Positions 1 through 64,000 of a DNA stretch of 64,000 nt are shown here, piece after piece. Numbering within the stretch: the stretch's first letter is position 1; each line of letters begins with the position of its first letter. Source of the DNA: Bryopsis sp. KO-2023 (Eukaryota; Chlorophyta; Ulvophyceae; Bryopsidales; Bryopsidaceae); contig BSYQ01000005.1 in assembly GCA_030272585.1 (NCBI GenBank), forward strand, positions 2,790,001 to 2,854,000, read 5' to 3'. A program made the translations under genes and the position numbers. The notes under the pieces are model-generated. The model was not told the DNA's origin. It saw nothing but the letters and a program-made list of their open reading frames with translations, and ran no database searches.

Positions 1-102
1 CGATCTCGGTAATCTCGATCTCGCAGAGGGTCGACAGAGTCTCCACGGAGCGAGCACCGGATACGTCGTCGAGCTGAGATGTCCGAGTGGTTAAGGAGGT
101 GG
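1..102 (+). repeat. tRNA-array unit 0, right end
   Basis: This is the last ~100 bp of a tRNA-array unit, matching the sequence just before tRNA-Ser(CGA) in the other units (for example 15478-15579). It shows that the array extends to the left of the window. It stops abruptly at 102, where LINE-1a begins inside the tRNA-Ser gene. Confidence 0.9.
73..102 (+). pseudogene. tRNA-Ser(CGA), 5' 30 nt, split by LINE-1a
   Basis: Nucleotides 1-30 of tRNA-Ser(CGA): acceptor strand GCTGAGA, the D arm and the first bases of the anticodon stem. The gene is cut after GGTTAAGGAGGTGG (89-102). The same 14 bp recur at 12628-12641 on the far side of LINE-1a, followed by the remaining 3' part, so the two pieces are one disrupted gene. 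Confidence 0.93.
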
Positions 103-795
103 CCCTTCTCTGAAAAAATTTTTTTCGTGAAAATTTTTCTATTCGCCGTTTTTGTGTTGTGACACCCGCTTCACTCGTCGGAAACGACTGAGAAACACCC
201 GCCCCCACGGCTCGCCACCCTCGCTGGGGGTTGTCCTCCATTTTTCGAAGCTCTCCGACGATTTTTGGCCATTTCTGTGGTCGTCATCAGTCGCTGTTGG
301 GTCAAGGGATGCGCCTGAGAGTGGATTTTCGTTGGCCAACACTCGCTTATACCTACTGAGGCGTCGGAACTCAGATCATCACCCAGGCTGGACCACTGCG
401 CGACATTTGGGGACTGCTACTGGTTTGCTGTGGGATCCTCACAAAGGTCGGAGAATTCGCGGGGCTTTTTCATTTGTCACGGCTTGCCTATCACGGCCTC
501 GCTTGCACCAGACGTCACCTGCTGAGGAATCGAACCTCAGTCCACCACCCAGGTCTGTTTGCTCTCGATTCTACCTCTCATCGAGACGCCAAGGTCGTCG
601 CTGCGGACGTCGGGAGTTTCTGTCTGGTGGATTCTTTTTCGTCCAAGACTCCACGAGAGTCGGTGGGTCACTAACCTCGCAGTTGCGTTCTTTCTCCTCT
701 CCCCGCTTGGGTTGGCTCGGTTTCTGCAGTGGATCTCTCTGGAGCTGTTGGGATCAAAGTCGAGATCAGACCCTCCTATTTTTGAAAGGGTCGTT

Positions 796-3072
796 ATGGG
801 ACGCACGAGTCACAACTGGCGGAAAGGCTTGTGCGCGCAGGGCGACGCTCAAGCGATGGGGACACTTGATTCCACAGAGGTTTTGGCGGAGGTGCCTCTT
901 TTTTGGCAGGCGCTCAACAATGTGGAGAGAATTTCGTCAGTGGTGTTGGACTTTGTGAGTGCCCTTGGGTCAGGGAACCCCTCACTAAAGGAAGTGACCT
1001 TGGACAAGGCTTTGGAACAGGATCATAAGTTTGGTGAGATTATTGCCGATTTGTTTGATTCTGTGGGACCACTATTGATTCAGGCTGTGGAGGATTTTGG
1101 GAATTATTCCTCTCGAGAGCTTGGTTTCTCTATTTTGGTCAATGCGATTGCTAAGGTCACAGCTCCCGGCTCACATTTACAGTCACAACAAGCATCTCAA
1201 GAGCAAACTAACAGCACACCACAAAACATTTCAAGGGAAGGTTCTCAAGTCCGTGGGAATTCTGGCACGCAAGACCCACAACCCTTTCATTCCCGAGACA
1301 ATCACGTTTCCTTGGGGGACTTTTCTTCGGTTCTTTGGGATGGATCAGTGGATGTCACTCGGCAAAACTTGGATAAGGAGAGGACTGCCAGCTCAGTGGC
1401 ACCGCTAGCAACGACTCCCTCGGAAAACGGCAGTGGATCCTCTAGAAAAAGGGCTCCTTTTTCTGTACCTACACATATCAATCACGACTCCCAACGAAAT
1501 CTTCGGGATAACACACATTGGATTCGGTTGCAAGCTATGAATACTCAGGGTAGGCGGATGATCTCCCCCCGTTTGATGGCATCTACACTTCAAGCTTGGA
1601 TTCGTGGCCACACCCCAGATTTTGCACCGGTGATCATGGATGTGCGAAGGGACTTCAAGGGACAATTTTTTATTCAGTTTGAACAAGCTGATTGGGATAA
1701 GGTTGACGAAATCCTACAGATGCCAAATGGGGATGGCTTGACAATTTCACTCAAGGCTTTGGGAGCCTGGAAAAGATTACCCCAAATACCTCTACCATCA
1801 AAGGGAGCAGCTGCAGTTTTGGATCAATCCGGAGGATACACCAACATACCTCAGGGTCGCCAGGTAACAACTGATGGGTCCGCTCCAGAGCTGGCTGCGG
1901 TTGCTAAGCAGGCAGTTAGAAGAGGCAGCGATCTTCTGCCAAGGCCATTGACAGACTCCACTCAGTTGTCACATGCAAAGGAGTTGGACCTGCAGCAAAT
2001 TCAACATAATCTGACCGACGTAAAGGAGGAAATTGATCAAGTTGGGAATCACACCGGCCGTAACAATCAAAAGGAAGAGAGGGTACCTACACATATCGAC
2101 CACGACACAACACAACAAGGGACCCACAGAAATTCACTGAATGGACAGGGAGGACAAACAAGAACTCATCAGGGGCATCGGGATGCAACTGGACAATCTA
2201 CATTCACCTTTCCTAAAGTTGAGCCTACTCAAAAGGCTCGGGACTGCTTGGACACACGTATACCTCTACCATCCAAAGGGGAACTCCAGGGGGTCTTTAA
2301 GGATTCGGGGCAGCCAGTTTTGTTTACCTCATCAGTTTCGAAAGGTATTCACAGGGGATCATTCAAGGCACATGCACCACACCACAAAGCTTCTTCTGGG
2401 GGACATACCATTGCAACCACTGGGGCAATACCATGTTCTCAGCCAGCCACATCCAAGTGCCAGGGGTCTCTACACTCTCTCTCTATTCAGGTGGACCTTC
2501 TGTTGCAAGGGGTCATGGATCAGGTTGCCAGTGGGACAGTATCTGCAGGGCACAGCTCACACATTCAAAAGATACCACAAAGGACAAGAGGAACTGTAGA
2601 TCACCAGGAGGTTACTAGCCAACAGAGCCACACAAGGAACTGGGACTCTCACAAAGGGTTTAAGGATGCAAAGGGGAAATCAGAGCTATTTTCGCGAACA
2701 CAGGGAAAGAAAGAAGCCCCCCACACGAGACGAACCATGAAACCGACCAAGATACAGGCAAATCCAGGGGCTGCTCTCACCAGGAACTCGCCCACTCTCA
2801 TTTCTCTCCTCGCTCCAGGGAACGCTACTGCCAATGGGTGGTACCGAGGTCAGTGTTGTCGGTGTACCTCACTCCAGGACGATTTGCTGTGGCAGCACCC
2901 TAGCGCCATGAACTGCTACTCCATGGTGACCCCCCACTGGCCTGGGTGGAACGTGGTAGATTCGAACTACCCTGCACCGTTCGTTCCTTTGCTGAAGCCC
3001 TTGGACTTTTCGGAATTCTGCGCAACTGGTCCTCCATGGCCAGGGTATCGACGTCGAAGACAGTGGGTTTGA
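796..3072 (+). CDS. LINE-1a ORF1-like protein
   Basis: The frame codes for 758 residues from ATG 796 (context GTTATGG). It is open further upstream but without an earlier ATG. Residues ~243-331 match the LINE-1b protein closely (shared motif SPRLMASTLQAWIRGH and the following VRRDFKGQF block). I infer this to be the RNA-binding core of a LINE ORF1, possibly RRM-like. After that core the two copies diverge. This one lacks the CCHC zinc knuckles of LINE-1b and has instead a ~420-residue Gln/His/Thr-rich tail in which short segments recur (variants of PTHIxHD and IPLPSKG). It ends 60 bp before the KDZ insertion. Probable role: coating element RNA in an RNP. Whether it is translated is unknown. 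Confidence 0.6.
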   Translation: MGRTSHNWRKGLCAQGDAQAMGTLDSTEVLAEVPLFWQALNNVERISSVVLDFVSALGSGNPSLKEVTLDKALEQDHKFGEIIADLFDSVGPLLIQAVEDFGNYSSRELGFSILVNAIAKVTAPGSHLQSQQASQEQTNSTPQNISREGSQVRGNSGTQDPQPFHSRDNHVSLGDFSSVLWDGSVDVTRQNLDKERTASSVAPLATTPSENGSGSSRKRAPFSVPTHINHDSQRNLRDNTHWIRLQAMNTQGRRMISPRLMASTLQAWIRGHTPDFAPVIMDVRRDFKGQFFIQFEQADWDKVDEILQMPNGDGLTISLKALGAWKRLPQIPLPSKGAAAVLDQSGGYTNIPQGRQVTTDGSAPELAAVAKQAVRRGSDLLPRPLTDSTQLSHAKELDLQQIQHNLTDVKEEIDQVGNHTGRNNQKEERVPTHIDHDTTQQGTHRNSLNGQGGQTRTHQGHRDATGQSTFTFPKVEPTQKARDCLDTRIPLPSKGELQGVFKDSGQPVLFTSSVSKGIHRGSFKAHAPHHKASSGGHTIATTGAIPCSQPATSKCQGSLHSLSIQVDLLLQGVMDQVASGTVSAGHSSHIQKIPQRTRGTVDHQEVTSQQSHTRNWDSHKGFKDAKGKSELFSRTQGKKEAPHTRRTMKPTKIQANPGAALTRNSPTLISLLAPGNATANGWYRGQCCRCTSLQDDLLWQHPSAMNCYSMVTPHWPGWNVVDSNYPAPFVPLLKPLDFSEFCATGPPWPGYRRRRQWV

Positions 3073-3125
3073 AGTGGGGTTTTTCTGAAAGTGTGATGTG
3101 GGGGAGTTTGTTACTTGCGCCATGG

Positions 3126-3132
3126 GAATGAG
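3126..3132. repeat. Left 7-bp target duplication of KDZ element
   Basis: GAATGAG precedes the left terminal inverted repeat, and the same heptamer follows the right one at 12455-12461. Joining the flanks restores continuous LINE-1a sequence. Confidence 0.8.
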
Positions 3133-3360
3133 GAGTTATGGATTGCGCCAAAACCCGGCCAAAATGAACACCCCGAAAAATACCACTTCCTGGTCCAGAA
3201 GCACTTCACATGCACTCTTCGCGTGAGACCTGCACGCATCGTCCCCATGTCGCACCGTCCCCCCCACGACCGACGACGAGCCCCCAAGCTCGGAACGCGT
3301 GCTCGCCGAGATCGAAACTCGTGCTCGCCAACCCAGATACCAGAAACGCGCGCGAACTCG
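3133..3360 (+). repeat. KDZ left terminal inverted repeat
   Basis: Inverted copy of 12230-12454 with only scattered mismatches. Similarity fades near 3360, where both ends still carry a GATACCAGAAACGCG-type segment. Confidence 0.85.
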
Positions 3361-3449
3361 AAACGCTCTAAAGTAGAAACCCACACTCGCCAGCAATTAA
3401 ACCAGAAACGTTCAGAAACGCTCGCCAACCGTGAACGCCCGAAACTCAC

Positions 3450-3925
3450 TCACCAGCCGTCAAAACCAGAACCACGCGAGCCTGTAAACTGCCGCTCGCC
3501 AACCGCGCAACCACAACCACATGAGCCTGTAAACTGCCGCTCGCCAACCGCGTAACCACAACCACGAGAAAGTGTAAACTCCTGCTCGCCAACCGTCCAA
3601 CCAGAACCACCACAAACTGTAAATTGCCGCTCACCAACCGCGCAGCCACAACCACGAGAAAGTGTAAACTCCTGCTCGCCAACCGTGTAACCAGAACCAC
3701 CACAAACTGTAAATTGCCGCTCACCAACCGCGCAGCCACAACCACGAGAAAGTGTAAACTCCTGCTCGCCAACCGTGTAACCAGAACCACCACAAACTGT
3801 AAATTGCCGCTCACCAACCGTGCAGCTAGAACCACCACAAACTGTAAACTCCTGCTCGCCAGCCTGCAGCCAGAAACGAAATTCCCACTCACCAGCCGTC
3901 AAAACCAGCAATCCCTGCCTTGGAC
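3450..3925 (+). repeat. 45/90-bp minisatellite, subterminal in KDZ element
   Basis: Repeats of ~45 bp (CTCGCCAACCG...CCACAACCACGAG type) are arranged as a 90-bp higher-order unit. For example AAATTGCCGC recurs at 3621, 3711 and 3801. They lie between the left inverted repeat and the transposase start, where transposase-binding subterminal repeats are often found. The long open frames across them are a by-product of the 45-bp period. Confidence 0.8.
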
Positions 3926-3936
3926 TTAACCCAGGG

Positions 3937-6900
3937 ATGGAGAAAAGGTCGAAAAGAGGTCGCCCTTCTGGTCGGGCAAGAAATTTTTTCGTTGGTGGGG
4001 ACATAGTGTCTCTACCTGATCCTCGACGTGGAAGTGGAACTGGTCGGACCTCTGATGAAGGTGCACATGCAGGTGCTGGGAGTGCTCTAGCGTCTGCAAG
4101 TGCTTGGGGTGATGGAGATGGTTGGGTTGGGGACGACCTTGGACCCGAATATTATGTGGAAGTGAACAGAAGAGTCGTGGAAACGACGGAAGAAAACAGA
4201 AGAGCTGCTGCACTTCTGTTAAAATTAATTCAGGAGAAGAAACACCATTCCTCAGGGTGTTCTCGGGGGCTGCCTATGGTGAATACGCAAAGGAGTGACC
4301 TTGTGACATTTGTTTTGCCAGATGGTGAAATGCATGTGGTGATCACTGAACTCAGAAATAAAGGTACAGGATTTGTAGCAAGCTGCAATTGTACAATGGA
4401 GCAAGAAATAATGGGAAATGCATTGGCAGCTGGCATGGATCTTGAAGATCTTCCACCAGCTTGTGAGCATGTCAGCGTTATTATGGTATGTCAATGTGTT
4501 ATTAACCGTTTAAAACATTTTTTTATTGCAAACATAAGGATTGTCAAAACAAAACTGGCTCAAAATCTGGAATCCTCTTAAAAATAATCTTCCTTTCAGG
4601 TGTTACTGGAGTGGAACAAGATTTCCCTTCAATCTCTTTTCACGGAGCCGAGGACGAGTTACTTTGAATCAACTGAAGAGTCTACAGGAACTGTGTGGAC
4701 CATTCCCTTTTATGATAAAAAACAAATTTGGTTTGTTGTTGATGATGATGGGGATTCCGCACGAGTTACATTGAAAAAACGTTTTACTTGCTCTTGCTCT
4801 GGAAGCTCCAATTGCAAGCATATTATGATGATCAAGGAAACATCAGTGGAAGATCCAACATCGAGAATGGGGAGGACTGATTTTGAACAACACATCCAAA
4901 GATCACTGGATGTTGCCACCGGAAAATGGAGACTTTCGTGCATATCAAAGGTGGGAGATGCGCAATTCAGTTTTCACTTTTTTAATTAAAACTAATAAAT
5001 AATAAATAAAATAAGAGTGGGTGGGAGTTGTGATAAGAGGGGTGAAGTCTGTATTGTTTTCTAGAAAAAAATCTTATTTTATTATTATTATTATATTATT
5101 ATTACTACTGGTTTCACAACAGAACTGGTGGAAGGGGCTGGAGTGGCAGCAGTTGAGGTCACATCGAAAATGGAGAGGAACGGTTTTTTGGACCATGCTT
5201 ATGGAATATGGCATTGCATTGTCGCTGACCGTTTGGTTTTTTTCTGGACACAACAGTCGCTATTATCGCTCTTTCTGAACTGAGATGTCTAAAACAGGAG
5301 CGAATTCCAGTAGACCTTGTGGATGAAGATTCACAGCCTTGTCGAAAATGGGGAAGTGAAGATTTTCCAGCAAATCTACTTCCAACTGAATATGAAAAGG
5401 GTTGGTGCGATTGTGGGGAGAGGTTGTCGGCTGGAGAGCTCCGTCCAAGACAAGAAGTAAACATATATCACGTCTCCACGATGAAAAAAGCAACTCTGAT
5501 GATGGTCACGTGCGGATGTGGCAAGGAACACGGTCACTACGATGGGGCTGAACACTCGCTTCTCAATTTTGATGATAAGGACATGTTCACCTACGAGCTC
5601 CTGCAACAGTATGTTTTCAATGTTTTCTCTTTCTTTTCCAGTATACAAACGCCCTGTCCCGTACCTAAAAAGAAGGCGAACTGAGATCACTTGGTCAAAG
5701 CAAATTATATTCTAAGATTATGGCCAGGGTTCGAACCATACCCTACTTCACTACTCCTAAACTCTTGGAGAGCTACTGCAACGCGCTCCACTCGAAAAAC
5801 CATCGCCTCAGTGTGTTGGAACTTTTTCGTATTGACACGAAAAAGGTTTACAAAAGAACGTCCAAACACTCACCAACAAACAGTGTGCAGTGTGCTGTGG
5901 CGCTACGGCAAAATAAACCGCCAGCGGGTGGGGGTTCGAGTCCTCCTGGCCGCTATCACGTTTTCACTTTTTATAACACCATTGGCTAAATCGTCACCTA
6001 TCCACCCAACCTCTATAACGATCACAAGACAACATGGTTTGGGGTTGTAGTTGTTAGTCTTTAGATTGTGGGGTCTTGGTTTCGAATCCTGACCATCACA
6101 TAGAAAACTGTCACACTAAGGATGTACTTGTTGTTACAGATATTCAAACACAATCAAGAGATCCCGCATGCCATTCGATACGTGGTGGGAGGTGGTCCTA
6201 GACACGTATCGGGTGGCTGGAATAAACATGCAGGGGAAAAGAAAAAAATTTCAGGCGGCGTGGTTGGATTATGTGAGTTTGCAGGACATCGATTATGCGG
6301 AGGCGTTTGGTTGTCATTGTGTGGGAAACAATGGTGTAGCCCGAAACATTGTCCTTGACGGTACATTAATCGGTTTCAGGGCTGATTTGGTGAGTGTTTC
6401 TTTTTCTCTTAAAATAGAAAAATATTTTTAAGTGGTGAATATGTGTGAAATGTTTGTGAAATATCAACAGTAGTATCTTAACTCTGATTTGGTGAATGTG
6501 TGCATGAAAATTTTCTGGAATATGAAGGTAGTAATTGCAATCTGATTTGGTGAATGTGTGTATGAAAAATTTTCTGGAATATGAAGGTAGTAATGCAATC
6601 TGATTTGGTGAATGTGTGTATGAAAATTTTCTGGAATATGAAGGTAGTAATGCAATCTGATTTGGTGAATGTGTGTATGAAAATTTTCTGGAATATGAAG
6701 GTAGCAATTGCAATCTGATTTGGTGAATGTGTGTATGAAAAATTTTCTGGAATATGAAGGTAGTAATGCAATCTGATTTGGTGAATGTGTGTATGAAAAT
6801 TTTCTGGAATATGAAGGTAGCAATTGCAATCTGATTTGGTGAATGTGTGTATGAAAATTAAATGGAATATGAAGGTAGTAATTGCACTCTGATCTGGTGA

Positions 6901-8952
6901 ATGTGTGTGTGCGTATTTTTTTCAGTACTAAAAAAATGGTCATTAAGCCCATTCCCCAGTTTCCATGAACACGTTTTGTTAACATTTCAAATCAGACAGT
7001 ATATTTTACATAAAAGTATTGACAGATGTGTGTGTACACATGTGTGCCAGTGCCACTTCACAAAACCTTGGATTGAACCGAAGAACTCTACCCCGACACC
7101 TGGATCAATATTTTCTGCCAGATCTCTACTACCAGAGAAAAAATTCCGATCACAGCTGAAAACATTTGCTTCGGAAGGCTTGTCACATCAGGAATTTGAC
7201 GGGCTCAGAGCCTATCTGCAGGGAGAGAATCTTGCCTACCTGGATACACTCGTTGTAAGACACGCTTGAATCGACCTGGAAGAAAGGCAGGCACGTCAAC
7301 ACACGTCAGACTGACAACCTACTATGTTTTTCCAGGTGACTTCCCCTCAATTTTGTGGGGGGAAAATTGTTTGCAATCAAGATCGACGAGTCAAGGCATT
7401 TCTCAAAAATATTGGATCAACAGCACCTGTCAAAGCTTTGATATCGTCTTGTGCTCAAGATGTTCTTCAAGAGCTTCTCCAAAGAGATGATCGAAAACTG
7501 GGGGCTCGAGATACATTGATCCTTGCGGTGCGTTCTATTTCAAGGGTCTTTGCATGTGTTCTTGATGCCAGTCAACTATTCGTTACCAAAGCAAAAAGGC
7601 GCCGTTAACAAGGGGCTTACTCGTTGTTGTGCGTGTGGGTTACTGTCCACAGACTACATTTTTCGTTTGGAAACACTCTGAGATTATTCAATCACCTTAA
7701 CGCATTTCTGACGAAAGAAACTACCAATGTCCAGACGCAGGCACCTGTCATATACGGAATTCTCACATTTACCCAGTCCACTTTTCGTTCCATTAACGAT
7801 GAGTGCTGCCATCTACTTCAAAGAATGGTGGAAAAATGCAATATTGCAGACGTTCCAGCTTCGTTAGATGAATACACCCGACATTGCCGGAGGAGGATGG
7901 TGGTTGCAAATGAACCGGTCAGCGAACCAAACAACGACAATGATACAGGTGTGTAATTTCTTATCGAGTGAAAATGAAAAAGAAATAAAAGCATAATGAA
8001 TAATGGTCTTAAACCTTGCAACAGTGTTTCATATTGAGTGAACTGGCCACAAGCATAGAAGATTGGTACAGTTGGTTTAAAACTTTCCGATATTTCTTTG
8101 AGCAGGGGATATGGGTTCATATCCTACCCATTTTTTGGTTGTGTTTCTTGTGTTTTTTTATTGTCAATGTAATTTGATGTTTTTTTGTTCGTTTGTTTGT
8201 GTTTTTTTATTGTCACGCCACTGAAGCTTGATTATTGATCAGTTCCAGATTATGCCTCTTGGACGTGTGAAGAGTCCTTCCTTCGGACTGGACACTACTT
8301 TCCGCGCAATCCAGTCGTTCGACCCTTGAAACGGTGAGGGGTTGCTCTGCTCGAACCCCATGTCTCACAACGTGCAACTGGCAAAGTAACTGTATTCCAC
8401 ACTTGCTAAGGTGCTAACTCTGATCACATTTGCAGATATGCTGCCGATTTGCTAAGCCAAGCTACTGGTCGGACGTGCACAAAATATCAAGGTCGGCATA
8501 AAAAGTTGACTCCTGGTGTTGTTCTCTTTTTTTGCCTTGATTGTGCCCACTGCATTGGATTTGTTGCACTCGACAATGCCGAATCACCGAAGCAACCCTT
8601 CGAAGTGTTTTTTTCTCGTTGGAACGAGGCTCCTGACATCATCGTGTACGATAATTGCTGCCACCTGCATCAATATATTTTAAATAGGGAACCACAGTTT
8701 TTTTCGAAGACGCGGTTTCTTATAGATGCATACCATTCGCCCAATCATACGTCTTGCTCAACCTCCTACTTCATAAAAAATCATGCTGATGTACGACACC
8801 ACAATTCTCAATTATCGGAACAAAAAAACAGTCGATTAAAATTGATAAAATCCCATTGTGCGTTCATGGGCCAAGGGACCTTTTTGACGTACGTGAGGTA
8901 TTTCTTGCGTTGTTTGAATCAAAAAGAAAGCGATAGGATCATTTATGATTGA
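3937..8952 (+). CDS. KDZ transposase, multi-exon
   Basis: Likely exons: 3937-4485, 4600-4950, 5123-~5230 (uncertain), 5298-5608, 6140-6389, 7051-7254, 7336-7527, ~7735-7948 and 8436-8952. Most have GT/AG borders and keep frame, but the junctions around exon 3 and exons 7-9 do not close cleanly, so the gene may be damaged or misparsed. Two SWIM-type CxC...CxH fingers come first (CNC...CEH in exon 1, CSC...CKH in exon 2). A Cys-rich KDZ segment follows (CDCGE, CGCGKEHGHYDG). The catalytic core is in exons 5 and 9: FQAAWLDYVSLQDI, then LDGT, YDNCC and SEQKNS, which I take as the D, D and E. The start is the first ATG after the minisatellite. The protein should bind the element ends and cut DNA in the nucleus. 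Confidence 0.8.
5609..6139 (+). other. KDZ transposase intron, no gene
   Basis: A 531-bp intron (GTATGT...TTACAG) joining codons in frame between the LLQ and YSN residues. It contains two isolated B-box-like GGTTCGAGTCC/TTTCGAATCC words, but no cloverleaf could be drawn around them. Confidence 0.6.
6390..7050 (+). other. KDZ transposase intron with 57-bp minisatellite
   Basis: The donor GTGAGT is at 6390 and the acceptor is near 7050. From ~6480 to ~6900 it holds seven tandem copies of a 56-59 bp unit (TCTGATTTGGTGAATGTGTG...). The repeat is purely intronic, so array-length changes should not alter the protein. Confidence 0.8.
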
Positions 8953-11160
8953 TGGGATTATTAGCAGATTATGTGAGGTTGTGGCCTTGGGAGATGTTTC
9001 AGTGTCGTTTTTGTAATTTGGGTTCTTCTTCCCACGGAAGTGATATTGGATGTGCAAGATATTTGGGTGGACATATTGAATAACCTGCTCCCAATGGAGC
9101 TGGATCCTCTTTTCACAAAACAAAAGGAACAATGGTGTTGAATGGCTGTTGGCAGAGGGTTTGGCACCATTGAAGCTAGCTTTTGACAGGTCAACATCTT
9201 AGTTCCAGTTTTTTTCTTCTTGTCAAACATTTGTTCTGCATCAGTCGCTCGCAAGGAAAAACTCCAAAAGAAGAGCCAAACATATTTTTTTTCCCTTTTC
9301 TTTATGTCAAGCAAGAGCAGAATCTCAAGATTTCAAGCAGAGAAAATACAACTGAAAGACCACTATTGTTCTCACTCTGATGAATACCCGGGAAATGCAG
9401 GAAATTGTCTATTTTACCTTCCAACACAAAAAGATTTCTTTTTTCAGCGTATCCTACAGTTCCTTTCCTGTCTTATTTTCTTTTGTTGAAAAAAAAAAAC
9501 ACATTCACATTCTTTTTTTCCTTCCAGATAGATGTGGATTTCTGAATAGTCCCCCCTCCCCCCTTTCCAAAAAGACCCACCGATCTCATCACCATTCCAA
9601 AAGCATATTCTCATTTTAACCCCGTTGTATCTAAAAAACTGCAAATCATGGATGCATCACCTTTTGATAGCTCCATTTCTCCTCTCCCCGTCTTTTTTGT
9701 TCTTTCATCGCTTTTTTTGGGGTTCCTTCCTGCACCCCCTCCCTCTTTCATATCTTTTTTGTTTAACCACCTTTTTCAAAATGTCAAAACCTCCCTGCAA
9801 CTCTTGTTCACATTGAACCCCATTGAATTTCTCCATAGCCCCCAAAAAATCTTTTCTCAGTCCCTTTTCCAGTTCCACACTCCCCCTTCCCCCCCCCCTC
9901 CAAAAAAAAATATAAGATACCAAATGTTTCTTTTTTTTTAACTGAGGCAAGAGGTGTAACCATTCAATTCATGGTTCCAACACGCTTCCCTAACAATTTT
10001 CGTGAGAAAAACTGTTGTCCCTCCCCTGCACGCATTTTTTTCCTCAGGCTGACATCCCCCTCCACATTGCGGCGTGGGGATGAACAGTGAACACCGACTT
10101 CAATGGATTCTCTGCCAACGGGTTCAAGTAGCTCGTTCCCCCAAGACCCCCAAGCACGGACCCTTTTCCTCCCTCATGCCCCCCTCCGCCGCCACCCACC
10201 AAATCTATGAACAAACCCCCATCGCACAAGCGACACCTCCCTCGCAGCAGGTTGCTTGCCACGGAAGGCCTTCCATCAAAGAAGAAGCCACAGCTGTTGC
10301 CGTCGGCTTTGTTCTCATTCTCGTTGACGCTCGCCCACACCTCTAAAACAGTGAAATTTAATGCAGACAAACATCCATCCCATATATATTTTTTTTGGTC
10401 CCTTTTCTTGGAAAGAAAGGCTGAATGGGGAAAAACCAAAGAAAATAACGAGAGCAAACGAACTCCAAAGGAGGTTTGGAAAGAAACCTGCATGTTTCCA
10501 GAAATTTCACATGTTTGTCAAAAATCCGACAATACCACCAATCATAAACGTATATTAAACCCCTCAGTCTCATCTTCCTTTGCCCCACATGTATAGTCTT
10601 TGTATATACAAAGATTAATGTATGCTGAGTATGAGGTTTTTTTTCAATCCCCATGTTTTCTTTCTCTCCTTTTTCGCACCACCTCTCTCACGCCTCTTCC
10701 ATGCCTCTCTCTCTCAAAGCAAAAAGCAAAGAAAGAAAAGTCCCTTTTCCAGTTCCACCCGTCCCCCTTCCCCCCCCCCCCCCCCCCCAAAAAAAAAACA
10801 GGAGAGAGGAAAAATAAAAAAAATACTTTTCTTATAATCTTCTCTTCAAAAACTCCTCCACACTCCTGGCTTCAGTACTCTTCAAGTTCCTGTTTAAGAT
10901 GATACGATGTCACAGACCTTAACACTTCAAGAAAAGCATATCACAATAAACAACTGAAAACATTACAACCTAAACACAAGGATGTGTTTCGATATACCCA
11001 GTACAATGTCAAACATTAGCATTCAGTTCCCATGTATTCTAGAAAAATAAAGAAGGAAGGAACTATTCCCCTGAGCGTATAAGCCCGCCACTATGGATGC
11101 ATTGATGATAGTATTGTTCCCACATTTCATCTTTATTGTTGCCTCTTTCTTAAAACCTTT
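8953..11160. other. KDZ interior between the two genes, no gene seen
   Basis: About 2.2 kb of low-complexity sequence rich in T, C and A runs. One ~45-bp segment (CCTTTTCCAGTTCCAC followed by C-run and A-run) occurs twice, near 9860 and 10741. It presumably contains the 3' UTRs of the converging genes. I found no convincing exon on either strand. Confidence 0.6.
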
Positions 11161-12066
11161 CTAGCCATACTTGCTTTTCTCCATGAAGCAATAGTATGCT
11201 TTCTTTCGAGGCAAAATCTCCAGCAATGCTGATATGGTCTGTAAATTCTGCTCCTTGCTTCGACCTAGAGATAAAACGCATAATACTCCATTCAACCATT
11301 TAGTTTATTGGAGTACCAATTGAGCGGAAACTAAAAAAAATAAAAGTAATAATAACAATAATAAAAATAATAATTCAAATAATTCTGACGAATCGAATTC
11401 AATCCACAAAGACAATAAAAAACATCCATACCACTGTTGGAAGGCCTTGTGAAGGGATTGTTGGAAGGCCACCAGGGCGGGGCCACCTTGTTTTTGAATG
11501 GGAAGCGGGACTTCCCTTCCCATGTTTGCCAAAGAATACTGAACAGTTTTCTTGCACCGAGAAATGTCAGATCTTCGAAGCTCCACTCAACACTCCCTAA
11601 CAAATGGAAATTCTCATATTGTCATTCCAAATTACAAGCTATTGGAATAGGGTTTTTTTAATGTTTGGTTGCAGAAACATACTTACCGTTCGAAGCTTCC
11701 TCGCCTGCGTGCCCTCTGAGAAAGGCCTCTAGAACTTGTAAGCCTGTTGCTTCAAGGCCTTCTTGTTGGAGGCGAGCTTCAATCTCTACGAGCCTGGAGA
11801 CGAAATTTCGTCCTTCCAACGAACTTCTCAGCGCAGGGTTGCAACCTGCGTGGAAAGACGTCCCCAGGTTGTAGTGCATCCACATAAATGCTCCACAACC
11901 TGTCGAAACTTCGACTAGAGCCTTGTTCGCCTTTTTCAAGCGTCGTCGAGTTCGCCTTTTCGCACCGCTGTTGAGGGGAAACGAGTGTGATCAGGAGCGA
12001 AGTAAGATCCTGAATATTGACTATCCAAAACAGCGCACCTTTCTACCTTTCTGAAGTCTCCGCCAT
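11161..12066 (-). CDS. KDZ-element accessory protein, 189 aa, four exons
   Basis: Exons on the minus strand: 12066-12047, 11967-11687, 11596-11432 and 11264-11161 (TAG). All three introns have GT/AG ends (one GTAAGT), and the phases close exactly to 570 nt, strong evidence for a real gene. The protein starts MAETSESG, has a basic nuclear-localisation-like stretch (RRTRRRLKKANK, ~11-22), a region with Cys/His/Trp, a short helical segment (~65-85), then a tryptophan-rich block (LWQTWEGK, APPWWPSN) and a basic C-terminus. I do not recognise the family. It runs opposite to the transposase, starting ~390 bp inside the right end. It could be a DNA-binding or regulatory partner, which is inference. 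Confidence 0.7.
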
Positions 12067-12229
12067 TGATGCAAGCGAAATTGCTGGTTTGGAAGACAAC
12101 GGCCAAGAGAAGCGGTTTGCTGAAGAGAGAACTGCGTTGGAACAAAAACGTCCGGCTTGCTTCAGGTCGGTGCCGCCGGGAAAAGCTCGCCTGCGTTCCA
12201 GCTCCAAACCGTATGAGCGTGAGTTTCGC

Positions 12230-12454
12230 GTTCGCACGCGTTTCTGGTATCAGGGCTGACGAGCACGAGTTTCGATCTCGGCGAGCGCGCGTTCCGAGCT
12301 TGGGGGCTCGTCGTCGGTCGTGGGGGAGACGGTGCGACATGGGGACGATGCGTGCAGGTCTCACGCGAAGAGTGCATGTGAAGTGCTTCTGGACCAGGAA
12401 GTGGTATTTTTCGGGGTGTTCATTTTGGCCAGGTTTTGGCGCAATCCATAACTC
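12230..12454 (-). repeat. KDZ right terminal inverted repeat
   Basis: Reverse complement of 3133-3360, ending ...CCATAACTC followed by the GAATGAG duplication at 12455-12461. Confidence 0.85.
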
Positions 12455-12627
12455 GAATGAGAGTCAGAGAGGAACGTGGGTTAGGTTACGTCAGGGGTAT
12501 TCTTTTTTTGGGACTGTTCGTTTTTTACGGTGCTGCTGCAAGGCAGTCGCCAGTTGGGGTGGTACAATTAATTGGGACATTCATTTTTGCCGATATAAAA
12601 AAGGCATTGTAATCAACAAAAATTCCA
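12455..12627 (+). mobile_element. LINE-1a 3' end
   Basis: This 173-bp tail matches the 190-bp fragment present in every array unit (for example 25177-25366): GTGGGTT-GGTTACGT near its start, a shared GGCAAGGCAG-like block in the middle and AATTCCA at the end. It directly abuts the right copy of the 14-bp tRNA-Ser target duplication. Confidence 0.85.
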
Positions 12628-12693
12628 GGTTAAGGAGGTGGACTCGAAATCCACTGGGTTTATCCCGCGCAGGTTCAAATCCTGCTCTCAGCG
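12628..12693 (+). pseudogene. tRNA-Ser(CGA), 3' part after LINE-1a (unit 1)
   Basis: Begins with the target duplication GGTTAAGGAGGTGG and continues through the CGA anticodon, variable arm and T arm to the discriminator G. With 73-102 it makes up the LINE-1a-split gene. The B box is intact but the A box is 12.5 kb away. Confidence 0.92.
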
Positions 12694-12747
12694 TCCCACC
12701 CATGCTTTTCTCGGAGCGGCCGAAGAAAGGAGGATGCAAGGAGGATG

Positions 12748-12819
12748 CGCCGTTGCCGGGAATTGAACCCGGGTCTCCTGCGTGACAGGCAGGAATACTG
12801 ACCACTATACTACAACGAC
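12748..12819 (-). tRNA. tRNA-Asp(GTC), unit 1
   Basis: 72 nt. The acceptor GTCGTTG pairs with CAACGGC, the anticodon loop is CTGTCAC, and the T arm is GGGTTCAATTCCC. Cloverleaf and both internal promoter boxes are intact. Confidence 0.95.
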
Positions 12820-12927
12820 CCGATCACGACGATGAGGAGGCGACGAGGCCGGTGACGAGGCTGGTGACGAGGCTGATGATGAGGCCGGTGACGAGGATGG
12901 ACCACGGGACGCCCCATGATGACGTGA

Positions 12928-13009
12928 GTTGGGGTATCCGAGTGGTCAAGGAGGTGGACTAGAAATCCACTGGGTTTATCCCGCGCAGGTTCGAATCCTG
13001 CCCTCAACG
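12928..13009 (+). tRNA. tRNA-Ser(AGA), unit 1
   Basis: 82 nt with the long serine variable arm and anticodon AGA (loop CTAGAAA). Unlike the other units it has A instead of G at nt 9, between acceptor and D arm, which should be tolerated. Confidence 0.93.
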
Positions 13010-13067
13010 AGGCGAGTGTTGAGTTCGCAAACGGAGGGGGTTTCGGAAAGGTTGCGAAAAGGTACGT

Positions 13068-13150
13068 TGTGGTGAGTGGGATTCGAACCCACGCTCGTCT
13101 CCGAACTAGAACCTGAATCTAGCGCCTTGGACCAACTCGGCCATCACCAC
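13068..13150 (-). tRNA. tRNA-Leu(CAG), unit 1
   Basis: 83 nt. The anticodon stem CTAGA/TCTAG surrounds loop TTCAGGT. It has a long variable arm, and the acceptor GTGGTGA pairs with TCACCAC. Confidence 0.95.
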
Positions 13151-13267
13151 ACGATCAGACCTAGGGAGCCCCTCCCCACGAGGGCCCCGCCCCGGACCGG
13201 GGTCGGAACGGTGGAAGACGGCGCCGAGGAGCACTCCGACATCGTCGGCACGAAAACGTTTTCCGTG

Positions 13268-13353
13268 GCCTCGGTGGCGCAGTCGGTTAGCGCGTCGGTC
13301 TCATAACCTCGTGAGCCATCCGGAGGTCACCAGTTCGATCCTGGTCCGGGGCA
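13268..13353 (+). tRNA. tRNA-Met(CAT), elongator, with 12-nt intron, unit 1
   Basis: 86 nt. The acceptor GCCTCGG pairs with CCGGGGC and the loop reads CTCATA. A 12-nt insertion ACCTCGTGAGCC sits immediately 3' of position 37, the canonical tRNA intron site. Removing it restores a normal anticodon arm with a U31-U39 pair as in other elongator Met tRNAs. Intron-bearing tRNA-Met(CAU) is typical of green plants. Confidence 0.93.
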
Positions 13354-13419
13354 CTCCTCTTCTTTTCGGTCGAAGGAGAGCATCGCGCACACGAAAAAAT
13401 GGAACGATCGGGGCACGCT

Positions 13420-13492
13420 CACACCCGGCGGGACTCGAACCCGCAACCCCCAGATTAGAAGTCTGGTGCGCTATCCATTGCGCCACGGGTGC
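13420..13492 (-). tRNA. tRNA-Arg(TCT), unit 1
   Basis: 73 nt. The anticodon loop is CTTCTAA and the T arm GCGGGTTCGAGTCCCGC is perfect. The first acceptor pair is a G-U wobble. Confidence 0.94.
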
Positions 13493-13625
13493 TCACGAGG
13501 GATGTTTCCCCGCGAGGCCGCAACGAGCGGCGAAAAGAAGGACAAGAGGGGGGAAAACGGGTGGGCCGTGGCGTTTCCACGTCGACCCCCACGGGGAACG
13601 ACTCGTGATGACTCATTCTGAATGA

Positions 13626-13699
13626 GCCCGCTTAGCTCAGATGGCCAGAGCGCGCCCTTCGTAAGGGCGAGGCCGAGAGTTCGACTCTCTCAGTGGGCA
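13626..13699 (+). tRNA. tRNA-Thr(CGT), unit 1
   Basis: 74 nt. The anticodon stem CGCCC/GGGCG encloses TTCGTAA. The acceptor GCCCGCT pairs with AGTGGGC. Confidence 0.95.
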
Positions 13700-13777
13700 A
13701 CCCTCCTTTTCCTCGCGGGGCAAATTTCGCCACGAACGAGGGGCCCCGAGATCGGAACGCGACAAAGGCATCGCGTC

Positions 13778-13849
13778 GGGATGTTGGTCTAGTGGTATGA
13801 TTCTCGCTTCGGGTGCGAGAGGTCCCGAGTTCGATTCCCGGACATCCCC
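13778..13849 (+). tRNA. tRNA-Pro(CGG), unit 1
   Basis: 72 nt starting GGGATGTTGGTC. The anticodon loop is TTCGGGT and the acceptor is GGGATGT/ACATCCC. A palindromic T-rich tract follows immediately. Confidence 0.95.
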
Positions 13850-14051
13850 CTCCCTCCATCGTCTCTTTCTCGGATCTCAGAGATCTTTTTATCGGATTCC
13901 GTCGATCTTTTTCTCGGATCTTAGAGATCTTTTCTTTCCGGATCTCGGAGATTTTTTTCTCGGATCTCAGAGATCTTTTTTTTTCCGGATCTCAGAGATT
14001 TTTTCCTCGAATCTCAGAGATCTTTTCCCCAACATCGTGGCCCAAAGCTGG

Positions 14052-14108
14052 TGCCACCTGTGAGAGTCGAACTCACGGCCTTTCGCTAACCATCTGAGCT
14101 AAGGTGGC
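14052..14108 (-). pseudogene. tRNA-Thr(TGT), anticodon arm deleted, unit 1
   Basis: Only 57 nt. Compared with 17000-17073 it lacks 17 nt that include the TGT anticodon and most of the anticodon arm. The acceptor, D and T arms remain, but no functional tRNA is possible. Unit 1 is the only unit with this deletion. Confidence 0.93.
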
Positions 14109-14215
14109 TTCGGGGTCTCGCTACTCCCGCACGTGGGCGAACGACGAGGACGGTCGCTCTCGACTTCGTTTCGGGCCCGATCGCTCCCCTCCCGTCGCAT
14201 GCTTCGCGTGGCGTC

Positions 14216-14289
14216 GGACCTGTAGCTCAGTCGGTTAGAGCGCTGGTCTTATGAGCCGGAAGTCGCGGGTTCAATCCCCGCCAGGTCCA
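14216..14289 (+). tRNA. tRNA-Ile(TAT), unit 1
   Basis: 74 nt. The acceptor GGACCTG pairs with CAGGTCC, the anticodon loop is CTTATGA, and it has no intron. Its A box TAGCTCAGTCGG is the site hit by LINE-2 in unit 5. Confidence 0.92.
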
Positions 14290-14365
14290 CGACTCGCAAG
14301 AATGCACCGACATCGTGTCCGTCCGAGAAAGGCAAGAAGCACAACAACCAAGAAACGTGGGGGTG

Positions 14366-14446
14366 TGTGGCGAGTGGGATTTGAACCCACGCCCTTTCGG
14401 ACTGGAACCTTACTCCAGCGCCTTGGACCAACTCGGCCATCGCCAC
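14366..14446 (-). tRNA. tRNA-Leu(AAG), unit 1
   Basis: 81 nt. The anticodon stem CTGGA/TCCAG surrounds GTAAGGT. It has a long variable arm and acceptor GTGGCGA/TCGCCAC. Confidence 0.94.
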
Positions 14447-14542
14447 GTTTGAGGGAGGGGAGGGACGGAAGGGATCCGTGGGACGGCAGCCCCCCATCGG
14501 GGTCGACGGATGCAAGGGAGACGCTCGCCGCACGCTGAACGA

Positions 14543-14572
14543 GCTGAGATGTCCGAGTGGTGAAGGAGGTGG
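14543..14572 (+). pseudogene. tRNA-Ser fragment before LINE-1 tail, unit 1
   Basis: The first 30 nt of a tRNA-Ser(CGA)-like gene with T-to-G at nt 20 (GGTGAAGG instead of GGTTAAGG). It is cut at exactly the same bond as the LINE-1a and LINE-1b targets. Confidence 0.9.
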
Positions 14573-14762
14573 AGAGAGAGAGGAATGTGGGTTGGGTTAC
14601 GTAAGGGTTTCCTTTTGGGGACAGTTCATTCTATTTACGGCGCTGCCGCAAGGCAGTTTCCGGATTCATGAGTGGGACACGGGACTGGGTGTTGTACGTT
14701 TAACTGGGGATCGGACCTCAAAATTCCGCCGATGTACAAAAGGCGCGTAAAAATGAATTCCA
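14573..14762 (+). mobile_element. 5'-truncated LINE-1 tail in tRNA-Ser, unit 1
   Basis: 190 bp homologous to the LINE-1a 3' end (12455-12627), flanked by the 14-bp duplication GGTGAAGGAGGTGG at 14559-14572 and 14763-14776. Both copies carry the same G variant, as expected if the gene already had it before insertion. The insertion predates array amplification because every unit has it. Confidence 0.88.
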
Positions 14763-14792
14763 GGTGAAGGAGGTGGACTCGAAATCCATTGG
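14763..14792 (+). pseudogene. tRNA-Ser fragment after LINE-1 tail, unit 1
   Basis: The target duplication plus ACTCGAAATCC of the anticodon arm. Similarity to tRNA-Ser stops there, and the variable and T arms are missing, so the gene was dead before or soon after the array spread. Confidence 0.85.
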
Positions 14793-14856
14793 TGCTGCCA
14801 TCGTAGCGCGGTGGGGCGCGCAACAACAACGCAAGAGGCGTTTGGGCCGTGCGAGG

Positions 14857-14929
14857 TTCCGTCGCCGGGACTCGAACCCGGGTCTTGTGGGTGAAAGCCA
14901 CATGTCCTGACCACCTAGACTACGACGGA
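14857..14929 (-). tRNA. tRNA-Glu(TTC), unit 1
   Basis: 73 nt. The anticodon loop CTTTCAC lies in stem TGTGG/CCACA. The acceptor is TCCGTCG/CGACGGA and the B box GGTTCGAGTCC is intact. Confidence 0.94.
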
Positions 14930-15406
14930 AGATCCACGAGACACGTCCCGTATGCCGAGTTTCGGAGCGTCGAGGGTTTTTGGAAGCTGGCGGGAAGCTG
15001 GCGGGGACAAGTGCCCTCGCGCACGGGAACGGGGTTGCGCCAGAACCTCGGGAGGGTGTTCGTTCGTGGTTAGGACTCGTTTCGAGTTTTTTCATCGTTG
15101 CGATTTTTGGGTGCTCGGATTTGGATGCACGAGAGATATCAGTAATGGCCCATTTTGTTGGCTCGGATTGTCACGTAAAAGGAGTTGTTCGTTTTCCATG
15201 GGTTTTCGTGTCTCTTCGGATTTTGGTGTTTTTCTTTCCCTCTGGGAGACCGATTCGTTTCTCTCTATTTTCATCGTTCTTTTCTTATTTTTGTGCCGTT
15301 CTTTCCCTCCTTTTCTTCCAATAATCTTTCTATTCATTGTTTCCCCTTTCCGTGCTTTTTTCTGTTTTTCTTTTTTCGATTCTTTCTCCTTCGTTCCTTT
15401 CGAAAA
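14930..15406. other. Array spacer, pyrimidine-rich, no gene
   Basis: A ~480-bp spacer between tRNA-Glu and the half tRNA-Lys, repeated in every unit. Its right half is strongly T/C-rich on this strand. Long frames exist here but they are identical by repetition and have no recognisable domain. It could be the body of an old insertion in the tRNA-Lys gene that ends at 15407. Confidence 0.6.
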
Positions 15407-15441
15407 AAGTCTCGCGCTCTACCAAACCGAGCTACCCGGGC
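15407..15441 (-). pseudogene. tRNA-Lys 5' half, unit 1
   Basis: On the minus strand GCCCGGGTAGCTCGGTTTGG, TAGAGC and GAGACTT follow the 5' half of tRNA-Lys, with a good A box. They break off into a T run at the anticodon. No 3' half is found within the unit. Confidence 0.7.
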
Positions 15442-15549
15442 GTGCTTGAAGCCGGAGCGCGCCGATCCCGTGGATCCCGATCTCGGTAATCTCGATCTCG
15501 CAGAGGGTCGACAAAGTCTCCACGGAGCGAGCACCGGATACGTCGTCGA

Positions 15550-15631
15550 GCTGAGATGTCCGAGTGGTTAAGGAGGTGGACTCGAAATCCACTGGGTTTA
15601 TCCCGCGCAGGTTCAAATCCTGCTCTCAGCG
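15550..15631 (+). tRNA. tRNA-Ser(CGA), unit 2
   Basis: 82 nt and complete. Acceptor GCTGAGA/TCTCAGC, anticodon loop CTCGAAA, long variable arm, discriminator G. It is the uninterrupted form of the LINE-1 target, with the target word GGTTAAGGAGGTGG at nt 17-30. Confidence 0.96.
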
Positions 15632-15685
15632 TCCCACCCATGCTTTTCTCGGAGCGGCCGAAGAAAGGAGGATGCAAGGAGGATG

Positions 15686-15757
15686 CGCCGTTGCCGGGAA
15701 TTGAACCCGGGTCTCCTGCGTGACAGGCAGGAATACTGACCACTATACTACAACGAC
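15686..15757 (-). tRNA. tRNA-Asp(GTC), unit 2
   Basis: Identical to the unit 1 copy, with an intact T loop. Confidence 0.95.
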
Positions 15758-15865
15758 CCGATCACGACGATGAGGAGGCGACGAGGCCGGTGACGAGGCT
15801 GGTGACGAGGCTGATGATGAGGCCGGTGACGAGGATGGACCACGGGACGCCCCATGATGACGTGA

Positions 15866-15957
15866 GTTGGGGTGTCCGAGTGGTCAAATATGTCGACGGA
15901 GGTGGACTAGAAATCCACTGGGTTTATCCCGCGCAGGTTCGAATCCTGCCCTCAACG
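15866..15957 (+). pseudogene. tRNA-Ser(AGA) with 10-nt insertion, unit 2
   Basis: 92 nt instead of 82. ATATGTCGAC is inserted after GTGGTCAA in the D-arm/anticodon-stem junction (near 15888-15897). It lies outside the canonical intron position, so it should distort the D arm. Probably non-functional. Confidence 0.8.
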
Positions 15958-16015
15958 AGGCGAGTGTTGAGTTCGCAAACGGAGGGGGTTTCGGAAAGGT
16001 TGCGAAAAGGTACGT

Positions 16016-16098
16016 TGTGGTGAGTGGGATTCGAACCCACGCTCGTCTCCGAACTAGAACCTGAATCTAGCGCCTTGGACCAACTCGGCCATCACCAC
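16016..16098 (-). tRNA. tRNA-Leu(CAG), unit 2
   Basis: 83 nt, same as the unit 1 gene. Confidence 0.95.
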
Positions 16099-16215
16099 AC
16101 GATCAGACCTAGGGAGCCCCTCCCCACGAGGGCCCCGCCCCGGACCGGGGTCGGAACGGTGGAAGACGGCGCCGAGGAGCACTCCGACATCGTCGGCACG
16201 AAAACGTTTTCCGTG

Positions 16216-16301
16216 GCCTCGGTGGCGCAGTCGGTTAGCGCGTCGGTCTCATAACCTCGTGAGCCATCCGGAGGTCACCAGTTCGATCCTGGTCCGGGGC
16301 A
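16216..16301 (+). tRNA. tRNA-Met(CAT) with intron, unit 2
   Basis: 86 nt including the 12-nt intron after the CAT-A of the anticodon loop. Confidence 0.93.
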
Positions 16302-16367
16302 CTCCTCTTCTTTTCGGTCGAAGGAGAGCATCGCGCACACGAAAAAATGGAACGATCGGGGCACGCT

Positions 16368-16440
16368 CACACCCGGCGGGACTCGAACCCGCAACCCCCA
16401 GATTAGAAGTCTGGTGCGCTATCCATTGCGCCACGGGTGC
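16368..16440 (-). tRNA. tRNA-Arg(TCT), unit 2
   Basis: 73 nt, unchanged from unit 1. Confidence 0.94.
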
Positions 16441-16573
16441 TCACGAGGGATGTTTCCCCGCGAGGCCGCAACGAGCGGCGAAAAGAAGGACAAGAGGGGG
16501 GAAAACGGGTGGGCCGTGGCGTTTCCACGTCGACCCCCACGGGGAACGACTCGTGATGACTCATTCTGAATGA

Positions 16574-16647
16574 GCCCGCTTAGCTCAGATGGCCAGAGCG
16601 CGCCCTTCGTAAGGGCGAGGCCGAGAGTTCGACTCTCTCAGTGGGCA
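16574..16647 (+). tRNA. tRNA-Thr(CGT), unit 2
   Basis: 74 nt, unchanged from unit 1. Confidence 0.95.
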
Positions 16648-16725
16648 ACCCTCCTTTTCCTCGCGGGGCAAATTTCGCCACGAACGAGGGGCCCCGAGAT
16701 CGGAACGCGACAAAGGCATCGCGTC

Positions 16726-16797
16726 GGGATGTTGGTCTAGTGGTATGATTCTCGCTTCGGGTGCGAGAGGTCCCGAGTTCGATTCCCGGACATCCCC
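16726..16797 (+). tRNA. tRNA-Pro(CGG), unit 2
   Basis: 72 nt, unchanged from unit 1. Confidence 0.95.
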
Positions 16798-16999
16798 CTC
16801 CCTCCATCGTCTCTTTCTCGGATCTCAGAGATCTTTTTATCGGATTCCGTCGATCTTTTTCTCGGATCTTAGAGATCTTTTCTTTCCGGATCTCGGAGAT
16901 TTTTTTCTCGGATCTCAGAGATCTTTTTTTTTCCGGATCTCAGAGATTTTTTCCTCGAATCTCAGAGATCTTTTCCCCAACATCGTGGCCCAAAGCTGG

Positions 17000-17073
17000 T
17001 GCCACCTGTGAGAGTCGAACTCACGGCCTTTCGCTTACAAAGCGAATGCTCTAACCATCTGAGCTAAGGTGGC
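17000..17073 (-). tRNA. tRNA-Thr(TGT), unit 2
   Basis: 74 nt and complete. Anticodon stem TTCGC/GCGAA around TTTGTAA, acceptor GCCACCT/AGGTGGC. This is the parental form of the deleted unit 1 copy. Confidence 0.95.
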
Positions 17074-17180
17074 TTCGGGGTCTCGCTACTCCCGCACGTG
17101 GGCGAACGACGAGGACGGTCGCTCTCGACTTCGTTTCGGGCCCGATCGCTCCCCTCCCGTCGCATGCTTCGCGTGGCGTC

Positions 17181-17254
17181 GGACCTGTAGCTCAGTCGGT
17201 TAGAGCGCTGGTCTTATGAGCCGGAAGTCGCGGGTTCAATCCCCGCCAGGTCCA
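17181..17254 (+). tRNA. tRNA-Ile(TAT), unit 2
   Basis: 74 nt, intact A box. Confidence 0.92.
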
Positions 17255-17330
17255 CGACTCGCAAGAATGCACCGACATCGTGTCCGTCCGAGAAAGGCAA
17301 GAAGCACAACAACCAAGAAACGTGGGGGTG

Positions 17331-17411
17331 TGTGGCGAGTGGGATTTGAACCCACGCCCTTTCGGACTGGAACCTTACTCCAGCGCCTTGGACCAACTCG
17401 GCCATCGCCAC
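17331..17411 (-). tRNA. tRNA-Leu(AAG), unit 2
   Basis: 81 nt, unchanged from unit 1. Confidence 0.94.
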
Positions 17412-17507
17412 GTTTGAGGGAGGGGAGGGACGGAAGGGATCCGTGGGACGGCAGCCCCCCATCGGGGTCGACGGATGCAAGGGAGACGCTCGCCGCACGC
17501 TGAACGA

Positions 17508-17537
17508 GCTGAGATGTCCGAGTGGTGAAGGAGGTGG
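17508..17537 (+). pseudogene. tRNA-Ser fragment before LINE-1 tail, unit 2
   Basis: Same 30-nt remnant as in unit 1, ending at the LINE-1 insertion bond. Confidence 0.88.
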
Positions 17538-17679
17538 AGAGAGAGAGGAATGTGGGTTGGGTTACGTAAGGGTTTCCTTTTGGGGACAGTTCATTCTATT
17601 TACGGCGCTGCCGCAAGGCAGTTTCCGGATTCATGAGTGGGACACGGGACTGGGTGTCACAAGGCGGAAGGGGGGTACC

Positions 17680-18040
17680 GCCGACGCCGTCGCCGACGCG
17701 TCGCCGACGCTCTTTCGCCGACGTTTTCGTCTTGCGAACGACGTTTCGTCGGCGACGCTGTGTCGCCGACGGCGTCGGCGACGGCATCGCCGACGGTTTC
17801 AGTAGCGTCGCCGACGGTTTCAGTGACGTCGCCGACGCCGTCGCCGACACAGCGTCGCCGACGAAACGTCGTTCGCAAGACGAAAACGTCGGCGACGCTG
17901 GTGTCGCCGACGTCACCAGCGTCACCGACGTCACGTCGGCGACGCTGCCTGAAAAGTGTGACCGACGCGTCGCCGACGTCATAACGACGGTGTGTCGGCG
18001 ACAATGACGTCGGTGACGGTGTCGCCGACGGTGTCGGTGG
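17680..18040. repeat. Left subterminal GTCGGCGACG repeats
   Basis: More than twenty direct and inverted copies of a CGTCGCCGACG/GTCGGCGACG word. In CACTA elements such subterminal repeats bind the element-encoded TNPA-type protein. The overlapping long frames here come from the triplet-like GC pattern. Confidence 0.8.
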
Positions 18041-19040
18041 GTGCCACTGAAACCTGTTTTCTGGATGTGGAATTGATGAATTTGGGGGAATAGATTGAGG
18101 ATTTGATTGATGATTCGATTGATGATTCCAGGTGTCGATCCCGGATCTGCTATTGCAGATGCGCCTGCAATCATACTCCAAATGGATTTCTTCTAAGAAA
18201 ACTATGGTTGACCCTCTCGGAGTCACTTCTTGAATTTCTTTTTTTCTTTTTTTGTTGATTCAATATATGTACCTTTTTTTCCCCAAAGGCACTCGATCTT
18301 GCCCCCAACTGTAAACAACAAATAGACTGGCCATGCGACCTCTTCTTTTTTTTTTCAAAGTTCTTGCAACAACTTCAGAATGTTAAAAAAAAAGAAAACC
18401 ACCCCATGTGTCAGTATCATTAGTAACACAAAGAAGAAAAACTCCCTCGAAAAGACTATGCCAAATGCTGGTGTCTGTGTCTTGAACAAAGAAAAAACAA
18501 CGAATCAGTGTGGTTGATTAATACAGACAGACAGGAAAGAAATCAATTCTCCCCTCCTATCCATCACAAAAAAGAAAAAGAAAAAAGCACAATTATTACA
18601 AAAACCCCTCGGTATTTCAGAAACTTCCCAAAACACTATCCCAACCCAAACTCTTTGGGTTTTGGAAGGGAACGGGGGTGAAAAAAAAGCCCGCCAACTA
18701 AAAAAAGAAACACCCTGTCACGGGCAGCTTGATTATGCTCCAGAAACCCCTATAATACTACTCGACATCAAAAATGTCAGAAAAAGAAGAAAAAAAATGT
18801 ATTCCCTATAAGATCAAGAATCGCAAAACGAGAAATAAGTGCTATAGTTTTCCGAGAAATGTAAAATTCTTATGAAGTTTTTTCCCCGTATATTCAATTC
18901 ATGCATTTCACCCTCAAGCCAAGATGGCTTCGTTGGGCAGCATCTTTTCAATCACAACACCACGATAAGGGTTTTCCACGCCCCCCATATATACATATGT
19001 TTTTGTATATTCAGATGTACATATACAACATCAGTGGTAT
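18041..19040. other. CACTA interior, AT-rich, no gene seen
   Basis: About 1 kb of A/T-rich sequence with homopolymer runs. It likely includes the 3' untranslated part of the minus-strand gene whose last candidate exon ends at 19046. Confidence 0.5.
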
Positions 19041-19045
19041 TTTGG

Positions 19046-21978
19046 TTATTTGTCAAGACCCAGAGCTCCTCCCTGTCCTGAGGACCTTTGCATGTTTTGG
19101 TGGAGGTACTCCAGGTCGATTTCGTTCCTATCCAAGGTCATCCCGTTAAAAGTGACTGTTTCCCCAGCCTCCATCGCCTGGCCCAAAATGTAATCACCCA
19201 CTCGATAAGCGTGGTAACCACGCCGTGGTTATCCAGCAAAAAAACGAGTACGTGCGATAATGTTGTGGAGAACTCAAACGGACAAAATCCAGCCGCCCTT
19301 GCACCCCGATGCATGGAATGTCACGAATCCTAAATCCACAGAAACACACCATCAAATGGGGAGAAAAAAAGCACAGAAATTAAGAGGCATCCTCACTTGT
19401 GCGCACTGCTGCATGCAGTGAACAGACCACATCAAGCTTTCAGTCATGGCAGTACGTTTCGTAGGGCTTCTGGGAGGGAAGTTTTAAAGCTTTCTCTGAA
19501 AACATTCAGATACCATGCACTGTCGTACCTATCCACCCCAGCAATCAGAGGCTCATCCAAAAATGCACCATTAATGGAATAGTGGCATTCCAGCAAAGGC
19601 TGCGCATGAGAAATCGACCTCGTGGGTTTAGGTTTCCCACCATCGGCATCGTCGTCTTTTTTATCGGGCTTCTTTTCACCGCCCCTTTTTTTCATAATGG
19701 ATGCGATGGGTTCCCAAGCCGCATTGAAAATTTCTCCGGCCTTCACTATGCATTTCCCAGAAAACATGACGGTCATTTCCCATCGCCTCCATCGATTTGC
19801 CTGCATGTGATTACACAGAGCTTTGGTCTAATGACTGTCTCTCTTGAAAAATAATAAAAAAACTACGCCAAGAAAGACGTTTTTGTGGTTTTTACTTACC
19901 GCTCTCTCCACAGTGTCTAAGTCAGGCGATGTCAGCCGCTTGTAATAGGAAGCAAGTGGATCCTCTTTCTCTGAGTCGGAAAGAATGGATAAAAATTAAG
20001 CCCAGCCCTGTCCGTGTCAAAAGCAATTATTTGGACATCATGCAGATGCAAAAAAAAGTGAACGAAAACAGTCATGAGCAAGGTGATATAGAGCAGGTCT
20101 GACAGGAAATTTGACGTATTCGGGTGTGGCTGAGGTTTTAAATCCTGGTCGGTCCATGTCAAGTTTTGATTCTTTCAAAAACACCTGCCTCTTGTCTGTG
20201 AACAAAAGAACAGAAGCCACCTGGACACATTACTTAGGGCAGATTTAAAAATGTTTGTCACCTCCGGAAAAAGGCTTCCAGCACCCCCTCTGTACATCCA
20301 ATCGATTTCCTCCGTTCGCATCGTGCATATTCCCCTCAAAACCATCCCTGAAACCCTAAAAACCAACAGAACATTTTACCAACATCAATCACCACCCTTG
20401 CATTTGCTTTTTCTTTAATTCGATGTTTTCTGTTGGGTCAAGAACCTTTGCAAAACTGTGAATAATTCCATACCAACAGTCCTGCCTTCTTTCACCTGTT
20501 TGGATGTGCGATTGCATAGGCCAGTCATGTTTTTTTCAAGTTCTCACCTTCATACTCTGACAGACCGCATTCAACTACGTCTTTCTTGGAGATACACGCA
20601 GAATTACTTCTGTGATTTGCGATATTTCTTGAAGGATTTTTTGGGGGGACTTCAGACAGTCTTGACTTTCTCTTTTGCTTCCTCCTTGGCGTCCAAAAGA
20701 CCATGGTCATTAAGCACCTGCAAAATGCAAAACCAAATCAACAACTTTACCCCTTTTCGACAGAAAACACACACATACACAAATAAAAGATTAAAAAAAA
20801 TCAGAACCTTCACTCTCCTAGACACAGAAGAATATACAAAAATAAAACTGATAGCAACAAACAGAAGGCCCCATGTGAATATGCATCTGGACACCAGCAA
20901 AATTTCAGTAACACGAACAACACAGTTAACGTTGTTGTGGGCTGGTCGTCGCTTCCTCCCTCCCACAAATGGGGGTCTGTTGCTAACTATCCGCCAGGAA
21001 AAAACAAAGCTATGTTGGACAGTGTGCATTCGCACACTGATGATTGCTTGCAGATGGAAAGTGTGTTGGGGGTTCAACCTGATCAATTCCAGAGATCCCC
21101 CCACAAATCCACCAGAAACTCGAGGCCTAAACCCAACAGCATTAAAATACTTGCTTCAAACCCTGCTGCCATTCGAAATCACAGCTCAGGATGTTCCAAG
21201 TCAACCTAACCCTAGTTTCCAATCGGATCTTGTGATTATGTTTGCAAACCACAATTGTGTGCTGGGATCTCTATTTACAACTACATGTGTCAAATTTATT
21301 CGAACGCGATGTTCGCTTTTGGAATGGTGGTGCCGACCCGTCACTGACGAGTTCCAGCCGACTTCACACGTACCACTTCTTCGCATTTTTAAAGAAAAAC
21401 AAAGGTAAAACAGCATACGAGCTTAAAAAGCATCACTTACAGTTTGCAAGTCACATAACCCTCACCAAACTCTCCTCCTTTCTCTTTCCCTGAGTCGAAA
21501 TTGAGCCGGCCCTCTTTATTCAGCCTCTCCACAAATTTGTGCAGCTCAGCCTCCTGTCAAGACACACAGGTCTTCTGTCAGAAAAAAACGAAGCAAAGGA
21601 AAGGAAAGGGAAGGCCCCGAACTATCCACGAACTTTGAAACACGAAGGAAAATGTCTTCAAGAGACAACAGGAATGAAGCCTTACAGGGAGACAACAGGA
21701 ATGAAGCCTTACAGGGGTTCACAAGCTTCGGCCAAAATGCTGGCAAACACCACCGCCACCGCACCGCCGCCGTTACCACTTCCCTTCACTTTCCACTTTC
21801 CCTCCTTTCCTTGTTCCAACAGCGCAGAAAGACGCACACGCGCGCACCGCGTCGAATTTCCCAGAGCGGCGAAAGGGGTTGATGCGATTGCGCTGTTGGG
21901 TTTGGTGTCGGGGTCACACTTGACGTTAAAAATTAACATGATTTGTACAATCAAATCTGGTTGGGATGGGTTCACCAT
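19046..21978 (-). CDS. Multi-exon gene inside the CACTA-like element, function unknown
   Basis: Candidate exons on the minus strand: 21978-21713 (from ATG, donor GTAAGG), 21553-21441 (donor GTAAGT), 21378-~21207, 20717-20548 (donor GTGAGA), 20355-20262, 19970-19900 (donor GTAAGT), 19800-19444 and ~19230-19046. Joins 21441/21378 and 19900/19800 keep frame, but others are not resolved, so this is an exon map rather than a protein model. Recognisable coding texture includes EAELHKFVERLNKEGRLNF, a basic RRKQKRKSR stretch, an acidic-lysine linker KKPDKKDDDADGG and MTLDRNEIDLEYLHQNMQR. I cannot assign a family, and it does not look like a CACTA transposase. It may be a captured host gene or the element's own accessory protein. 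The first donor lies in a 27-bp tandem duplication (~21662-21714), giving two possible donors. Confidence 0.5.
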
Positions 21979-21984
21979 TCAACG

Positions 21985-22330
21985 ACGCCATAACGATGCC
22001 GTCGGCGACGCGCCCGTCACCGACGCAGCGTCGCCGACGAATGACACCTGACGGCGACGCCATAAACGACGCCGTCGGCGACGCGCCCGTCACCGACGCA
22101 GCGTCGCCGACGAATGACACTCGACGGCGACGCCCTAAACGATGCCGTCGGCGACGCCTCCGTCACCGACGCAGCGTCGCCGACGAATGACACTTGACGG
22201 CGACGCTGTGACTGCACCAACCGATGTGACAATCACATCATATTTCCGTCGCCGACGCTCCTGGTGACGTCGCCGACGCGCTTGTCACGAACGACGGTGT
22301 CGGCGACGGCGTCGGCGGTACCCCCCTTCC
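21985..22330. repeat. Right subterminal GTCGGCGACG repeats
   Basis: Three ~65-bp tandem copies (GACGCCGTCGGCGACGCGCC type followed by AATGACAC), then more GTCGCCGACG words up to the right inverted repeat. Confidence 0.8.
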
Positions 22331-22411
22331 GCCTTGTGTGTTGTACGTTTAACTGGGGATCGGACCTCAAAATTCCGCCGATGTACAAAAGGCGCGTAAA
22401 AATGAATTCCA

Positions 22412-22441
22412 GGTGAAGGAGGTGGACTCGAAATCCATTGG
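22412..22441 (+). pseudogene. tRNA-Ser fragment after LINE-1 tail, unit 2
   Basis: Right target duplication plus part of the anticodon arm, as in unit 1. Confidence 0.85.
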
Positions 22442-22505
22442 TGCTGCCATCGTAGCGCGGTGGGGCGCGCAACAACAACGCAAGAGGCGTTTGGGCCGTG
22501 CGAGG

Positions 22506-22578
22506 TTCCGTCGCCGGGACTCGAACCCGGGTCTTGTGGGTGAAAGCCACATGTCCTGACCACCTAGACTACGACGGA
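22506..22578 (-). tRNA. tRNA-Glu(TTC), unit 2
   Basis: 73 nt, unchanged from unit 1. Confidence 0.94.
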
Positions 22579-23055
22579 AGATCCACGAGACACGTCCCGT
22601 ATGCCGAGTTTCGGAGCGTCGAGGGTTTTTGGAAGCTGGCGGGAAGCTGGCGGGGACAAGTGCCCTCGCGCACGGGAACGGGGTTGCGCCAGAACCTCGG
22701 GAGGGTGTTCGTTCGTGGTTAGGACTCGTTTCGAGTTTTTTCATCGTTGCGATTTTTGGGTGCTCGGATTTGGATGCACGAGAGATATCAGTAATGGCCC
22801 ATTTTGTTGGCTCGGATTGTCACGTAAAAGGAGTTGTTCGTTTTCCATGGGTTTTCGTGTCTCTTCGGATTTTGGTGTTTTTCTTTCCCTCTGGGAGACC
22901 GATTCGTTTCTCTCTATTTTCATCGTTCTTTTCTTATTTTTGTGCCGTTCTTTCCCTCCTTTTCTTCCAATAATCTTTCTATTCATTGTTTCCCCTTTCC
23001 GTGCTTTTTTCTGTTTTTCTTTTTTCGATTCTTTCTCCTTCGTTCCTTTCGAAAA

Positions 23056-23090
23056 AAGTCTCGCGCTCTACCAAACCGAGCTACCCGGGC
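23056..23090 (-). pseudogene. tRNA-Lys 5' half, unit 2
   Basis: Same half-gene as at 15407-15441. Confidence 0.7.
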
Positions 23091-23198
23091 GTGCTTGAAG
23101 CCGGAGCGCGCCGATCCCGTGGATCCCGATCTCGGTAATCTCGATCTCGCAGAGGGTCGACAGAGTCTCCACGGAGCGAGCACCGGATACGTCGTCGA

Positions 23199-23280
23199 GC
23201 TGAGATGTCCGAGTGGTTAAGGAGGTGGACTCGAAATCCACTGGGTTTATCCCGCGCAGGTTCAAATCCTGCTCTCAGCG
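23199..23280 (+). tRNA. tRNA-Ser(CGA), unit 3
   Basis: Complete 82-nt gene with a perfect acceptor stem. Confidence 0.96.
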
Positions 23281-23334
23281 TCCCACCCATGCTTTTCTCG
23301 GAGCGGCCGAAGAAAGGAGGATGCAAGGAGGATG

Positions 23335-23406
23335 CGCCGTTGCCGGGAATTGAACCCGGGTCTCCTGCGTGACAGGCAGGAATACTGACCACTATACTAC
23401 AACGAC
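23335..23406 (-). tRNA. tRNA-Asp(GTC), unit 3
   Basis: Complete, T loop TTCAATT intact. Confidence 0.95.
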
Positions 23407-23514
23407 CCGATCACGACGATGAGGAGGCGACGAGGCCGGTGACGAGGCTGGTGATGAGGCTGATGATGAGGCCGGTGACGAGGATGGACCACGGGACGCC
23501 CCATGATGACGTGA

Positions 23515-23596
23515 GTTGGGGTGTCCGAGTGGTCAAGGAGGTGGACTAGAAATCCACTGGGTTTATCCCGCGCAGGTTCGAATCCTGCCCTCAACG
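23515..23596 (+). tRNA. tRNA-Ser(AGA), unit 3
   Basis: Complete 82-nt reference form, without the unit 1 nt-9 change or the unit 2 insertion. Confidence 0.95.
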
Positions 23597-23654
23597 AGGC
23601 GAGTGTTGAGTTCGCAAACGGAGGGGGTTTCGGAAAGGTTGCGAAAAGGTACGT

Positions 23655-23737
23655 TGTGGTGAGTGGGATTCGAACCCACGCTCGTCTCCGAACTAGAACC
23701 TGAATCTAGCGCCTTGGACCAACTCGGCCATCACCAC
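23655..23737 (-). tRNA. tRNA-Leu(CAG), unit 3
   Basis: Complete, 83 nt. Confidence 0.95.
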
Positions 23738-23854
23738 ACGATCAGACCTAGGGAGCCCCTCCCCACGAGGGCCCCGCCCCGGACCGGGGTCGGAACGGTG
23801 GAAGACGGCGCCGAGGAGCACTCCGACATCGTCGGCACGAAAACGTTTTCCGTG

Positions 23855-23940
23855 GCCTCGGTGGCGCAGTCGGTTAGCGCGTCGGTCTCATAACCTCGTG
23901 AGCCATCCGGAGGTCACCAGTTCGATCCTGGTCCGGGGCA
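23855..23940 (+). tRNA. tRNA-Met(CAT) with intron, unit 3
   Basis: Complete, 86 nt with the 12-nt intron. Confidence 0.93.
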
Positions 23941-24006
23941 CTCCTCTTCTTTTCGGTCGAAGGAGAGCATCGCGCACACGAAAAAATGGAACGATCGGGG
24001 CACGCT

Positions 24007-24079
24007 CACACCCGGCGGGACTCGAACCCGCAACCCCCAGATTAGAAGTCTGGTGCGCTATCCATTGCGCCACGGGTGC
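24007..24079 (-). tRNA. tRNA-Arg(TCT), unit 3
   Basis: Complete, 73 nt. Confidence 0.94.
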
Positions 24080-24212
24080 TCACGAGGGATGTTTCCCCGC
24101 GAGGCCGCAACGAGCGGCGAAAAGAAGGACAAGAGGGGGGAAAACGGGTGGGCCGTGGCGTTTCCACGTCGACCCCCACGGGGAACGACTCGTGATGACT
24201 CATTCTGAATGA

Positions 24213-24286
24213 GCCCGCTTAGCTCAGATGGCCAGAGCGCGCCCTTCGTAAGGGCGAGGCCGAGAGTTCGACTCTCTCAGTGGGCA
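24213..24286 (+). tRNA. tRNA-Thr(CGT), unit 3
   Basis: Complete, 74 nt. Confidence 0.95.
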
Positions 24287-24364
24287 ACCCTCCTTTTCCT
24301 CGCGGGGCAAATTTCGCCACGAACGAGGGGCCCCGAGATCGGAACGCGACAAAGGCATCGCGTC

Positions 24365-24436
24365 GGGATGTTGGTCTAGTGGTATGATTCTCGCTTCGGG
24401 TGCGAGAGGTCCCGAGTTCGATTCCCGGACATCCCC
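24365..24436 (+). tRNA. tRNA-Pro(CGG), unit 3
   Basis: Complete, 72 nt. Confidence 0.95.
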
Positions 24437-24454
24437 CTCCCTCCATCGTCTCTT

Positions 24455-24612
24455 TCTCGGATCTCAGAGATCTTTTTATCGGATTCCGTCGATCTTTTTC
24501 TCGGATCTTAGAGATCTTTTCTTTCCGGATCTCGGAGATTTTTTTCTCGGATCTCAGAGATCTTTTTTTTTCCGGATCTCAGAGATTTTTTCCTCGAATC
24601 TCAGAGATCTTT
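24455..24612. repeat. Palindromic GGATCTCAGAGATC-T(n) repeats
   Basis: Six imperfect ~25-30 bp copies of a hairpin-forming GGATCTCAGAGATC word, each followed by a run of 5-8 T. They lie between tRNA-Pro (plus) and tRNA-Thr(TGT) (minus), so they sit at the converging 3' ends. Other units have the same tract near 13868, 16816, 27410 and 30365. T runs terminate Pol III on the plus strand, so a backup terminator role is plausible. Confidence 0.8.
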
Positions 24613-24638
24613 TCCCCAACATCGTGGCCCAAAGCTGG

Positions 24639-24712
24639 TGCCACCTGTGAGAGTCGAACTCACGGCCTTTCGCTTACAAAGCGAATGCTCTAACCATCTG
24701 AGCTAAGGTGGC
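24639..24712 (-). tRNA. tRNA-Thr(TGT), unit 3
   Basis: Complete, 74 nt. Confidence 0.95.
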
Positions 24713-24819
24713 TTCGGGGTCTCGCTACTCCCGCACGTGGGCGAACGACGAGGACGGTCGCTCTCGACTTCGTTTCGGGCCCGATCGCTCCCCTCCCGTC
24801 GCATGCTTCGCGTGGCGTC

Positions 24820-24893
24820 GGACCTGTAGCTCAGTCGGTTAGAGCGCTGGTCTTATGAGCCGGAAGTCGCGGGTTCAATCCCCGCCAGGTCCA
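24820..24893 (+). tRNA. tRNA-Ile(TAT), unit 3
   Basis: Complete. It is the empty-site reference for the LINE-2 insertion (bond after 24836). Confidence 0.92.
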
Positions 24894-24969
24894 CGACTCG
24901 CAAGAATGCACCGACATCGTGTCCGTCCGAGAAAGGCAAGAAGCACAACAACCAAGAAACGTGGGGGTG

Positions 24970-25050
24970 TGTGGCGAGTGGGATTTGAACCCACGCCCTT
25001 TCGGACTGGAACCTTACTCCAGCGCCTTGGACCAACTCGGCCATCGCCAC
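24970..25050 (-). tRNA. tRNA-Leu(AAG), unit 3
   Basis: Complete, 81 nt. Confidence 0.94.
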
Positions 25051-25146
25051 GTTTGAGGGAGGGGAGGGATGGAAGGGATCCGTGGGACGGCAGCCCCCCA
25101 TCGGGGTCGACGGATGCAAGGGAGACGCTCGCCGCACGCTGAACGA

Positions 25147-25176
25147 GCTGAGATGTCCGAGTGGTGAAGGAGGTGG
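25147..25176 (+). pseudogene. tRNA-Ser fragment before LINE-1 tail, unit 3
   Basis: 30-nt remnant ending at the LINE-1 bond. Confidence 0.88.
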
Positions 25177-25366
25177 AGAGAGAGAGGAATGTGGGTTGGG
25201 TTACGTAAGGGTTTCCTTTTGGGGACAGTTCATTCTATTTACGGCGCTGCCGCAAGGCAGTTTCCGGATTCATGAGTGGGACACGGGACTGGGTGTTGTA
25301 CGTTTAACTGGGGATCGGACCTCAAAATTCCGCCGATGTACAAAAGGCGCGTAAAAATGAATTCCA
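25177..25366 (+). mobile_element. LINE-1 tail, unit 3
   Basis: Uninterrupted 190-bp 3' end of LINE-1 between 14-bp duplications (25163-25176, 25367-25380). Confidence 0.88.
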
Positions 25367-25396
25367 GGTGAAGGAGGTGGACTCGAAATCCATTGG
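25367..25396 (+). pseudogene. tRNA-Ser fragment after LINE-1 tail, unit 3
   Basis: Right duplication plus half an anticodon arm. The 3' half of the gene is absent. Confidence 0.85.
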
Positions 25397-25460
25397 TGCT
25401 GCCATCGTAGCGCGGTGGGGCGCGCAACAACAACGCAAGAGGCGTTTGGGCCGTGCGAGG

Positions 25461-25533
25461 TTCCGTCGCCGGGACTCGAACCCGGGTCTTGTGGGTGAAA
25501 GCCACATGTCCTGACCACCTAGACTACGACGGA
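25461..25533 (-). tRNA. tRNA-Glu(TTC), unit 3
   Basis: Complete, 73 nt. Confidence 0.94.
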
Positions 25534-26010
25534 AGATCCACGAGACACGTCCCGTATGCCGAGTTTCGGAGCGTCGAGGGTTTTTGGAAGCTGGCGGGAA
25601 GCTGGCGGGGACAAGTGCCCTCGCGCACGGGAACGGGGTTGCGCCAGAACCTCGGGAGGGTGTTCGTTCGTGGTTAGGACTCGTTTCGAGTTTTTTCATC
25701 GTTGCGATTTTTGGGTGCTCGGATTTGGATGCACGAGAGATATCAGTAATGGCCCATTTTGTTGGCTCGGATTGTCACGTAAAAGGAGTTGTTCGTTTTC
25801 CATGGGTTTTCGTGTCTCTTCGGATTTTGGTGTTTTTCTTTCCCTCTGGGAGACCGATTCGTTTCTCTCTATTTTCATCGTTCTTTTCTTATTTTTGTGC
25901 CGTTCTTTCCCTCCTTTTCTTCCAATAATCTTTCTATTCATTGTTTCCCCTTTCCGTGCTTTTTTCTGTTTTTCTTTTTTCGATTCTTTCTCCTTCGTTC
26001 CTTTCGAAAA

Positions 26011-26045
26011 AAGTCTCGCGCTCTACCAAACCGAGCTACCCGGGC
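26011..26045 (-). pseudogene. tRNA-Lys 5' half, unit 3
   Basis: Half-gene ending in a T run at the anticodon. Confidence 0.7.
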
Positions 26046-26153
26046 GTGCTTGAAGCCGGAGCGCGCCGATCCCGTGGATCCCGATCTCGGTAATCTCGAT
26101 CTCGCAGAGGGTCGACAGAGTCTCCACGGAGCGAGCACCGGATACGTCGTCGA

Positions 26154-26235
26154 GCTGAGATGTCCGAGTGGTTAAGGAGGTGGACTCGAAATCCACTGGG
26201 TTTATCCCGCGCAGGTTCAAATCCTGCTCTCAACG
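26154..26235 (+). tRNA. tRNA-Ser(CGA), acceptor mismatch, unit 4
   Basis: Same as unit 3 except ...TCTCAAC instead of ...TCTCAGC in the 3' acceptor strand, giving a C2-A71 mismatch. It may still fold, but processing or charging could suffer. Shared with unit 5. Confidence 0.88.
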
Positions 26236-26289
26236 TCCCACCCATGCTTTTCTCGGAGCGGCCGAAGAAAGGAGGATGCAAGGAGGATG

Positions 26290-26361
26290 CGCCGTTGCCG
26301 GGAAATGAACCCGGGTCTCCTGCGTGACAGGCAGGAATACTGACCACTATACTACAACGAC
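26290..26361 (-). tRNA. tRNA-Asp(GTC), T-loop variant, unit 4
   Basis: The T arm reads GGGTTCATTTCCC instead of GGGTTCAATTCCC, replacing A58, which is nearly universal and is also a core base of the Pol III B box. Activity is doubtful. The same change is in unit 5. Confidence 0.85.
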
Positions 26362-26469
26362 CCGATCACGACGATGAGGAGGCGACGAGGCCGGTGACGA
26401 GGCTGGTGACGAGGCTGATGATGAGGCCGGTGACGAGGATGGACCACGGGACGCCCCATGATGACGTGA

Positions 26470-26551
26470 GTTGGGGTGTCCGAGTGGTCAAGGAGGTGGA
26501 CTAGAAATCCACTGGGTTTATCCCGCGCAGGTTCGAATCCTGCCCTCAACG
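26470..26551 (+). tRNA. tRNA-Ser(AGA), unit 4
   Basis: Complete, 82 nt. Confidence 0.95.
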
Positions 26552-26609
26552 AGGCGAGTGTTGAGTTCGCAAACGGAGGGGGTTTCGGAAAGGTTGCGAA
26601 AAGGTACGT

Positions 26610-26692
26610 TGTGGTGAGTGGGATTCGAACCCACGCTCGTCTCCGAACTAGAACCTGAATCTAGCGCCTTGGACCAACTCGGCCATCACCAC
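26610..26692 (-). tRNA. tRNA-Leu(CAG), unit 4
   Basis: Complete, 83 nt. Confidence 0.95.
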
Positions 26693-26809
26693 ACGATCAG
26701 ACCTAGGGAGCCCCTCCCCACGAGGGCCCCGCCCCGGACCGGGGTCGGAACGGTGGAAGACGGCGCCGAGGAGCACTCCGACATCGTCGGCACGAAAACG
26801 TTTTCCGTG

Positions 26810-26895
26810 GCCTCGGTGGCGCAGTCGGTTAGCGCGTCGGTCTCATAACCTCGTGAGCCATCCGGAGGTCACCAGTTCGATCCTGGTCCGGGGCA
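26810..26895 (+). tRNA. tRNA-Met(CAT) with intron, unit 4
   Basis: Complete, 86 nt. Confidence 0.93.
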
Positions 26896-26961
26896 CTCCT
26901 CTTCTTTTCGGTCGAAGGAGAGCATCGCGCACACGAAAAAATGGAACGATCGGGGCACGCT

Positions 26962-27034
26962 CACACCCGGCGGGACTCGAACCCGCAACCCCCAGATTAG
27001 AAGTCTGGTGCGCTATCCATTGCGCCACGGGTGC
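26962..27034 (-). tRNA. tRNA-Arg(TCT), unit 4
   Basis: Complete, 73 nt. Confidence 0.94.
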
Positions 27035-27167
27035 TCACGAGGGATGTTTCCCCGCGAGGCCGCAACGAGCGGCGAAAAGAAGGACAAGAGGGGGGAAAAC
27101 GGGTGGGCCGTGGCGTTTCCACGTCGACCCCCACGGGGAACGACTCGTGATGACTCATTCTGAATGA

Positions 27168-27241
27168 GCCCGCTTAGCTCAGATGGCCAGAGCGCGCCCT
27201 TCGTAAGGGCGAGGCCGAGAGTTCGACTCTCTCAGTGGGCA
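27168..27241 (+). tRNA. tRNA-Thr(CGT), unit 4
   Basis: Complete, 74 nt. Confidence 0.95.
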
Positions 27242-27319
27242 ACCCTCCTTTTCCTCGCGGGGCAAATTTCGCCACGAACGAGGGGCCCCGAGATCGGAAC
27301 GCGACAAAGGCATCGCGTC

Positions 27320-27391
27320 GGGATGTTGGTCTAGTGGTATGATTCTCGCTTCGGGTGCGAGAGGTCCCGAGTTCGATTCCCGGACATCCCC
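27320..27391 (+). tRNA. tRNA-Pro(CGG), unit 4
   Basis: Complete, 72 nt. Confidence 0.95.
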
Positions 27392-27593
27392 CTCCCTCCA
27401 TCGTCTCTTTCTCGGATCTCAGAGATCTTTTTATCGGATTCCGTCGATCTTTTTCTCGGATCTTAGAGATCTTTTCTTTCCGGATCTCGGAGATTTTTTT
27501 CTCGGATCTCAGAGATCTTTTTTTTTCCGGATCTCAGAGATTTTTTCCTCGAATCTCAGAGATCTTTTCCCCAACATCGTGGCCCAAAGCTGG

Positions 27594-27667
27594 TGCCACC
27601 TGTGAGAGTCGAACTCACGGCCTTTCGCTTACAAAGCGAATGCTCTAACCATCTGAGCTAAGGTGGC
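27594..27667 (-). tRNA. tRNA-Thr(TGT), unit 4
   Basis: Complete, 74 nt. Confidence 0.95.
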
Positions 27668-27774
27668 TTCGGGGTCTCGCTACTCCCGCACGTGGGCGAA
27701 CGACGAGGACGGTCGCTCTCGACTTCGTTTCGGGCCCGATCGCTCCCCTCCCGTCGCATGCTTCGCGTGGCGTC

Positions 27775-27848
27775 GGACCTGTAGCTCAGTCGGTTAGAGC
27801 GCTGGTCTTATGAGCCGGAAGTCGCGGGTTCAATCCCCGCCAGGTCCA
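27775..27848 (+). tRNA. tRNA-Ile(TAT), unit 4
   Basis: Complete, 74 nt. Confidence 0.92.
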
Positions 27849-27924
27849 CGACTCGCAAGAATGCACCGACATCGTGTCCGTCCGAGAAAGGCAAGAAGCA
27901 CAACAACCAAGAAACGTGGGGGTG

Positions 27925-28005
27925 TGTGGCGAGTGGGATTTGAACCCACGCCCTTTCGGACTGGAACCTTACTCCAGCGCCTTGGACCAACTCGGCCATC
28001 GCCAC
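27925..28005 (-). tRNA. tRNA-Leu(AAG), unit 4
   Basis: Complete, 81 nt. Confidence 0.94.
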
Positions 28006-28101
28006 GTTTGAGGGAGGGGAGGGACGGAAGGGATCCGTGGGACGGCAGCCCCCCATCGGGGTCGACGGATGCAAGGGAGACGCTCGCCGCACGCTGAACG
28101 A

Positions 28102-28131
28102 GCTGAGATGTCCGAGTGGTGAAGGAGGTGG
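28102..28131 (+). pseudogene. tRNA-Ser fragment before LINE-1 tail, unit 4
   Basis: 30-nt remnant. Confidence 0.88.
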
Positions 28132-28321
28132 AGAGAGAGAGGAATGTGGGTTGGGTTACGTAAGGGTTTCCTTTTGGGGACAGTTCATTCTATTTACGGC
28201 GCTGCCGCAAGGCAGTTTCCGGATTCATGAGTGGGACACGGGACTGGGTGTTGTACGTTTAACTGGGGATCGGACCTCAAAATTCCGCCGATGTACAAAA
28301 GGCGCGTAAAAATGAATTCCA
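28132..28321 (+). mobile_element. LINE-1 tail, unit 4
   Basis: 190-bp tail between the 14-bp duplications. Confidence 0.88.
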
Positions 28322-28351
28322 GGTGAAGGAGGTGGACTCGAAATCCATTGG
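28322..28351 (+). pseudogene. tRNA-Ser fragment after LINE-1 tail, unit 4
   Basis: Right duplication plus part of the anticodon arm. Confidence 0.85.
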
Positions 28352-28415
28352 TGCTGCCATCGTAGCGCGGTGGGGCGCGCAACAACAACGCAAGAGGCGT
28401 TTGGGCCGTGCGAGG

Positions 28416-28488
28416 TTCCGTCGCCGGGACTCGAACCCGGGTCTTGTGGGTGAAAGCCACATGTCCTGACCACCTAGACTACGACGGA
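28416..28488 (-). tRNA. tRNA-Glu(TTC), unit 4
   Basis: Complete, 73 nt. Confidence 0.94.
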
Positions 28489-28965
28489 AGATCCACGAGA
28501 CACGTCCCGTATGCCGAGTTTCGGAGCGTCGAGGGTTTTTGGAAGCTGGCGGGAAGCTGGCGGGGACAAGTGCCCTCGCGCACGGGAACGGGGTTGCGCC
28601 AGAACCTCGGGAGGGTGTTCGTTCGTGGTTAGGACTCGTTTCGAGTTTTTTCATCGTTGCGATTTTTGGGTGCTCGGATTTGGATGCACGAGAGATATCA
28701 GTAATGGCCCATTTTGTTGGCTCGGATTGTCACGTAAAAGGAGTTGTTCGTTTTCCATGGGTTTTCGTGTCTCTTCGGATTTTGGTGTTTTTCTTTCCCT
28801 CTGGGAGACCGATTCGTTTCTCTCTATTTTCATCGTTCTTTTCTTATTTTTGTGCCGTTCTTTCCCTCCTTTTCTTCCAATAATCTTTCTATTCATTGTT
28901 TCCCCTTTCCGTGCTTTTTTCTGTTTTTCTTTTTTCGATTCTTTCTCCTTCGTTCCTTTCGAAAA

Positions 28966-29000
28966 AAGTCTCGCGCTCTACCAAACCGAGCTACCCGGGC
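28966..29000 (-). pseudogene. tRNA-Lys 5' half, unit 4
   Basis: Half-gene as in the other units. Confidence 0.7.
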
Positions 29001-29108
29001 GTGCTTGAAGCCGGAGCGCGCCGATCCCGTGGATCCCGATCTCGGTAATCTCGATCTCGCAGAGGGTCGACAGAGTCTCCACGGAGCGAGCACCGGATAC
29101 GTCGTCGA

Positions 29109-29190
29109 GCTGAGATGTCCGAGTGGTTAAGGAGGTGGACTCGAAATCCACTGGGTTTATCCCGCGCAGGTTCAAATCCTGCTCTCAACG
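29109..29190 (+). tRNA. tRNA-Ser(CGA), acceptor mismatch, unit 5
   Basis: Carries the same C2-A71 mismatch as unit 4. Confidence 0.88.
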
Positions 29191-29244
29191 TCCCACCCAT
29201 GCTTTTCTCGGAGCGGCCGAAGAAAGGAGGATGCAAGGAGGATG

Positions 29245-29316
29245 CGCCGTTGCCGGGAAATGAACCCGGGTCTCCTGCGTGACAGGCAGGAATACTGACC
29301 ACTATACTACAACGAC
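29245..29316 (-). tRNA. tRNA-Asp(GTC), T-loop variant, unit 5
   Basis: Carries the same A58 replacement as unit 4. Confidence 0.85.
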
Positions 29317-29424
29317 CCGATCACGACGATGAGGAGGCGACGAGGCCGGTGACGAGGCTGGTGACGAGGCTGATGATGAGGCCGGTGACGAGGATGGACC
29401 ACGGGACGCCCCATGATGACGTGA

Positions 29425-29506
29425 GTTGGGGTGTCCGAGTGGTCAAGGAGGTGGACTAGAAATCCACTGGGTTTATCCCGCGCAGGTTCGAATCCTGCCC
29501 TCAACG
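29425..29506 (+). tRNA. tRNA-Ser(AGA), unit 5
   Basis: Complete, 82 nt. Confidence 0.95.
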
Positions 29507-29564
29507 AGGCGAGTGTTGAGTTCGCAAACGGAGGGGGTTTCGGAAAGGTTGCGAAAAGGTACGT

Positions 29565-29647
29565 TGTGGTGAGTGGGATTCGAACCCACGCTCGTCTCCG
29601 AACTAGAACCTGAATCTAGCGCCTTGGACCAACTCGGCCATCACCAC
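29565..29647 (-). tRNA. tRNA-Leu(CAG), unit 5
   Basis: Complete, 83 nt. Confidence 0.95.
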
Positions 29648-29764
29648 ACGATCAGACCTAGGGAGCCCCTCCCCACGAGGGCCCCGCCCCGGACCGGGGT
29701 CGGAACGGTGGAAGACGGCGCCGAGGAGCACTCCGACATCGTCGGCACGAAAACGTTTTCCGTG

Positions 29765-29850
29765 GCCTCGGTGGCGCAGTCGGTTAGCGCGTCGGTCTCA
29801 TAACCTCGTGAGCCATCCGGAGGTCACCAGTTCGATCCTGGTCCGGGGCA
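29765..29850 (+). tRNA. tRNA-Met(CAT) with intron, unit 5
   Basis: Complete, 86 nt. Confidence 0.93.
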
Positions 29851-29916
29851 CTCCTCTTCTTTTCGGTCGAAGGAGAGCATCGCGCACACGAAAAAATGGA
29901 ACGATCGGGGCACGCT

Positions 29917-29989
29917 CACACCCGGCGGGACTCGAACCCGCAACCCCCAGATTAGAAGTCTGGTGCGCTATCCATTGCGCCACGGGTGC
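29917..29989 (-). tRNA. tRNA-Arg(TCT), unit 5
   Basis: Complete, 73 nt. Confidence 0.94.
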
Positions 29990-30122
29990 TCACGAGGGAT
30001 GTTTCCCCGCGAGGCCGCAACGAGCGGCGAAAAGAAGGACAAGAGGGGGGAAAACGGGTGGGCCGTGGCGTTTCCACGTCGACCCCCACGGGGAACGACT
30101 CGTGATGACTCATTCTGAATGA

Positions 30123-30196
30123 GCCCGCTTAGCTCAGATGGCCAGAGCGCGCCCTTCGTAAGGGCGAGGCCGAGAGTTCGACTCTCTCAGTGGGCA
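30123..30196 (+). tRNA. tRNA-Thr(CGT), unit 5
   Basis: Complete, 74 nt. Confidence 0.95.
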
Positions 30197-30274
30197 ACCC
30201 TCCTTTTCCTCGCGGGGCAAATTTCGCCACGAACGAGGGGCCCCGAGATCGGAACGCGACAAAGGCATCGCGTC

Positions 30275-30346
30275 GGGATGTTGGTCTAGTGGTATGATTC
30301 TCGCTTCGGGTGCGAGAGGTCCCGAGTTCGATTCCCGGACATCCCC
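30275..30346 (+). tRNA. tRNA-Pro(CGG), unit 5
   Basis: Complete, 72 nt. Confidence 0.95.
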
Positions 30347-30548
30347 CTCCCTCCATCGTCTCTTTCTCGGATCTCAGAGATCTTTTTATCGGATTCCGTC
30401 GATCTTTTTCTCGGATCTTAGAGATCTTTTCTTTCCGGATCTCGGAGATTTTTTTCTCGGATCTCAGAGATCTTTTTTTTTCCGGATCTCAGAGATTTTT
30501 TCCTCGAATCTCAGAGATCTTTTCCCCAACATCGTGGCCCAAAGCTGG

Positions 30549-30622
30549 TGCCACCTGTGAGAGTCGAACTCACGGCCTTTCGCTTACAAAGCGAATGCTC
30601 TAACCATCTGAGCTAAGGTGGC
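30549..30622 (-). tRNA. tRNA-Thr(TGT), unit 5
   Basis: Complete, 74 nt. Last intact tRNA before LINE-2. Confidence 0.95.
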
Positions 30623-30729
30623 TTCGGGGTCTCGCTACTCCCGCACGTGGGCGAACGACGAGGACGGTCGCTCTCGACTTCGTTTCGGGCCCGATCGCTC
30701 CCCTCCCGTCGCATGCTTCGCGTGGCGTC

Positions 30730-30746
30730 GGACCTGTAGCTCAGTC
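30730..30746 (+). pseudogene. tRNA-Ile(TAT), 5' 17 nt, split by LINE-2
   Basis: Acceptor strand plus the start of the A box, cut after GTAGCTCAGTC (30736-30746). The same 11 bp recur at 56570-56580, where the rest of the gene continues. Confidence 0.92.
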
Positions 30747-31510
30747 CTTTTCCTTTTCCTTTTTCAATGATTACATTTCAACTAAGTCACATGGGGTACT
30801 CCATATACGACCATCAAAAATACCAACATAATAGACTGTGAAATATAAAGCCAAAATGTACTGAAAGAGAATAACCTAACTAATGTAATAACCAAAAATA
30901 TCCAACAGAAACATTGTAAGGTAAAACCACCATTTGATCCAACAGTAGATCACTAGAAAAAGCCAAAAATCAATCCCCAGTTCAAATAAAGGTAAAGAAA
31001 AAAGAAAAGGATAAGATAAAACAGCTCAAAACATGCAGGATATCATGCAGAAAAAGCCCTAAGCTAGCCTGGGTCCCATATCACTTTAAAATCCACAACA
31101 GGTCACCAAAGTGGTAAAGAAAATAACCTCCAGGCCAACTGAGAGCAGAAAATCAGCTCAGAAAAAGTAAGATAGCAGCCAAAAAGAAGATCTAAGTTTT
31201 CCCCAGACCCCTTTCAATCAAAAGCAAGAACAGGTCACCTGGGGTGAAAGAAAAAACATCCCCTGAGCTTGAAAATCAAGCAGAAAATCCCCACAAACTC
31301 AAGTACAGGCTCTGATCAAGGGCAAAAGGGCACAGCAATAGAAAAAACAGGAAAAAACAGGAAGAAACAGGTGCCCTGGTTTGCCCTCCAGAGAGAATCA
31401 GCAATAGGAAAACAGAAAGAACATGAAGAACAGGAAAAACCCTCCTCTGTAAGATCACGCTGTCTCTGTCCTTCGTCATGGTCTCCATGTAGTCTCCGTG
31501 GTGTAGTCCT
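30747..31510 (-). other. LINE-2 3' UTR and tail
   Basis: About 760 bp between the ORF2 stop and the target site. It contains a repeated AACAGGTCACC-type motif (near 31097 and 31230). On the element strand it ends GAAAAAGGAAAAGGAAAAG, joined directly to the tRNA-Ile target. Confidence 0.7.
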
Positions 31511-33910
31511 TTACCCCGGCGTCTCCCCCTGTGCCTGACGTTCCCTCTCCGCGAGCAGCTGTCGTCGTCGTCCCATCAGTAACCGAATGATGGAGATTAT
31601 CTGACGAATTTCCAGTTCCGCGAAGAAAGCTGGAAGGGAGCGCGTGGACAGCGCGAGCATGGGCGCACAGTCGGCATGTTCTTGGCGAGTGTCCTCGTAC
31701 GCGCTGCAGGTAAACAGCAGATGGCTTCGGCTCTCGACTGCGCGTTGCGCGCAAAGGGTACAGGTTCGACGACTGGGGGCGATTCTGTCGAGACGTCCTG
31801 TGTGATCGTGTAGTACGGTCACACCTGCCCGGAAGTTCACGTACACAGTCATGTCGGCACGATTTATAATGTGGGTCAACCCCGGGTTCAACAGTCCATC
31901 TGGATTCAGGAGACGGTACGACGAAATCAATGATCCCACTGGCTGCGCGTAGTAGTAAGCGCGATGTTGCTCCTTCCATGCTGACACATCCAACGCGACA
32001 TTCATCCCTGGCCACGTGCACCCCGGTAATTCGTAGATGCGGCGAACATGATGCATCCAGCTTAGAGAACGTGGATACGACGCTGTAGAGAGGCCGACAT
32101 AGAGACGTCGGAGTATCGACGTGGGCCGCTGTTCGCATCTTTTGATCATCCAGTTGTAGAACTTGAGTGTGAGGAGGGAAAATGCTGCCTCCAGGGTCGT
32201 CTGCCCCAATTCCTCTCTGACGATCGCCTCCGGGACGGTCGGAAACGCACACAGAATGCGTCGGAATGCTCGCGCCCTCGTAGTCTCCAGTTTCGCAATC
32301 ACATTCGCCGGAGCGAATGGGAACCAGATCTCCGCAGCGAATTGGATTTTGGATGTGGCCATGGTTGTGACCAGGTGTGATCCGATTTTTGGATTAATCA
32401 CACCACATCGCTGTAGTCGGGCCAACAGCTGCTGAATCGATTTAGCAAGAGAGTCACACATCACCTCCATGTGCTTGCGTAATCCTGTTCCCGTTGCTTC
32501 CAGTGTAACCCCAAGGTATCGTACTTCCTGCTTTGTGTCCAGCACCCTGCCGTGGTGGTTAACCTGTAACCCCTTCGTGTGTCGTCCCCCCGCAAACAGC
32601 TGCAGCTTGTCCAGGTTTTGCTCCAGTCCCCAATCCGAGCCGAAAGCGTCGACCGCGTCCAGTGCGGGGGAAATGCCCAGGTTAGACTCCAATGGGAGCG
32701 CGGTGTCGTCAGCGAAGAAGAGTGAATCCAGGGGGGCCGGGCCAGAGTCCGAGGGGAGAGAGGGGAGACGGGGGTAGGGGAGGGGAAGCGACGCCAGGAG
32801 GTCGTGGAGATGGTCGTGATATAGCAGGTATAACGTCGGTGACAGGGGACAACCCTGACGAACTCCGCGAGCATGCCGAATGAGCGGAGAGGGACCTTGG
32901 GGAGTAATCACGGAGAACCACGAGTCCTCGAATAGGGTAAAAACTCCGGTAATAAATGCCCTTGGTGCTCCCAGTTCTTCCAATGTTTCCCACAGAAGGT
33001 TTTGATAGGGGGAGTCAAATGCTTGTTTGATGTCCAGCAACAGGAGGAAAAAGTGCTTCAGAGTGTGCTTTGCATTTTGTAGCAGGTGAATTACCAACAG
33101 CATCCAGGCAGAGCCTCGCATTCCTGGGGAGAAGCCAGCCTGTCCATCCCAGAGCACCGGTCCAAGGTGTCGCTGCAGCCTCTCCAGAAATAGGTAAGCC
33201 ACCCATTTGTAGATCAAATTGGAAACAGCAATCGGTCGATAGGAAGCTGGGTGATCTGCTGGTTTCCCTGGTTTGAGAATCGGCTTCAGTGTGAAGGATG
33301 TCCATTGTTTGGGAAGTTTATGTCCTCTTAGCAAATTGTTTGCCCCCTGCAGGATCAATGGCAGCCAGCGAAATCGGAGCAGAGCAATGCTGGAGTGAGA
33401 CAAGGCATCAGGACCTGCTGCTGCTTGACTTTGGAGAGCTTGGAACGCTTTGATGCCCTCTTCCCCGGTGAAGTCACCAAACTCCATGGAAATCCATTGC
33501 CTGTTGTGCTTGTATCCCTCCCTTGTTGGCCAATCCTTGGTTGCTGGAGCAAATTTGACTTGATAATAGTGAATCCAATCCTCCATGGTAATTGAATCCT
33601 GTCCCTCCCCTCCTTCTCCATCATTCTGCCAACCTGGATCTGTTTGAAACAGTCGGTAAAACCGACCCGGTGATTGATAGTAGCTGGTCTGGAGCAGTCT
33701 GGTCATCCCTGTTTGGTGGTCGACTTTTGTTTGTCGGAGGGCTCTGAGATATCCATTGCGGGTGGTGGCCAACTCTTGTCGAATGTTTGTGTTTGCAGGG
33801 TGTCTTCGTAGCCGAGCCTGGATCCGCCTGAAGGAACGTCGGAGAGCAACCAACTGTGGGGTAAATGCTGGAACGAATGGGGAGGAACGAGGGGCCGGAG
33901 GGGGGGCTGG
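31511..33910 (-). CDS. LINE-2 ORF2, reverse transcriptase and C-terminal part
   Basis: About 800 codons on the minus strand, cut upstream at 33910 by the G1 insertion. The upstream part continues as the endonuclease at 42923-43768. Reverse-transcriptase blocks are in order and intact: SYRPIAVSNLIYK, LLLDIKQAFDS with the first catalytic Asp, GVRQGCPLSP, then FFADDTAL with the catalytic Asp pair (plus-strand ~32704-32721). The C-terminus has a Cys/His cluster (CTLCAQRAVESRSH...C, ~31700-31770) like the zinc knuckle of L1-type ORF2 proteins. No frameshift was seen, so the coding sequence was in good condition when G1 landed. Confidence 0.9.
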   Translation of the reverse strand, partial: PAPPPAPRSSPFVPAFTPQLVALRRSFRRIQARLRRHPANTNIRQELATTRNGYLRALRQTKVDHQTGMTRLLQTSYYQSPGRFYRLFQTDPGWQNDGEGGEGQDSITMEDWIHYYQVKFAPATKDWPTREGYKHNRQWISMEFGDFTGEEGIKAFQALQSQAAAGPDALSHSSIALLRFRWLPLILQGANNLLRGHKLPKQWTSFTLKPILKPGKPADHPASYRPIAVSNLIYKWVAYLFLERLQRHLGPVLWDGQAGFSPGMRGSAWMLLVIHLLQNAKHTLKHFFLLLLDIKQAFDSPYQNLLWETLEELGAPRAFITGVFTLFEDSWFSVITPQGPSPLIRHARGVRQGCPLSPTLYLLYHDHLHDLLASLPLPYPRLPSLPSDSGPAPLDSLFFADDTALPLESNLGISPALDAVDAFGSDWGLEQNLDKLQLFAGGRHTKGLQVNHHGRVLDTKQEVRYLGVTLEATGTGLRKHMEVMCDSLAKSIQQLLARLQRCGVINPKIGSHLVTTMATSKIQFAAEIWFPFAPANVIAKLETTRARAFRRILCAFPTVPEAIVREELGQTTLEAAFSLLTLKFYNWMIKRCEQRPTSILRRLYVGLSTASYPRSLSWMHHVRRIYELPGCTWPGMNVALDVSAWKEQHRAYYYAQPVGSLISSYRLLNPDGLLNPGLTHIINRADMTVYVNFRAGVTVLHDHTGRLDRIAPSRRTCTLCAQRAVESRSHLLFTCSAYEDTRQEHADCAPMLALSTRSLPAFFAELEIRQIISIIRLLMGRRRQLLAERERQAQGETPG
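33906..33910. repeat. Left 5-bp target duplication of G1
   Basis: GCTGG, repeated at 42923-42927. Five bp is the usual duplication of Ty3/gypsy integrases. Confidence 0.9.
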
Positions 33911-34333
33911 TGTTAGTCTTTTAGCGCTATACGAGGTAGTTTGGGATAGAGCCGAGGGTGGCTGACGCATGTGGGTTCACGAGTAAGACAGATTAGACCC
34001 AGAGTTTGGGGCATGCGTCAGCGTACTACACTTAGGGGTACTTAAGAGGCCCACTCGTTGTTTTGATACTCATAGTTACTTTGTAAGAACTCGGGATTCG
34101 TGGGATTGGTGTGTTCCCGCTTGTGTGTGTGTTTGTGTGTGTGTGTGTGTTAAGTGTTTGCCTGACGCAATCACTTCCCAACCCAAGTGCTCTAGTAGCG
34201 TTCACAACCGCGCTAGCTAGAGAGTTGTCTAAAGCAACAAACCCCACAAGTATACTTGCGTTAGCCAGCAAGTTATCACGAATCCAACCAACACAGCCGA
34301 CCACTATTGCGTCACCCACAAGCTTCACTATCA
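33911..34333 (+). repeat. G1 5' LTR
   Basis: Starts TGTTAGTC and ends CACTATCA. Includes a (TG)n microsatellite around 34122-34150. Confidence 0.95.
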
Positions 34334-34334
34334 A

Positions 34335-34347
34335 TTGGTTTCGGAGC
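34335..34347 (+). other. G1 primer-binding site
   Basis: TTGGTTTCGGAGC starts one base after the LTR. The complement TGGTTTCGGAGC would pair with a tRNA ending GCTCCGAAACCA. None of the tRNAs in this window ends that way. G2 has the same word. Confidence 0.7.
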
Positions 34348-34478
34348 GAGGCAAGAACTTTAAGTTCTTGAGATCGAAACTTGTGAACGTGGCGCAACAA
34401 ACGTTTTTGTTTGTTTGTTTGGTAGAGAGAAACTCCAACCGTGGTTGTTGAGTACTCCCAAATAGTGGCTGAGAGACC

Positions 34479-37130
34479 ATGGCTGACCGTGAACACGCAT
34501 TGGCAGTGCGCGAGCCTCAAGTTGAAGAGCCAGGGATTGAACCTGAGTTCGATGAGGAATTGCCTGACGCACCCAATGTTGTGTACCAACAAATAAACGT
34601 CCAGAATATCCACAATGTCCAGCAAGCAGCTGTCGACATAGACATGGGAGCTGATGCGGAAGCCTTAAGAGAGGATGTGGATGCGGTCCATGACCGTGTG
34701 GACGATTTAGCCCACGGGCTAAGGGGTCACCTGCAGCAAGTTGACCAGACACTGGGGCAGAGGCTAGCCCATACTGAGGCCTCTGTGTCGAACCAACTGG
34801 CTGGCGCATCAGAGGTGATCGGGCAGGCGCTGGAAACACAGCACCAGCATGCGCAACAGGTTGAGGCCACACAGCATGCGGTGGTGTCGCAACAGGAGAA
34901 GCTGGAGTCAGTAGCGGCTCAACATAGTCGATACGAGCAGAGGCTATTACGCCAAGATATCGACCATAGAAAAGAAAGAGCCGAGATCAAAGCTTCTGTG
35001 GACGCAATAACGAGGAGAATGGATGCCGCAGACATTCTAGCGGACTCTCGTTTTGCTGACCTAAAAGAAACGGCTGAAGCATCAGCACTTCAGTTAAAAC
35101 AACTCTCCGAGTTATCCCTTGTTCAAGGGCGGAGAATTGAAGGCTTATTAGGAACTGTTGCGGATTCCAACGAAAAAGTCGAACGGACTCTAGAATTGTT
35201 TCGGGAGTCCTTGCATAAACAAGGTGCTGAGGTGAAGCGTTTGCAGAGCTCAAGAGTAGCAATTCAAAAAGATTTGATTGCCTTGGAGAAAAAGGCATCC
35301 AAAACCTGGGATCAGCAGCAAGATGCAGCTGATGTGGTTGCCTTAAGATTATCTGGCCTGGAACAAAGCATGGAGGATGTGAGTGGCGGAAGTCAGAGTG
35401 CCCAAAGTGGAAGTGATGCTCGAGCAGTATCACCAGAGCGGGAAGAATCAACTTCTCCTGAGCCTGAGGACTCAGCCTTTGGGATGCCGCTGCCGAAGAA
35501 ATCAGTAAAGCAGTTGGCTGCATCATGGCCGCCACTAGACCAGAGCTTCGCGGTAGGAATGGTTGGGGCAGGAACCGCAACAATACCAGCTCCTCCAGCA
35601 GTACAGGCCGAGGAGGGTGAAATTGTTGCTGCAGAAGCACCACCATGCACTGCAGTGGACAGCGCACCAGACGCTGATTTCACATTCCCTCAGTTGATAC
35701 CTCCAAGTACAAGAGCTCAGCCTGGAGTACGCATCTCAGAACCCGACTCTGCCGATGGATCACGTAGACCCACACGAACTAACCCAAGAGTTCTCTCCTC
35801 AGCAGAAGTGTTATATCAAATTGACCTTGAGCGTGCTAAGGCACAGGTCAGAGAAGAGAAAGGAAAAGAACCCATGCAGATCCCCACACGTACTGGAAGA
35901 TTGGGACTTGGGTTAAGTGCTTTGGGAGCAAGGGTAGAAAATAATCCCTTTGCTGCACTTGGTTCATATGAGTCTACTGGTGGACCCAGTCGAGTTCCGC
36001 GTATGCGTGGAAACTTTGGAGACCCTGGTGATGACGACCCAGATGATGATGGCGGTGATGATTACCGCGACAGACGAAACCGCCCACCTTCCCGCATTCC
36101 AGGTGCGCCTGATGGCGGAGGAGGTGGTGGCGGCGGTGGAGATGGTGGAGGCGGTGGACCTCCCGGTGGACCTCCTGGTGGAGGTGGAGGTGGAGGTGGC
36201 GCTGGACCAGCAGGCCCAGGACCTCCTAGGCAAGGACAGTGGTTGCCTAGCACCGTCAAGTTGCAAATGCCTCGCGCATTTAACGGAAGTGGAGAACCAA
36301 AAGCCCGTAAATGGCAAGTGCTCATGACGCGGTACTTGAGAACCTGCGGAGTGCATGAAGCACAGTGGCAATCGATTATGGCCACTAACCTTTATGGGGC
36401 TGCCTCGGATTGGTTAACGATGCAAGAGTTGAAAATTCACCGAGGTGAAAGACCACCCTTCCGTGACTGGATGGACTTCATGGATGGCTTAGCTACAGCT
36501 TTCGAATTCTCTAGTGATCGAGACGAAGCGTGGCGTGACCTCCACAAACTTAAGCAGACTGGAACAGTGAAACAGTTTGTAAAAGAGTTTCAGCGTTTGG
36601 TCTTGAGAATTCCAGACCTCGAAGAGGATCACCAGTATTTGCTCTTCGTTGATGGACTCAAGAGTGAAGTTCAGAAGCTGGTCGCTGCAACGGTACCTCG
36701 AGATGTCGAGGCTGCCATCATATCCGCCGAACGATTGGAAGCCCTTGGAGTTGGAACACAAGGCCAAGGAGGGCAGACCAATCCGAAAAAGAAAGGAGTC
36801 TGGCGTGGTGGAAGAAAGAAGAAAGGCCAGAATCAGGGTCAGCAGCAGCAGAACCCTACACCACCAGCCCAAGCACCACCACAAGCTGCCGCAGGGGTGC
36901 AACAGCAGCAGCAACAGCAACAAGGACGAGGAGGAGGACGTGGTGGTGGTGGACGTGGACGCGGTGGTGGTAACCGTGGAAGAGGACAAGCCAATCAGGG
37001 AAGACAGAACCCCCAAGGGGGAGGGGGCTATCATTGTTATCTTTGTGGAAAGAAGGGTCACCCTGTGAGGCAATGTCCTAAGTTAGAGGAGGTGAAAAAC
37101 CTCCCTAATGTAAAACAAATGTTAAACTGA
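34479..37130 (+). CDS. gag: G1 Gag
   Basis: 883 residues from ATG 34479 (ACCATGG, a strong start context). Residues ~60-280 are predicted long coiled coil. Then come acidic and Pro/Gly-rich linkers (a Gly-rich block ~545-580), and a retrotransposon Gag capsid-like domain (~590-760) with KWQVLMTRYLRTCGV and WRDLHKLKQTGTVKQFVKEF. A basic Arg/Gly/Gln-rich nucleocapsid follows with one CCHC knuckle, CYLCGKKGHPVRQC (853-866). It forms the virus-like particle and binds element RNA. The stop TGA lies directly after a -1 slippery heptamer. Confidence 0.93.
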   Translation: MADREHALAVREPQVEEPGIEPEFDEELPDAPNVVYQQINVQNIHNVQQAAVDIDMGADAEALREDVDAVHDRVDDLAHGLRGHLQQVDQTLGQRLAHTEASVSNQLAGASEVIGQALETQHQHAQQVEATQHAVVSQQEKLESVAAQHSRYEQRLLRQDIDHRKERAEIKASVDAITRRMDAADILADSRFADLKETAEASALQLKQLSELSLVQGRRIEGLLGTVADSNEKVERTLELFRESLHKQGAEVKRLQSSRVAIQKDLIALEKKASKTWDQQQDAADVVALRLSGLEQSMEDVSGGSQSAQSGSDARAVSPEREESTSPEPEDSAFGMPLPKKSVKQLAASWPPLDQSFAVGMVGAGTATIPAPPAVQAEEGEIVAAEAPPCTAVDSAPDADFTFPQLIPPSTRAQPGVRISEPDSADGSRRPTRTNPRVLSSAEVLYQIDLERAKAQVREEKGKEPMQIPTRTGRLGLGLSALGARVENNPFAALGSYESTGGPSRVPRMRGNFGDPGDDDPDDDGGDDYRDRRNRPPSRIPGAPDGGGGGGGGGDGGGGGPPGGPPGGGGGGGGAGPAGPGPPRQGQWLPSTVKLQMPRAFNGSGEPKARKWQVLMTRYLRTCGVHEAQWQSIMATNLYGAASDWLTMQELKIHRGERPPFRDWMDFMDGLATAFEFSSDRDEAWRDLHKLKQTGTVKQFVKEFQRLVLRIPDLEEDHQYLLFVDGLKSEVQKLVAATVPRDVEAAIISAERLEALGVGTQGQGGQTNPKKKGVWRGGRKKKGQNQGQQQQNPTPPAQAPPQAAAGVQQQQQQQQGRGGGRGGGGRGRGGGNRGRGQANQGRQNPQGGGGYHCYLCGKKGHPVRQCPKLEEVKNLPNVKQMLN

Positions 37131-37165
37131 CCGCCAGGCAGGAAACTGCTTCGTCTGAGCCTGGC
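37121..37165 (+). promoter_or_regulatory. G1 gag-pol -1 frameshift signal
   Basis: The slippery word G-TTA-AAC (37121-37127) is in the gag frame immediately before the TGA. After a 5-nt spacer comes a 7-bp stem GCCAGGC (37133-37139) pairing with GCCTGGC (37159-37165) across a 19-nt loop. The pol frame is open from 37109 and overlaps gag by only 22 nt, so a -1 shift here fuses Gag and Pol. Confidence 0.75.
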
Positions 37166-40100
37166 CGACGCAAACGTCGTAAGCGAAACAGAGTTCGTAG
37201 GCGGCGTAGGAAGCATAGATCAAAAGTAGGTGCCTCGAAAAAGGTTAAAAGTACTCACAGCGGAAAACCTGAGGAGCGGACTAGTACACCGCGTGAAGAG
37301 AGAACAGAGACACTCTCCACATCTACCCAATCGGCACATGACAACTGCGATTGGAAAAATGAACAGAAGGAAAGCACACCGGATGAGATGGACGCGCCTC
37401 ATGCGTCATCTACATCTCTTCCCTCTGTTAGTGAATCTGTGGGCTCATTGGAGTCGCAGAGTAGTCTACAGGAGTCCCTGCCTGCAGACGTAGACGATAG
37501 TGGGTCAGAAACAACCCAGCGGTCTACCACAGAGCGAGTTAATGTGTCAGAAGTTCGATCAACTTCGTCAACCAAGGGTGACACATGCCCTCTGTTAAAA
37601 ATTCAAGAAGTGCCTGTGAGAGGGTACGAAGTAAAAGCACGGATCAAGACCACGGACCTTTATGCATTCATTGATTGTGGAAGTACCGCAAACTATATCA
37701 ATGACAAGGTAGCGCGTGATCTCGGGTTGTCGATTACACCAAGCTCAAAGAGAGCAATGTTGGCAAACGGAGATATTAAAGAACTGGCTGGCAGCTGTAA
37801 CAACCTCCGAATAAAGATAGGAGGGCTGAAGTGCAAAATGAAAGCGGATCTGTTCCCAGACCTTGGTTATGACCTAATATTGGGCATGCCTTGGTTGCAG
37901 AAAGAAAACCCCCGCATAGACTTTCAGCAGAATGAGATTTCAGTTTGCAAAAACAGCCAAGTGTTTCATCTCCCGTTGCGTCATCCAACCCAAGAGAGTA
38001 TGGAACCTGAACGAAAAGTACAGTCGATACTGCAAGAAGTGCCAGTGACTGAGTGTTCAGCTAAACGAATGATGCGTCATCTCAAAACAGAGACAGCATT
38101 CATGGTTGTAGTGCAAGAGTCTGAAGAGAAAGCTTTAGGCCAACATGAATTGCCTGACGCAATAGAGCGAACACAGCCATTCAACACTGAGGATGAGATT
38201 GGCAAACTTATGCGTTCAGACACCCCTGCCGAAATTAAAAAGGTGGTGGAAACACACCGTGGTGTGTTCCCTCGTGATTTACCCCCAGGGATCCCTCCGA
38301 AGAGAAAAGGTCATGAGTTTAAGATAGACCTGGAGGATCCAACACCTATCCATCGTCCAATATACAAGCTTTCACCAGCAGAGCTGGATGAAGTGAAAGC
38401 ACAAGTGGACTACCTTCTGGAACAGAAGAAAATCAAACCATCCGAGTCCCCTTGGGGCGCGCCAATCCTATTTGTACCGAAAAAGGATGGAGGCTTAAGG
38501 ATGTGTGTGGATTACAGGTGGATCAATAAGGTGACGGTGAAAAACCGATATCCTTTACCCCTGCCAGAAGAATTGATGGATAGAGTGTTCAAAGCCAAAG
38601 TGTTCTCAAAGTTAGATCTGCGATCAGGCTACTGGCAATTTCCAGTAAGGCCATCTGATACAGATAAAACAGCGTTCCGCACGAGATACGGTCACTTTGA
38701 GTTTTTGGTAGCGCCTTTTGGGCTAACCAATTGCCCAGCGCAATTCCAAACTCTAGTGCAAGACCTACTCACAGAGTTTTTAGATGATTTTGTTGTTGTC
38801 TTTATTGATGACATACTCATCTTCTCTGAAAACATGGAACAGCATGCTGAACACTTAGAGAAAGTCCTGGCGCGACTAGCAGAATATCAGCTTTTTGCTA
38901 AGGCAAGTAAAAGTGAGCTGGCTGTCGCAACAGTAGACTATCTTGGCTACCGCATTAGCGGAAGTGGGTTAGAACCACAGGAACAAAAAGTGAAGGCAGT
39001 GAAGGAGTGGAAGGAACTACAGAGTGTTAGCGATGTACGTAGTTTCCTTGGAATGGTTTCATATTACAGGAAATTCATTCCCCAGTTTGCACATGTTGCT
39101 GGACCACTCCATGACTTAGTGAAAAAAGACCATCCCTGGAGATGGGGACAGGTTGAGCGTGGCGCATTCAATGAACTGAAAAAGCGTCTAAGTCAAGCTC
39201 CCGTCCTTATTTTTCCAGATGCGTCACTGCCTTACACTGTGATCACTGATGCGTCGAATGAGGCCATCGGTGCCGTGTTAACACAGGATCACGGAGAGGG
39301 GCTACAGCCAATAGCTTACCTCTCACGTAGATTCAAGCCTGCCGAGCTTAACTATGCACCATACGACAAAGAGTTGTGTGCAATATGTTATGCGATGGTG
39401 CAGTGGAGACATTATCTAGAAGGTTGTGCGGGTGGAGTAACAGTGTTCACTGACCACCAACCTCTGACGCATATTCTGTCGCAGAGGAACCTTTCTAGAA
39501 CCCAAGCAAGATGGCTTGAGGCGGGGTACCTGACTTCGATCAACCCCAAGATCTCCTATATCAAAGGCAAGGCTAATGTGTTAGCAGATGCTCTCTCCCG
39601 CAGTGTTCCTAAGCCCGTGGAAACTGCGATGAACATTTCCACTTGGCAAGTGCATCAAGCAAGCCAAGACGAGTGGAAACAAGCCCTCCAAGCTGATAAC
39701 TCCTTGGTGAAGATATTGCGGAAGCTTGAGAGTGGCGAGGAAGTTGAAGGATATTTCCTCAGAGAGGGAATACTCTGGACGGTCCCAAAGAGAGGATTAG
39801 TCGAGAAAGTGGTGGTTCCTAAAGGCCAGCGCAATAAGATTATGAAGGAGTGCCATGAGACACCTTCAGCAGGCCATACAGGACCAGCGCGAACAGGAGA
39901 AATCCTAGCGCGGCGATATTGGTGGAAGGGGTGGATGAATGAGTTGAAGGCATTTGTGCGCGAATGCCCTGTGTGCCAACAAATAAAGGCTGACACACAG
40001 AAGCCTATGGGCTTACTTCAACCCCTGCCAATACCTGAGCGGAAGTGGGAGCAAATTACCACTGACTTGGTGACAGATCTACCAGCATCCAATGGGTTTA

Positions 40101-41128
40101 CTGCTGTAGCTGTCTTTGTCGATAGACTTACCAAGTTTGTGCATTTCGCCCCATGTACTAAAGAGATTACCGCTGCAGGATACGCCCAACTTTTTATCGA
40201 ACATGTTTACCGCAACCATGGCCTACCTAAAGTGATTGTGTCTGATAGAGACCCTCGCTTTACCAGCAAGTTCTGGCAGACGCTTTTTAAAGCTCTGGGT
40301 ACAGAGATTCGTATGAGTACAGCTTACCACCCTCAGACAGATGGGCAGAGTGAGGTTACCATACGTACCTTGGAAAATTTCCTGAGGCCATATGCTGAGA
40401 GGTATCCCCATAAGTGGGTTGAGTATTTACCTACAGCAGAGTTTGCAGCAAACAATGCAGTGAATGTGAGTACAGGGTTCGCACCTGCATACTTGATGTA
40501 TGGGTACCATCCAGAAACACCAAACATTGGTGGGACGGCAACACAATTGCAAGTGGAAGCAGTTAAGACAATGGTAGCACGGATGGCACAGGACTTAGAT
40601 ACCGCAAAAGCATATTACTCTCGAGCACAACACAGAATGTGTGTGAGTGCAAACAAGAAGAGGAAAGATATTGCTTTTGAGAAAGGGGATAAAGTCCTGA
40701 TAAAAAGCCGTTTTATTCCGTTGGCTGCTTTGAACAAAGTGAGTCCAAAACTGCGCCGTCGATTTGTGGGTCCCTTTGAAATTGTGGAGAAAATATCAAA
40801 GGTGGCTTACAGAGTTCAACTTCCGGAAACATGGCTCATTCACCCAGTGTTTCATGTTTCTAAGTTCAAGCGTTATCACGCCTCGAGTGATAACAGCAGG
40901 CAGATACAACCTCCAGAAGGAGAGTTGATTGGTAGCGAAGTAGAGTATGAGGTCGAAAATATCCTAAGGGCTAGAGGTAAACGCAATCGTGAATACCTAG
41001 TGCTGTGGAAAGGATACGATCTACTTGACGCTACTTGGGAACCTGAAGCTAATCTGGTTAACGCACCAGATATACTTCGCGCATTTAAAGAGAAAGAAAG
41101 AAAAGAGTTGCAGAAAGGAAGAGAATAG
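37127..41128 (+). CDS. pol: G1 Pol: protease, RT, RNase H, integrase, chromodomain
   Basis: Reached by -1 shift from gag. The first in-frame ATG is 37388, used for numbering. Aspartic protease with FIDCGS (Asp 96, Cys in place of the usual Thr/Ser). Reverse transcriptase with LDLRSGYW and FIDDILIF (Asp 474-475). RNase H with VITDASNEAIGAVL. Integrase with an H-H-C-C zinc domain, TDLVTDL, SDRDPRF (Asp 953) and TDGQSEVTIRTLE. C-terminal chromodomain (~1185-1240) with YLVLWKGYDLLDATWEP, which marks the chromovirus lineage and would steer integration to modified chromatin. No stop or frameshift interrupts it. Confidence 0.96.
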   Translation: MTARQETASSEPGRRKRRKRNRVRRRRRKHRSKVGASKKVKSTHSGKPEERTSTPREERTETLSTSTQSAHDNCDWKNEQKESTPDEMDAPHASSTSLPSVSESVGSLESQSSLQESLPADVDDSGSETTQRSTTERVNVSEVRSTSSTKGDTCPLLKIQEVPVRGYEVKARIKTTDLYAFIDCGSTANYINDKVARDLGLSITPSSKRAMLANGDIKELAGSCNNLRIKIGGLKCKMKADLFPDLGYDLILGMPWLQKENPRIDFQQNEISVCKNSQVFHLPLRHPTQESMEPERKVQSILQEVPVTECSAKRMMRHLKTETAFMVVVQESEEKALGQHELPDAIERTQPFNTEDEIGKLMRSDTPAEIKKVVETHRGVFPRDLPPGIPPKRKGHEFKIDLEDPTPIHRPIYKLSPAELDEVKAQVDYLLEQKKIKPSESPWGAPILFVPKKDGGLRMCVDYRWINKVTVKNRYPLPLPEELMDRVFKAKVFSKLDLRSGYWQFPVRPSDTDKTAFRTRYGHFEFLVAPFGLTNCPAQFQTLVQDLLTEFLDDFVVVFIDDILIFSENMEQHAEHLEKVLARLAEYQLFAKASKSELAVATVDYLGYRISGSGLEPQEQKVKAVKEWKELQSVSDVRSFLGMVSYYRKFIPQFAHVAGPLHDLVKKDHPWRWGQVERGAFNELKKRLSQAPVLIFPDASLPYTVITDASNEAIGAVLTQDHGEGLQPIAYLSRRFKPAELNYAPYDKELCAICYAMVQWRHYLEGCAGGVTVFTDHQPLTHILSQRNLSRTQARWLEAGYLTSINPKISYIKGKANVLADALSRSVPKPVETAMNISTWQVHQASQDEWKQALQADNSLVKILRKLESGEEVEGYFLREGILWTVPKRGLVEKVVVPKGQRNKIMKECHETPSAGHTGPARTGEILARRYWWKGWMNELKAFVRECPVCQQIKADTQKPMGLLQPLPIPERKWEQITTDLVTDLPASNGFTAVAVFVDRLTKFVHFAPCTKEITAAGYAQLFIEHVYRNHGLPKVIVSDRDPRFTSKFWQTLFKALGTEIRMSTAYHPQTDGQSEVTIRTLENFLRPYAERYPHKWVEYLPTAEFAANNAVNVSTGFAPAYLMYGYHPETPNIGGTATQLQVEAVKTMVARMAQDLDTAKAYYSRAQHRMCVSANKKRKDIAFEKGDKVLIKSRFIPLAALNKVSPKLRRRFVGPFEIVEKISKVAYRVQLPETWLIHPVFHVSKFKRYHASSDNSRQIQPPEGELIGSEVEYEVENILRARGKRNREYLVLWKGYDLLDATWEPEANLVNAPDILRAFKEKERKELQKGRE

Positions 41129-41578
41129 GGAAACAGAGTGTTTGATGGCTAAGGTGGAACTCCTTATTGCAAGGGGGCGCGAAAAAGGATACCTTAGAAA
41201 AACTCTGTCGACTTCCAAACCAACTCTTTATCTTTAATGCGTTAGGTGCCTAAGTTATTTGGCTGGCGCAGTAAGTGTAGCTTCAGTAGTACTTTAGAAA
41301 CCGGGCAAACGATGTCACATTCGAGATAGTGTGGTTGTTCCGAGAAAACCCCTATCAAGTGACGTGTTGAGGTGGTCTTGACGAGACTCCAACCGAGCGA
41401 AACGTTGGTGTCTCACCCCAATAACCCAACGAGGAAAGTGTACGAGTCACCCAGCCTTATAAGCGCAGCCCTCGAACCATTTTGCCCTAGTGTTTGTGTG
41501 AACGGAGCGAGCTCCTGAGTGAAAAAGAGTCTAAAGACGCACAAACCGTTGTTTATATCTTTCTTTCCGACAAACATA
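41129..41578 (+). other. G1 pol-ORF3 intergenic region
   Basis: 450 bp with no convincing ORF. It may hold a promoter or splice acceptor for the downstream ORF. Confidence 0.4.
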
Positions 41579-42505
41579 ATGGCTGCCGACACACCCGCCG
41601 CAATTATTGCGAGATTGGAAGCGGAAGTAGCTCAAAAAGAAGAGGAGCTGCAGCACTTTACGTCGACCGCAGAGGAAGTGCTGCAGAACAATGAGGCCTT
41701 AACCCGGCAGCTCGCAGAGTTGAGTGACCGGACGAAAGCAGCTGAGGCTGCGAAGGAGGCAGCGGAGAAAGCCAAGGAAAAGGCGGAGGCGGAAAAGAAA
41801 GAAGCAGAGGACAAGACCAAGGTCTTGGAAGAAAAATTGGAAGCCATGAAGCTGAAAAAGCAAAGGTTCCAATCTCACATGATGGCTAACCATCGTGAGA
41901 ACGACCTCCGTAAACAAGCTCTCGGGGGAATGGTGGATCGATTTACCGCGGTAGAGGAAACGCTGCAGCAAGCTGTAGCAACCGCGTGGAGTGCAGCAGC
42001 CAACAACCTTAAGAAGGAATTGGCAGAACAAGAGCTGCAGATCGATTTGCTGGGAGAATCCCTCAGAGACGGCTCTGAAAAACTTCAAGTGCAGAGCGAA
42101 ACAACGGACAAGATGCTGCGTTTGAACCCGGCGGTACCAGCACCACGGGTACGCGAAGAACTGGATCGCCAAGTCCAAGTTCTGTTGTCAAACGCAACAC
42201 TTGATCTGGAACCGTCCAAGGACGATGATGCGGGAGGCTCAAGCAAGGGCAAGGGGAAAGGGAAAAACAAACGCCCAAGCTCGCCGTGTAGGGATGAAGA
42301 TCCACACGGAAAGAGAAGGCGAGAGGACGGTGACGATGAAGGTGGTGAGCCACCGAGGGATCGTATGCCTGGAGATGCAGCAAGAGCCAACTTGTTACTC
42401 AAGTTAAAGGCTGCCGCATTAAAGACTCCAGCACCCTCACAACCAGCACCAACAGTTCAGACTCCCGGAGATGAGTCTCCTTTTTGCGGGGGGGGCGTAT
42501 GTTAG
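41579..42505 (+). CDS. G1 extra 3' ORF, coiled-coil protein
   Basis: 308 residues from ATG 41579 (MAADTPAAII). The frame is open further upstream but this is the best start. Residues ~8-100 are a heptad-rich, Glu/Lys/Ala coiled coil. A middle helical part and a basic tail follow (SSKGKGKGKNKRP, KRRRED), possibly a nuclear signal. There is no signal peptide or membrane segment, so it is not an envelope protein despite its position. The stop falls six bases inside the 3' LTR. Function unknown. It could act as an RNA/DNA-binding or silencing-modulating accessory factor. Confidence 0.7.
   Translation: MAADTPAAIIARLEAEVAQKEEELQHFTSTAEEVLQNNEALTRQLAELSDRTKAAEAAKEAAEKAKEKAEAEKKEAEDKTKVLEEKLEAMKLKKQRFQSHMMANHRENDLRKQALGGMVDRFTAVEETLQQAVATAWSAAANNLKKELAEQELQIDLLGESLRDGSEKLQVQSETTDKMLRLNPAVPAPRVREELDRQVQVLLSNATLDLEPSKDDDAGGSSKGKGKGKNKRPSSPCRDEDPHGKRRREDGDDEGGEPPRDRMPGDAARANLLLKLKAAALKTPAPSQPAPTVQTPGDESPFCGGGVC
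42485..42499 (+). other. G1 polypurine tract
   Basis: A G-run ending GCGTA directly before the 3' LTR, in the expected place for plus-strand priming. The purine run is short and mostly G. Confidence 0.5.
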
Positions 42506-42922
42506 TCTTTTAGCGCTATACGAGGTAGTTTGGGATAGAGCCGAGGGTGGCTGACGCATGTGGGTTCACGAGTAAGACAGATTAGACCCAGAGTTTGGGG
42601 CATGCGTCAGCGTACTACACTTAGGGGTACTTAAGAGGCCCACTCGTTGTTTTGATACTCATAGTTACTTTGTAAGAACTCGGGATTCGTGGGATTGGTG
42701 TGTTCCCGCTTGTGTGTGTGTTTGTGTGTGTGTGTGTGTTAAGTGTTTGCCTGACGCAATCACTTCCCAACCCAAGTGCTCTAGTAGCGTTCACAACCGC
42801 GCTAGCTAGAGAGTTGTCTAAAGCAACAAACCCCACAAGTATACTTGCGTTAGCCAGCAAGTTATCACGAATCCAACCAACACAGCCGACCACTATTGCG
42901 TCACCCACAAGCTTCACTATCA
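42500..42922 (+). repeat. G1 3' LTR
   Basis: 423 bp, identical by eye to 33911-34333. Followed by the GCTGG duplication. Confidence 0.95.
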
Positions 42923-43768
42923 GCTGGGGCAGCCAGCAGGGGAATAGTCTCGAGGAGGGTCGCCACCAGGGGTGTCCAGAGGTGGGGATCGGAGAGCTCT
43001 GCAGCTTGGTTCATAACATGTCGGTAGAGAGGAAAAAACGCCCACCAAAAATCCCTTATTGCTGAATCCGACCAATCCAAACGCCTGTTGGTTTGATAGG
43101 GTGCTGGAGCAGTTGAATGTCGGAGGAGGAAATCAGGGGATGTAGCCAATGTGAGGTGGAGGGCCGCATGGTCCGATTCAGGAACAAATGGAGAGACCGA
43201 GAACCGAATAGAGAACGGGGATACCATGTTTCGGAGAGACCACCACAGGGGGGAGAGAATGACCAGATCCAGGGTCCGAAATCCGTAGTGATCCATGAAT
43301 GTGAACCTGCCCTCTTCGTCTCCTGCCAGCCGTCCATTCCCAGCAGCCAAGCCTCCCAGGTGTAGAAATTCCAGTATTGCCTTCGTATGCCGATTTGTGC
43401 TCTGATCCTCTCGTGCTTGAACTTGTGGAACGAAATTGCCTCCCCAGTAGAACCTGTCTTGCATGCCCAGTCGAGCATTAAAATCCCCAATAAAAGTGAC
43501 TGCCTGTGATGAAAAACTCGGGTAGTGATCCAGTAACCCTTCCCAAATATCCCGTGAATAATCAGAACTCCCAGCATGGGGAATATAAACGAAAACAATC
43601 ACACCAAAATCCAGTCCCCTCTTTTTCACCCGAACCCAAACCAGAAAATCATTCGAAATGTGCTGATAAACGTGAACCTGTAAATCAGGCTTCCAAAAAA
43701 CCCCCTGAATGTGTTTGCAAATGAAAGAGCCCATTGATCCCACTTCAAAATCAAAATTTGTACCCAGT
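42923..43768 (-). CDS. LINE-2 ORF2, endonuclease part (between G1 and G2)
   Basis: Minus-strand frame carrying most of an APE-type endonuclease/exonuclease/phosphatase domain: VFVYIPHAGS, FIGDFNARLG, LDLVILS and SDHAALHLTL, in the order known for L1-type endonucleases. The N-terminal end continues beyond G2 at 56185. The C-terminal side joins reverse transcriptase at 33910 beyond G1. This enzyme nicks the target and is expected to set the tRNA-Ile specificity. Confidence 0.88.
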
Positions 43769-44297
43769 TGTAACCCCAAACCACGTCGCCTCCACCGATT
43801 TCGTCACACTGGCCAAGGCCAGAGTGCTATCGGGTAGAGGAGGGGTAGTTAGGACAGTCCAGCCACAGTCTGGAAGTAGCAGTCCAGCTGCGGAAATGAC
43901 TAGGTTGGACGGTCCTAGGGGTAGAGACTAAGGGAAGGGATTGAGGGAGGTTAGGAAGATCAGCTAGGCTTGATAGGTTAGGTAGTCCCCATCAGTAGGT
44001 GGGATCCTAGGTGATCAGTGGGACTAGGGTGAGTCAGGCGGCAGCCTATTTAATGGCTGATCTTAGGTTATTGGACATTCTGGGTGAGGCTTTGGAGTTT
44101 GTTCGAGTGGGGACCTTTTGATTTGGTGTAAGAAGGCTTTTTGTGAAAGAGTCCCAAGTAAAGTGCCTAAGAAAGGCCGTGTGATCAAGATCAGAGGGGC
44201 TGTCCCCGCTTCCGCCATTCCAGTTCTGCAGAAACGCCACCACCACCCTTAAGTACGGCTGCAGGGGTGACCCCAGCGGTCAAGGTTACCCTATTTG
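43769..44297 (+). repeat. G2 5' LTR
   Basis: About 529 bp. Identical by eye to the right LTR up to TTACCCTA. The last ~13 bases differ from the right LTR, so the exact inner boundary is uncertain. Confidence 0.8.
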
Positions 44298-44310
44298 TTG
44301 GTTTCGGAGC
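44298..44310 (+). other. G2 primer-binding site
   Basis: TTGGTTTCGGAGC, the same 13-base word as in G1, next to the LTR end. Confidence 0.65.
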
Positions 44311-44330
44311 CAGGGTGCGCACACTTTTGA

Positions 44331-47300
44331 GCTGTGCTGCAGCAGGCGTGCTACACATTCTGGAAAAACGTGCAGGAAGGCAGTCTGGACGATCAGGAGT
44401 TAAAGGCGGCTGGCTTTCGCCTGCGCCTATACCATTGGCAGGAACGGGAACAGGTTGCAGAGGAAGTAGCTTATAGACCACCCCTGACAATACACCCTGA
44501 GTTTATCGGACCCATACCTGCCATATTTGAGGACGACCCGAGACAGAGCGCGTGATCACGAGGTCTCACGGCTGTTCTGGGGAGAGCACGAGGCAGCACG
44601 GCTGGGTACAGAGCGAGTGGAAGAACGGGTATCGGAGGAACTGCGAAAAGCCGAGCAGCAGTGGAAAACGAAGTTCCTCAAGGGTCTTGAAGACGAGTAC
44701 CACCAAAGAACGGAGGGAGACGCCGAGGGGTCACGCCCAGCAAGCAGAAGTTCCCCAGATCTGAGTGGCGGCGCAGGAGAAGTTGGAGAAGTTGGAGAAC
44801 CTGAGGAAAAACCGGACAGCGAGATCAGTGAAGAGAGCCTTGGTGGCGGCGCGGAGACAGTGCACGACGAGACTGAGCAAGGCAGCGCGAGAGAGCAGCC
44901 CAGGGTTGAGTCGGAGGACGAGGAAAGAGAGAGCCACGAAGACTTTCCCCGTGATTGGGAAGCCGAGGTTGTTGTAGAAGAAGTCGGAGTCGAACCTGTT
45001 GACGAAGGAGCCTCGGAAGGAGATCTTGTTGGAGCCACTGACCAAGAGGAAGCCGAGGTTGTTGTGGAAGAAGTCGAAGTCGAACCTGTTGAAGAAGGAG
45101 CCTCCGAAGGAGATCTTGTTGGAGCCACTGACCAAGAGGAAGCCGAGGTTGTTGTGGAGGAAGTCGGAGTCGAACCTGTTGAAGAAGGAGCCTCTGAAGG
45201 AGATCTTGTTGGAGCCGCCGACCAAGAGGAAGCCGAGGTTGTTGTGGAAGAAGTCGGAGTCGAACCTGTTGAAGAAGGGGCCTCTGAAGGAGATCTTGTT
45301 GGAGCCACTGACCAAGAGGAAGCCGAGGTTGTTGTGGAAGAAGTCGGAGTCGAACCTGTTGAAGAAGGAGCCTCTGAAGGAGATCTTGTTGGAGCCACTG
45401 ACCAAGAGGAAGCCGAGGTTGTTGTGGAAGAAGTCGGAGTCGAACCTGTTGAAGAAGGAGCCTCTGACGGAGATCTTGTTGGAACCACTGACCAAGAGGA
45501 AGCCGAGGTTGTTGTGGAAGAAGTCGGAGTCGAACCTGTTGAAGAAGGAGCCTCTGAAGGAGATCTTGTTGGAACCACTGACCAAGAGGAAGCCGAGGTT
45601 GTTGTGGAAGAAGTCGGAGTCGAACCTGTTGAAGAAGGGGCCTCTGAAGGAGATCTTGTTGGAGCCACTGACCACGAGGAGGCTGAGGTTGTTGAAGAGG
45701 AAATCAGTGTTGAGCCAGACGAGGAAGGAGGAAGTGCGGCCGTTCCAGGGAGTAGCGGAGAGACCAACGGAGTGGGATCAGGCGGAGGAACTGAGTACCA
45801 CAGCGCCGCTAGTTGGGCGGAAGGAAGAGCCTATCGTATCGAGCCAGGGTTTCCAGAGGACCCTTCTGAGCCATCGAGTACCACTTCAGACGAGGAAGAG
45901 TCCCACGAAGGAGAAGGCGAAAGAGAGTCGACCTCCAGTTCTGGGGAAGGATCGTTACCCCCAGATCAGCCCCCGCTGAACCCATTTTTTGCCTTTGACG
46001 ACGAAGGAGAAGGCGGGAGTGGATCATCCTCCAGTGCTGAGGAGGAACCGTTACCGGACCAGCCCCCGCTGAACCCATTTGCCTTTGAGGTTGGACTTCC
46101 CTATCTCCAACCACCAGTCCCACCTGTTCCTCCACCCGTTCCACCTGTACCACCTGGTCCACCACCAGCCCCTCCACCACCTCCTCCACCACCTCCTCCA
46201 CCACACCGAGCAGGCGGAGTCGGTGCCATGGCCCACCCCAGAGGACCTCCAAACAGGTTGATCAACAGTCAGTTAACAGCCTTCACCGGAGCAGAGAAGG
46301 AAGATGTGGCCACCTGGATACGGTCATACGAGATTCTCGCCACAGGCTCAGGGTGGAGTGTACCACCAGCGGTGCCGGACCATGAGGATCAGAGAATCGA
46401 GAGACTCGTCCTGTATACGACGGGGAAAGCGCGATCATGGGTGGACAATTGGACGGCCAGACACCCTACACATGTGGGAGGGCTGCCGAACCCAGAAAGG
46501 ACATGGCAAGAGTTGCAAATGGACATGTTGGCAAGGTTTGGAGTGGCGCCAGCGACGTTGGTGGCCCGTATCTTGGAACGGAAACAAAAGAATGACGAAA
46601 CTGTGGGGGAATACGCTTCTGCACTCTCCCAGATGCAGCAACAACTCAATGCGAGTCGAGCCCCAGGCAGTCCAGCCGTGGCTGACGAACTTCTTCTGCA
46701 ATTGTTTAAGAATGGAGTGCGGGAGGATCTTGCCCCCATCCTGCTGGGTTTTACAGGAGATACCCTGGATGAAGCAGTGGCAAGAGCCAGGCAGATCGAA
46801 GAGAGACAAGTGCGGCCGGGGCCAAAGCGAAAGACAACGATCAACACACTGGAGGAACTGCAGGACCAAGCAGTGATGGAGCCAGTCCTGGCGGAAGTAA
46901 ATATTATGGATCAGCGGGTGAACGAACAAATCGAGAACTTGAGGAAGGAGGTGCGCGAACACCAAACCACTACGGACTCGCGACTCAGAGGGGTGGAGCA
47001 GCATGTGAGAACCTCCGGGCAGCAGTTTGGCGAACTCAAAAGTATGATCTCCACTCTATCCGGAATGGTGGCGGACGTGAGACAGCCTAATGTACCAGAG
47101 CCGGGAAGAGGGAACTATGGAAATACTGGGGGCACTGGAGCAAATCGGATACCTGTCAATGGAGGAAGAGGGCAAGGGGCCTACGGAGGCAATGGCTGGG
47201 GAAATGGAGGAGGCAGAGGACGGGGGACTCGGAACAATGGCAATGGAGGAAGAGGCTGGGGAGGAGGGCGTTATGATGTGAACAAAGTCAGATGCTGGCA

Positions 47301-49008
47301 CTGCTCGCGCTTTGGCCATTACGCCAGCCAGTGTCCTGAACACCTAAACTTCTTCCAGGCGGAAATGGGGGACCACCTGGTGATGGACTTTGAGCAAACG
47401 GACCCTGGGGCAACCACCACAGAGGGACCCGAGGAGGTTCTGGCACCAATCTGGTACTCTGAAATGGATATTGACCATGGAGGCTTGGACGGGGACCAGG
47501 GAGGCAGTGGAGGAACCCCCATGGACACGAGCCCAATACCTTCAGAACCCCGAGCAGATGCTGGGGAGGAAGTTGTGATGGAGGAGCCAAAGGAGGAACC
47601 AGAACCCCCACGAGAGCCAGAGGAGAAGACAAAGTCTGTGCCTGAACCAGAAGATGTGCCGAAGCCACAAGATGAGCCACAAGGATCGAGACCAGTTGTG
47701 TTACCACCGATGTTCCCACCACCCATGCGGCCACCGTCCCCACGGAATACCATGACCAAGAAAAAGAAAATGGGGAAAAAGACGGCGGGAGAGCCAAAAG
47801 AGAAGAGAATGTTTACAGCGACAGAGGCCAAAAAGTTTGTGGAGGGTCTGATGACGGAGGTTCCAGTGGCGAGCCTGTGCCAACACCACCCAGAGTTGAT
47901 CGATGCATGGTTAAAGGCACTGAGGGTGCCCATGGCTAAAGTACCTGCAATCACTAGTGTGGAGGGAGTGGGCAAGCCAAGCCCATATGCAGTCACTACC
48001 GCCACAGCCAAGATCATGGAGACCAAAGTGCCAGGGGCTATCATTGATACGGGGGCGAGTGCTTGTGTGATATCGGCTCAACTCCTAGCACGGACGGGGT
48101 TGACCCACCTGATGGAGGCACCGAAGGGGAGGTACAGGGATTGCAATGGCGAGACTAGGCAAGCTCTGGGGTACATCCCTGCCCTGCCCATCGCCCTTGG
48201 GCAATGCAAACAGATTGTACCATGCCACGTGGTGGAGAACGAACATCTATCCCTGATCATTGGGACCCCGTGGTTGGTGGACACCGGTACAGAGATCCAC
48301 TTCGGTTTCAAGCGGCTCACTCCGTGTGTGGCAGGACGGCGAGTAGGTCACGTACCCATCGAGTTCCTTCACACAACGACGCCTGAGAGTGCTGCAGTCG
48401 TCGCAGTTTACCAAACCCTCCGATCGATCGAAGAAACGAGCGCCGCCCCAGAACAGCCAGCAGCCCCCACTGGGAAGCAGCCACAGCAGGATTCAATGAC
48501 GAGCCAAACGCCACCGGGGGAACGCCGACCAGATGGGTTTATCCAACCCTACCTCTACGTTCCTCAACCCCCTCCTCTGTGGGTCACCAAGCGTCAGAAG
48601 GCGGTGCTGCAGGAGTGCCGCACCATTCGGCGGGAAAAGGGGATGAGTGAGGCGGCGGCCACACATCTGTATCTCCAGGAGGCGGAAATACTGGACACCA
48701 GGGGGAGGCACCACGGAGGGACAAAGAGGGAGTTCAAAAAGATCCACGACGAAAGGTTGAGATGCGAGGGAGAACCGAGAAAAAGGGATGCTATCACAAG
48801 GGAGTATTTCCGAAGGTGCGACGCTGTGACGAGCGCACAGAGGGAGGAGTCGGAGGAGATGTTGGGGCACTTCCGCAGGGAGGCCCACAAGTGGAGGCCA
48901 GTGGAGGGTGGCGAGACTGGGGGGGAGACCTCCACAGCAGCCGCAGCTGGCGGGGAGGGGAGGAGTGAGCCACCAAGGGTGGTGAGCTACGACTCCTCGG
49001 ATTTTTAA
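44331..49008 (+). CDS. gag: G2 Gag-protease, frameshifted near its N-terminus
   Basis: The frame opens ~20 nt after the PBS without an ATG. A 149-bp deletion at 44535 (compare 60827-60975) then breaks it, and the rest is open from 44527. In order: a helical N-terminal region, eight 30-residue acidic repeats (44961-45690), a Pro-rich linker, MAHPRGPP at 46228 (first in-frame ATG), a Gag capsid-like domain (DVATWIRSYE, KARSWVDNWTARH), a CCHC knuckle CWHCSRFGHYASQC (47293) and an aspartic protease with AIIDTGAS (48046). It encodes particle, nucleocapsid and protease. Read-through into RT needs a -1 shift at the stop. Confidence 0.85.
44961..45690 (+). repeat. 90-bp coding repeats in G2 gag, eight copies
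   Basis: Tandem 90-bp units encoding EAEVVVEEVGVEPVEEG plus ASEGDLVGATDQE. The period is a multiple of three, so all frames on both strands look open. The second G2 copy has nine units. Confidence 0.95.
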
Positions 49009-51020
49009 GTGGGCCGGCCACCGACGTCCTTCTTCGGCGACACCTGAAGGGGTGGCGGAGGTGGTTCGGTCCCACAAAGGGGAATAAAGGGAAAAGGGGA
49101 AGAGGGCGGCGTGGCAAGCGTGCGGGTAAACGAGAACAATGGCGTCGAGCAGGCAGGAGGATCAAGGAGCAGGAAGCGAGAATGCAACGCCAAACGGAAG
49201 AAGTAGAAAGGGCCAGGAGTCTGTGGCCGGACTCATGGGCCATGCAATGCTTAAACCATAGCAGAACAGTGGAGGCAGAAATCCTTATGAGGGAGGGAAT
49301 GGGAGAAGAAAAAGAAAAAAAAGGAAAAGAAAATTCAAGGGAAAGGAAAGCCAAAGAAACAGAAAAAGAAGAGGAAAGAAAAGAAAAAGGAGAAAGAAAA
49401 GAAAGGTTTGGGTTGAGGGAAATGGGACAGGCAGCAGTTCAGCTGCAGGAAAATCAGATTTGGGCAGGGGTGGTTCCCCTTGGGACTTCTGATGTAGAAA
49501 ATAAAACGTTTGCCACAGAAAAGGAAAGGGAAGAGAAAAAGGTGTCACTTAGAGAAAAACTGGAAGAACTGAAAATTAGTCCCCATCTTACCCCCCACCA
49601 AAGAAAAGAGCTGCTGGAGCTTCTGCAGCAGTACCCCGATGCCTGTGCTTGGTCCTCGGATCAAGTCGGGCAAACCAACATTTTATACCACGAGATCCCC
49701 ACCGGAGATCATCCCCCCATCAGGCAGAATCCCTACCGGTTCAGTTTTGCGGAGAACCAGGTAGTCAAATCGGAGGTGGCGAGGATGCTCCTGGATGGAG
49801 TGGTGCGGAAGTCAAAGTCCCCGTGGGCCTCACCGATCGTCTTGGTTCCAAAGCCAGATGGGTCGGTGCGGTTCTGCGTTGATTATCGCAAGCTTAACAA
49901 GGTGACCACCCGAGATAGCTTTCCTCTCCCGAGGATTGAGGATGCGATCAACCAGTTCTCGGAGGCCAAGTTCTTCACCGCTTTGGATTTGAGATCAGGG
50001 TATTGGCAGGTCAGGATGAGCACTGCCTCCGCGGAGAAAACGGCCTTCATCACACAGGAGGGGCTGTATGAGTTCGTGGTGATGCCCTTCGGGCTCAGTA
50101 ACGCCCCAGCGACATTCCAAAGGATGATGAACGAGGTACTGGGACCTATGCTGTGGAAGGGGGTGATCGTGTATTTGGATGATATCATCATCTATGCGGA
50201 GACTTGGGAAAAGCATCAGGAGATCTTGGCAGAGGTGCTGCAGCGGCTGAAGGAGGCCAACCTGAGGATCAGCCCGAGGAAATCGGACTTCGGGTTTGAG
50301 GAGCTACTCTACTTGGGCCACATCGTGGGAAAAGGGGAAATCAAGATGAATCCGAAGAAGGTAGCCACAGTGGAGCTGCAGGAGCCACCGGTGGATGTGT
50401 CTACTCTGAGGTCCTTCCTTGGCCTTACTTCTTACTACAGGAGATTTGTGCGCGACTATGCAAGGATCGCTGCACCTCTGACGGAGTTGTTGAAGAAGGA
50501 TGTGCCATTTGAATGGAGGGAACGACAACAACAAGCATTTGAGAGGCTGAAGAAAAGCATAACCGATCAACCAGTCCTGGCTCCACCACAGCCACACCTA
50601 CCATACACTCTGCAGACAGACTGGAGCAGCCAGGCTGTGGGGGCAGTACTCTGCCAGAAGGATGAGCAAGGGAGAGAGCATGTGGTAGCCTATGCCAGCA
50701 AAAGACTCAACCCAGCGGAGAAGAACTATTCGGTAGTGGAGGGGGAGTGCCTGGCAGTGGTATGGGCTTGCACCCTATTCAGGCCATACATCTATGGCAC
50801 AGAATTTGTGCTGCAGACAGACCAGCGGGCATTACAGTGGTTGATGACAGGCACTAAACTGACGGGAAAACTGATGAGGTGGGCACTCCGCCTACAGGAG
50901 TTTGATTTCAGGATTGAGTTCCGCGCTGGAAAAAGCAATGCGAATGCGGATGCACTGACCAGGCTTCCAGTTCCACTGGATCATCCGATAGTCAGTGGAT
51001 CCACAGCACTTCGTCCATAA
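48969..51020 (+). CDS. pol: G2 reverse transcriptase-RNase H
   Basis: The frame is open from 48969, 40 nt before the gag stop, in the -1 frame. The first ATG is 49182. After a Lys/Glu-rich low-complexity linker come RT motifs VRFCVDYRKLNKVT, ALDLRSGYWQVRM, MPFGLSNAPATFQ and YLDDIIIY (catalytic Asp pair at 50178). RNase H has LQTDWSSQAVGAVL, GECLAVVWA and LQTDQRAL, and the ending is NADALTRLPV. A TAA at 51018 and two more TGA codons downstream in the same frame separate it from integrase. Confidence 0.93.
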   Translation, partial: ATKGGELRLLGFLSGPATDVLLRRHLKGWRRWFGPTKGNKGKRGRGRRGKRAGKREQWRRAGRRIKEQEARMQRQTEEVERARSLWPDSWAMQCLNHSRTVEAEILMREGMGEEKEKKGKENSRERKAKETEKEEERKEKGERKERFGLREMGQAAVQLQENQIWAGVVPLGTSDVENKTFATEKEREEKKVSLREKLEELKISPHLTPHQRKELLELLQQYPDACAWSSDQVGQTNILYHEIPTGDHPPIRQNPYRFSFAENQVVKSEVARMLLDGVVRKSKSPWASPIVLVPKPDGSVRFCVDYRKLNKVTTRDSFPLPRIEDAINQFSEAKFFTALDLRSGYWQVRMSTASAEKTAFITQEGLYEFVVMPFGLSNAPATFQRMMNEVLGPMLWKGVIVYLDDIIIYAETWEKHQEILAEVLQRLKEANLRISPRKSDFGFEELLYLGHIVGKGEIKMNPKKVATVELQEPPVDVSTLRSFLGLTSYYRRFVRDYARIAAPLTELLKKDVPFEWRERQQQAFERLKKSITDQPVLAPPQPHLPYTLQTDWSSQAVGAVLCQKDEQGREHVVAYASKRLNPAEKNYSVVEGECLAVVWACTLFRPYIYGTEFVLQTDQRALQWLMTGTKLTGKLMRWALRLQEFDFRIEFRAGKSNANADALTRLPVPLDHPIVSGSTALRP
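49000..49008 (+). promoter_or_regulatory. G2 candidate -1 shift site at gag stop
   Basis: The gag frame ends GAT-TTT-TAA. A Phe tRNA on TTT can slip one base back onto TTT inside the T run, leading into the open pol frame. Frame geometry limits any shift to 48969-49008. No strong stem-loop was seen downstream, so this is weaker than the G1 signal. Confidence 0.5.
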
Positions 51021-51179
51021 GGATCTTCCGGGGATCTCAAGATCATGGCTGGAAAAAGAGGAACCATTGTTGGTCCAATGGGGGTACTTCTAGACTGAAG
51101 GCAAGGCCACACGAACCCCGAAAAAGTAGCGTGGAACACCGTGACCGTTCGGACTTCGTGATTTGCCACAGTTGCTGCC
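51021..51179 (+). other. G2 gap between RNase H and integrase
   Basis: 159 bp in the same frame as both neighbours but with in-frame stops (51018, and two TGA codons). This is either decay of a once-continuous pol or a region bypassed by splicing or reinitiation. Confidence 0.6.
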
Positions 51180-54100
51180 GTGATCAAAGGAGGAGGTCAA
51201 AGGAGAATGGATCCATGGGCGGATGCGGAACTGATGGAATTCTTGAAAACAACGGCATTACCCGCTGAGAAACAAGCAAAAGCGAGGGTGCGAAAAAGGG
51301 GTCAGAGATATCGATGGGTGGGAGGAGATCTACACCCACTCAAGTGCTTGGGTAAACAAGGAGAATGGCTAGAGGTGCCAAAAGAGGAGCAAAGGCCAAC
51401 TGTGGTCCGAAAAGTCCACAGAGAAAATGCGCACATCGGCGGCAGAGGATTGTGCCAGAAAGTGCAGCAGAGATACTGGTGGCCATATATAAGGAAAGAG
51501 GTAGAACAAGTGTGGCAGACGTGCCACAGCTGCAGAAGAAGTCAGAAAGCGCCTAAGGAACGACACCCATTAAGGCAGCATATACCGTTAAGAGCCTGGG
51601 AGAGACTGGGTATGGACTTGATCACCCTGCCCACCACCGGAACGGGAGAAAAATATGTGATAGTCATGGTAGACTACTTCACCAAGTGGACGATCGCCGG
51701 GGCATTAACGAGTAAGAGGAGTTCTGCGGTGGCGGCGTGGCTGAAAGCCTCGGTGTTCCATCCATATGGACCGCCCGCCTCCATCATCACAGACAACGGG
51801 AGTGAATTCGAAGGAGAGGTGGCAGAACTTCTACAGCAGTGGGGAGTCCAGCTGAGGAAAGGACGCCCATACCACCCGGAGACCAATGGGCTGGTCGAAA
51901 GAATGAACCGGGAGATACAACAACTATTGCGGAGGGAGTGTGGCGGCGGGATCACGCCCCAATGGCCGGAGAAACTGCAGGAGGTGATTTATGCTATCAA
52001 CACCAGGGAACACACCTCCACCGGACTCAGCCCCGCCAAGGCATTGTTTTTCCGGGAGTTTTCCACCAAAACCAAACGAAATGAACGCTTAGCAGAATTG
52101 CGAGGGGAGTTACGCCGGGCAGATGCAGTGGAGCTGCAGCGCCAGGTCACCCTGAGGTTTATGAATGAGGAGAGGAAAGCTCAGGAGGGGAGTCTTGCCA
52201 GAGCCCTACAGAAAGCAAGGGTCAAACAGCAGCTGGGGCACCTCTGGGAGACGATCAGGCGGGGTAAAGCTCCAGCAGAACTGAAAGTAGGGGACATGGT
52301 GATGTTGTGCTCAACTCGGTTCCCCTACCACCCCAAGGAGATGGAATTCAATCAGGGGCCATGGATGGTCCAGGAATTACGTGGGGATTTGGTAAAGGTG
52401 GGTCAGACCCCAAGGGATGCATGGACTGTGGACAGGGTACAGTGTCGCCTCATTGAGAGGACGGACGTGGAGGAGTCTCGTGGCGGAAGTGCAGAAAAAC
52501 CCGACAGCGGCGGCGAATTGTTAGACGAATTTGCACTTTTCGAGAGCCCAGCGACCATGTTCCGATTCGTATGTTTCCTGGCCATCATATGCGGCGTGTT
52601 GAGTAGTGGCGGAGGCGGAGTAGGGCCAATCGGTGGCGCACGTGAGGGTGGCGGCGATCAGCCAGAGCGAGGGGGCAGTGGATCATCGCAAAGGGGTGGC
52701 GGAAATCAACCAGGGCAAGGAAATGACGACACACCCATGGCTGAATCCGGCAGCCTCGATACAGCAGATTTGGAGGCGGAATATGGATTGCAGGAGGAGG
52801 AGACAGTGGAGGAGTTGGTCAGCGAGCCCATGGTGGAGATCGCCTTACCAGCAGCCGGGCCATCACAACCTCCACCAGTAGAACTCCCGGCCACCTTCCG
52901 AAATCTGCCGGTGGAGCTGCAAATTGATGCAGTGGCCGCGTACTTTGCGGCGATCCTTGCGAGCCATATGACCCAGCCGGAAACCCAGAATGTTGCCACC
53001 CAAACCGACGAAGAAGAGCAGCGGGATCAGGGGTCGCAGGCTACCTGCGACATGGTGCCGTGGAATCAATGGGAGCAACAACGGAGGCGGATGAAGAAGA
53101 TGGCGGACCTCTTGGATCGCCAGAAGGATCGGATCGCGGAACTGACGGGGAAGGAAAAAGGATCGCTACACCCCCGAAGCAGCTACCCACGAAAGAAAAC
53201 GGTGAAAAACCTCAAGGCTGGGGACATTGGGGAAGGAGGAAAGCCACCTCCTCAGTTGGGTCCAGAAGACTTGGAGGAAGCTACAGCAACATTAACAGGA
53301 GAACAGCCACTCCATCAGCCTGGACAAGGAGGTCTGGAGGGATCAACAGCAGCAACAGCAGCCACAGCAGCAACAGCAGCCACAGCAGCAACAGCAGCCA
53401 CAGGAGGGGGGCAGCATGGGGAAACCACAGTGGGGGAAGGCTCAGGATTGGTTGGGAGTGAAGCAGGGACTGGGGAGAAAGTGGGGGAGGAGCAGCCAAC
53501 AACACCAGAGGATGAACCCCCAGCTCCAGCTGATGTGATCCCAGGAAGCCCACCACATCCACAGCCACTGTCGGCTCAGGAATGGGCGGAGGTGCAGAGG
53601 GAGGAAAGAGATCGATCGTTGGCGGGACACCAGCCGCTGCCTGGGATGCATTACCGGAGAGGATGGGAGGAGAGGGTGTCACAGCCTCGTGTGGAGGAAC
53701 CTGATCCAGTTCCGTTTGCCCACCAAGCGGAGCAAGCAGGACCCCAGGATCCACCAGCTGAACTCCCAACGACGGAGGAAGTGCCTCCAGCCTCCCAACT
53801 CGTCTTGCTGCCACCAGGGCCAATCAGACCACCAGCTCCACCCATGGCGGGACCTCGGCCACCACGCCCCTTCCAGATGTTCCAGAATGTCCAAGCCCCA
53901 TTCGCGTTCGGAGCAGGAACTCCCACAGGAACTACCCCGGGATTAAGCCAAAGCGGGACTCCAGCATCGAAGGGAGGAGCGCCAAGGAAGGGCCCAACCA
54001 CTAGACTCGCCTCAGGAAAAGGGAAGCTCAAGAAGGTCGTCTTGGATTTTTCAGGAACGGATACGGAGACTGGCGAGGACGAAGGGCCCCCAGACGGAAC

Positions 54101-54713
54101 AGCACCGGGTGATGGAAAGGGACAGCACGGCCAGAGCAGCGGCGGCGGCACCCCAGGGATGGGTACGCGTTGCAGCCGTTGTTCAAAACCGCCCGGCTCC
54201 AACGCGTACATCCCAACCGCCTGTAAGTTTGCTAACACACCCGGGCACCACCGACACTGCTCGCGAGACCGCTTTGGAAAATCCTGGAAAGCGTGTGCCA
54301 AGGATGTGTTGGCCATCCTCGTGGCCTTGCGGCGCCCCGACCTCTTCTGCCGCGGACGCGAACTCACGCTGGGGGACATCCCGGCGGCGGACCTTTCATG
54401 GATCCCGGAGTATCGCCCTGGCATCACCGCCGACGAGGTCTTCCAAAATCGCTGCTGGCGATGCGAAGCGGAAGCCAGAAACTTCCCAACGACGGCATAC
54501 TGGCGCACGCTGACGGCGGAGATGTGGGGGCGATACCCCGAGCTCCGTCGGCCGTTCCCTGACGAGATCCCCCTGGAGAGAGGCAGCGCACCCAAGCGAC
54601 ACCGAGAAGAAGAGGGGCCAGACGATCCCGCAGCAGGAGGAGAGCCGCCGGAACACTGTCGCGGAGGTCAGGGAGAACCGCCACCACCACCACCGCCGCC
54701 GCCGACAGCCTAA
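51180..54713 (+). CDS. G2 integrase with long C-terminal extension
   Basis: 1,177 codons. Residues ~75-115 form the H-H-C-C zinc domain (VHRENAHIGGRGL, CHSC). The catalytic core follows with MDLITLP (Asp 146), TDNGSEF (Asp 205) and ETNGLVERMN. The fold ends near residue 430. The remaining ~740 residues are unusual. MFRFVCFLAIICGVLSS (from Met 460) looks like a signal peptide or hydrophobic patch. Gly-rich and Pro/Glu/Thr-rich linkers come next, then an Ala-Thr repeat and a Cys/His cluster CSRCSKPP...CKFANTPGHHRHC (~998-1022). Further Cys residues follow (CRGRE, CWRCEAE), and the end is Pro-rich. No chromodomain. The extension has no family I recognise. Confidence 0.88.
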   Translation: MIKGGGQRRMDPWADAELMEFLKTTALPAEKQAKARVRKRGQRYRWVGGDLHPLKCLGKQGEWLEVPKEEQRPTVVRKVHRENAHIGGRGLCQKVQQRYWWPYIRKEVEQVWQTCHSCRRSQKAPKERHPLRQHIPLRAWERLGMDLITLPTTGTGEKYVIVMVDYFTKWTIAGALTSKRSSAVAAWLKASVFHPYGPPASIITDNGSEFEGEVAELLQQWGVQLRKGRPYHPETNGLVERMNREIQQLLRRECGGGITPQWPEKLQEVIYAINTREHTSTGLSPAKALFFREFSTKTKRNERLAELRGELRRADAVELQRQVTLRFMNEERKAQEGSLARALQKARVKQQLGHLWETIRRGKAPAELKVGDMVMLCSTRFPYHPKEMEFNQGPWMVQELRGDLVKVGQTPRDAWTVDRVQCRLIERTDVEESRGGSAEKPDSGGELLDEFALFESPATMFRFVCFLAIICGVLSSGGGGVGPIGGAREGGGDQPERGGSGSSQRGGGNQPGQGNDDTPMAESGSLDTADLEAEYGLQEEETVEELVSEPMVEIALPAAGPSQPPPVELPATFRNLPVELQIDAVAAYFAAILASHMTQPETQNVATQTDEEEQRDQGSQATCDMVPWNQWEQQRRRMKKMADLLDRQKDRIAELTGKEKGSLHPRSSYPRKKTVKNLKAGDIGEGGKPPPQLGPEDLEEATATLTGEQPLHQPGQGGLEGSTAATAATAATAATAATAATGGGQHGETTVGEGSGLVGSEAGTGEKVGEEQPTTPEDEPPAPADVIPGSPPHPQPLSAQEWAEVQREERDRSLAGHQPLPGMHYRRGWEERVSQPRVEEPDPVPFAHQAEQAGPQDPPAELPTTEEVPPASQLVLLPPGPIRPPAPPMAGPRPPRPFQMFQNVQAPFAFGAGTPTGTTPGLSQSGTPASKGGAPRKGPTTRLASGKGKLKKVVLDFSGTDTETGEDEGPPDGTAPGDGKGQHGQSSGGGTPGMGTRCSRCSKPPGSNAYIPTACKFANTPGHHRHCSRDRFGKSWKACAKDVLAILVALRRPDLFCRGRELTLGDIPAADLSWIPEYRPGITADEVFQNRCWRCEAEARNFPTTAYWRTLTAEMWGRYPELRRPFPDEIPLERGSAPKRHREEEGPDDPAAGGEPPEHCRGGQGEPPPPPPPPPTA

Positions 54714-55370
54714 AAAGGGGGGAAGGTGAAAAGAAGAAAAAAAAAAAAAAAAAAAAAAAGAAAAAGGAAGGAATTTTTAAAAAAAAAAAAAAAAAAAAAA
54801 AAAGAAAAAGGAAGGAAAATGGGGGAGGGGTGACTGTTTGTTTTTGTTTTTATTGTTTTTATTTGTTTTTGTTTTATTGGTTTTTCATGAGAATGGCTAT
54901 GGAGACAGCCTTCTCAAAGAAAAGTAGTAGCTGAACTGGATTGGACCAGTAAGAATGGAAAAGAAAAGGAAGTGAGAGAGAGAGAGTAAGAGTTCAGAGT
55001 TCAGGGTTCTTTCTTAAATCTTTTTGATACATGATTTCAAGCTGTTATGAGGGTTAGAGAACAGACTGTCTGCTGCTGAAGTGGGCAGACAGTAAAACAC
55101 TGTGGCAGGAGTGGGTGTCTGATGGGTTAGGTATCTTTTTGGGGGAAGGCATGAAAAGGGGGGGGGGGGGGAAATAAACAAACAGGGTTATTGGACCTGG
55201 AAAAGAGAAAAAAAAAAAAAAAGAACAAGCCTGCTGGTTGAGAAGGCAGGTTGCTCAGTATTTCTAGGGATGAAGTGAACAAGCTGACAGAACAGCTGTG
55301 GATTGTGTTGTGCTTGTGTTATCAAGGTTAACAGACATTTTTACTGTTGTGTAGAAAGTGATAATCGAAG

Positions 55371-55405
<35 letters not shown>

Positions 55406-55646
55406 TTTATTTTGGATCCCAACATACTGACACTTAGCACTTGTTCTGTAGTACTGGGGACACTGCATCTGTGGACTTAGTGGTTGAATAGGCAGTTAGG
55501 TCTTTCTATTCACCACTTCTCCAACAGTTCTGACCCCAGTTATCTTGAAAATGGAAGTCTAGACACAGAAACAGTTCAGAAAAGAGGGGAGGGGATGTTA
55601 AAACTTTTGGGGACAAAAGTTCAGGGAGGAGGGGAGTGGTTACAGC
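54714..55646 (+). other. G2 3' untranslated region with long A tracts
   Basis: Non-coding, with four A-runs of 15-30 bases (54738, 54780, 55209, 55374) and T-rich stretches. A purine-rich stretch near 55590-55640 ending GTGGTTACAGC precedes the 3' LTR and is the probable polypurine tract. Confidence 0.7.
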
Positions 55647-56184
55647 TGTAACCCCAAACCACGTCGCCTCCACCGATTTCGTCACACTGGCCAAGGCCAG
55701 AGTGCTATCGGGTAGAGGAGGGGTAGTTAGGACAGTCCAGCCACAGTCTGGAAGTAGCAGTCCAGCTGCGGAAATGACTAGGTTGGACGGTCCTAGGGGT
55801 AGAGACTAAGGGAAGGGATTGAGGGAGGTTAGGAAGATCAGCTAGGCTTGATAGGTTAGGTAGTCCCCATCAGTAGGTGGGATCCTAGGTGATCAGTGGG
55901 ACTAGGGTGAGTCAGGCGGCAGCCTATTTAATGGCTGATCTTAGGTTATTGGACATTCTGGGTGAGGCTTTGGAGTTTGTTCGAGTGGGGACCTTTTGAT
56001 TTGGTGTAAGAAGGCTTTTTGTGAAAGAGTCCCAAGTAAAGTGCCTAAGAAAGGCCGTGTGATCAAGATCAGAGGGGCTGTCCCCGCTTCCGCCATTCCA
56101 GTTCTGCAGAAACGCCACCACCACCCTTAAGTACGGCTGCAGGGGTGACCCCAGCGGTCAAGGTTACCCTAGTTGTGGGTTACA
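55647..56184 (+). repeat. G2 3' LTR
   Basis: 538 bp starting TGTAACCCCA and ending GTGGGTTACA, followed by the CCCAGT duplication. Confidence 0.85.
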
Positions 56185-56341
56185 CCCAGTTCTGTAATAC
56201 CAACCAAATCCTTGTCTTGAAAAAATTGTTCCAACGCCGTGTGTTTGTTTGTAGAACAGGATCTGATGTTCCAGGCCCCCAGCTGCAGCGCAACCGAGGA
56301 CCCTAGTAGTCAACTGCTGGGATCAGGAGCAGCTACCAGAG
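56185..56341 (-). CDS. LINE-2 ORF2, N-terminus of endonuclease
   Basis: Minus strand: LGAWNIRSCSTNKHTALEQF and LVGITELG. This is the first conserved endonuclease block, with the metal-site Asn and Glu. It continues after G2 at 43768. It opens just past the ORF1 stop. Confidence 0.8.
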
Positions 56342-56569
56342 CTCGGACAGCTTCGGGAAGGGACTCCTCCCACATGGAAACGGTGGGGTCAACTGGAATG
56401 GCTGGGCCTCGGTCCATTTGCAAAAACAGGCGGTAACCATCACGAAAAAGCACCCTCGAAATCCCCAACGTCCCCTCCTTGTCCTTTAGCTTGCTGAAAA
56501 CCGGAAGAGCAGCCACCCGAATTGCCTTTTGTTTTTGAGTAAGGTCTGCGAAAAAATAGAGGTAGCTCA
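56310..56569 (-). CDS. LINE-2 ORF1, C-terminal fragment
   Basis: Minus-strand frame of ~85 residues running in from the truncated 5' end. It includes FFADLTQKQKAIRVAALPVF and FRDGYRLFLQMDRGPA, and ends PDPSS. The pattern resembles the C-terminal domain of L1-type ORF1 proteins. That assignment is by eye. It overlaps the start of ORF2. Confidence 0.55.
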
Positions 56570-56637
56570 GTAGCTCAGTCGGTTAGAGCGTTGGTCTTAT
56601 GAGCCGGAAGTCGCGGGTTCAATCCCCGCCAGGTCCA
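56570..56637 (+). pseudogene. tRNA-Ile(TAT), 3' part after LINE-2 (unit 5)
   Basis: Right target duplication GTAGCTCAGTC followed by the rest of the gene. It has one C-to-T change in the anticodon stem region (GCGTTGG for GCGCTGG). An additional GGTAGCTCA lies just before it. Confidence 0.9.
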
Positions 56638-56713
56638 CGACTCGCAAGAATGCACCGACATCGCGTCCGTCCGAGAAAGGCAAGAAGCACAACAACCAAG
56701 AAACGTGGGGGTG

Positions 56714-56794
56714 TGTGGCGAGTGGGATTTGAACCCACGCCCTTTCGGACTGGAACCTTACTCCAGCGCCTTGGACCAACTCGGCCATCGCCAC
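56714..56794 (-). tRNA. tRNA-Leu(AAG), unit 5
   Basis: Complete, 81 nt. First intact tRNA after LINE-2. Confidence 0.94.
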
Positions 56795-56890
56795 GTTTGA
56801 GGGAGGGGAGGGACGGAAGGGATCCGTGGGACGGCAGCCCCCCATCGGGGTCGACGGATGCAAGGGAGACGCTCGCCGCACGCTGAACGA

Positions 56891-56920
56891 GCTGAGATGT
56901 CCGAGTGGTGAAGGAGGTGG
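56891..56920 (+). pseudogene. tRNA-Ser fragment before LINE-1 tail, unit 5
   Basis: 30-nt remnant as in other units. Confidence 0.88.
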
Positions 56921-57110
56921 AGAGAGAGAGGAATGTGGGTTGGGTTACGTAAGGGTTTCCTTTTGGGGACAGTTCATTCTATTTACGGCGCTGCCGCAAG
57001 GCAGTTTCCGGATTCATGAGTGGGACACGGGACTGGGTGTTGAACGTTTAACTGGGGATCGGACCTCAAAATTCCGCCGATGTACAAAAGGCGCGTAAAA
57101 ATGAATTCCA
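56921..57110 (+). mobile_element. LINE-1 tail, unit 5
   Basis: 190-bp tail with a single base change (GTTGAACG) from units 1, 3 and 4. Confidence 0.88.
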
Positions 57111-57140
57111 GGTGAAGGAGGTGGACTCGAAATCCATTGG
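57111..57140 (+). pseudogene. tRNA-Ser fragment after LINE-1 tail, unit 5
   Basis: Right duplication and part of the anticodon arm. Confidence 0.85.
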
Positions 57141-57204
57141 TGCTGCCATCGTAGCGCGGTGGGGCGCGCAACAACAACGCAAGAGGCGTTTGGGCCGTGC
57201 GAGG

Positions 57205-57277
57205 TTCCGTCGCCGGGACTCGAACCCGGGTCTTGTGGGTGAAAGCCACATGTCCTGACCACCTAGACTACGACGGA
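57205..57277 (-). tRNA. tRNA-Glu(TTC), unit 5
   Basis: Complete, 73 nt. Confidence 0.94.
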
Positions 57278-57754
57278 AGATCCACGAGACACGTCCCGTA
57301 TGCCGAGTTTCGGAGCGTCGAGGGTTTTTGGAAGCTGGCGGGAAGCTGGCGGGGACAAGTGCCCTCGCGCACGGGAACGGGGTTGCGCCAGAACCTCGGG
57401 AGGGTGTTCGTTCGTGGTTAGGACTCGTTTCGAGTTTTTTCATCGTTGCGATTTTTGGGTGCTCGGATTTGGATGCACGAGAGATATCAGTAATGGCCCA
57501 TTTTGTTGGCTCGGATTGTCACGTAAAAGGAGTTGTTCGTTTTCCATGGGTTTTCGTGTCTCTTCGGATTTTGGTGTTTTTCTTTCCCTCTGGGAGACCG
57601 ATTCGTTTCTCTCTATTTTCATCGTTCTTTTCTTATTTTTGTGCCGTTCTTTCCCTCCTTTTCTTCCAATAATCTTTCTATTCATTGTTTCCCCTTTCCG
57701 TGCTTTTTTCTGTTTTTCTTTTTTCGATTCTTTCTCCTTCGTTCCTTTCGAAAA

Positions 57755-57789
57755 AAGTCTCGCGCTCTACCAAACCGAGCTACCCGGGC
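57755..57789 (-). pseudogene. tRNA-Lys 5' half, unit 5
   Basis: Half-gene as in the other units. Confidence 0.7.
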
Positions 57790-57897
57790 GTGCTTGAAGC
57801 CGGAGCGCGCCGATCCCGTGGATCCCGATCTCGGTAATCTCGATCTCGCAGAGGGTCGACAGAGTCTCCACGGAGCGAGCACCGGATACGTCGTCGA

Positions 57898-57927
57898 GCT
57901 GAGATGTCCGAGTGGTTAAGGAGGTGG
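57898..57927 (+). pseudogene. tRNA-Ser(CGA), 5' 30 nt, split by LINE-1b (unit 6)
   Basis: Cut after GGTTAAGGAGGTGG at exactly the bond used by LINE-1a. The 3' part lies outside the window. Confidence 0.92.
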
Positions 57928-60058
57928 CCTTTTTCTGAAAAAATTTTTTCGTGAAAAATTTTTCTATTCGTCGATTCTACTCGGTGCGAGCTGCTCTATT
58001 CGACGAAATCACTGTGGGCCTATCGTTTTCTCGGCATCCTCGGCGTTTTTGGGTGCTCAGGCGGAGTGGGGATTTTTTGTGCATGTTGACGGACGTCAAC
58101 GTCGTCAGAGACGTCACAGGACGCTTTTGATTTTTGATTTCACTTGCTGCGTCCGGTGTATTGGGTGGCGTTTGTGCAAGCGGCGTTTGCGCGCACGGCG
58201 GTGCATATTTTGGGATCCTCTCCTTGTGGGACAGTGAGTATTTCGATTTGGGGCTATTGCTTTTTCTGGCTCAGTGAACTCAGGGGCTGGATCACTTCTG
58301 ATTGGTCGATTGTCTGAATAGAGTGGGATTGGGAGACATACAGATTATTGATTTGAGGGGGGACTCTCTTTGGGGCTTGCTTAACTGAGTTTGGGAGGTT
58401 TATTGAAAAACTGGGTCAGTGATTTATTTTGGGATTGGCCTGATTGGGTCTAGGAGATTTGCTGAAGGTTTTTTGGGACAGGTGTCTGTCTATTTTTAGT
58501 GGGACTGATCTGCCAGGGATTTGAACCCCGGTAACCATTCAGATCTTGTTTTTTGATTTGCATACATCAAGAACATTAAAGAGCAATGGAGCAGCCATCT
58601 AGCCCCACGATGCGGGCTCTCATCACTACTGAATTGAACAAAATTTTGGCGACTGGAGTTAAGGATTTGGGCACCATGAGTTTCATTCGGGATGCAGCTC
58701 CAAGGCTATCGCATCCACAAATGAGGTCGGTGGCCAGTTTTTTGGGGATCGCTCAAGGATCTGCCCCCACTCTCGCTTTTCTCAGGACTGCCATTCTGGA
58801 ACTTACTACATCAATGTTGGGGGAATCACGGGAAGTGGACATGTCTGAGGCTGACGATTTGGAACACCCCACTCCACCTCCGTCTCAAACGAACACGATT
58901 CCATTGCCAGATCCACGCAGGGGTAATCCACAGGCTTCAGAAGCTACCGGTTTGGGGGCTGGCCCATCTCGCCCAGAGTCCACCTATGCTCCAGAGAATT
59001 CTGTACCATTGGGTGCCCTTCCTCCGGGTTCTCAAGTCACAGCGGGCACCATTTTACTGCAACAAAACAAAATTCTGACTGCGTTGGCGGCACAAGTGGG
59101 ACACCTTTCTTTTGCATTGGGTCAACTCGCCACTAACAATGAAGTGGACTTGGATATTTTGGGGGAAAAGGCTATGGATATCGAACAGATTCATATTTCA
59201 CTGAAATCCATTGCTCCGGTGATGCAACGCCTCATCAAGGAAGAAGGGAATCGACAGAGTTCTCATACCTTTAATCCAAGGCCCCGTTCACCTTCCCCCA
59301 ATCGAGGAGGGGAGGCAAGGAGTGCTGCTCGTGCGGCTGCCTACAAAAAGAAACAAGATCTCCGGGATGACTCACATTCGATTCGGTTGCAGCCTGTGAA
59401 TAGTCAAGGTGTTCGGATGATTTCTCCTCGTTTGATGGCATCTACACTTCAAGCTTGGATTCGGGGCCATTCTCCGGATTTTGCACCTGTGATCGTGGAC
59501 GTGCGAAGGGATTTCAAAGGACAATTTTATATACAATTTGAGCCGGCTGATTGGGACAAGGTGGACGAAATTCTGCGGATTCCAAATGAGGATGGATTGA
59601 CAATTCAACTAGATGCGTTGGGTGATTGGAAGAGATTACCACAAATGGAGTCTCCTCTAAAAAACAAGGTGGCGATGGTCATTAAGGACGTTCCGGTTCA
59701 AATTTCGGGGGCTGAGTTCGAAACAGAATTGTATCATTCCAATTTCCAGGAGTGGGATTTACCGGCCCCTCATGAAGGAATGGATTTTTCAGAGTGTTTT
59801 GGACAAACAATGCGACTCAAGCGCAAGATTACTACACCTGGAGGCCCTGACTGGACTCCTGCAAATGCATTCCGGATTTGGCTCCCAACCTCGATCGCAG
59901 AATCACTGGAGAAGAAGGGACTTGTGCGGTACTCCTTCAACTGGCATGCTTGCTCCCGCTATACCAGAGCACCCGTGACTTGCTATCGCTGCGGAGAGCA
60001 AGGACACTTAATAAAGGATTGCCCCAACCCGCCTCGTTGTCGCTCTTGTGGAGGCAGC
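57928..60058 (+). mobile_element. LINE-1b, second tRNA-Ser-targeted copy (truncated by G2b)
   Basis: The 5' end matches LINE-1a (CTGAAAAAATTTTTTCG palindrome), then the 5' leaders diverge while the ORF1 core is conserved. It is interrupted at 60059 by the second G2 element, so its ORF2 and 3' end are not visible here. Confidence 0.85.
58586..60058 (+). CDS. LINE-1b ORF1 with CCHC knuckles (cut by G2b)
   Basis: 491 residues from ATG 58586 (GCAATGG) up to the LTR. The frame then runs a short way into the LTR by chance. N-terminal helical region (~1-80), Pro/Ser linker, then the conserved core (~265-355) shared with LINE-1a. A second block (AEFETELYHSNFQEWDLP, WTPANAFRIWLPTS) follows, then the zinc knuckle CYRCGEQGHLIKDC (466-479) and a second CRSCGGSC. 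This is the fuller version of the LINE-1 RNA-binding protein. It shows what LINE-1a has lost or replaced. Confidence 0.82.
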
Positions 60059-60587
60059 TGTAACCCCAAACCACGTCGCCTCCACCGATTTCGTCACACT
60101 GGCCAAGGCCAGAGTGCTATCGGGTAGAGGAGGGGTAGTTAGGACAGTCCAGCCACAGTCTGGAAGTAGCAGTCCAGCTGCGGAAATGACTAGGTTGGAC
60201 GGTCCTAGGGGTAGAGACTAAGGGAAGGGATTGAGGGAGGTTAGGAAGATCAGCTAGGCTTGATAGGTTAGGTAGTCCCCATCAGTAGGTGGGATCCTAG
60301 GTGATCAGTGGGACTAAGGTGAGTCAGGCGGCAGCCTATTTAATGGCTGATCTTAGGTTATTGGGGATTCTGGGTGAGGCTTTTGGTTTTATTCGAGTGT
60401 GGACCTTTATTGATTGTTGTAAGAAAGCTTGTGTGAAGAGTCCTGAGTAAGGTGCCTTGCAAAGGCCGTGTGATCAAATTCAAGAGGGGCTGTCCCCACT
60501 TCCGCCGTTCCCGTTCTGCAGAAACGCCATCACCACCGTTAAGTAAGGCTGCAGGGGTGACCCCAGCGGTCAAGGTTACCCTATTTG
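60059..60587 (+). repeat. G2b 5' LTR
   Basis: About 529 bp. Includes ATGGCTGATC at ~60342 followed by a GTAAGAAAG donor-like site at ~60419. Confidence 0.85.
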
Positions 60588-60620
60588 TTGGTTTCGGAGC
60601 CAGGGTGCGCACACTTTTGA

Positions 60621-63011
60621 GCTGTGCTGCAGCAGGCGTGCTACACAATCTGGAAAAACGTGCAGGAAGGCAGTCTGGACGATCAGGAGTTAAAGGCGGC
60701 TGGCTTTCGCCTGCGCCTATACCATTGGCAGGAACGGGAACAGGTTGCAGAGGAAGTAGCTTATAGACCACCCCTGACAATACACCCTGAGTTTATCGGA
60801 CCCATACCTGCCATATTTGAGGACGAGTGGGTTGCTGTGTGGTGCCATCGTTTCCGCGCGAAGAGTTTTTGGTGGATATATCAGAGTGTACTCACAGGCC
60901 TGTTAACCAAGGAAGAGGGGGACTCACAAACTCGTGAGCTGTTCAGTAACGACTTATCTGGTCTTTTCAAGCTAGCCCGAGACAGAGCGCGTGATCACGA
61001 GGTCTCACGGCTGTTCTGGGGAGAGCACGAGGCAGCACGGCTGGGTACAGAGCGAGTGGAAGAACGGGTATCGGAGGAACTGCGAAAAGCCGAGCAGCAG
61101 TGGAAAACGAAGTTCCTCAAGGGTCTTGAAGACGAGTACCACCAAAGAACGGAGGGAGACGCCGAGGGATCACGCCCAGCAAGCAGAAATTCCCCAGATC
61201 TGAGTGGCGGCGCAGGAGAAGTTGGAGGAGTTGGAGAACCTGAGGAAAAACCGGACAGCGAGATCAGTGAAGAGAGCCTTGGTGGCGGCGCGGAGACAGT
61301 GCACGACGAGACTGAGCAAGGCAGCGCGAGAGAGTGGCCCAGGGTTGAGTCTGAGGACGAGGAAAGAGAGAGCCACGAAGACTCTCCCCGTGATTGGGAA
61401 GCCGAGGTTGTTGTAGAAGAAGTCGGAGTCGGACCTGTTGAAGAAGGAGCCTCTGAAGGAGATCTTGTTGGAGCCACTGACCAAGAGGAAGCCGAGGTTG
61501 TTGTGGAAGAAGTCGGAGTCGAACCTGTTGAAGAAGGAGCCTCTGAAGGAGATCTTGTTGGAGCCACTGACCAAGAGGAAGCCGAGGTTGTTGTGGAAGA
61601 AGTCGGAGTCGAACCTGTTGAAGAAGGAGCCTCTGAAGGAGATCTTGTTGGAGCCACTGACCAAGAGGAAGCCGAGGTTGTTGTGGAAGAAGTCGGAGTC
61701 GAACCTGTTGAAGAAGGAGCCTTTGAAGGAGATCTTGTTGGAGCCACTGACCAAGAGGAAGCCGAGGTTGTTGTGGAAGAAGTCGGAGTCGAACCTGTTG
61801 AAGAAGGAGCCTTTGAAGGAGATCTTGTTGGAGCCACTGACCAAGAGGAAGCCGAGGTTGTTGTGGAAGAAGTCGGAGTCGAACCTGTTGAAGAAGGAGC
61901 CTCTGAAGGAGATCTTGTTGGAGCCACTGACCAAGAGGAAGCCGAGGTTGTTGTGGAAGAAGTCGGAGTCGAACCTGTTGGAGAAGGAGCCTCTGAAGGA
62001 GATCTTGTTGGAGCCACTGACCAAGAGGAAGCCGAGGTTGTTGTGGAAGAAGTCGGAGTCGAACCTGTTGAAGAAGGAGCCTCTGAAGGAGAACTTGTTG
62101 GAGCCACTGACCAAGAGGAAGCCGAGGTTGTTGTGGAAGAAGTCGGAGTCGAACCTGTTGAAGAAGGAGCCTCTGAAGGAGATCTTGTTGGAACCACTGA
62201 CCACGAGGAGGCTGAGGTTGTTGAAGAGGAAATCAGTGTTGAGCCAGACGAGGAGGAAGCTCTAGAGAAGGACCTGGTTGGAAGTTTTGATCACGAGGAA
62301 GCCGGTGTTGAACCAGTTGAGGAAGGAGGAAGTGCGGCCGTTCCAGGGAGTAGCGGAGAGACCAACGGAGTGGGATCAGGCGGAGGAACTGAGTACCACA
62401 GCGCCGCTAGTTGGGCGGAAGGAAGAGCCTATCGTATCGAGCCAGGGTTTCCAGAGGACCCTTCTGAGCCATCGAGTACCACTTCAGACGAGGAAGAGTC
62501 CCACGAAGGAGAAGGCGAAAGAGAGTCGACCTCCAGTTCTGGGGAAGGATCGTTACCCCCAGATCAGCCCCCGCTGAACCCATTTTTTGCCTTTGACGAC
62601 GAAGGAGAAGGCGAGAGTGGATCATCCTCCAGTGCTGAGGAAGAACCGTTACCGGACCAGCCCCCGCTGAACCCATTTGCCTTTGAGGTTGGACTTCCCT
62701 ATCTCCAACCACCAGTCCCACCTGTTCCTCCACCCGTTCCACCTGTACCACCTGGTCCACCACCAGTCCCTCCACCACCTCCTCCACCACCTCCTCCACC
62801 ACACCCACCAGGCGGAGTCGGTGCTATGGCCCACCCCAGAGGACCTCCAAACAGGCTGATCAACAGTCAGTTAACAGCCTTCACTGGGGCAGAGAAGGAA
62901 GATGTGGCCACCTGGATACGGTCATACGAGATTCTCGCCACAGGCTCAGGGTGGAGTGTACCACCAGCGGTGCCGGACCATGAGGATCAGAGAATTGAGA
63001 GACTCGTCCTG
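60621..63011 (+). CDS. gag: G2b Gag, N-terminal part
   Basis: Open for ~797 codons from just after a TGA at 60618, with no ATG until MAHPRGPP at ~62826. It includes the segment deleted in the first G2 copy (WVAVWCHRFRAKSFWW, LTGLLTKEEGD), so this is the intact form. Nine acidic 30-residue repeats (61396-62206), a small extra acidic segment, a Pro-rich linker and the start of the capsid-like domain (DVATWIRSYE). G1b cuts it after residue ~796. Confidence 0.8.
61396..62206 (+). repeat. 90-bp coding repeats in G2b gag, nine copies
   Basis: One more unit than G2. Variants include Ser-to-Phe in units 4 and 5 and Asp-to-Glu in unit 8. Confidence 0.95.
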
Positions 63012-63430
63012 TGTTAGTCTTTTAGCGCTATACGAGGTAGTTTGGGATAGAGCCGAGGGTGGCTGACGCATGTGGGTTCACGAGTAAGACAGATTAGACC
63101 CAGAGTTTGGGGCATGCGTCAGCGTACTACACTTAGGGGTACTTAAGAGGCCCACTCGTTGTTTTGACATTCCATTCTAGTTGTAAGAACTCGGGATTCG
63201 TGGGATTGGTGTGTTCCCGCTTGTGTGTGTGTTTGTGTGTGTGTGTCTAAGTGTTTGCCTGACGCAATCACTTATCCAACCAAGTGCTCTAGTAGCGTTC
63301 ACAACCGCGCTAGCTAGAGAGTTGTCTAAACCAACAAACCCCACAAGTATACTTGCGTTAGCCAGCAAGTTATCACGAATCCAATCAACACAGCCGACCA
63401 CTATTGCGTCACCCACAAGCTTCACTATCA
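63012..63430 (+). repeat. G1b 5' LTR
   Basis: 419 bp ending CACTATCA, followed by the same PBS word. Confidence 0.92.
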
Positions 63431-63575
63431 ATTGGTTTCGGAGCGAGGCAAGAACTTTAAGTTCTTGAGATCGAAACTTGTGAACGTGGCGCAACAAACG
63501 TTTTTGTTTGTTTGTTTGGTAGAGAGAAACTCCAACCGTGGTTGTTGAGTACTCCCAAATAGTGGCTGAGAGACC

Positions 63576-64000
63576 ATGGCTGACCGTGAACACGCATTGG
63601 CAGTGCGCGAGCCTCAAGTTGAAGAGCCAGGGATTGAACCTGAGTTCGATGAGGAATTGCCTGACGCACCCAATGTGGTGTACCAACAAATAAACGTCCA
63701 GAACATCCACAATGTCCAGCAAGCAGCTGTCGACATAGACATGGGAGCTGATGCGGAAGCCTTAAGAGAGGATGTGGATGCGGTCCATGACCGTGTGGAC
63801 GATTTAGCCCACGGGCTAAGGGGTCACCTGCAGCAAGTTGACCAGACACTGGGGCAGAGGCTAGCCCATGCTGAGGCCTCTGTGTCGAACCAACTGGCTG
63901 GCGCATCAGAGGTGATCGGGCAGGCGCTGGAAACACAGCACCAGCATGCGCAACAGGTTGAGGCCACACAGCATGCGGTGGTGTCGCAACAGCAGAAGCT
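63576..64000 (+). CDS. gag: G1b Gag, N-terminal part
   Basis: ATG 63576 in ACCATGG. The first ~141 residues are nearly identical to G1 Gag, including the start of the coiled coil. Cut by the window end. Confidence 0.92.
   Translation, partial: MADREHALAVREPQVEEPGIEPEFDEELPDAPNVVYQQINVQNIHNVQQAAVDIDMGADAEALREDVDAVHDRVDDLAHGLRGHLQQVDQTLGQRLAHAEASVSNQLAGASEVIGQALETQHQHAQQVEATQHAVVSQQQK

Follow-up and report, generated by a model that had tools for sequence, protein, structure and literature searches.

The LINE family described here mostly favors one exact position within multicopy tRNA-Ser genes. Its insertion bond follows nt 30 of the gene, and insertion there goes with an exact 14-bp duplication, GGTTAAGGAGGTGG. 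The host appears to be a green alga; an rbcL search, judged on 120 listed rows out of 8000 matches, narrows it no further than the green lineage. Across this 91 Mb genome, 8 of 10 recognized LINE 3′ ends lie at the bond, and the 14-mer is found upstream of all eight recognized 5′ junctions. An earlier note on this DNA had proposed such single-bond specificity within tRNA-Ser, and the check it suggested, a tabulation of the flanks of genomic LINE ends, bears this out in that most ends lie in tRNA-Ser. Its restriction of the family to one isoacceptor is rejected: the eight tRNA-Ser 3′ junctions comprise five in Ser(CGA) and three in Ser(AGA) genes. The 14-mer is common to both and therefore both are usable as sites.

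The window, the whole stretch of 64,000 nucleotides that was analyzed, lies within tandem tRNA-gene arrays and contains the following features.

73–102, + strand: 5′ half of a tRNA-Ser(CGA) gene, recognized from joined flanks, ending with the first 14-bp duplicate (89–102)
103–3132, + strand: main part of LINE copy 1, a short form without ORF2
796–3072, + strand: short-form ORF, 758 aa from a Met conserved in four copies
3133–12454, strand not given: nested DNA transposon behind the copy 1 ORF, with inverted repeats at 3133–3364 and 12223–12454
12455–12627, + strand: 3′ tail of LINE copy 1, the first 7 bp being the nested-transposon duplicate
12628–12693, + strand: second 14-bp duplicate (12628–12641) and 3′ part of the tRNA-Ser(CGA) gene
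14559–14776, + strand: relic within a partial tRNA-Ser, its 190-bp LINE tail (14573–14762) flanked on both sides by GGTGAAGGAGGTGG
25177–25366, 28132–28321 and 56921–57110: further relics (units from 25163, 28118 and 56907)
57898–57927, + strand: tRNA-Ser 5′ half, with the 14-bp target at 57914–57927
57928–60056, + strand: 5′ part of LINE copy 2, which is of the autonomous form and resembles the other copies up to about 60056
58586–60056, + strand: autonomous-form ORF1, encoding a CCHC zinc knuckle and truncated by an inserted element

Copy 1 is bracketed by GGTTAAGGAGGTGG at 89–102 and 12628–12641 and lies in the orientation of the gene. Its joined flanks form a complete tRNA-Ser(CGA), called as cga at 73–154 of the joined sequence, and are 99.5% identical to the intact unit around 15466–15686. 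Within 89–12641, however, 3133–12454 is a nested 9.3-kb DNA transposon that splits the copy, and a single 12.5-kb LINE body is rejected. This transposon has 232-bp inverted repeats (96.6% identical), a 7-bp duplication (GAATGAG) and a CxC4 domain at 5229–5684; CxC4 is associated with KDZ transposases. Copy 2 has the same left junction (57914–57927/57928) and orientation; its 3′ end lies outside the window, and another repeated element, starting at about 60056, interrupts it. A blastn comparison of copies 1 and 2 finds just two shared pieces, 44 bp at the 5′ end and 295 bp in ORF1. The copy 2 ORF1 carries a nucleic-acid-binding domain, as in LINEs, in the form of the zinc knuckle; neither Pfam nor PDB searches revealed an RRM. 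In one list of protein matches, 56 of 84 rows cover only about residues 465–515 of the query, which come for the most part from the element that interrupts copy 2; these rows were set aside.

The relics align with the LINE 3′ tail and are 190 bp long at four positions in the window; at 17524–22425 the relic ends are present, spaced about 4.7 kb further apart. The relic site is only the first part of a tRNA-Ser, and no tRNA is called when its flanks are joined. Genome-wide there are 45 relic junctions (53 matches minus 8 LINE copies; control matches 0), and the relic is one event multiplied along with the array. The earlier count of three independent events stands: copy 1, copy 2 and the relic differ (short form, autonomous form and 5′-truncated tail). 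The relic copies themselves derive from a single event. The relic does have its own duplication variant, as had been noted, its tail lying between copies of GGTGAAGGAGGTGG.

LINE 3′ ends were collected from 11 DNA matches (one spanning positions 1–42 only) and 14 pattern hits, four of which lacked a DNA match and were dropped, leaving 10. Eight of these run on as G[G/A]TTAAGGAGGTGG and tRNA-Ser. As GGTTAAGGAGGTGG occurs 282 times in 91 Mb and the reversed pattern 7 times, this proportion is far beyond chance. The 5′-junction pattern, with three mismatches allowed, gave 15 hits against 12 in the control, and the set was therefore limited to six exact hits and two supported by DNA matches. These eight junctions belong to the autonomous form (three), the short form (four) and a 5′-truncated copy (one), so that both forms occur at one bond. 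The 14-mer is directly upstream in seven, and 13 extra bases intervene in the other (C5:2713900). The truncated copy ends exactly at the target bond, and on its left lies a variant sequence that resembles tRNA-Ser. Target-primed reverse transcription commonly leaves such 5′ truncations and extra 5′ bases (also stated in PMC5391098).

The two 3′ ends without the target afterwards are C2:4253050, which runs on as GGTTGGGG, and C16:718689, which runs on as GGTACGG within sequence containing the motif GGCTCCGAAACC. No tRNA gene was found at their flanks (C16 by ARAGORN, the other by eye). At the 5′ end of the C16 copy GAGTGGTTAAGGAGGTGG is present in surroundings that are otherwise not tRNA, making this the one 5′ junction of eight outside a tRNA context. 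The copy may be an off-target insertion, with the 14-mer kept on the 5′ side and other sequence on the 3′ side. The motif GGCTCCGAAACC is also present near an LTR-like element in the window.

The autonomous copy L050 contains an uninterrupted ORF2 of 1337 aa with reverse transcriptase (RVT_1, PF00078, 2e-33) and endonuclease (Exo_endo_phos_2, PF14529, 1.5e-11) domains, the endonuclease spanning about residues 34–277. A PDB sequence search matched its endonuclease part to the R1Bm endonuclease (2ei9, 3.9e-8), and R1 entries account for all four matches with E of 0.01 or less. QINL, QE, D-NAHSP-W and SDH, which we take to be the catalytic residues, are aligned between L050 and R1Bm. Pfam detected no RNase H in ORF2. 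Because the L050 locus reads N in its 5′ part, no autonomous copy was read whole with both junctions. With an APE-type endonuclease and reverse transcriptase in ORF2, a target duplication, a fixed 3′ end and some 5′-truncated copies, the element is very probably an APE-type non-LTR retrotransposon with strict target-site specificity; its endonuclease, fixed site and 14-bp duplication are R1-like.

In the mechanism we propose, the ORF2 endonuclease would first nick tRNA-Ser on its antisense strand, facing the bond that joins nt 16 to nt 17 of the gene. With the resulting 3′ OH as primer, the LINE RNA would be reverse transcribed, starting at its fixed 3′ end (...AATTCCA). Cleavage of the other strand, the sense strand, would follow 14 nt further on, after nt 30, hence a 14-bp duplication. 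Loss of a gene would be buffered by the many tRNA-Ser copies of the tandem arrays. The short form retains the termini and a portion of ORF1; it inserts at the same site, and its copying presumably takes place in trans.

It is highly improbable that the specificity instead reflects copying, with one or two old insertions spread by amplification and recombination of the tRNA arrays. The relic has multiplied in such a manner, and recombination or conversion does occur: for each of the four copies whose two ends are in hand, joining the flanks yields a complete tRNA-Ser (cga, aga, cga, aga), the fourth of which is a CGA/AGA recombinant with a Ser(CGA) left and a Ser(AGA) right flank, and at the 3′ end of L018 a CGA anticodon region is followed by AGA-like sequence. 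However, genes of both isoacceptors carry insertions and the inserted bodies differ between short and autonomous forms. The other three short copies with both ends are 82–93% identical to copy 1 in aligned pieces, while the joined flanks of three copies are 99.1–99.5% identical to empty units. A single copied event as the source of all insertions is rejected, given these differences in form and isoacceptor, the copy truncated right at the bond and the relic's own duplication variant.

Targeting could also be guided by the Pol III machinery and not by sequence recognition, as proposed for Dictyostelium TRE5-A, which is thought to locate Pol III transcription complexes (PMC5391098). The insertion sites are indeed tRNA genes. 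This explanation is nevertheless unlikely, since the insertions use one exact bond inside the gene with a fixed 14-bp duplication, and the 3′ ends are in tRNA-Ser or, in two cases, flanked by sequence that is not tRNA, despite many other tRNA genes in the arrays. The C16 copy, moreover, has the 14-mer outside a recognizable tRNA gene.

The short-form ORF shares about 113 aa with ORF1 of the autonomous form, and the last 171 bp of copy 1 are common to the autonomous copy L050 (87%). A Pfam reverse transcriptase or endonuclease domain was not found in the short-form ORF. The frame is intact at 679–758 aa in the four copies with both ends. dN/dS (NG86) is 0.59–0.77, only weakly below 1. A stop-codon simulation is the stronger sign that the frame has been maintained, although for one pair of the three tested, 87 of 2000 runs likewise remained free of stops.

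Site-specific LINEs are a known kind of element, and those with strict targets in multicopy genes have served to study DNA recognition by endonucleases and to deliver genes to chosen places. R1 and its relatives TRAS/SART likewise use a fixed bond in a multicopy gene. The likeness extends to the endonuclease, closest to that of R1Bm by PDB sequence search, whereas their targets are 28S rDNA or telomere repeats, in contrast to tRNA-Ser in a green-lineage host. Outside the melanogaster group, R1 is also reported to make a 14-bp target duplication (PMC3414825). The Dictyostelium TRE5 and TRE3 elements are LINEs tied to tRNA genes, but they land outside the gene at a set, somewhat variable distance, roughly 50 bp on the upstream side or 100 bp on the downstream side (PMC5391098); the present LINE lies inside it. 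Dada elements do insert at fixed positions within tRNA genes, and one group uses tRNA-Ser, but they are described in PMC8869645 and PMC3706591 as DNA transposons with a DDE transposase and 6–7 bp duplications, without reverse transcriptase, which the tRNA-Ser LINE has. Kojima and Fujiwara (2004), as cited in PMC3706591, suggested that tRNA genes would make ideal targets for LINEs, and several papers list them among LINE targets. The sole tRNA-associated LINE case described in the available portions of PMC3706591 and PMC5391098 inserts beside the gene. No earlier report of a LINE inside a tRNA gene was found among the papers listed by the searches, as judged from titles, abstract openings and some passages; one may exist in subscription papers or Repbase reports.

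In the green alga Chlorella vulgaris, Zepp1 occupies the telomere region (PMC10088271). Relatives of the tRNA-Ser LINE in its own genome likewise stand directly after telomeric CCCTAAA repeats; Zepp and other telomere LINEs differ from the tRNA-Ser LINE in their target. We see an even chance that this is a LINE lineage reading a 14-bp tRNA-Ser site, the first with single-bond specificity in a tRNA coding region, alongside a telomere-repeat relative and an ORF1-derived companion with a maintained frame at the same site. If so, these elements would together be a natural example of a single LINE group whose target has switched between telomeres and tRNA genes. The site (up to 282 copies) and the telomere-repeat relative in one genome allow a direct comparison for the change in target choice, and the 14-bp target is a compact site for in vitro tests. 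A reverse transcriptase tree of the own-genome relatives and database hits of no named clade carries long-branch and uneven-composition warnings; four rows were omitted from it, namely P0010, P0012, P0014 and an own-genome relative whose frame is of half length. In the C2/C8 family, about 30% identical to ORF2, five 3′ regions were inspected: one is broken earlier, one enters other sequence, and three enter CA- or TACA-type repeats.

The insertion of LINEs into tRNA-Ser genes is real and specific, as seen in the copies of the window and in those collected from the genome (C, contig; bare coordinates are window positions).

103-3132 and 12455-12627: LINE copy 1, a short form without ORF2, flanked by two exact GGTTAAGGAGGTGG copies (89-102 and 12628-12641)
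3133-12454: DNA transposon nested in copy 1, with inverted repeats at 3133-3364 and 12223-12454
From 57928: LINE copy 2, the autonomous form, with the same left flank as copy 1
Array units: relic, a 190-bp, 5'-truncated LINE tail in a partial tRNA-Ser, bounded by GGTGAAGGAGGTGG copies

The bases bordering the two GGTTAAGGAGGTGG copies (the 14-mer) of copy 1 differ on both sides (T versus A before, C versus A after), and the duplication is therefore exactly 14 bp. Joined, the flanks form a tRNA-Ser(CGA) 99.5% identical to the intact unit, with the insertion point after nt 30 of the gene and the anticodon at 34-36. Likeness of copy 2 to other LINE copies stops at ~60056, within ORF1, and another repeated element lies beyond. 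The ORF1 piece common to short and autonomous forms (1493-1787 and 59352-59646) is 82% identical in DNA, and no Pfam domain was found in it. In the unit at 17538-22411 the relic ends are ~4.9 kb apart, versus 190 bp elsewhere, and are separated by sequence containing a 73-nt tandem repeat and a 72-nt inverted repeat.

A LINE is present in the interval 89-12641, as the earlier note had it, but a DNA transposon that inserted into the LINE takes up most of this stretch. The transposon is indicated by the inverted repeats (232 bp, 96.6% identical), the 7-bp duplication GAATGAG on either side, and an ORF (5229-5684) matching CxC4 (5.8e-9), a domain associated with KDZ transposases. The transposon also contains tandem repeats at 3449-3875 and 6433-6908.

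A DNA search of the genome with the last 173 bp of the LINE gave 11 matches, one of which (C5:3157841) covers positions 1-42 only; copy counts from such searches are lower bounds. The pattern TGTAATCAA-N(0-10)-ATTCCA gave 14 matches and none in the control. Ten of these coincide with DNA matches and were kept as LINE 3' ends; the four without one (three on C2, one at C5:477907) were dropped.

C5:2802627, 2914272, 2920366, 3633190 (with GATT) and 3664473, plus strand: 3' ends in tRNA-Ser
C5:3145499, 3988784 and 5889610, minus strand: 3' ends in tRNA-Ser
C2:4253050: 3' end without tRNA-Ser target, continuing GGTTGGGG
C16:718689: 3' end without tRNA-Ser target, continuing GGTACGG

Most of these 3' ends thus sit in tRNA-Ser, eight of ten running into G[G/A]TTAAGGAGGTGGACT and then tRNA-Ser sequence. 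The proposal that a single isoacceptor is used does not hold, since the anticodon region behind these eight is CGA in five and AGA in three.

At the 5' side, three long ends and three short stubs matched the opening 650 bp of copy 2, and four long ends, a 5'-truncated copy and a single stub matched the opening 698 bp of copy 1; these amount to seven distinct 5' ends plus a truncated one. Allowing up to 3 mismatches, the junction pattern occurred 15 times, versus 12 times for its control; six exact matches and two 3-mismatch ones backed by DNA matches were kept, and the other seven dropped. The 14-mer lies upstream in all eight, as expected from the earlier note, directly in seven and with 13 extra bases between at C5:2713900. 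Plain tRNA-Ser forms the left flank of six; the truncated copy (C5:3159700) is preceded by a variant Ser-like sequence, and the C16 copy by GAGT and the 14-mer, in surroundings that are otherwise not tRNA. Target-primed reverse transcription is usually marked by 5' truncation and extra 5' bases. The insertion mechanism appears well supported by the anatomy of the copies, with cleavage putative.

The genome holds the 14-mer 282 times (176+106) and the reversed pattern 7 times; among the places read, a part of the 100 listed, one (C3:7677159) is not a tRNA. Simple division puts the chance of a random insertion landing on the 14-mer at ~3 in a million.

Both ends are available for four copies: copy 1 and three short forms elsewhere (L051, L052 and L027). 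Their joined flanks were called as tRNA-Ser with anticodons cga, aga, cga and aga, respectively. In L027 the left flank comes from a CGA gene and the right flank from an AGA gene; these two genes lie 301 bp apart in another array of the same contig, from which we infer that L027 is a product of recombination between two neighbouring insertions. In aligned pieces, the identity of these three short forms to copy 1 is 82-93%, well below the 99% of the array units. The three events proposed earlier as independent do differ in body; the relic is itself a single event multiplied along with the array.

An autonomous copy elsewhere (L050) encodes an ORF2 of 1337 aa with no stop, containing RVT_1 and Exo_endo_phos_2. 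C16 holds a second long ORF2, 98% identical and containing one TGA, and other matches above 90% are fragments, every one on C5 (among 35 of 206 candidates scored). Searched against the PDB, whole ORF2 matched 19 sequences (reverse transcriptases of L1, R2 and some bacteria, and R1 endonuclease), and the endonuclease part alone matched R1 entries only (4/4, best 3.9e-8), with QINL, LLQE, D-NAHSP-W and SDH aligned. ORF1 carries a CCHC knuckle. Protein database matches to ORF2 were distant (at least 18; best 30% identity among 7999 candidates scored).

In a tree of 22 rows, which carries program warnings on long branches and composition, the tRNA-Ser ORF2 clusters with C6:5016k and a pair located close to where contigs 6 and 7 begin (98/98); branching order inside the cluster is weakly supported (81/61). 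An ORF1 relative on contig 7 (L038, 1225-1500) and the 5' region of a related element on contig 4 (L053, 1-3230) immediately follow CCCTAAA repeats, which span ~3.2 kb at the start of contig 4. In the pieces read, the contig 6 relative was not seen adjoining such repeats. Further relatives occur near the ends of contigs 2, 3 and 6. The relatives at CCCTAAA repeats are probably a telomere-inserting family and, together with the tree grouping, suggest, short of proof, that telomere and tRNA targeting are linked within one LINE group.

The short form is 2952-3203 bp long (n=4, copy 1 counted without the nested transposon) and lacks a reverse transcriptase. Sequence common to it and the autonomous form comprises 44-49 bp at the start, ~113 aa of ORF1 and ~171 bp at the 3' end. 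A frame of 679-758 aa from a conserved Met is kept in 4/4 copies. Were the observed differences spread randomly, ~14, 7 and 3 stops would be expected in the three pairs tested, and 0, 0 and 87 of 2000 simulations were stop-free. With NG86 dN/dS at 0.59-0.77, selection has probably kept the frame; that its protein binds its own RNA is a guess.

The element belongs to the site-specific LINEs; no earlier description of its target was found in the literature searched. In the excerpts available, duplications of 14 bp are described for R1 insertions outside the melanogaster group (PMC3414825), the same length as in the tRNA-Ser LINE. TRE elements are described there as inserting beside tRNA genes (PMC5391098) and not at specific positions inside them (PMC3706591), whereas the tRNA-Ser LINE inserts after nt 30 inside the gene. 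Dada transposons target sites within tRNA genes, among them those for Ser (PMC8869645). The excerpts that list tRNA genes among LINE targets name no intragenic family (PMC4640811, PMC4120745, PMC5035012, PMC8869645), and no earlier LINE inside a tRNA gene was found in the literature searched, a scope outside which lie subscription papers and Repbase reports.

The genome comprises 91.1 Mb in 28 contigs, and the window covers C5:2790001-2854000. Contig 28 carries a green-type rbcL (475 aa), whose top identity among the matches listed is 92%, to an environmental sequence; another match, at 90%, bears a gene-model name that we take to be Spirogloea, a streptophyte alga. Pieces of COX1 scattered over >12 kb of contig 27 are interpreted as an intron-containing mitochondrial gene. 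Together, these place the host among the photosynthetic eukaryotes of the green lineage, and it is probably an alga.

ARAGORN found 57 tRNA genes in the window, in tandem arrays of ~3-kb units; the units at 12747-57277 carry tRNA genes for many amino acids. The distribution of the 14-mer hints at several arrays of this kind along contig 5. Two direct-repeat pairs, 33900-34199 / 42489-42788 (99% identical over the 300 nt shown, 8.6 kb apart) and 43765-44064 / 55643-55942 (100% over the 300 nt shown, 11.9 kb apart), are likely recent LTR retrotransposons within the tRNA array.
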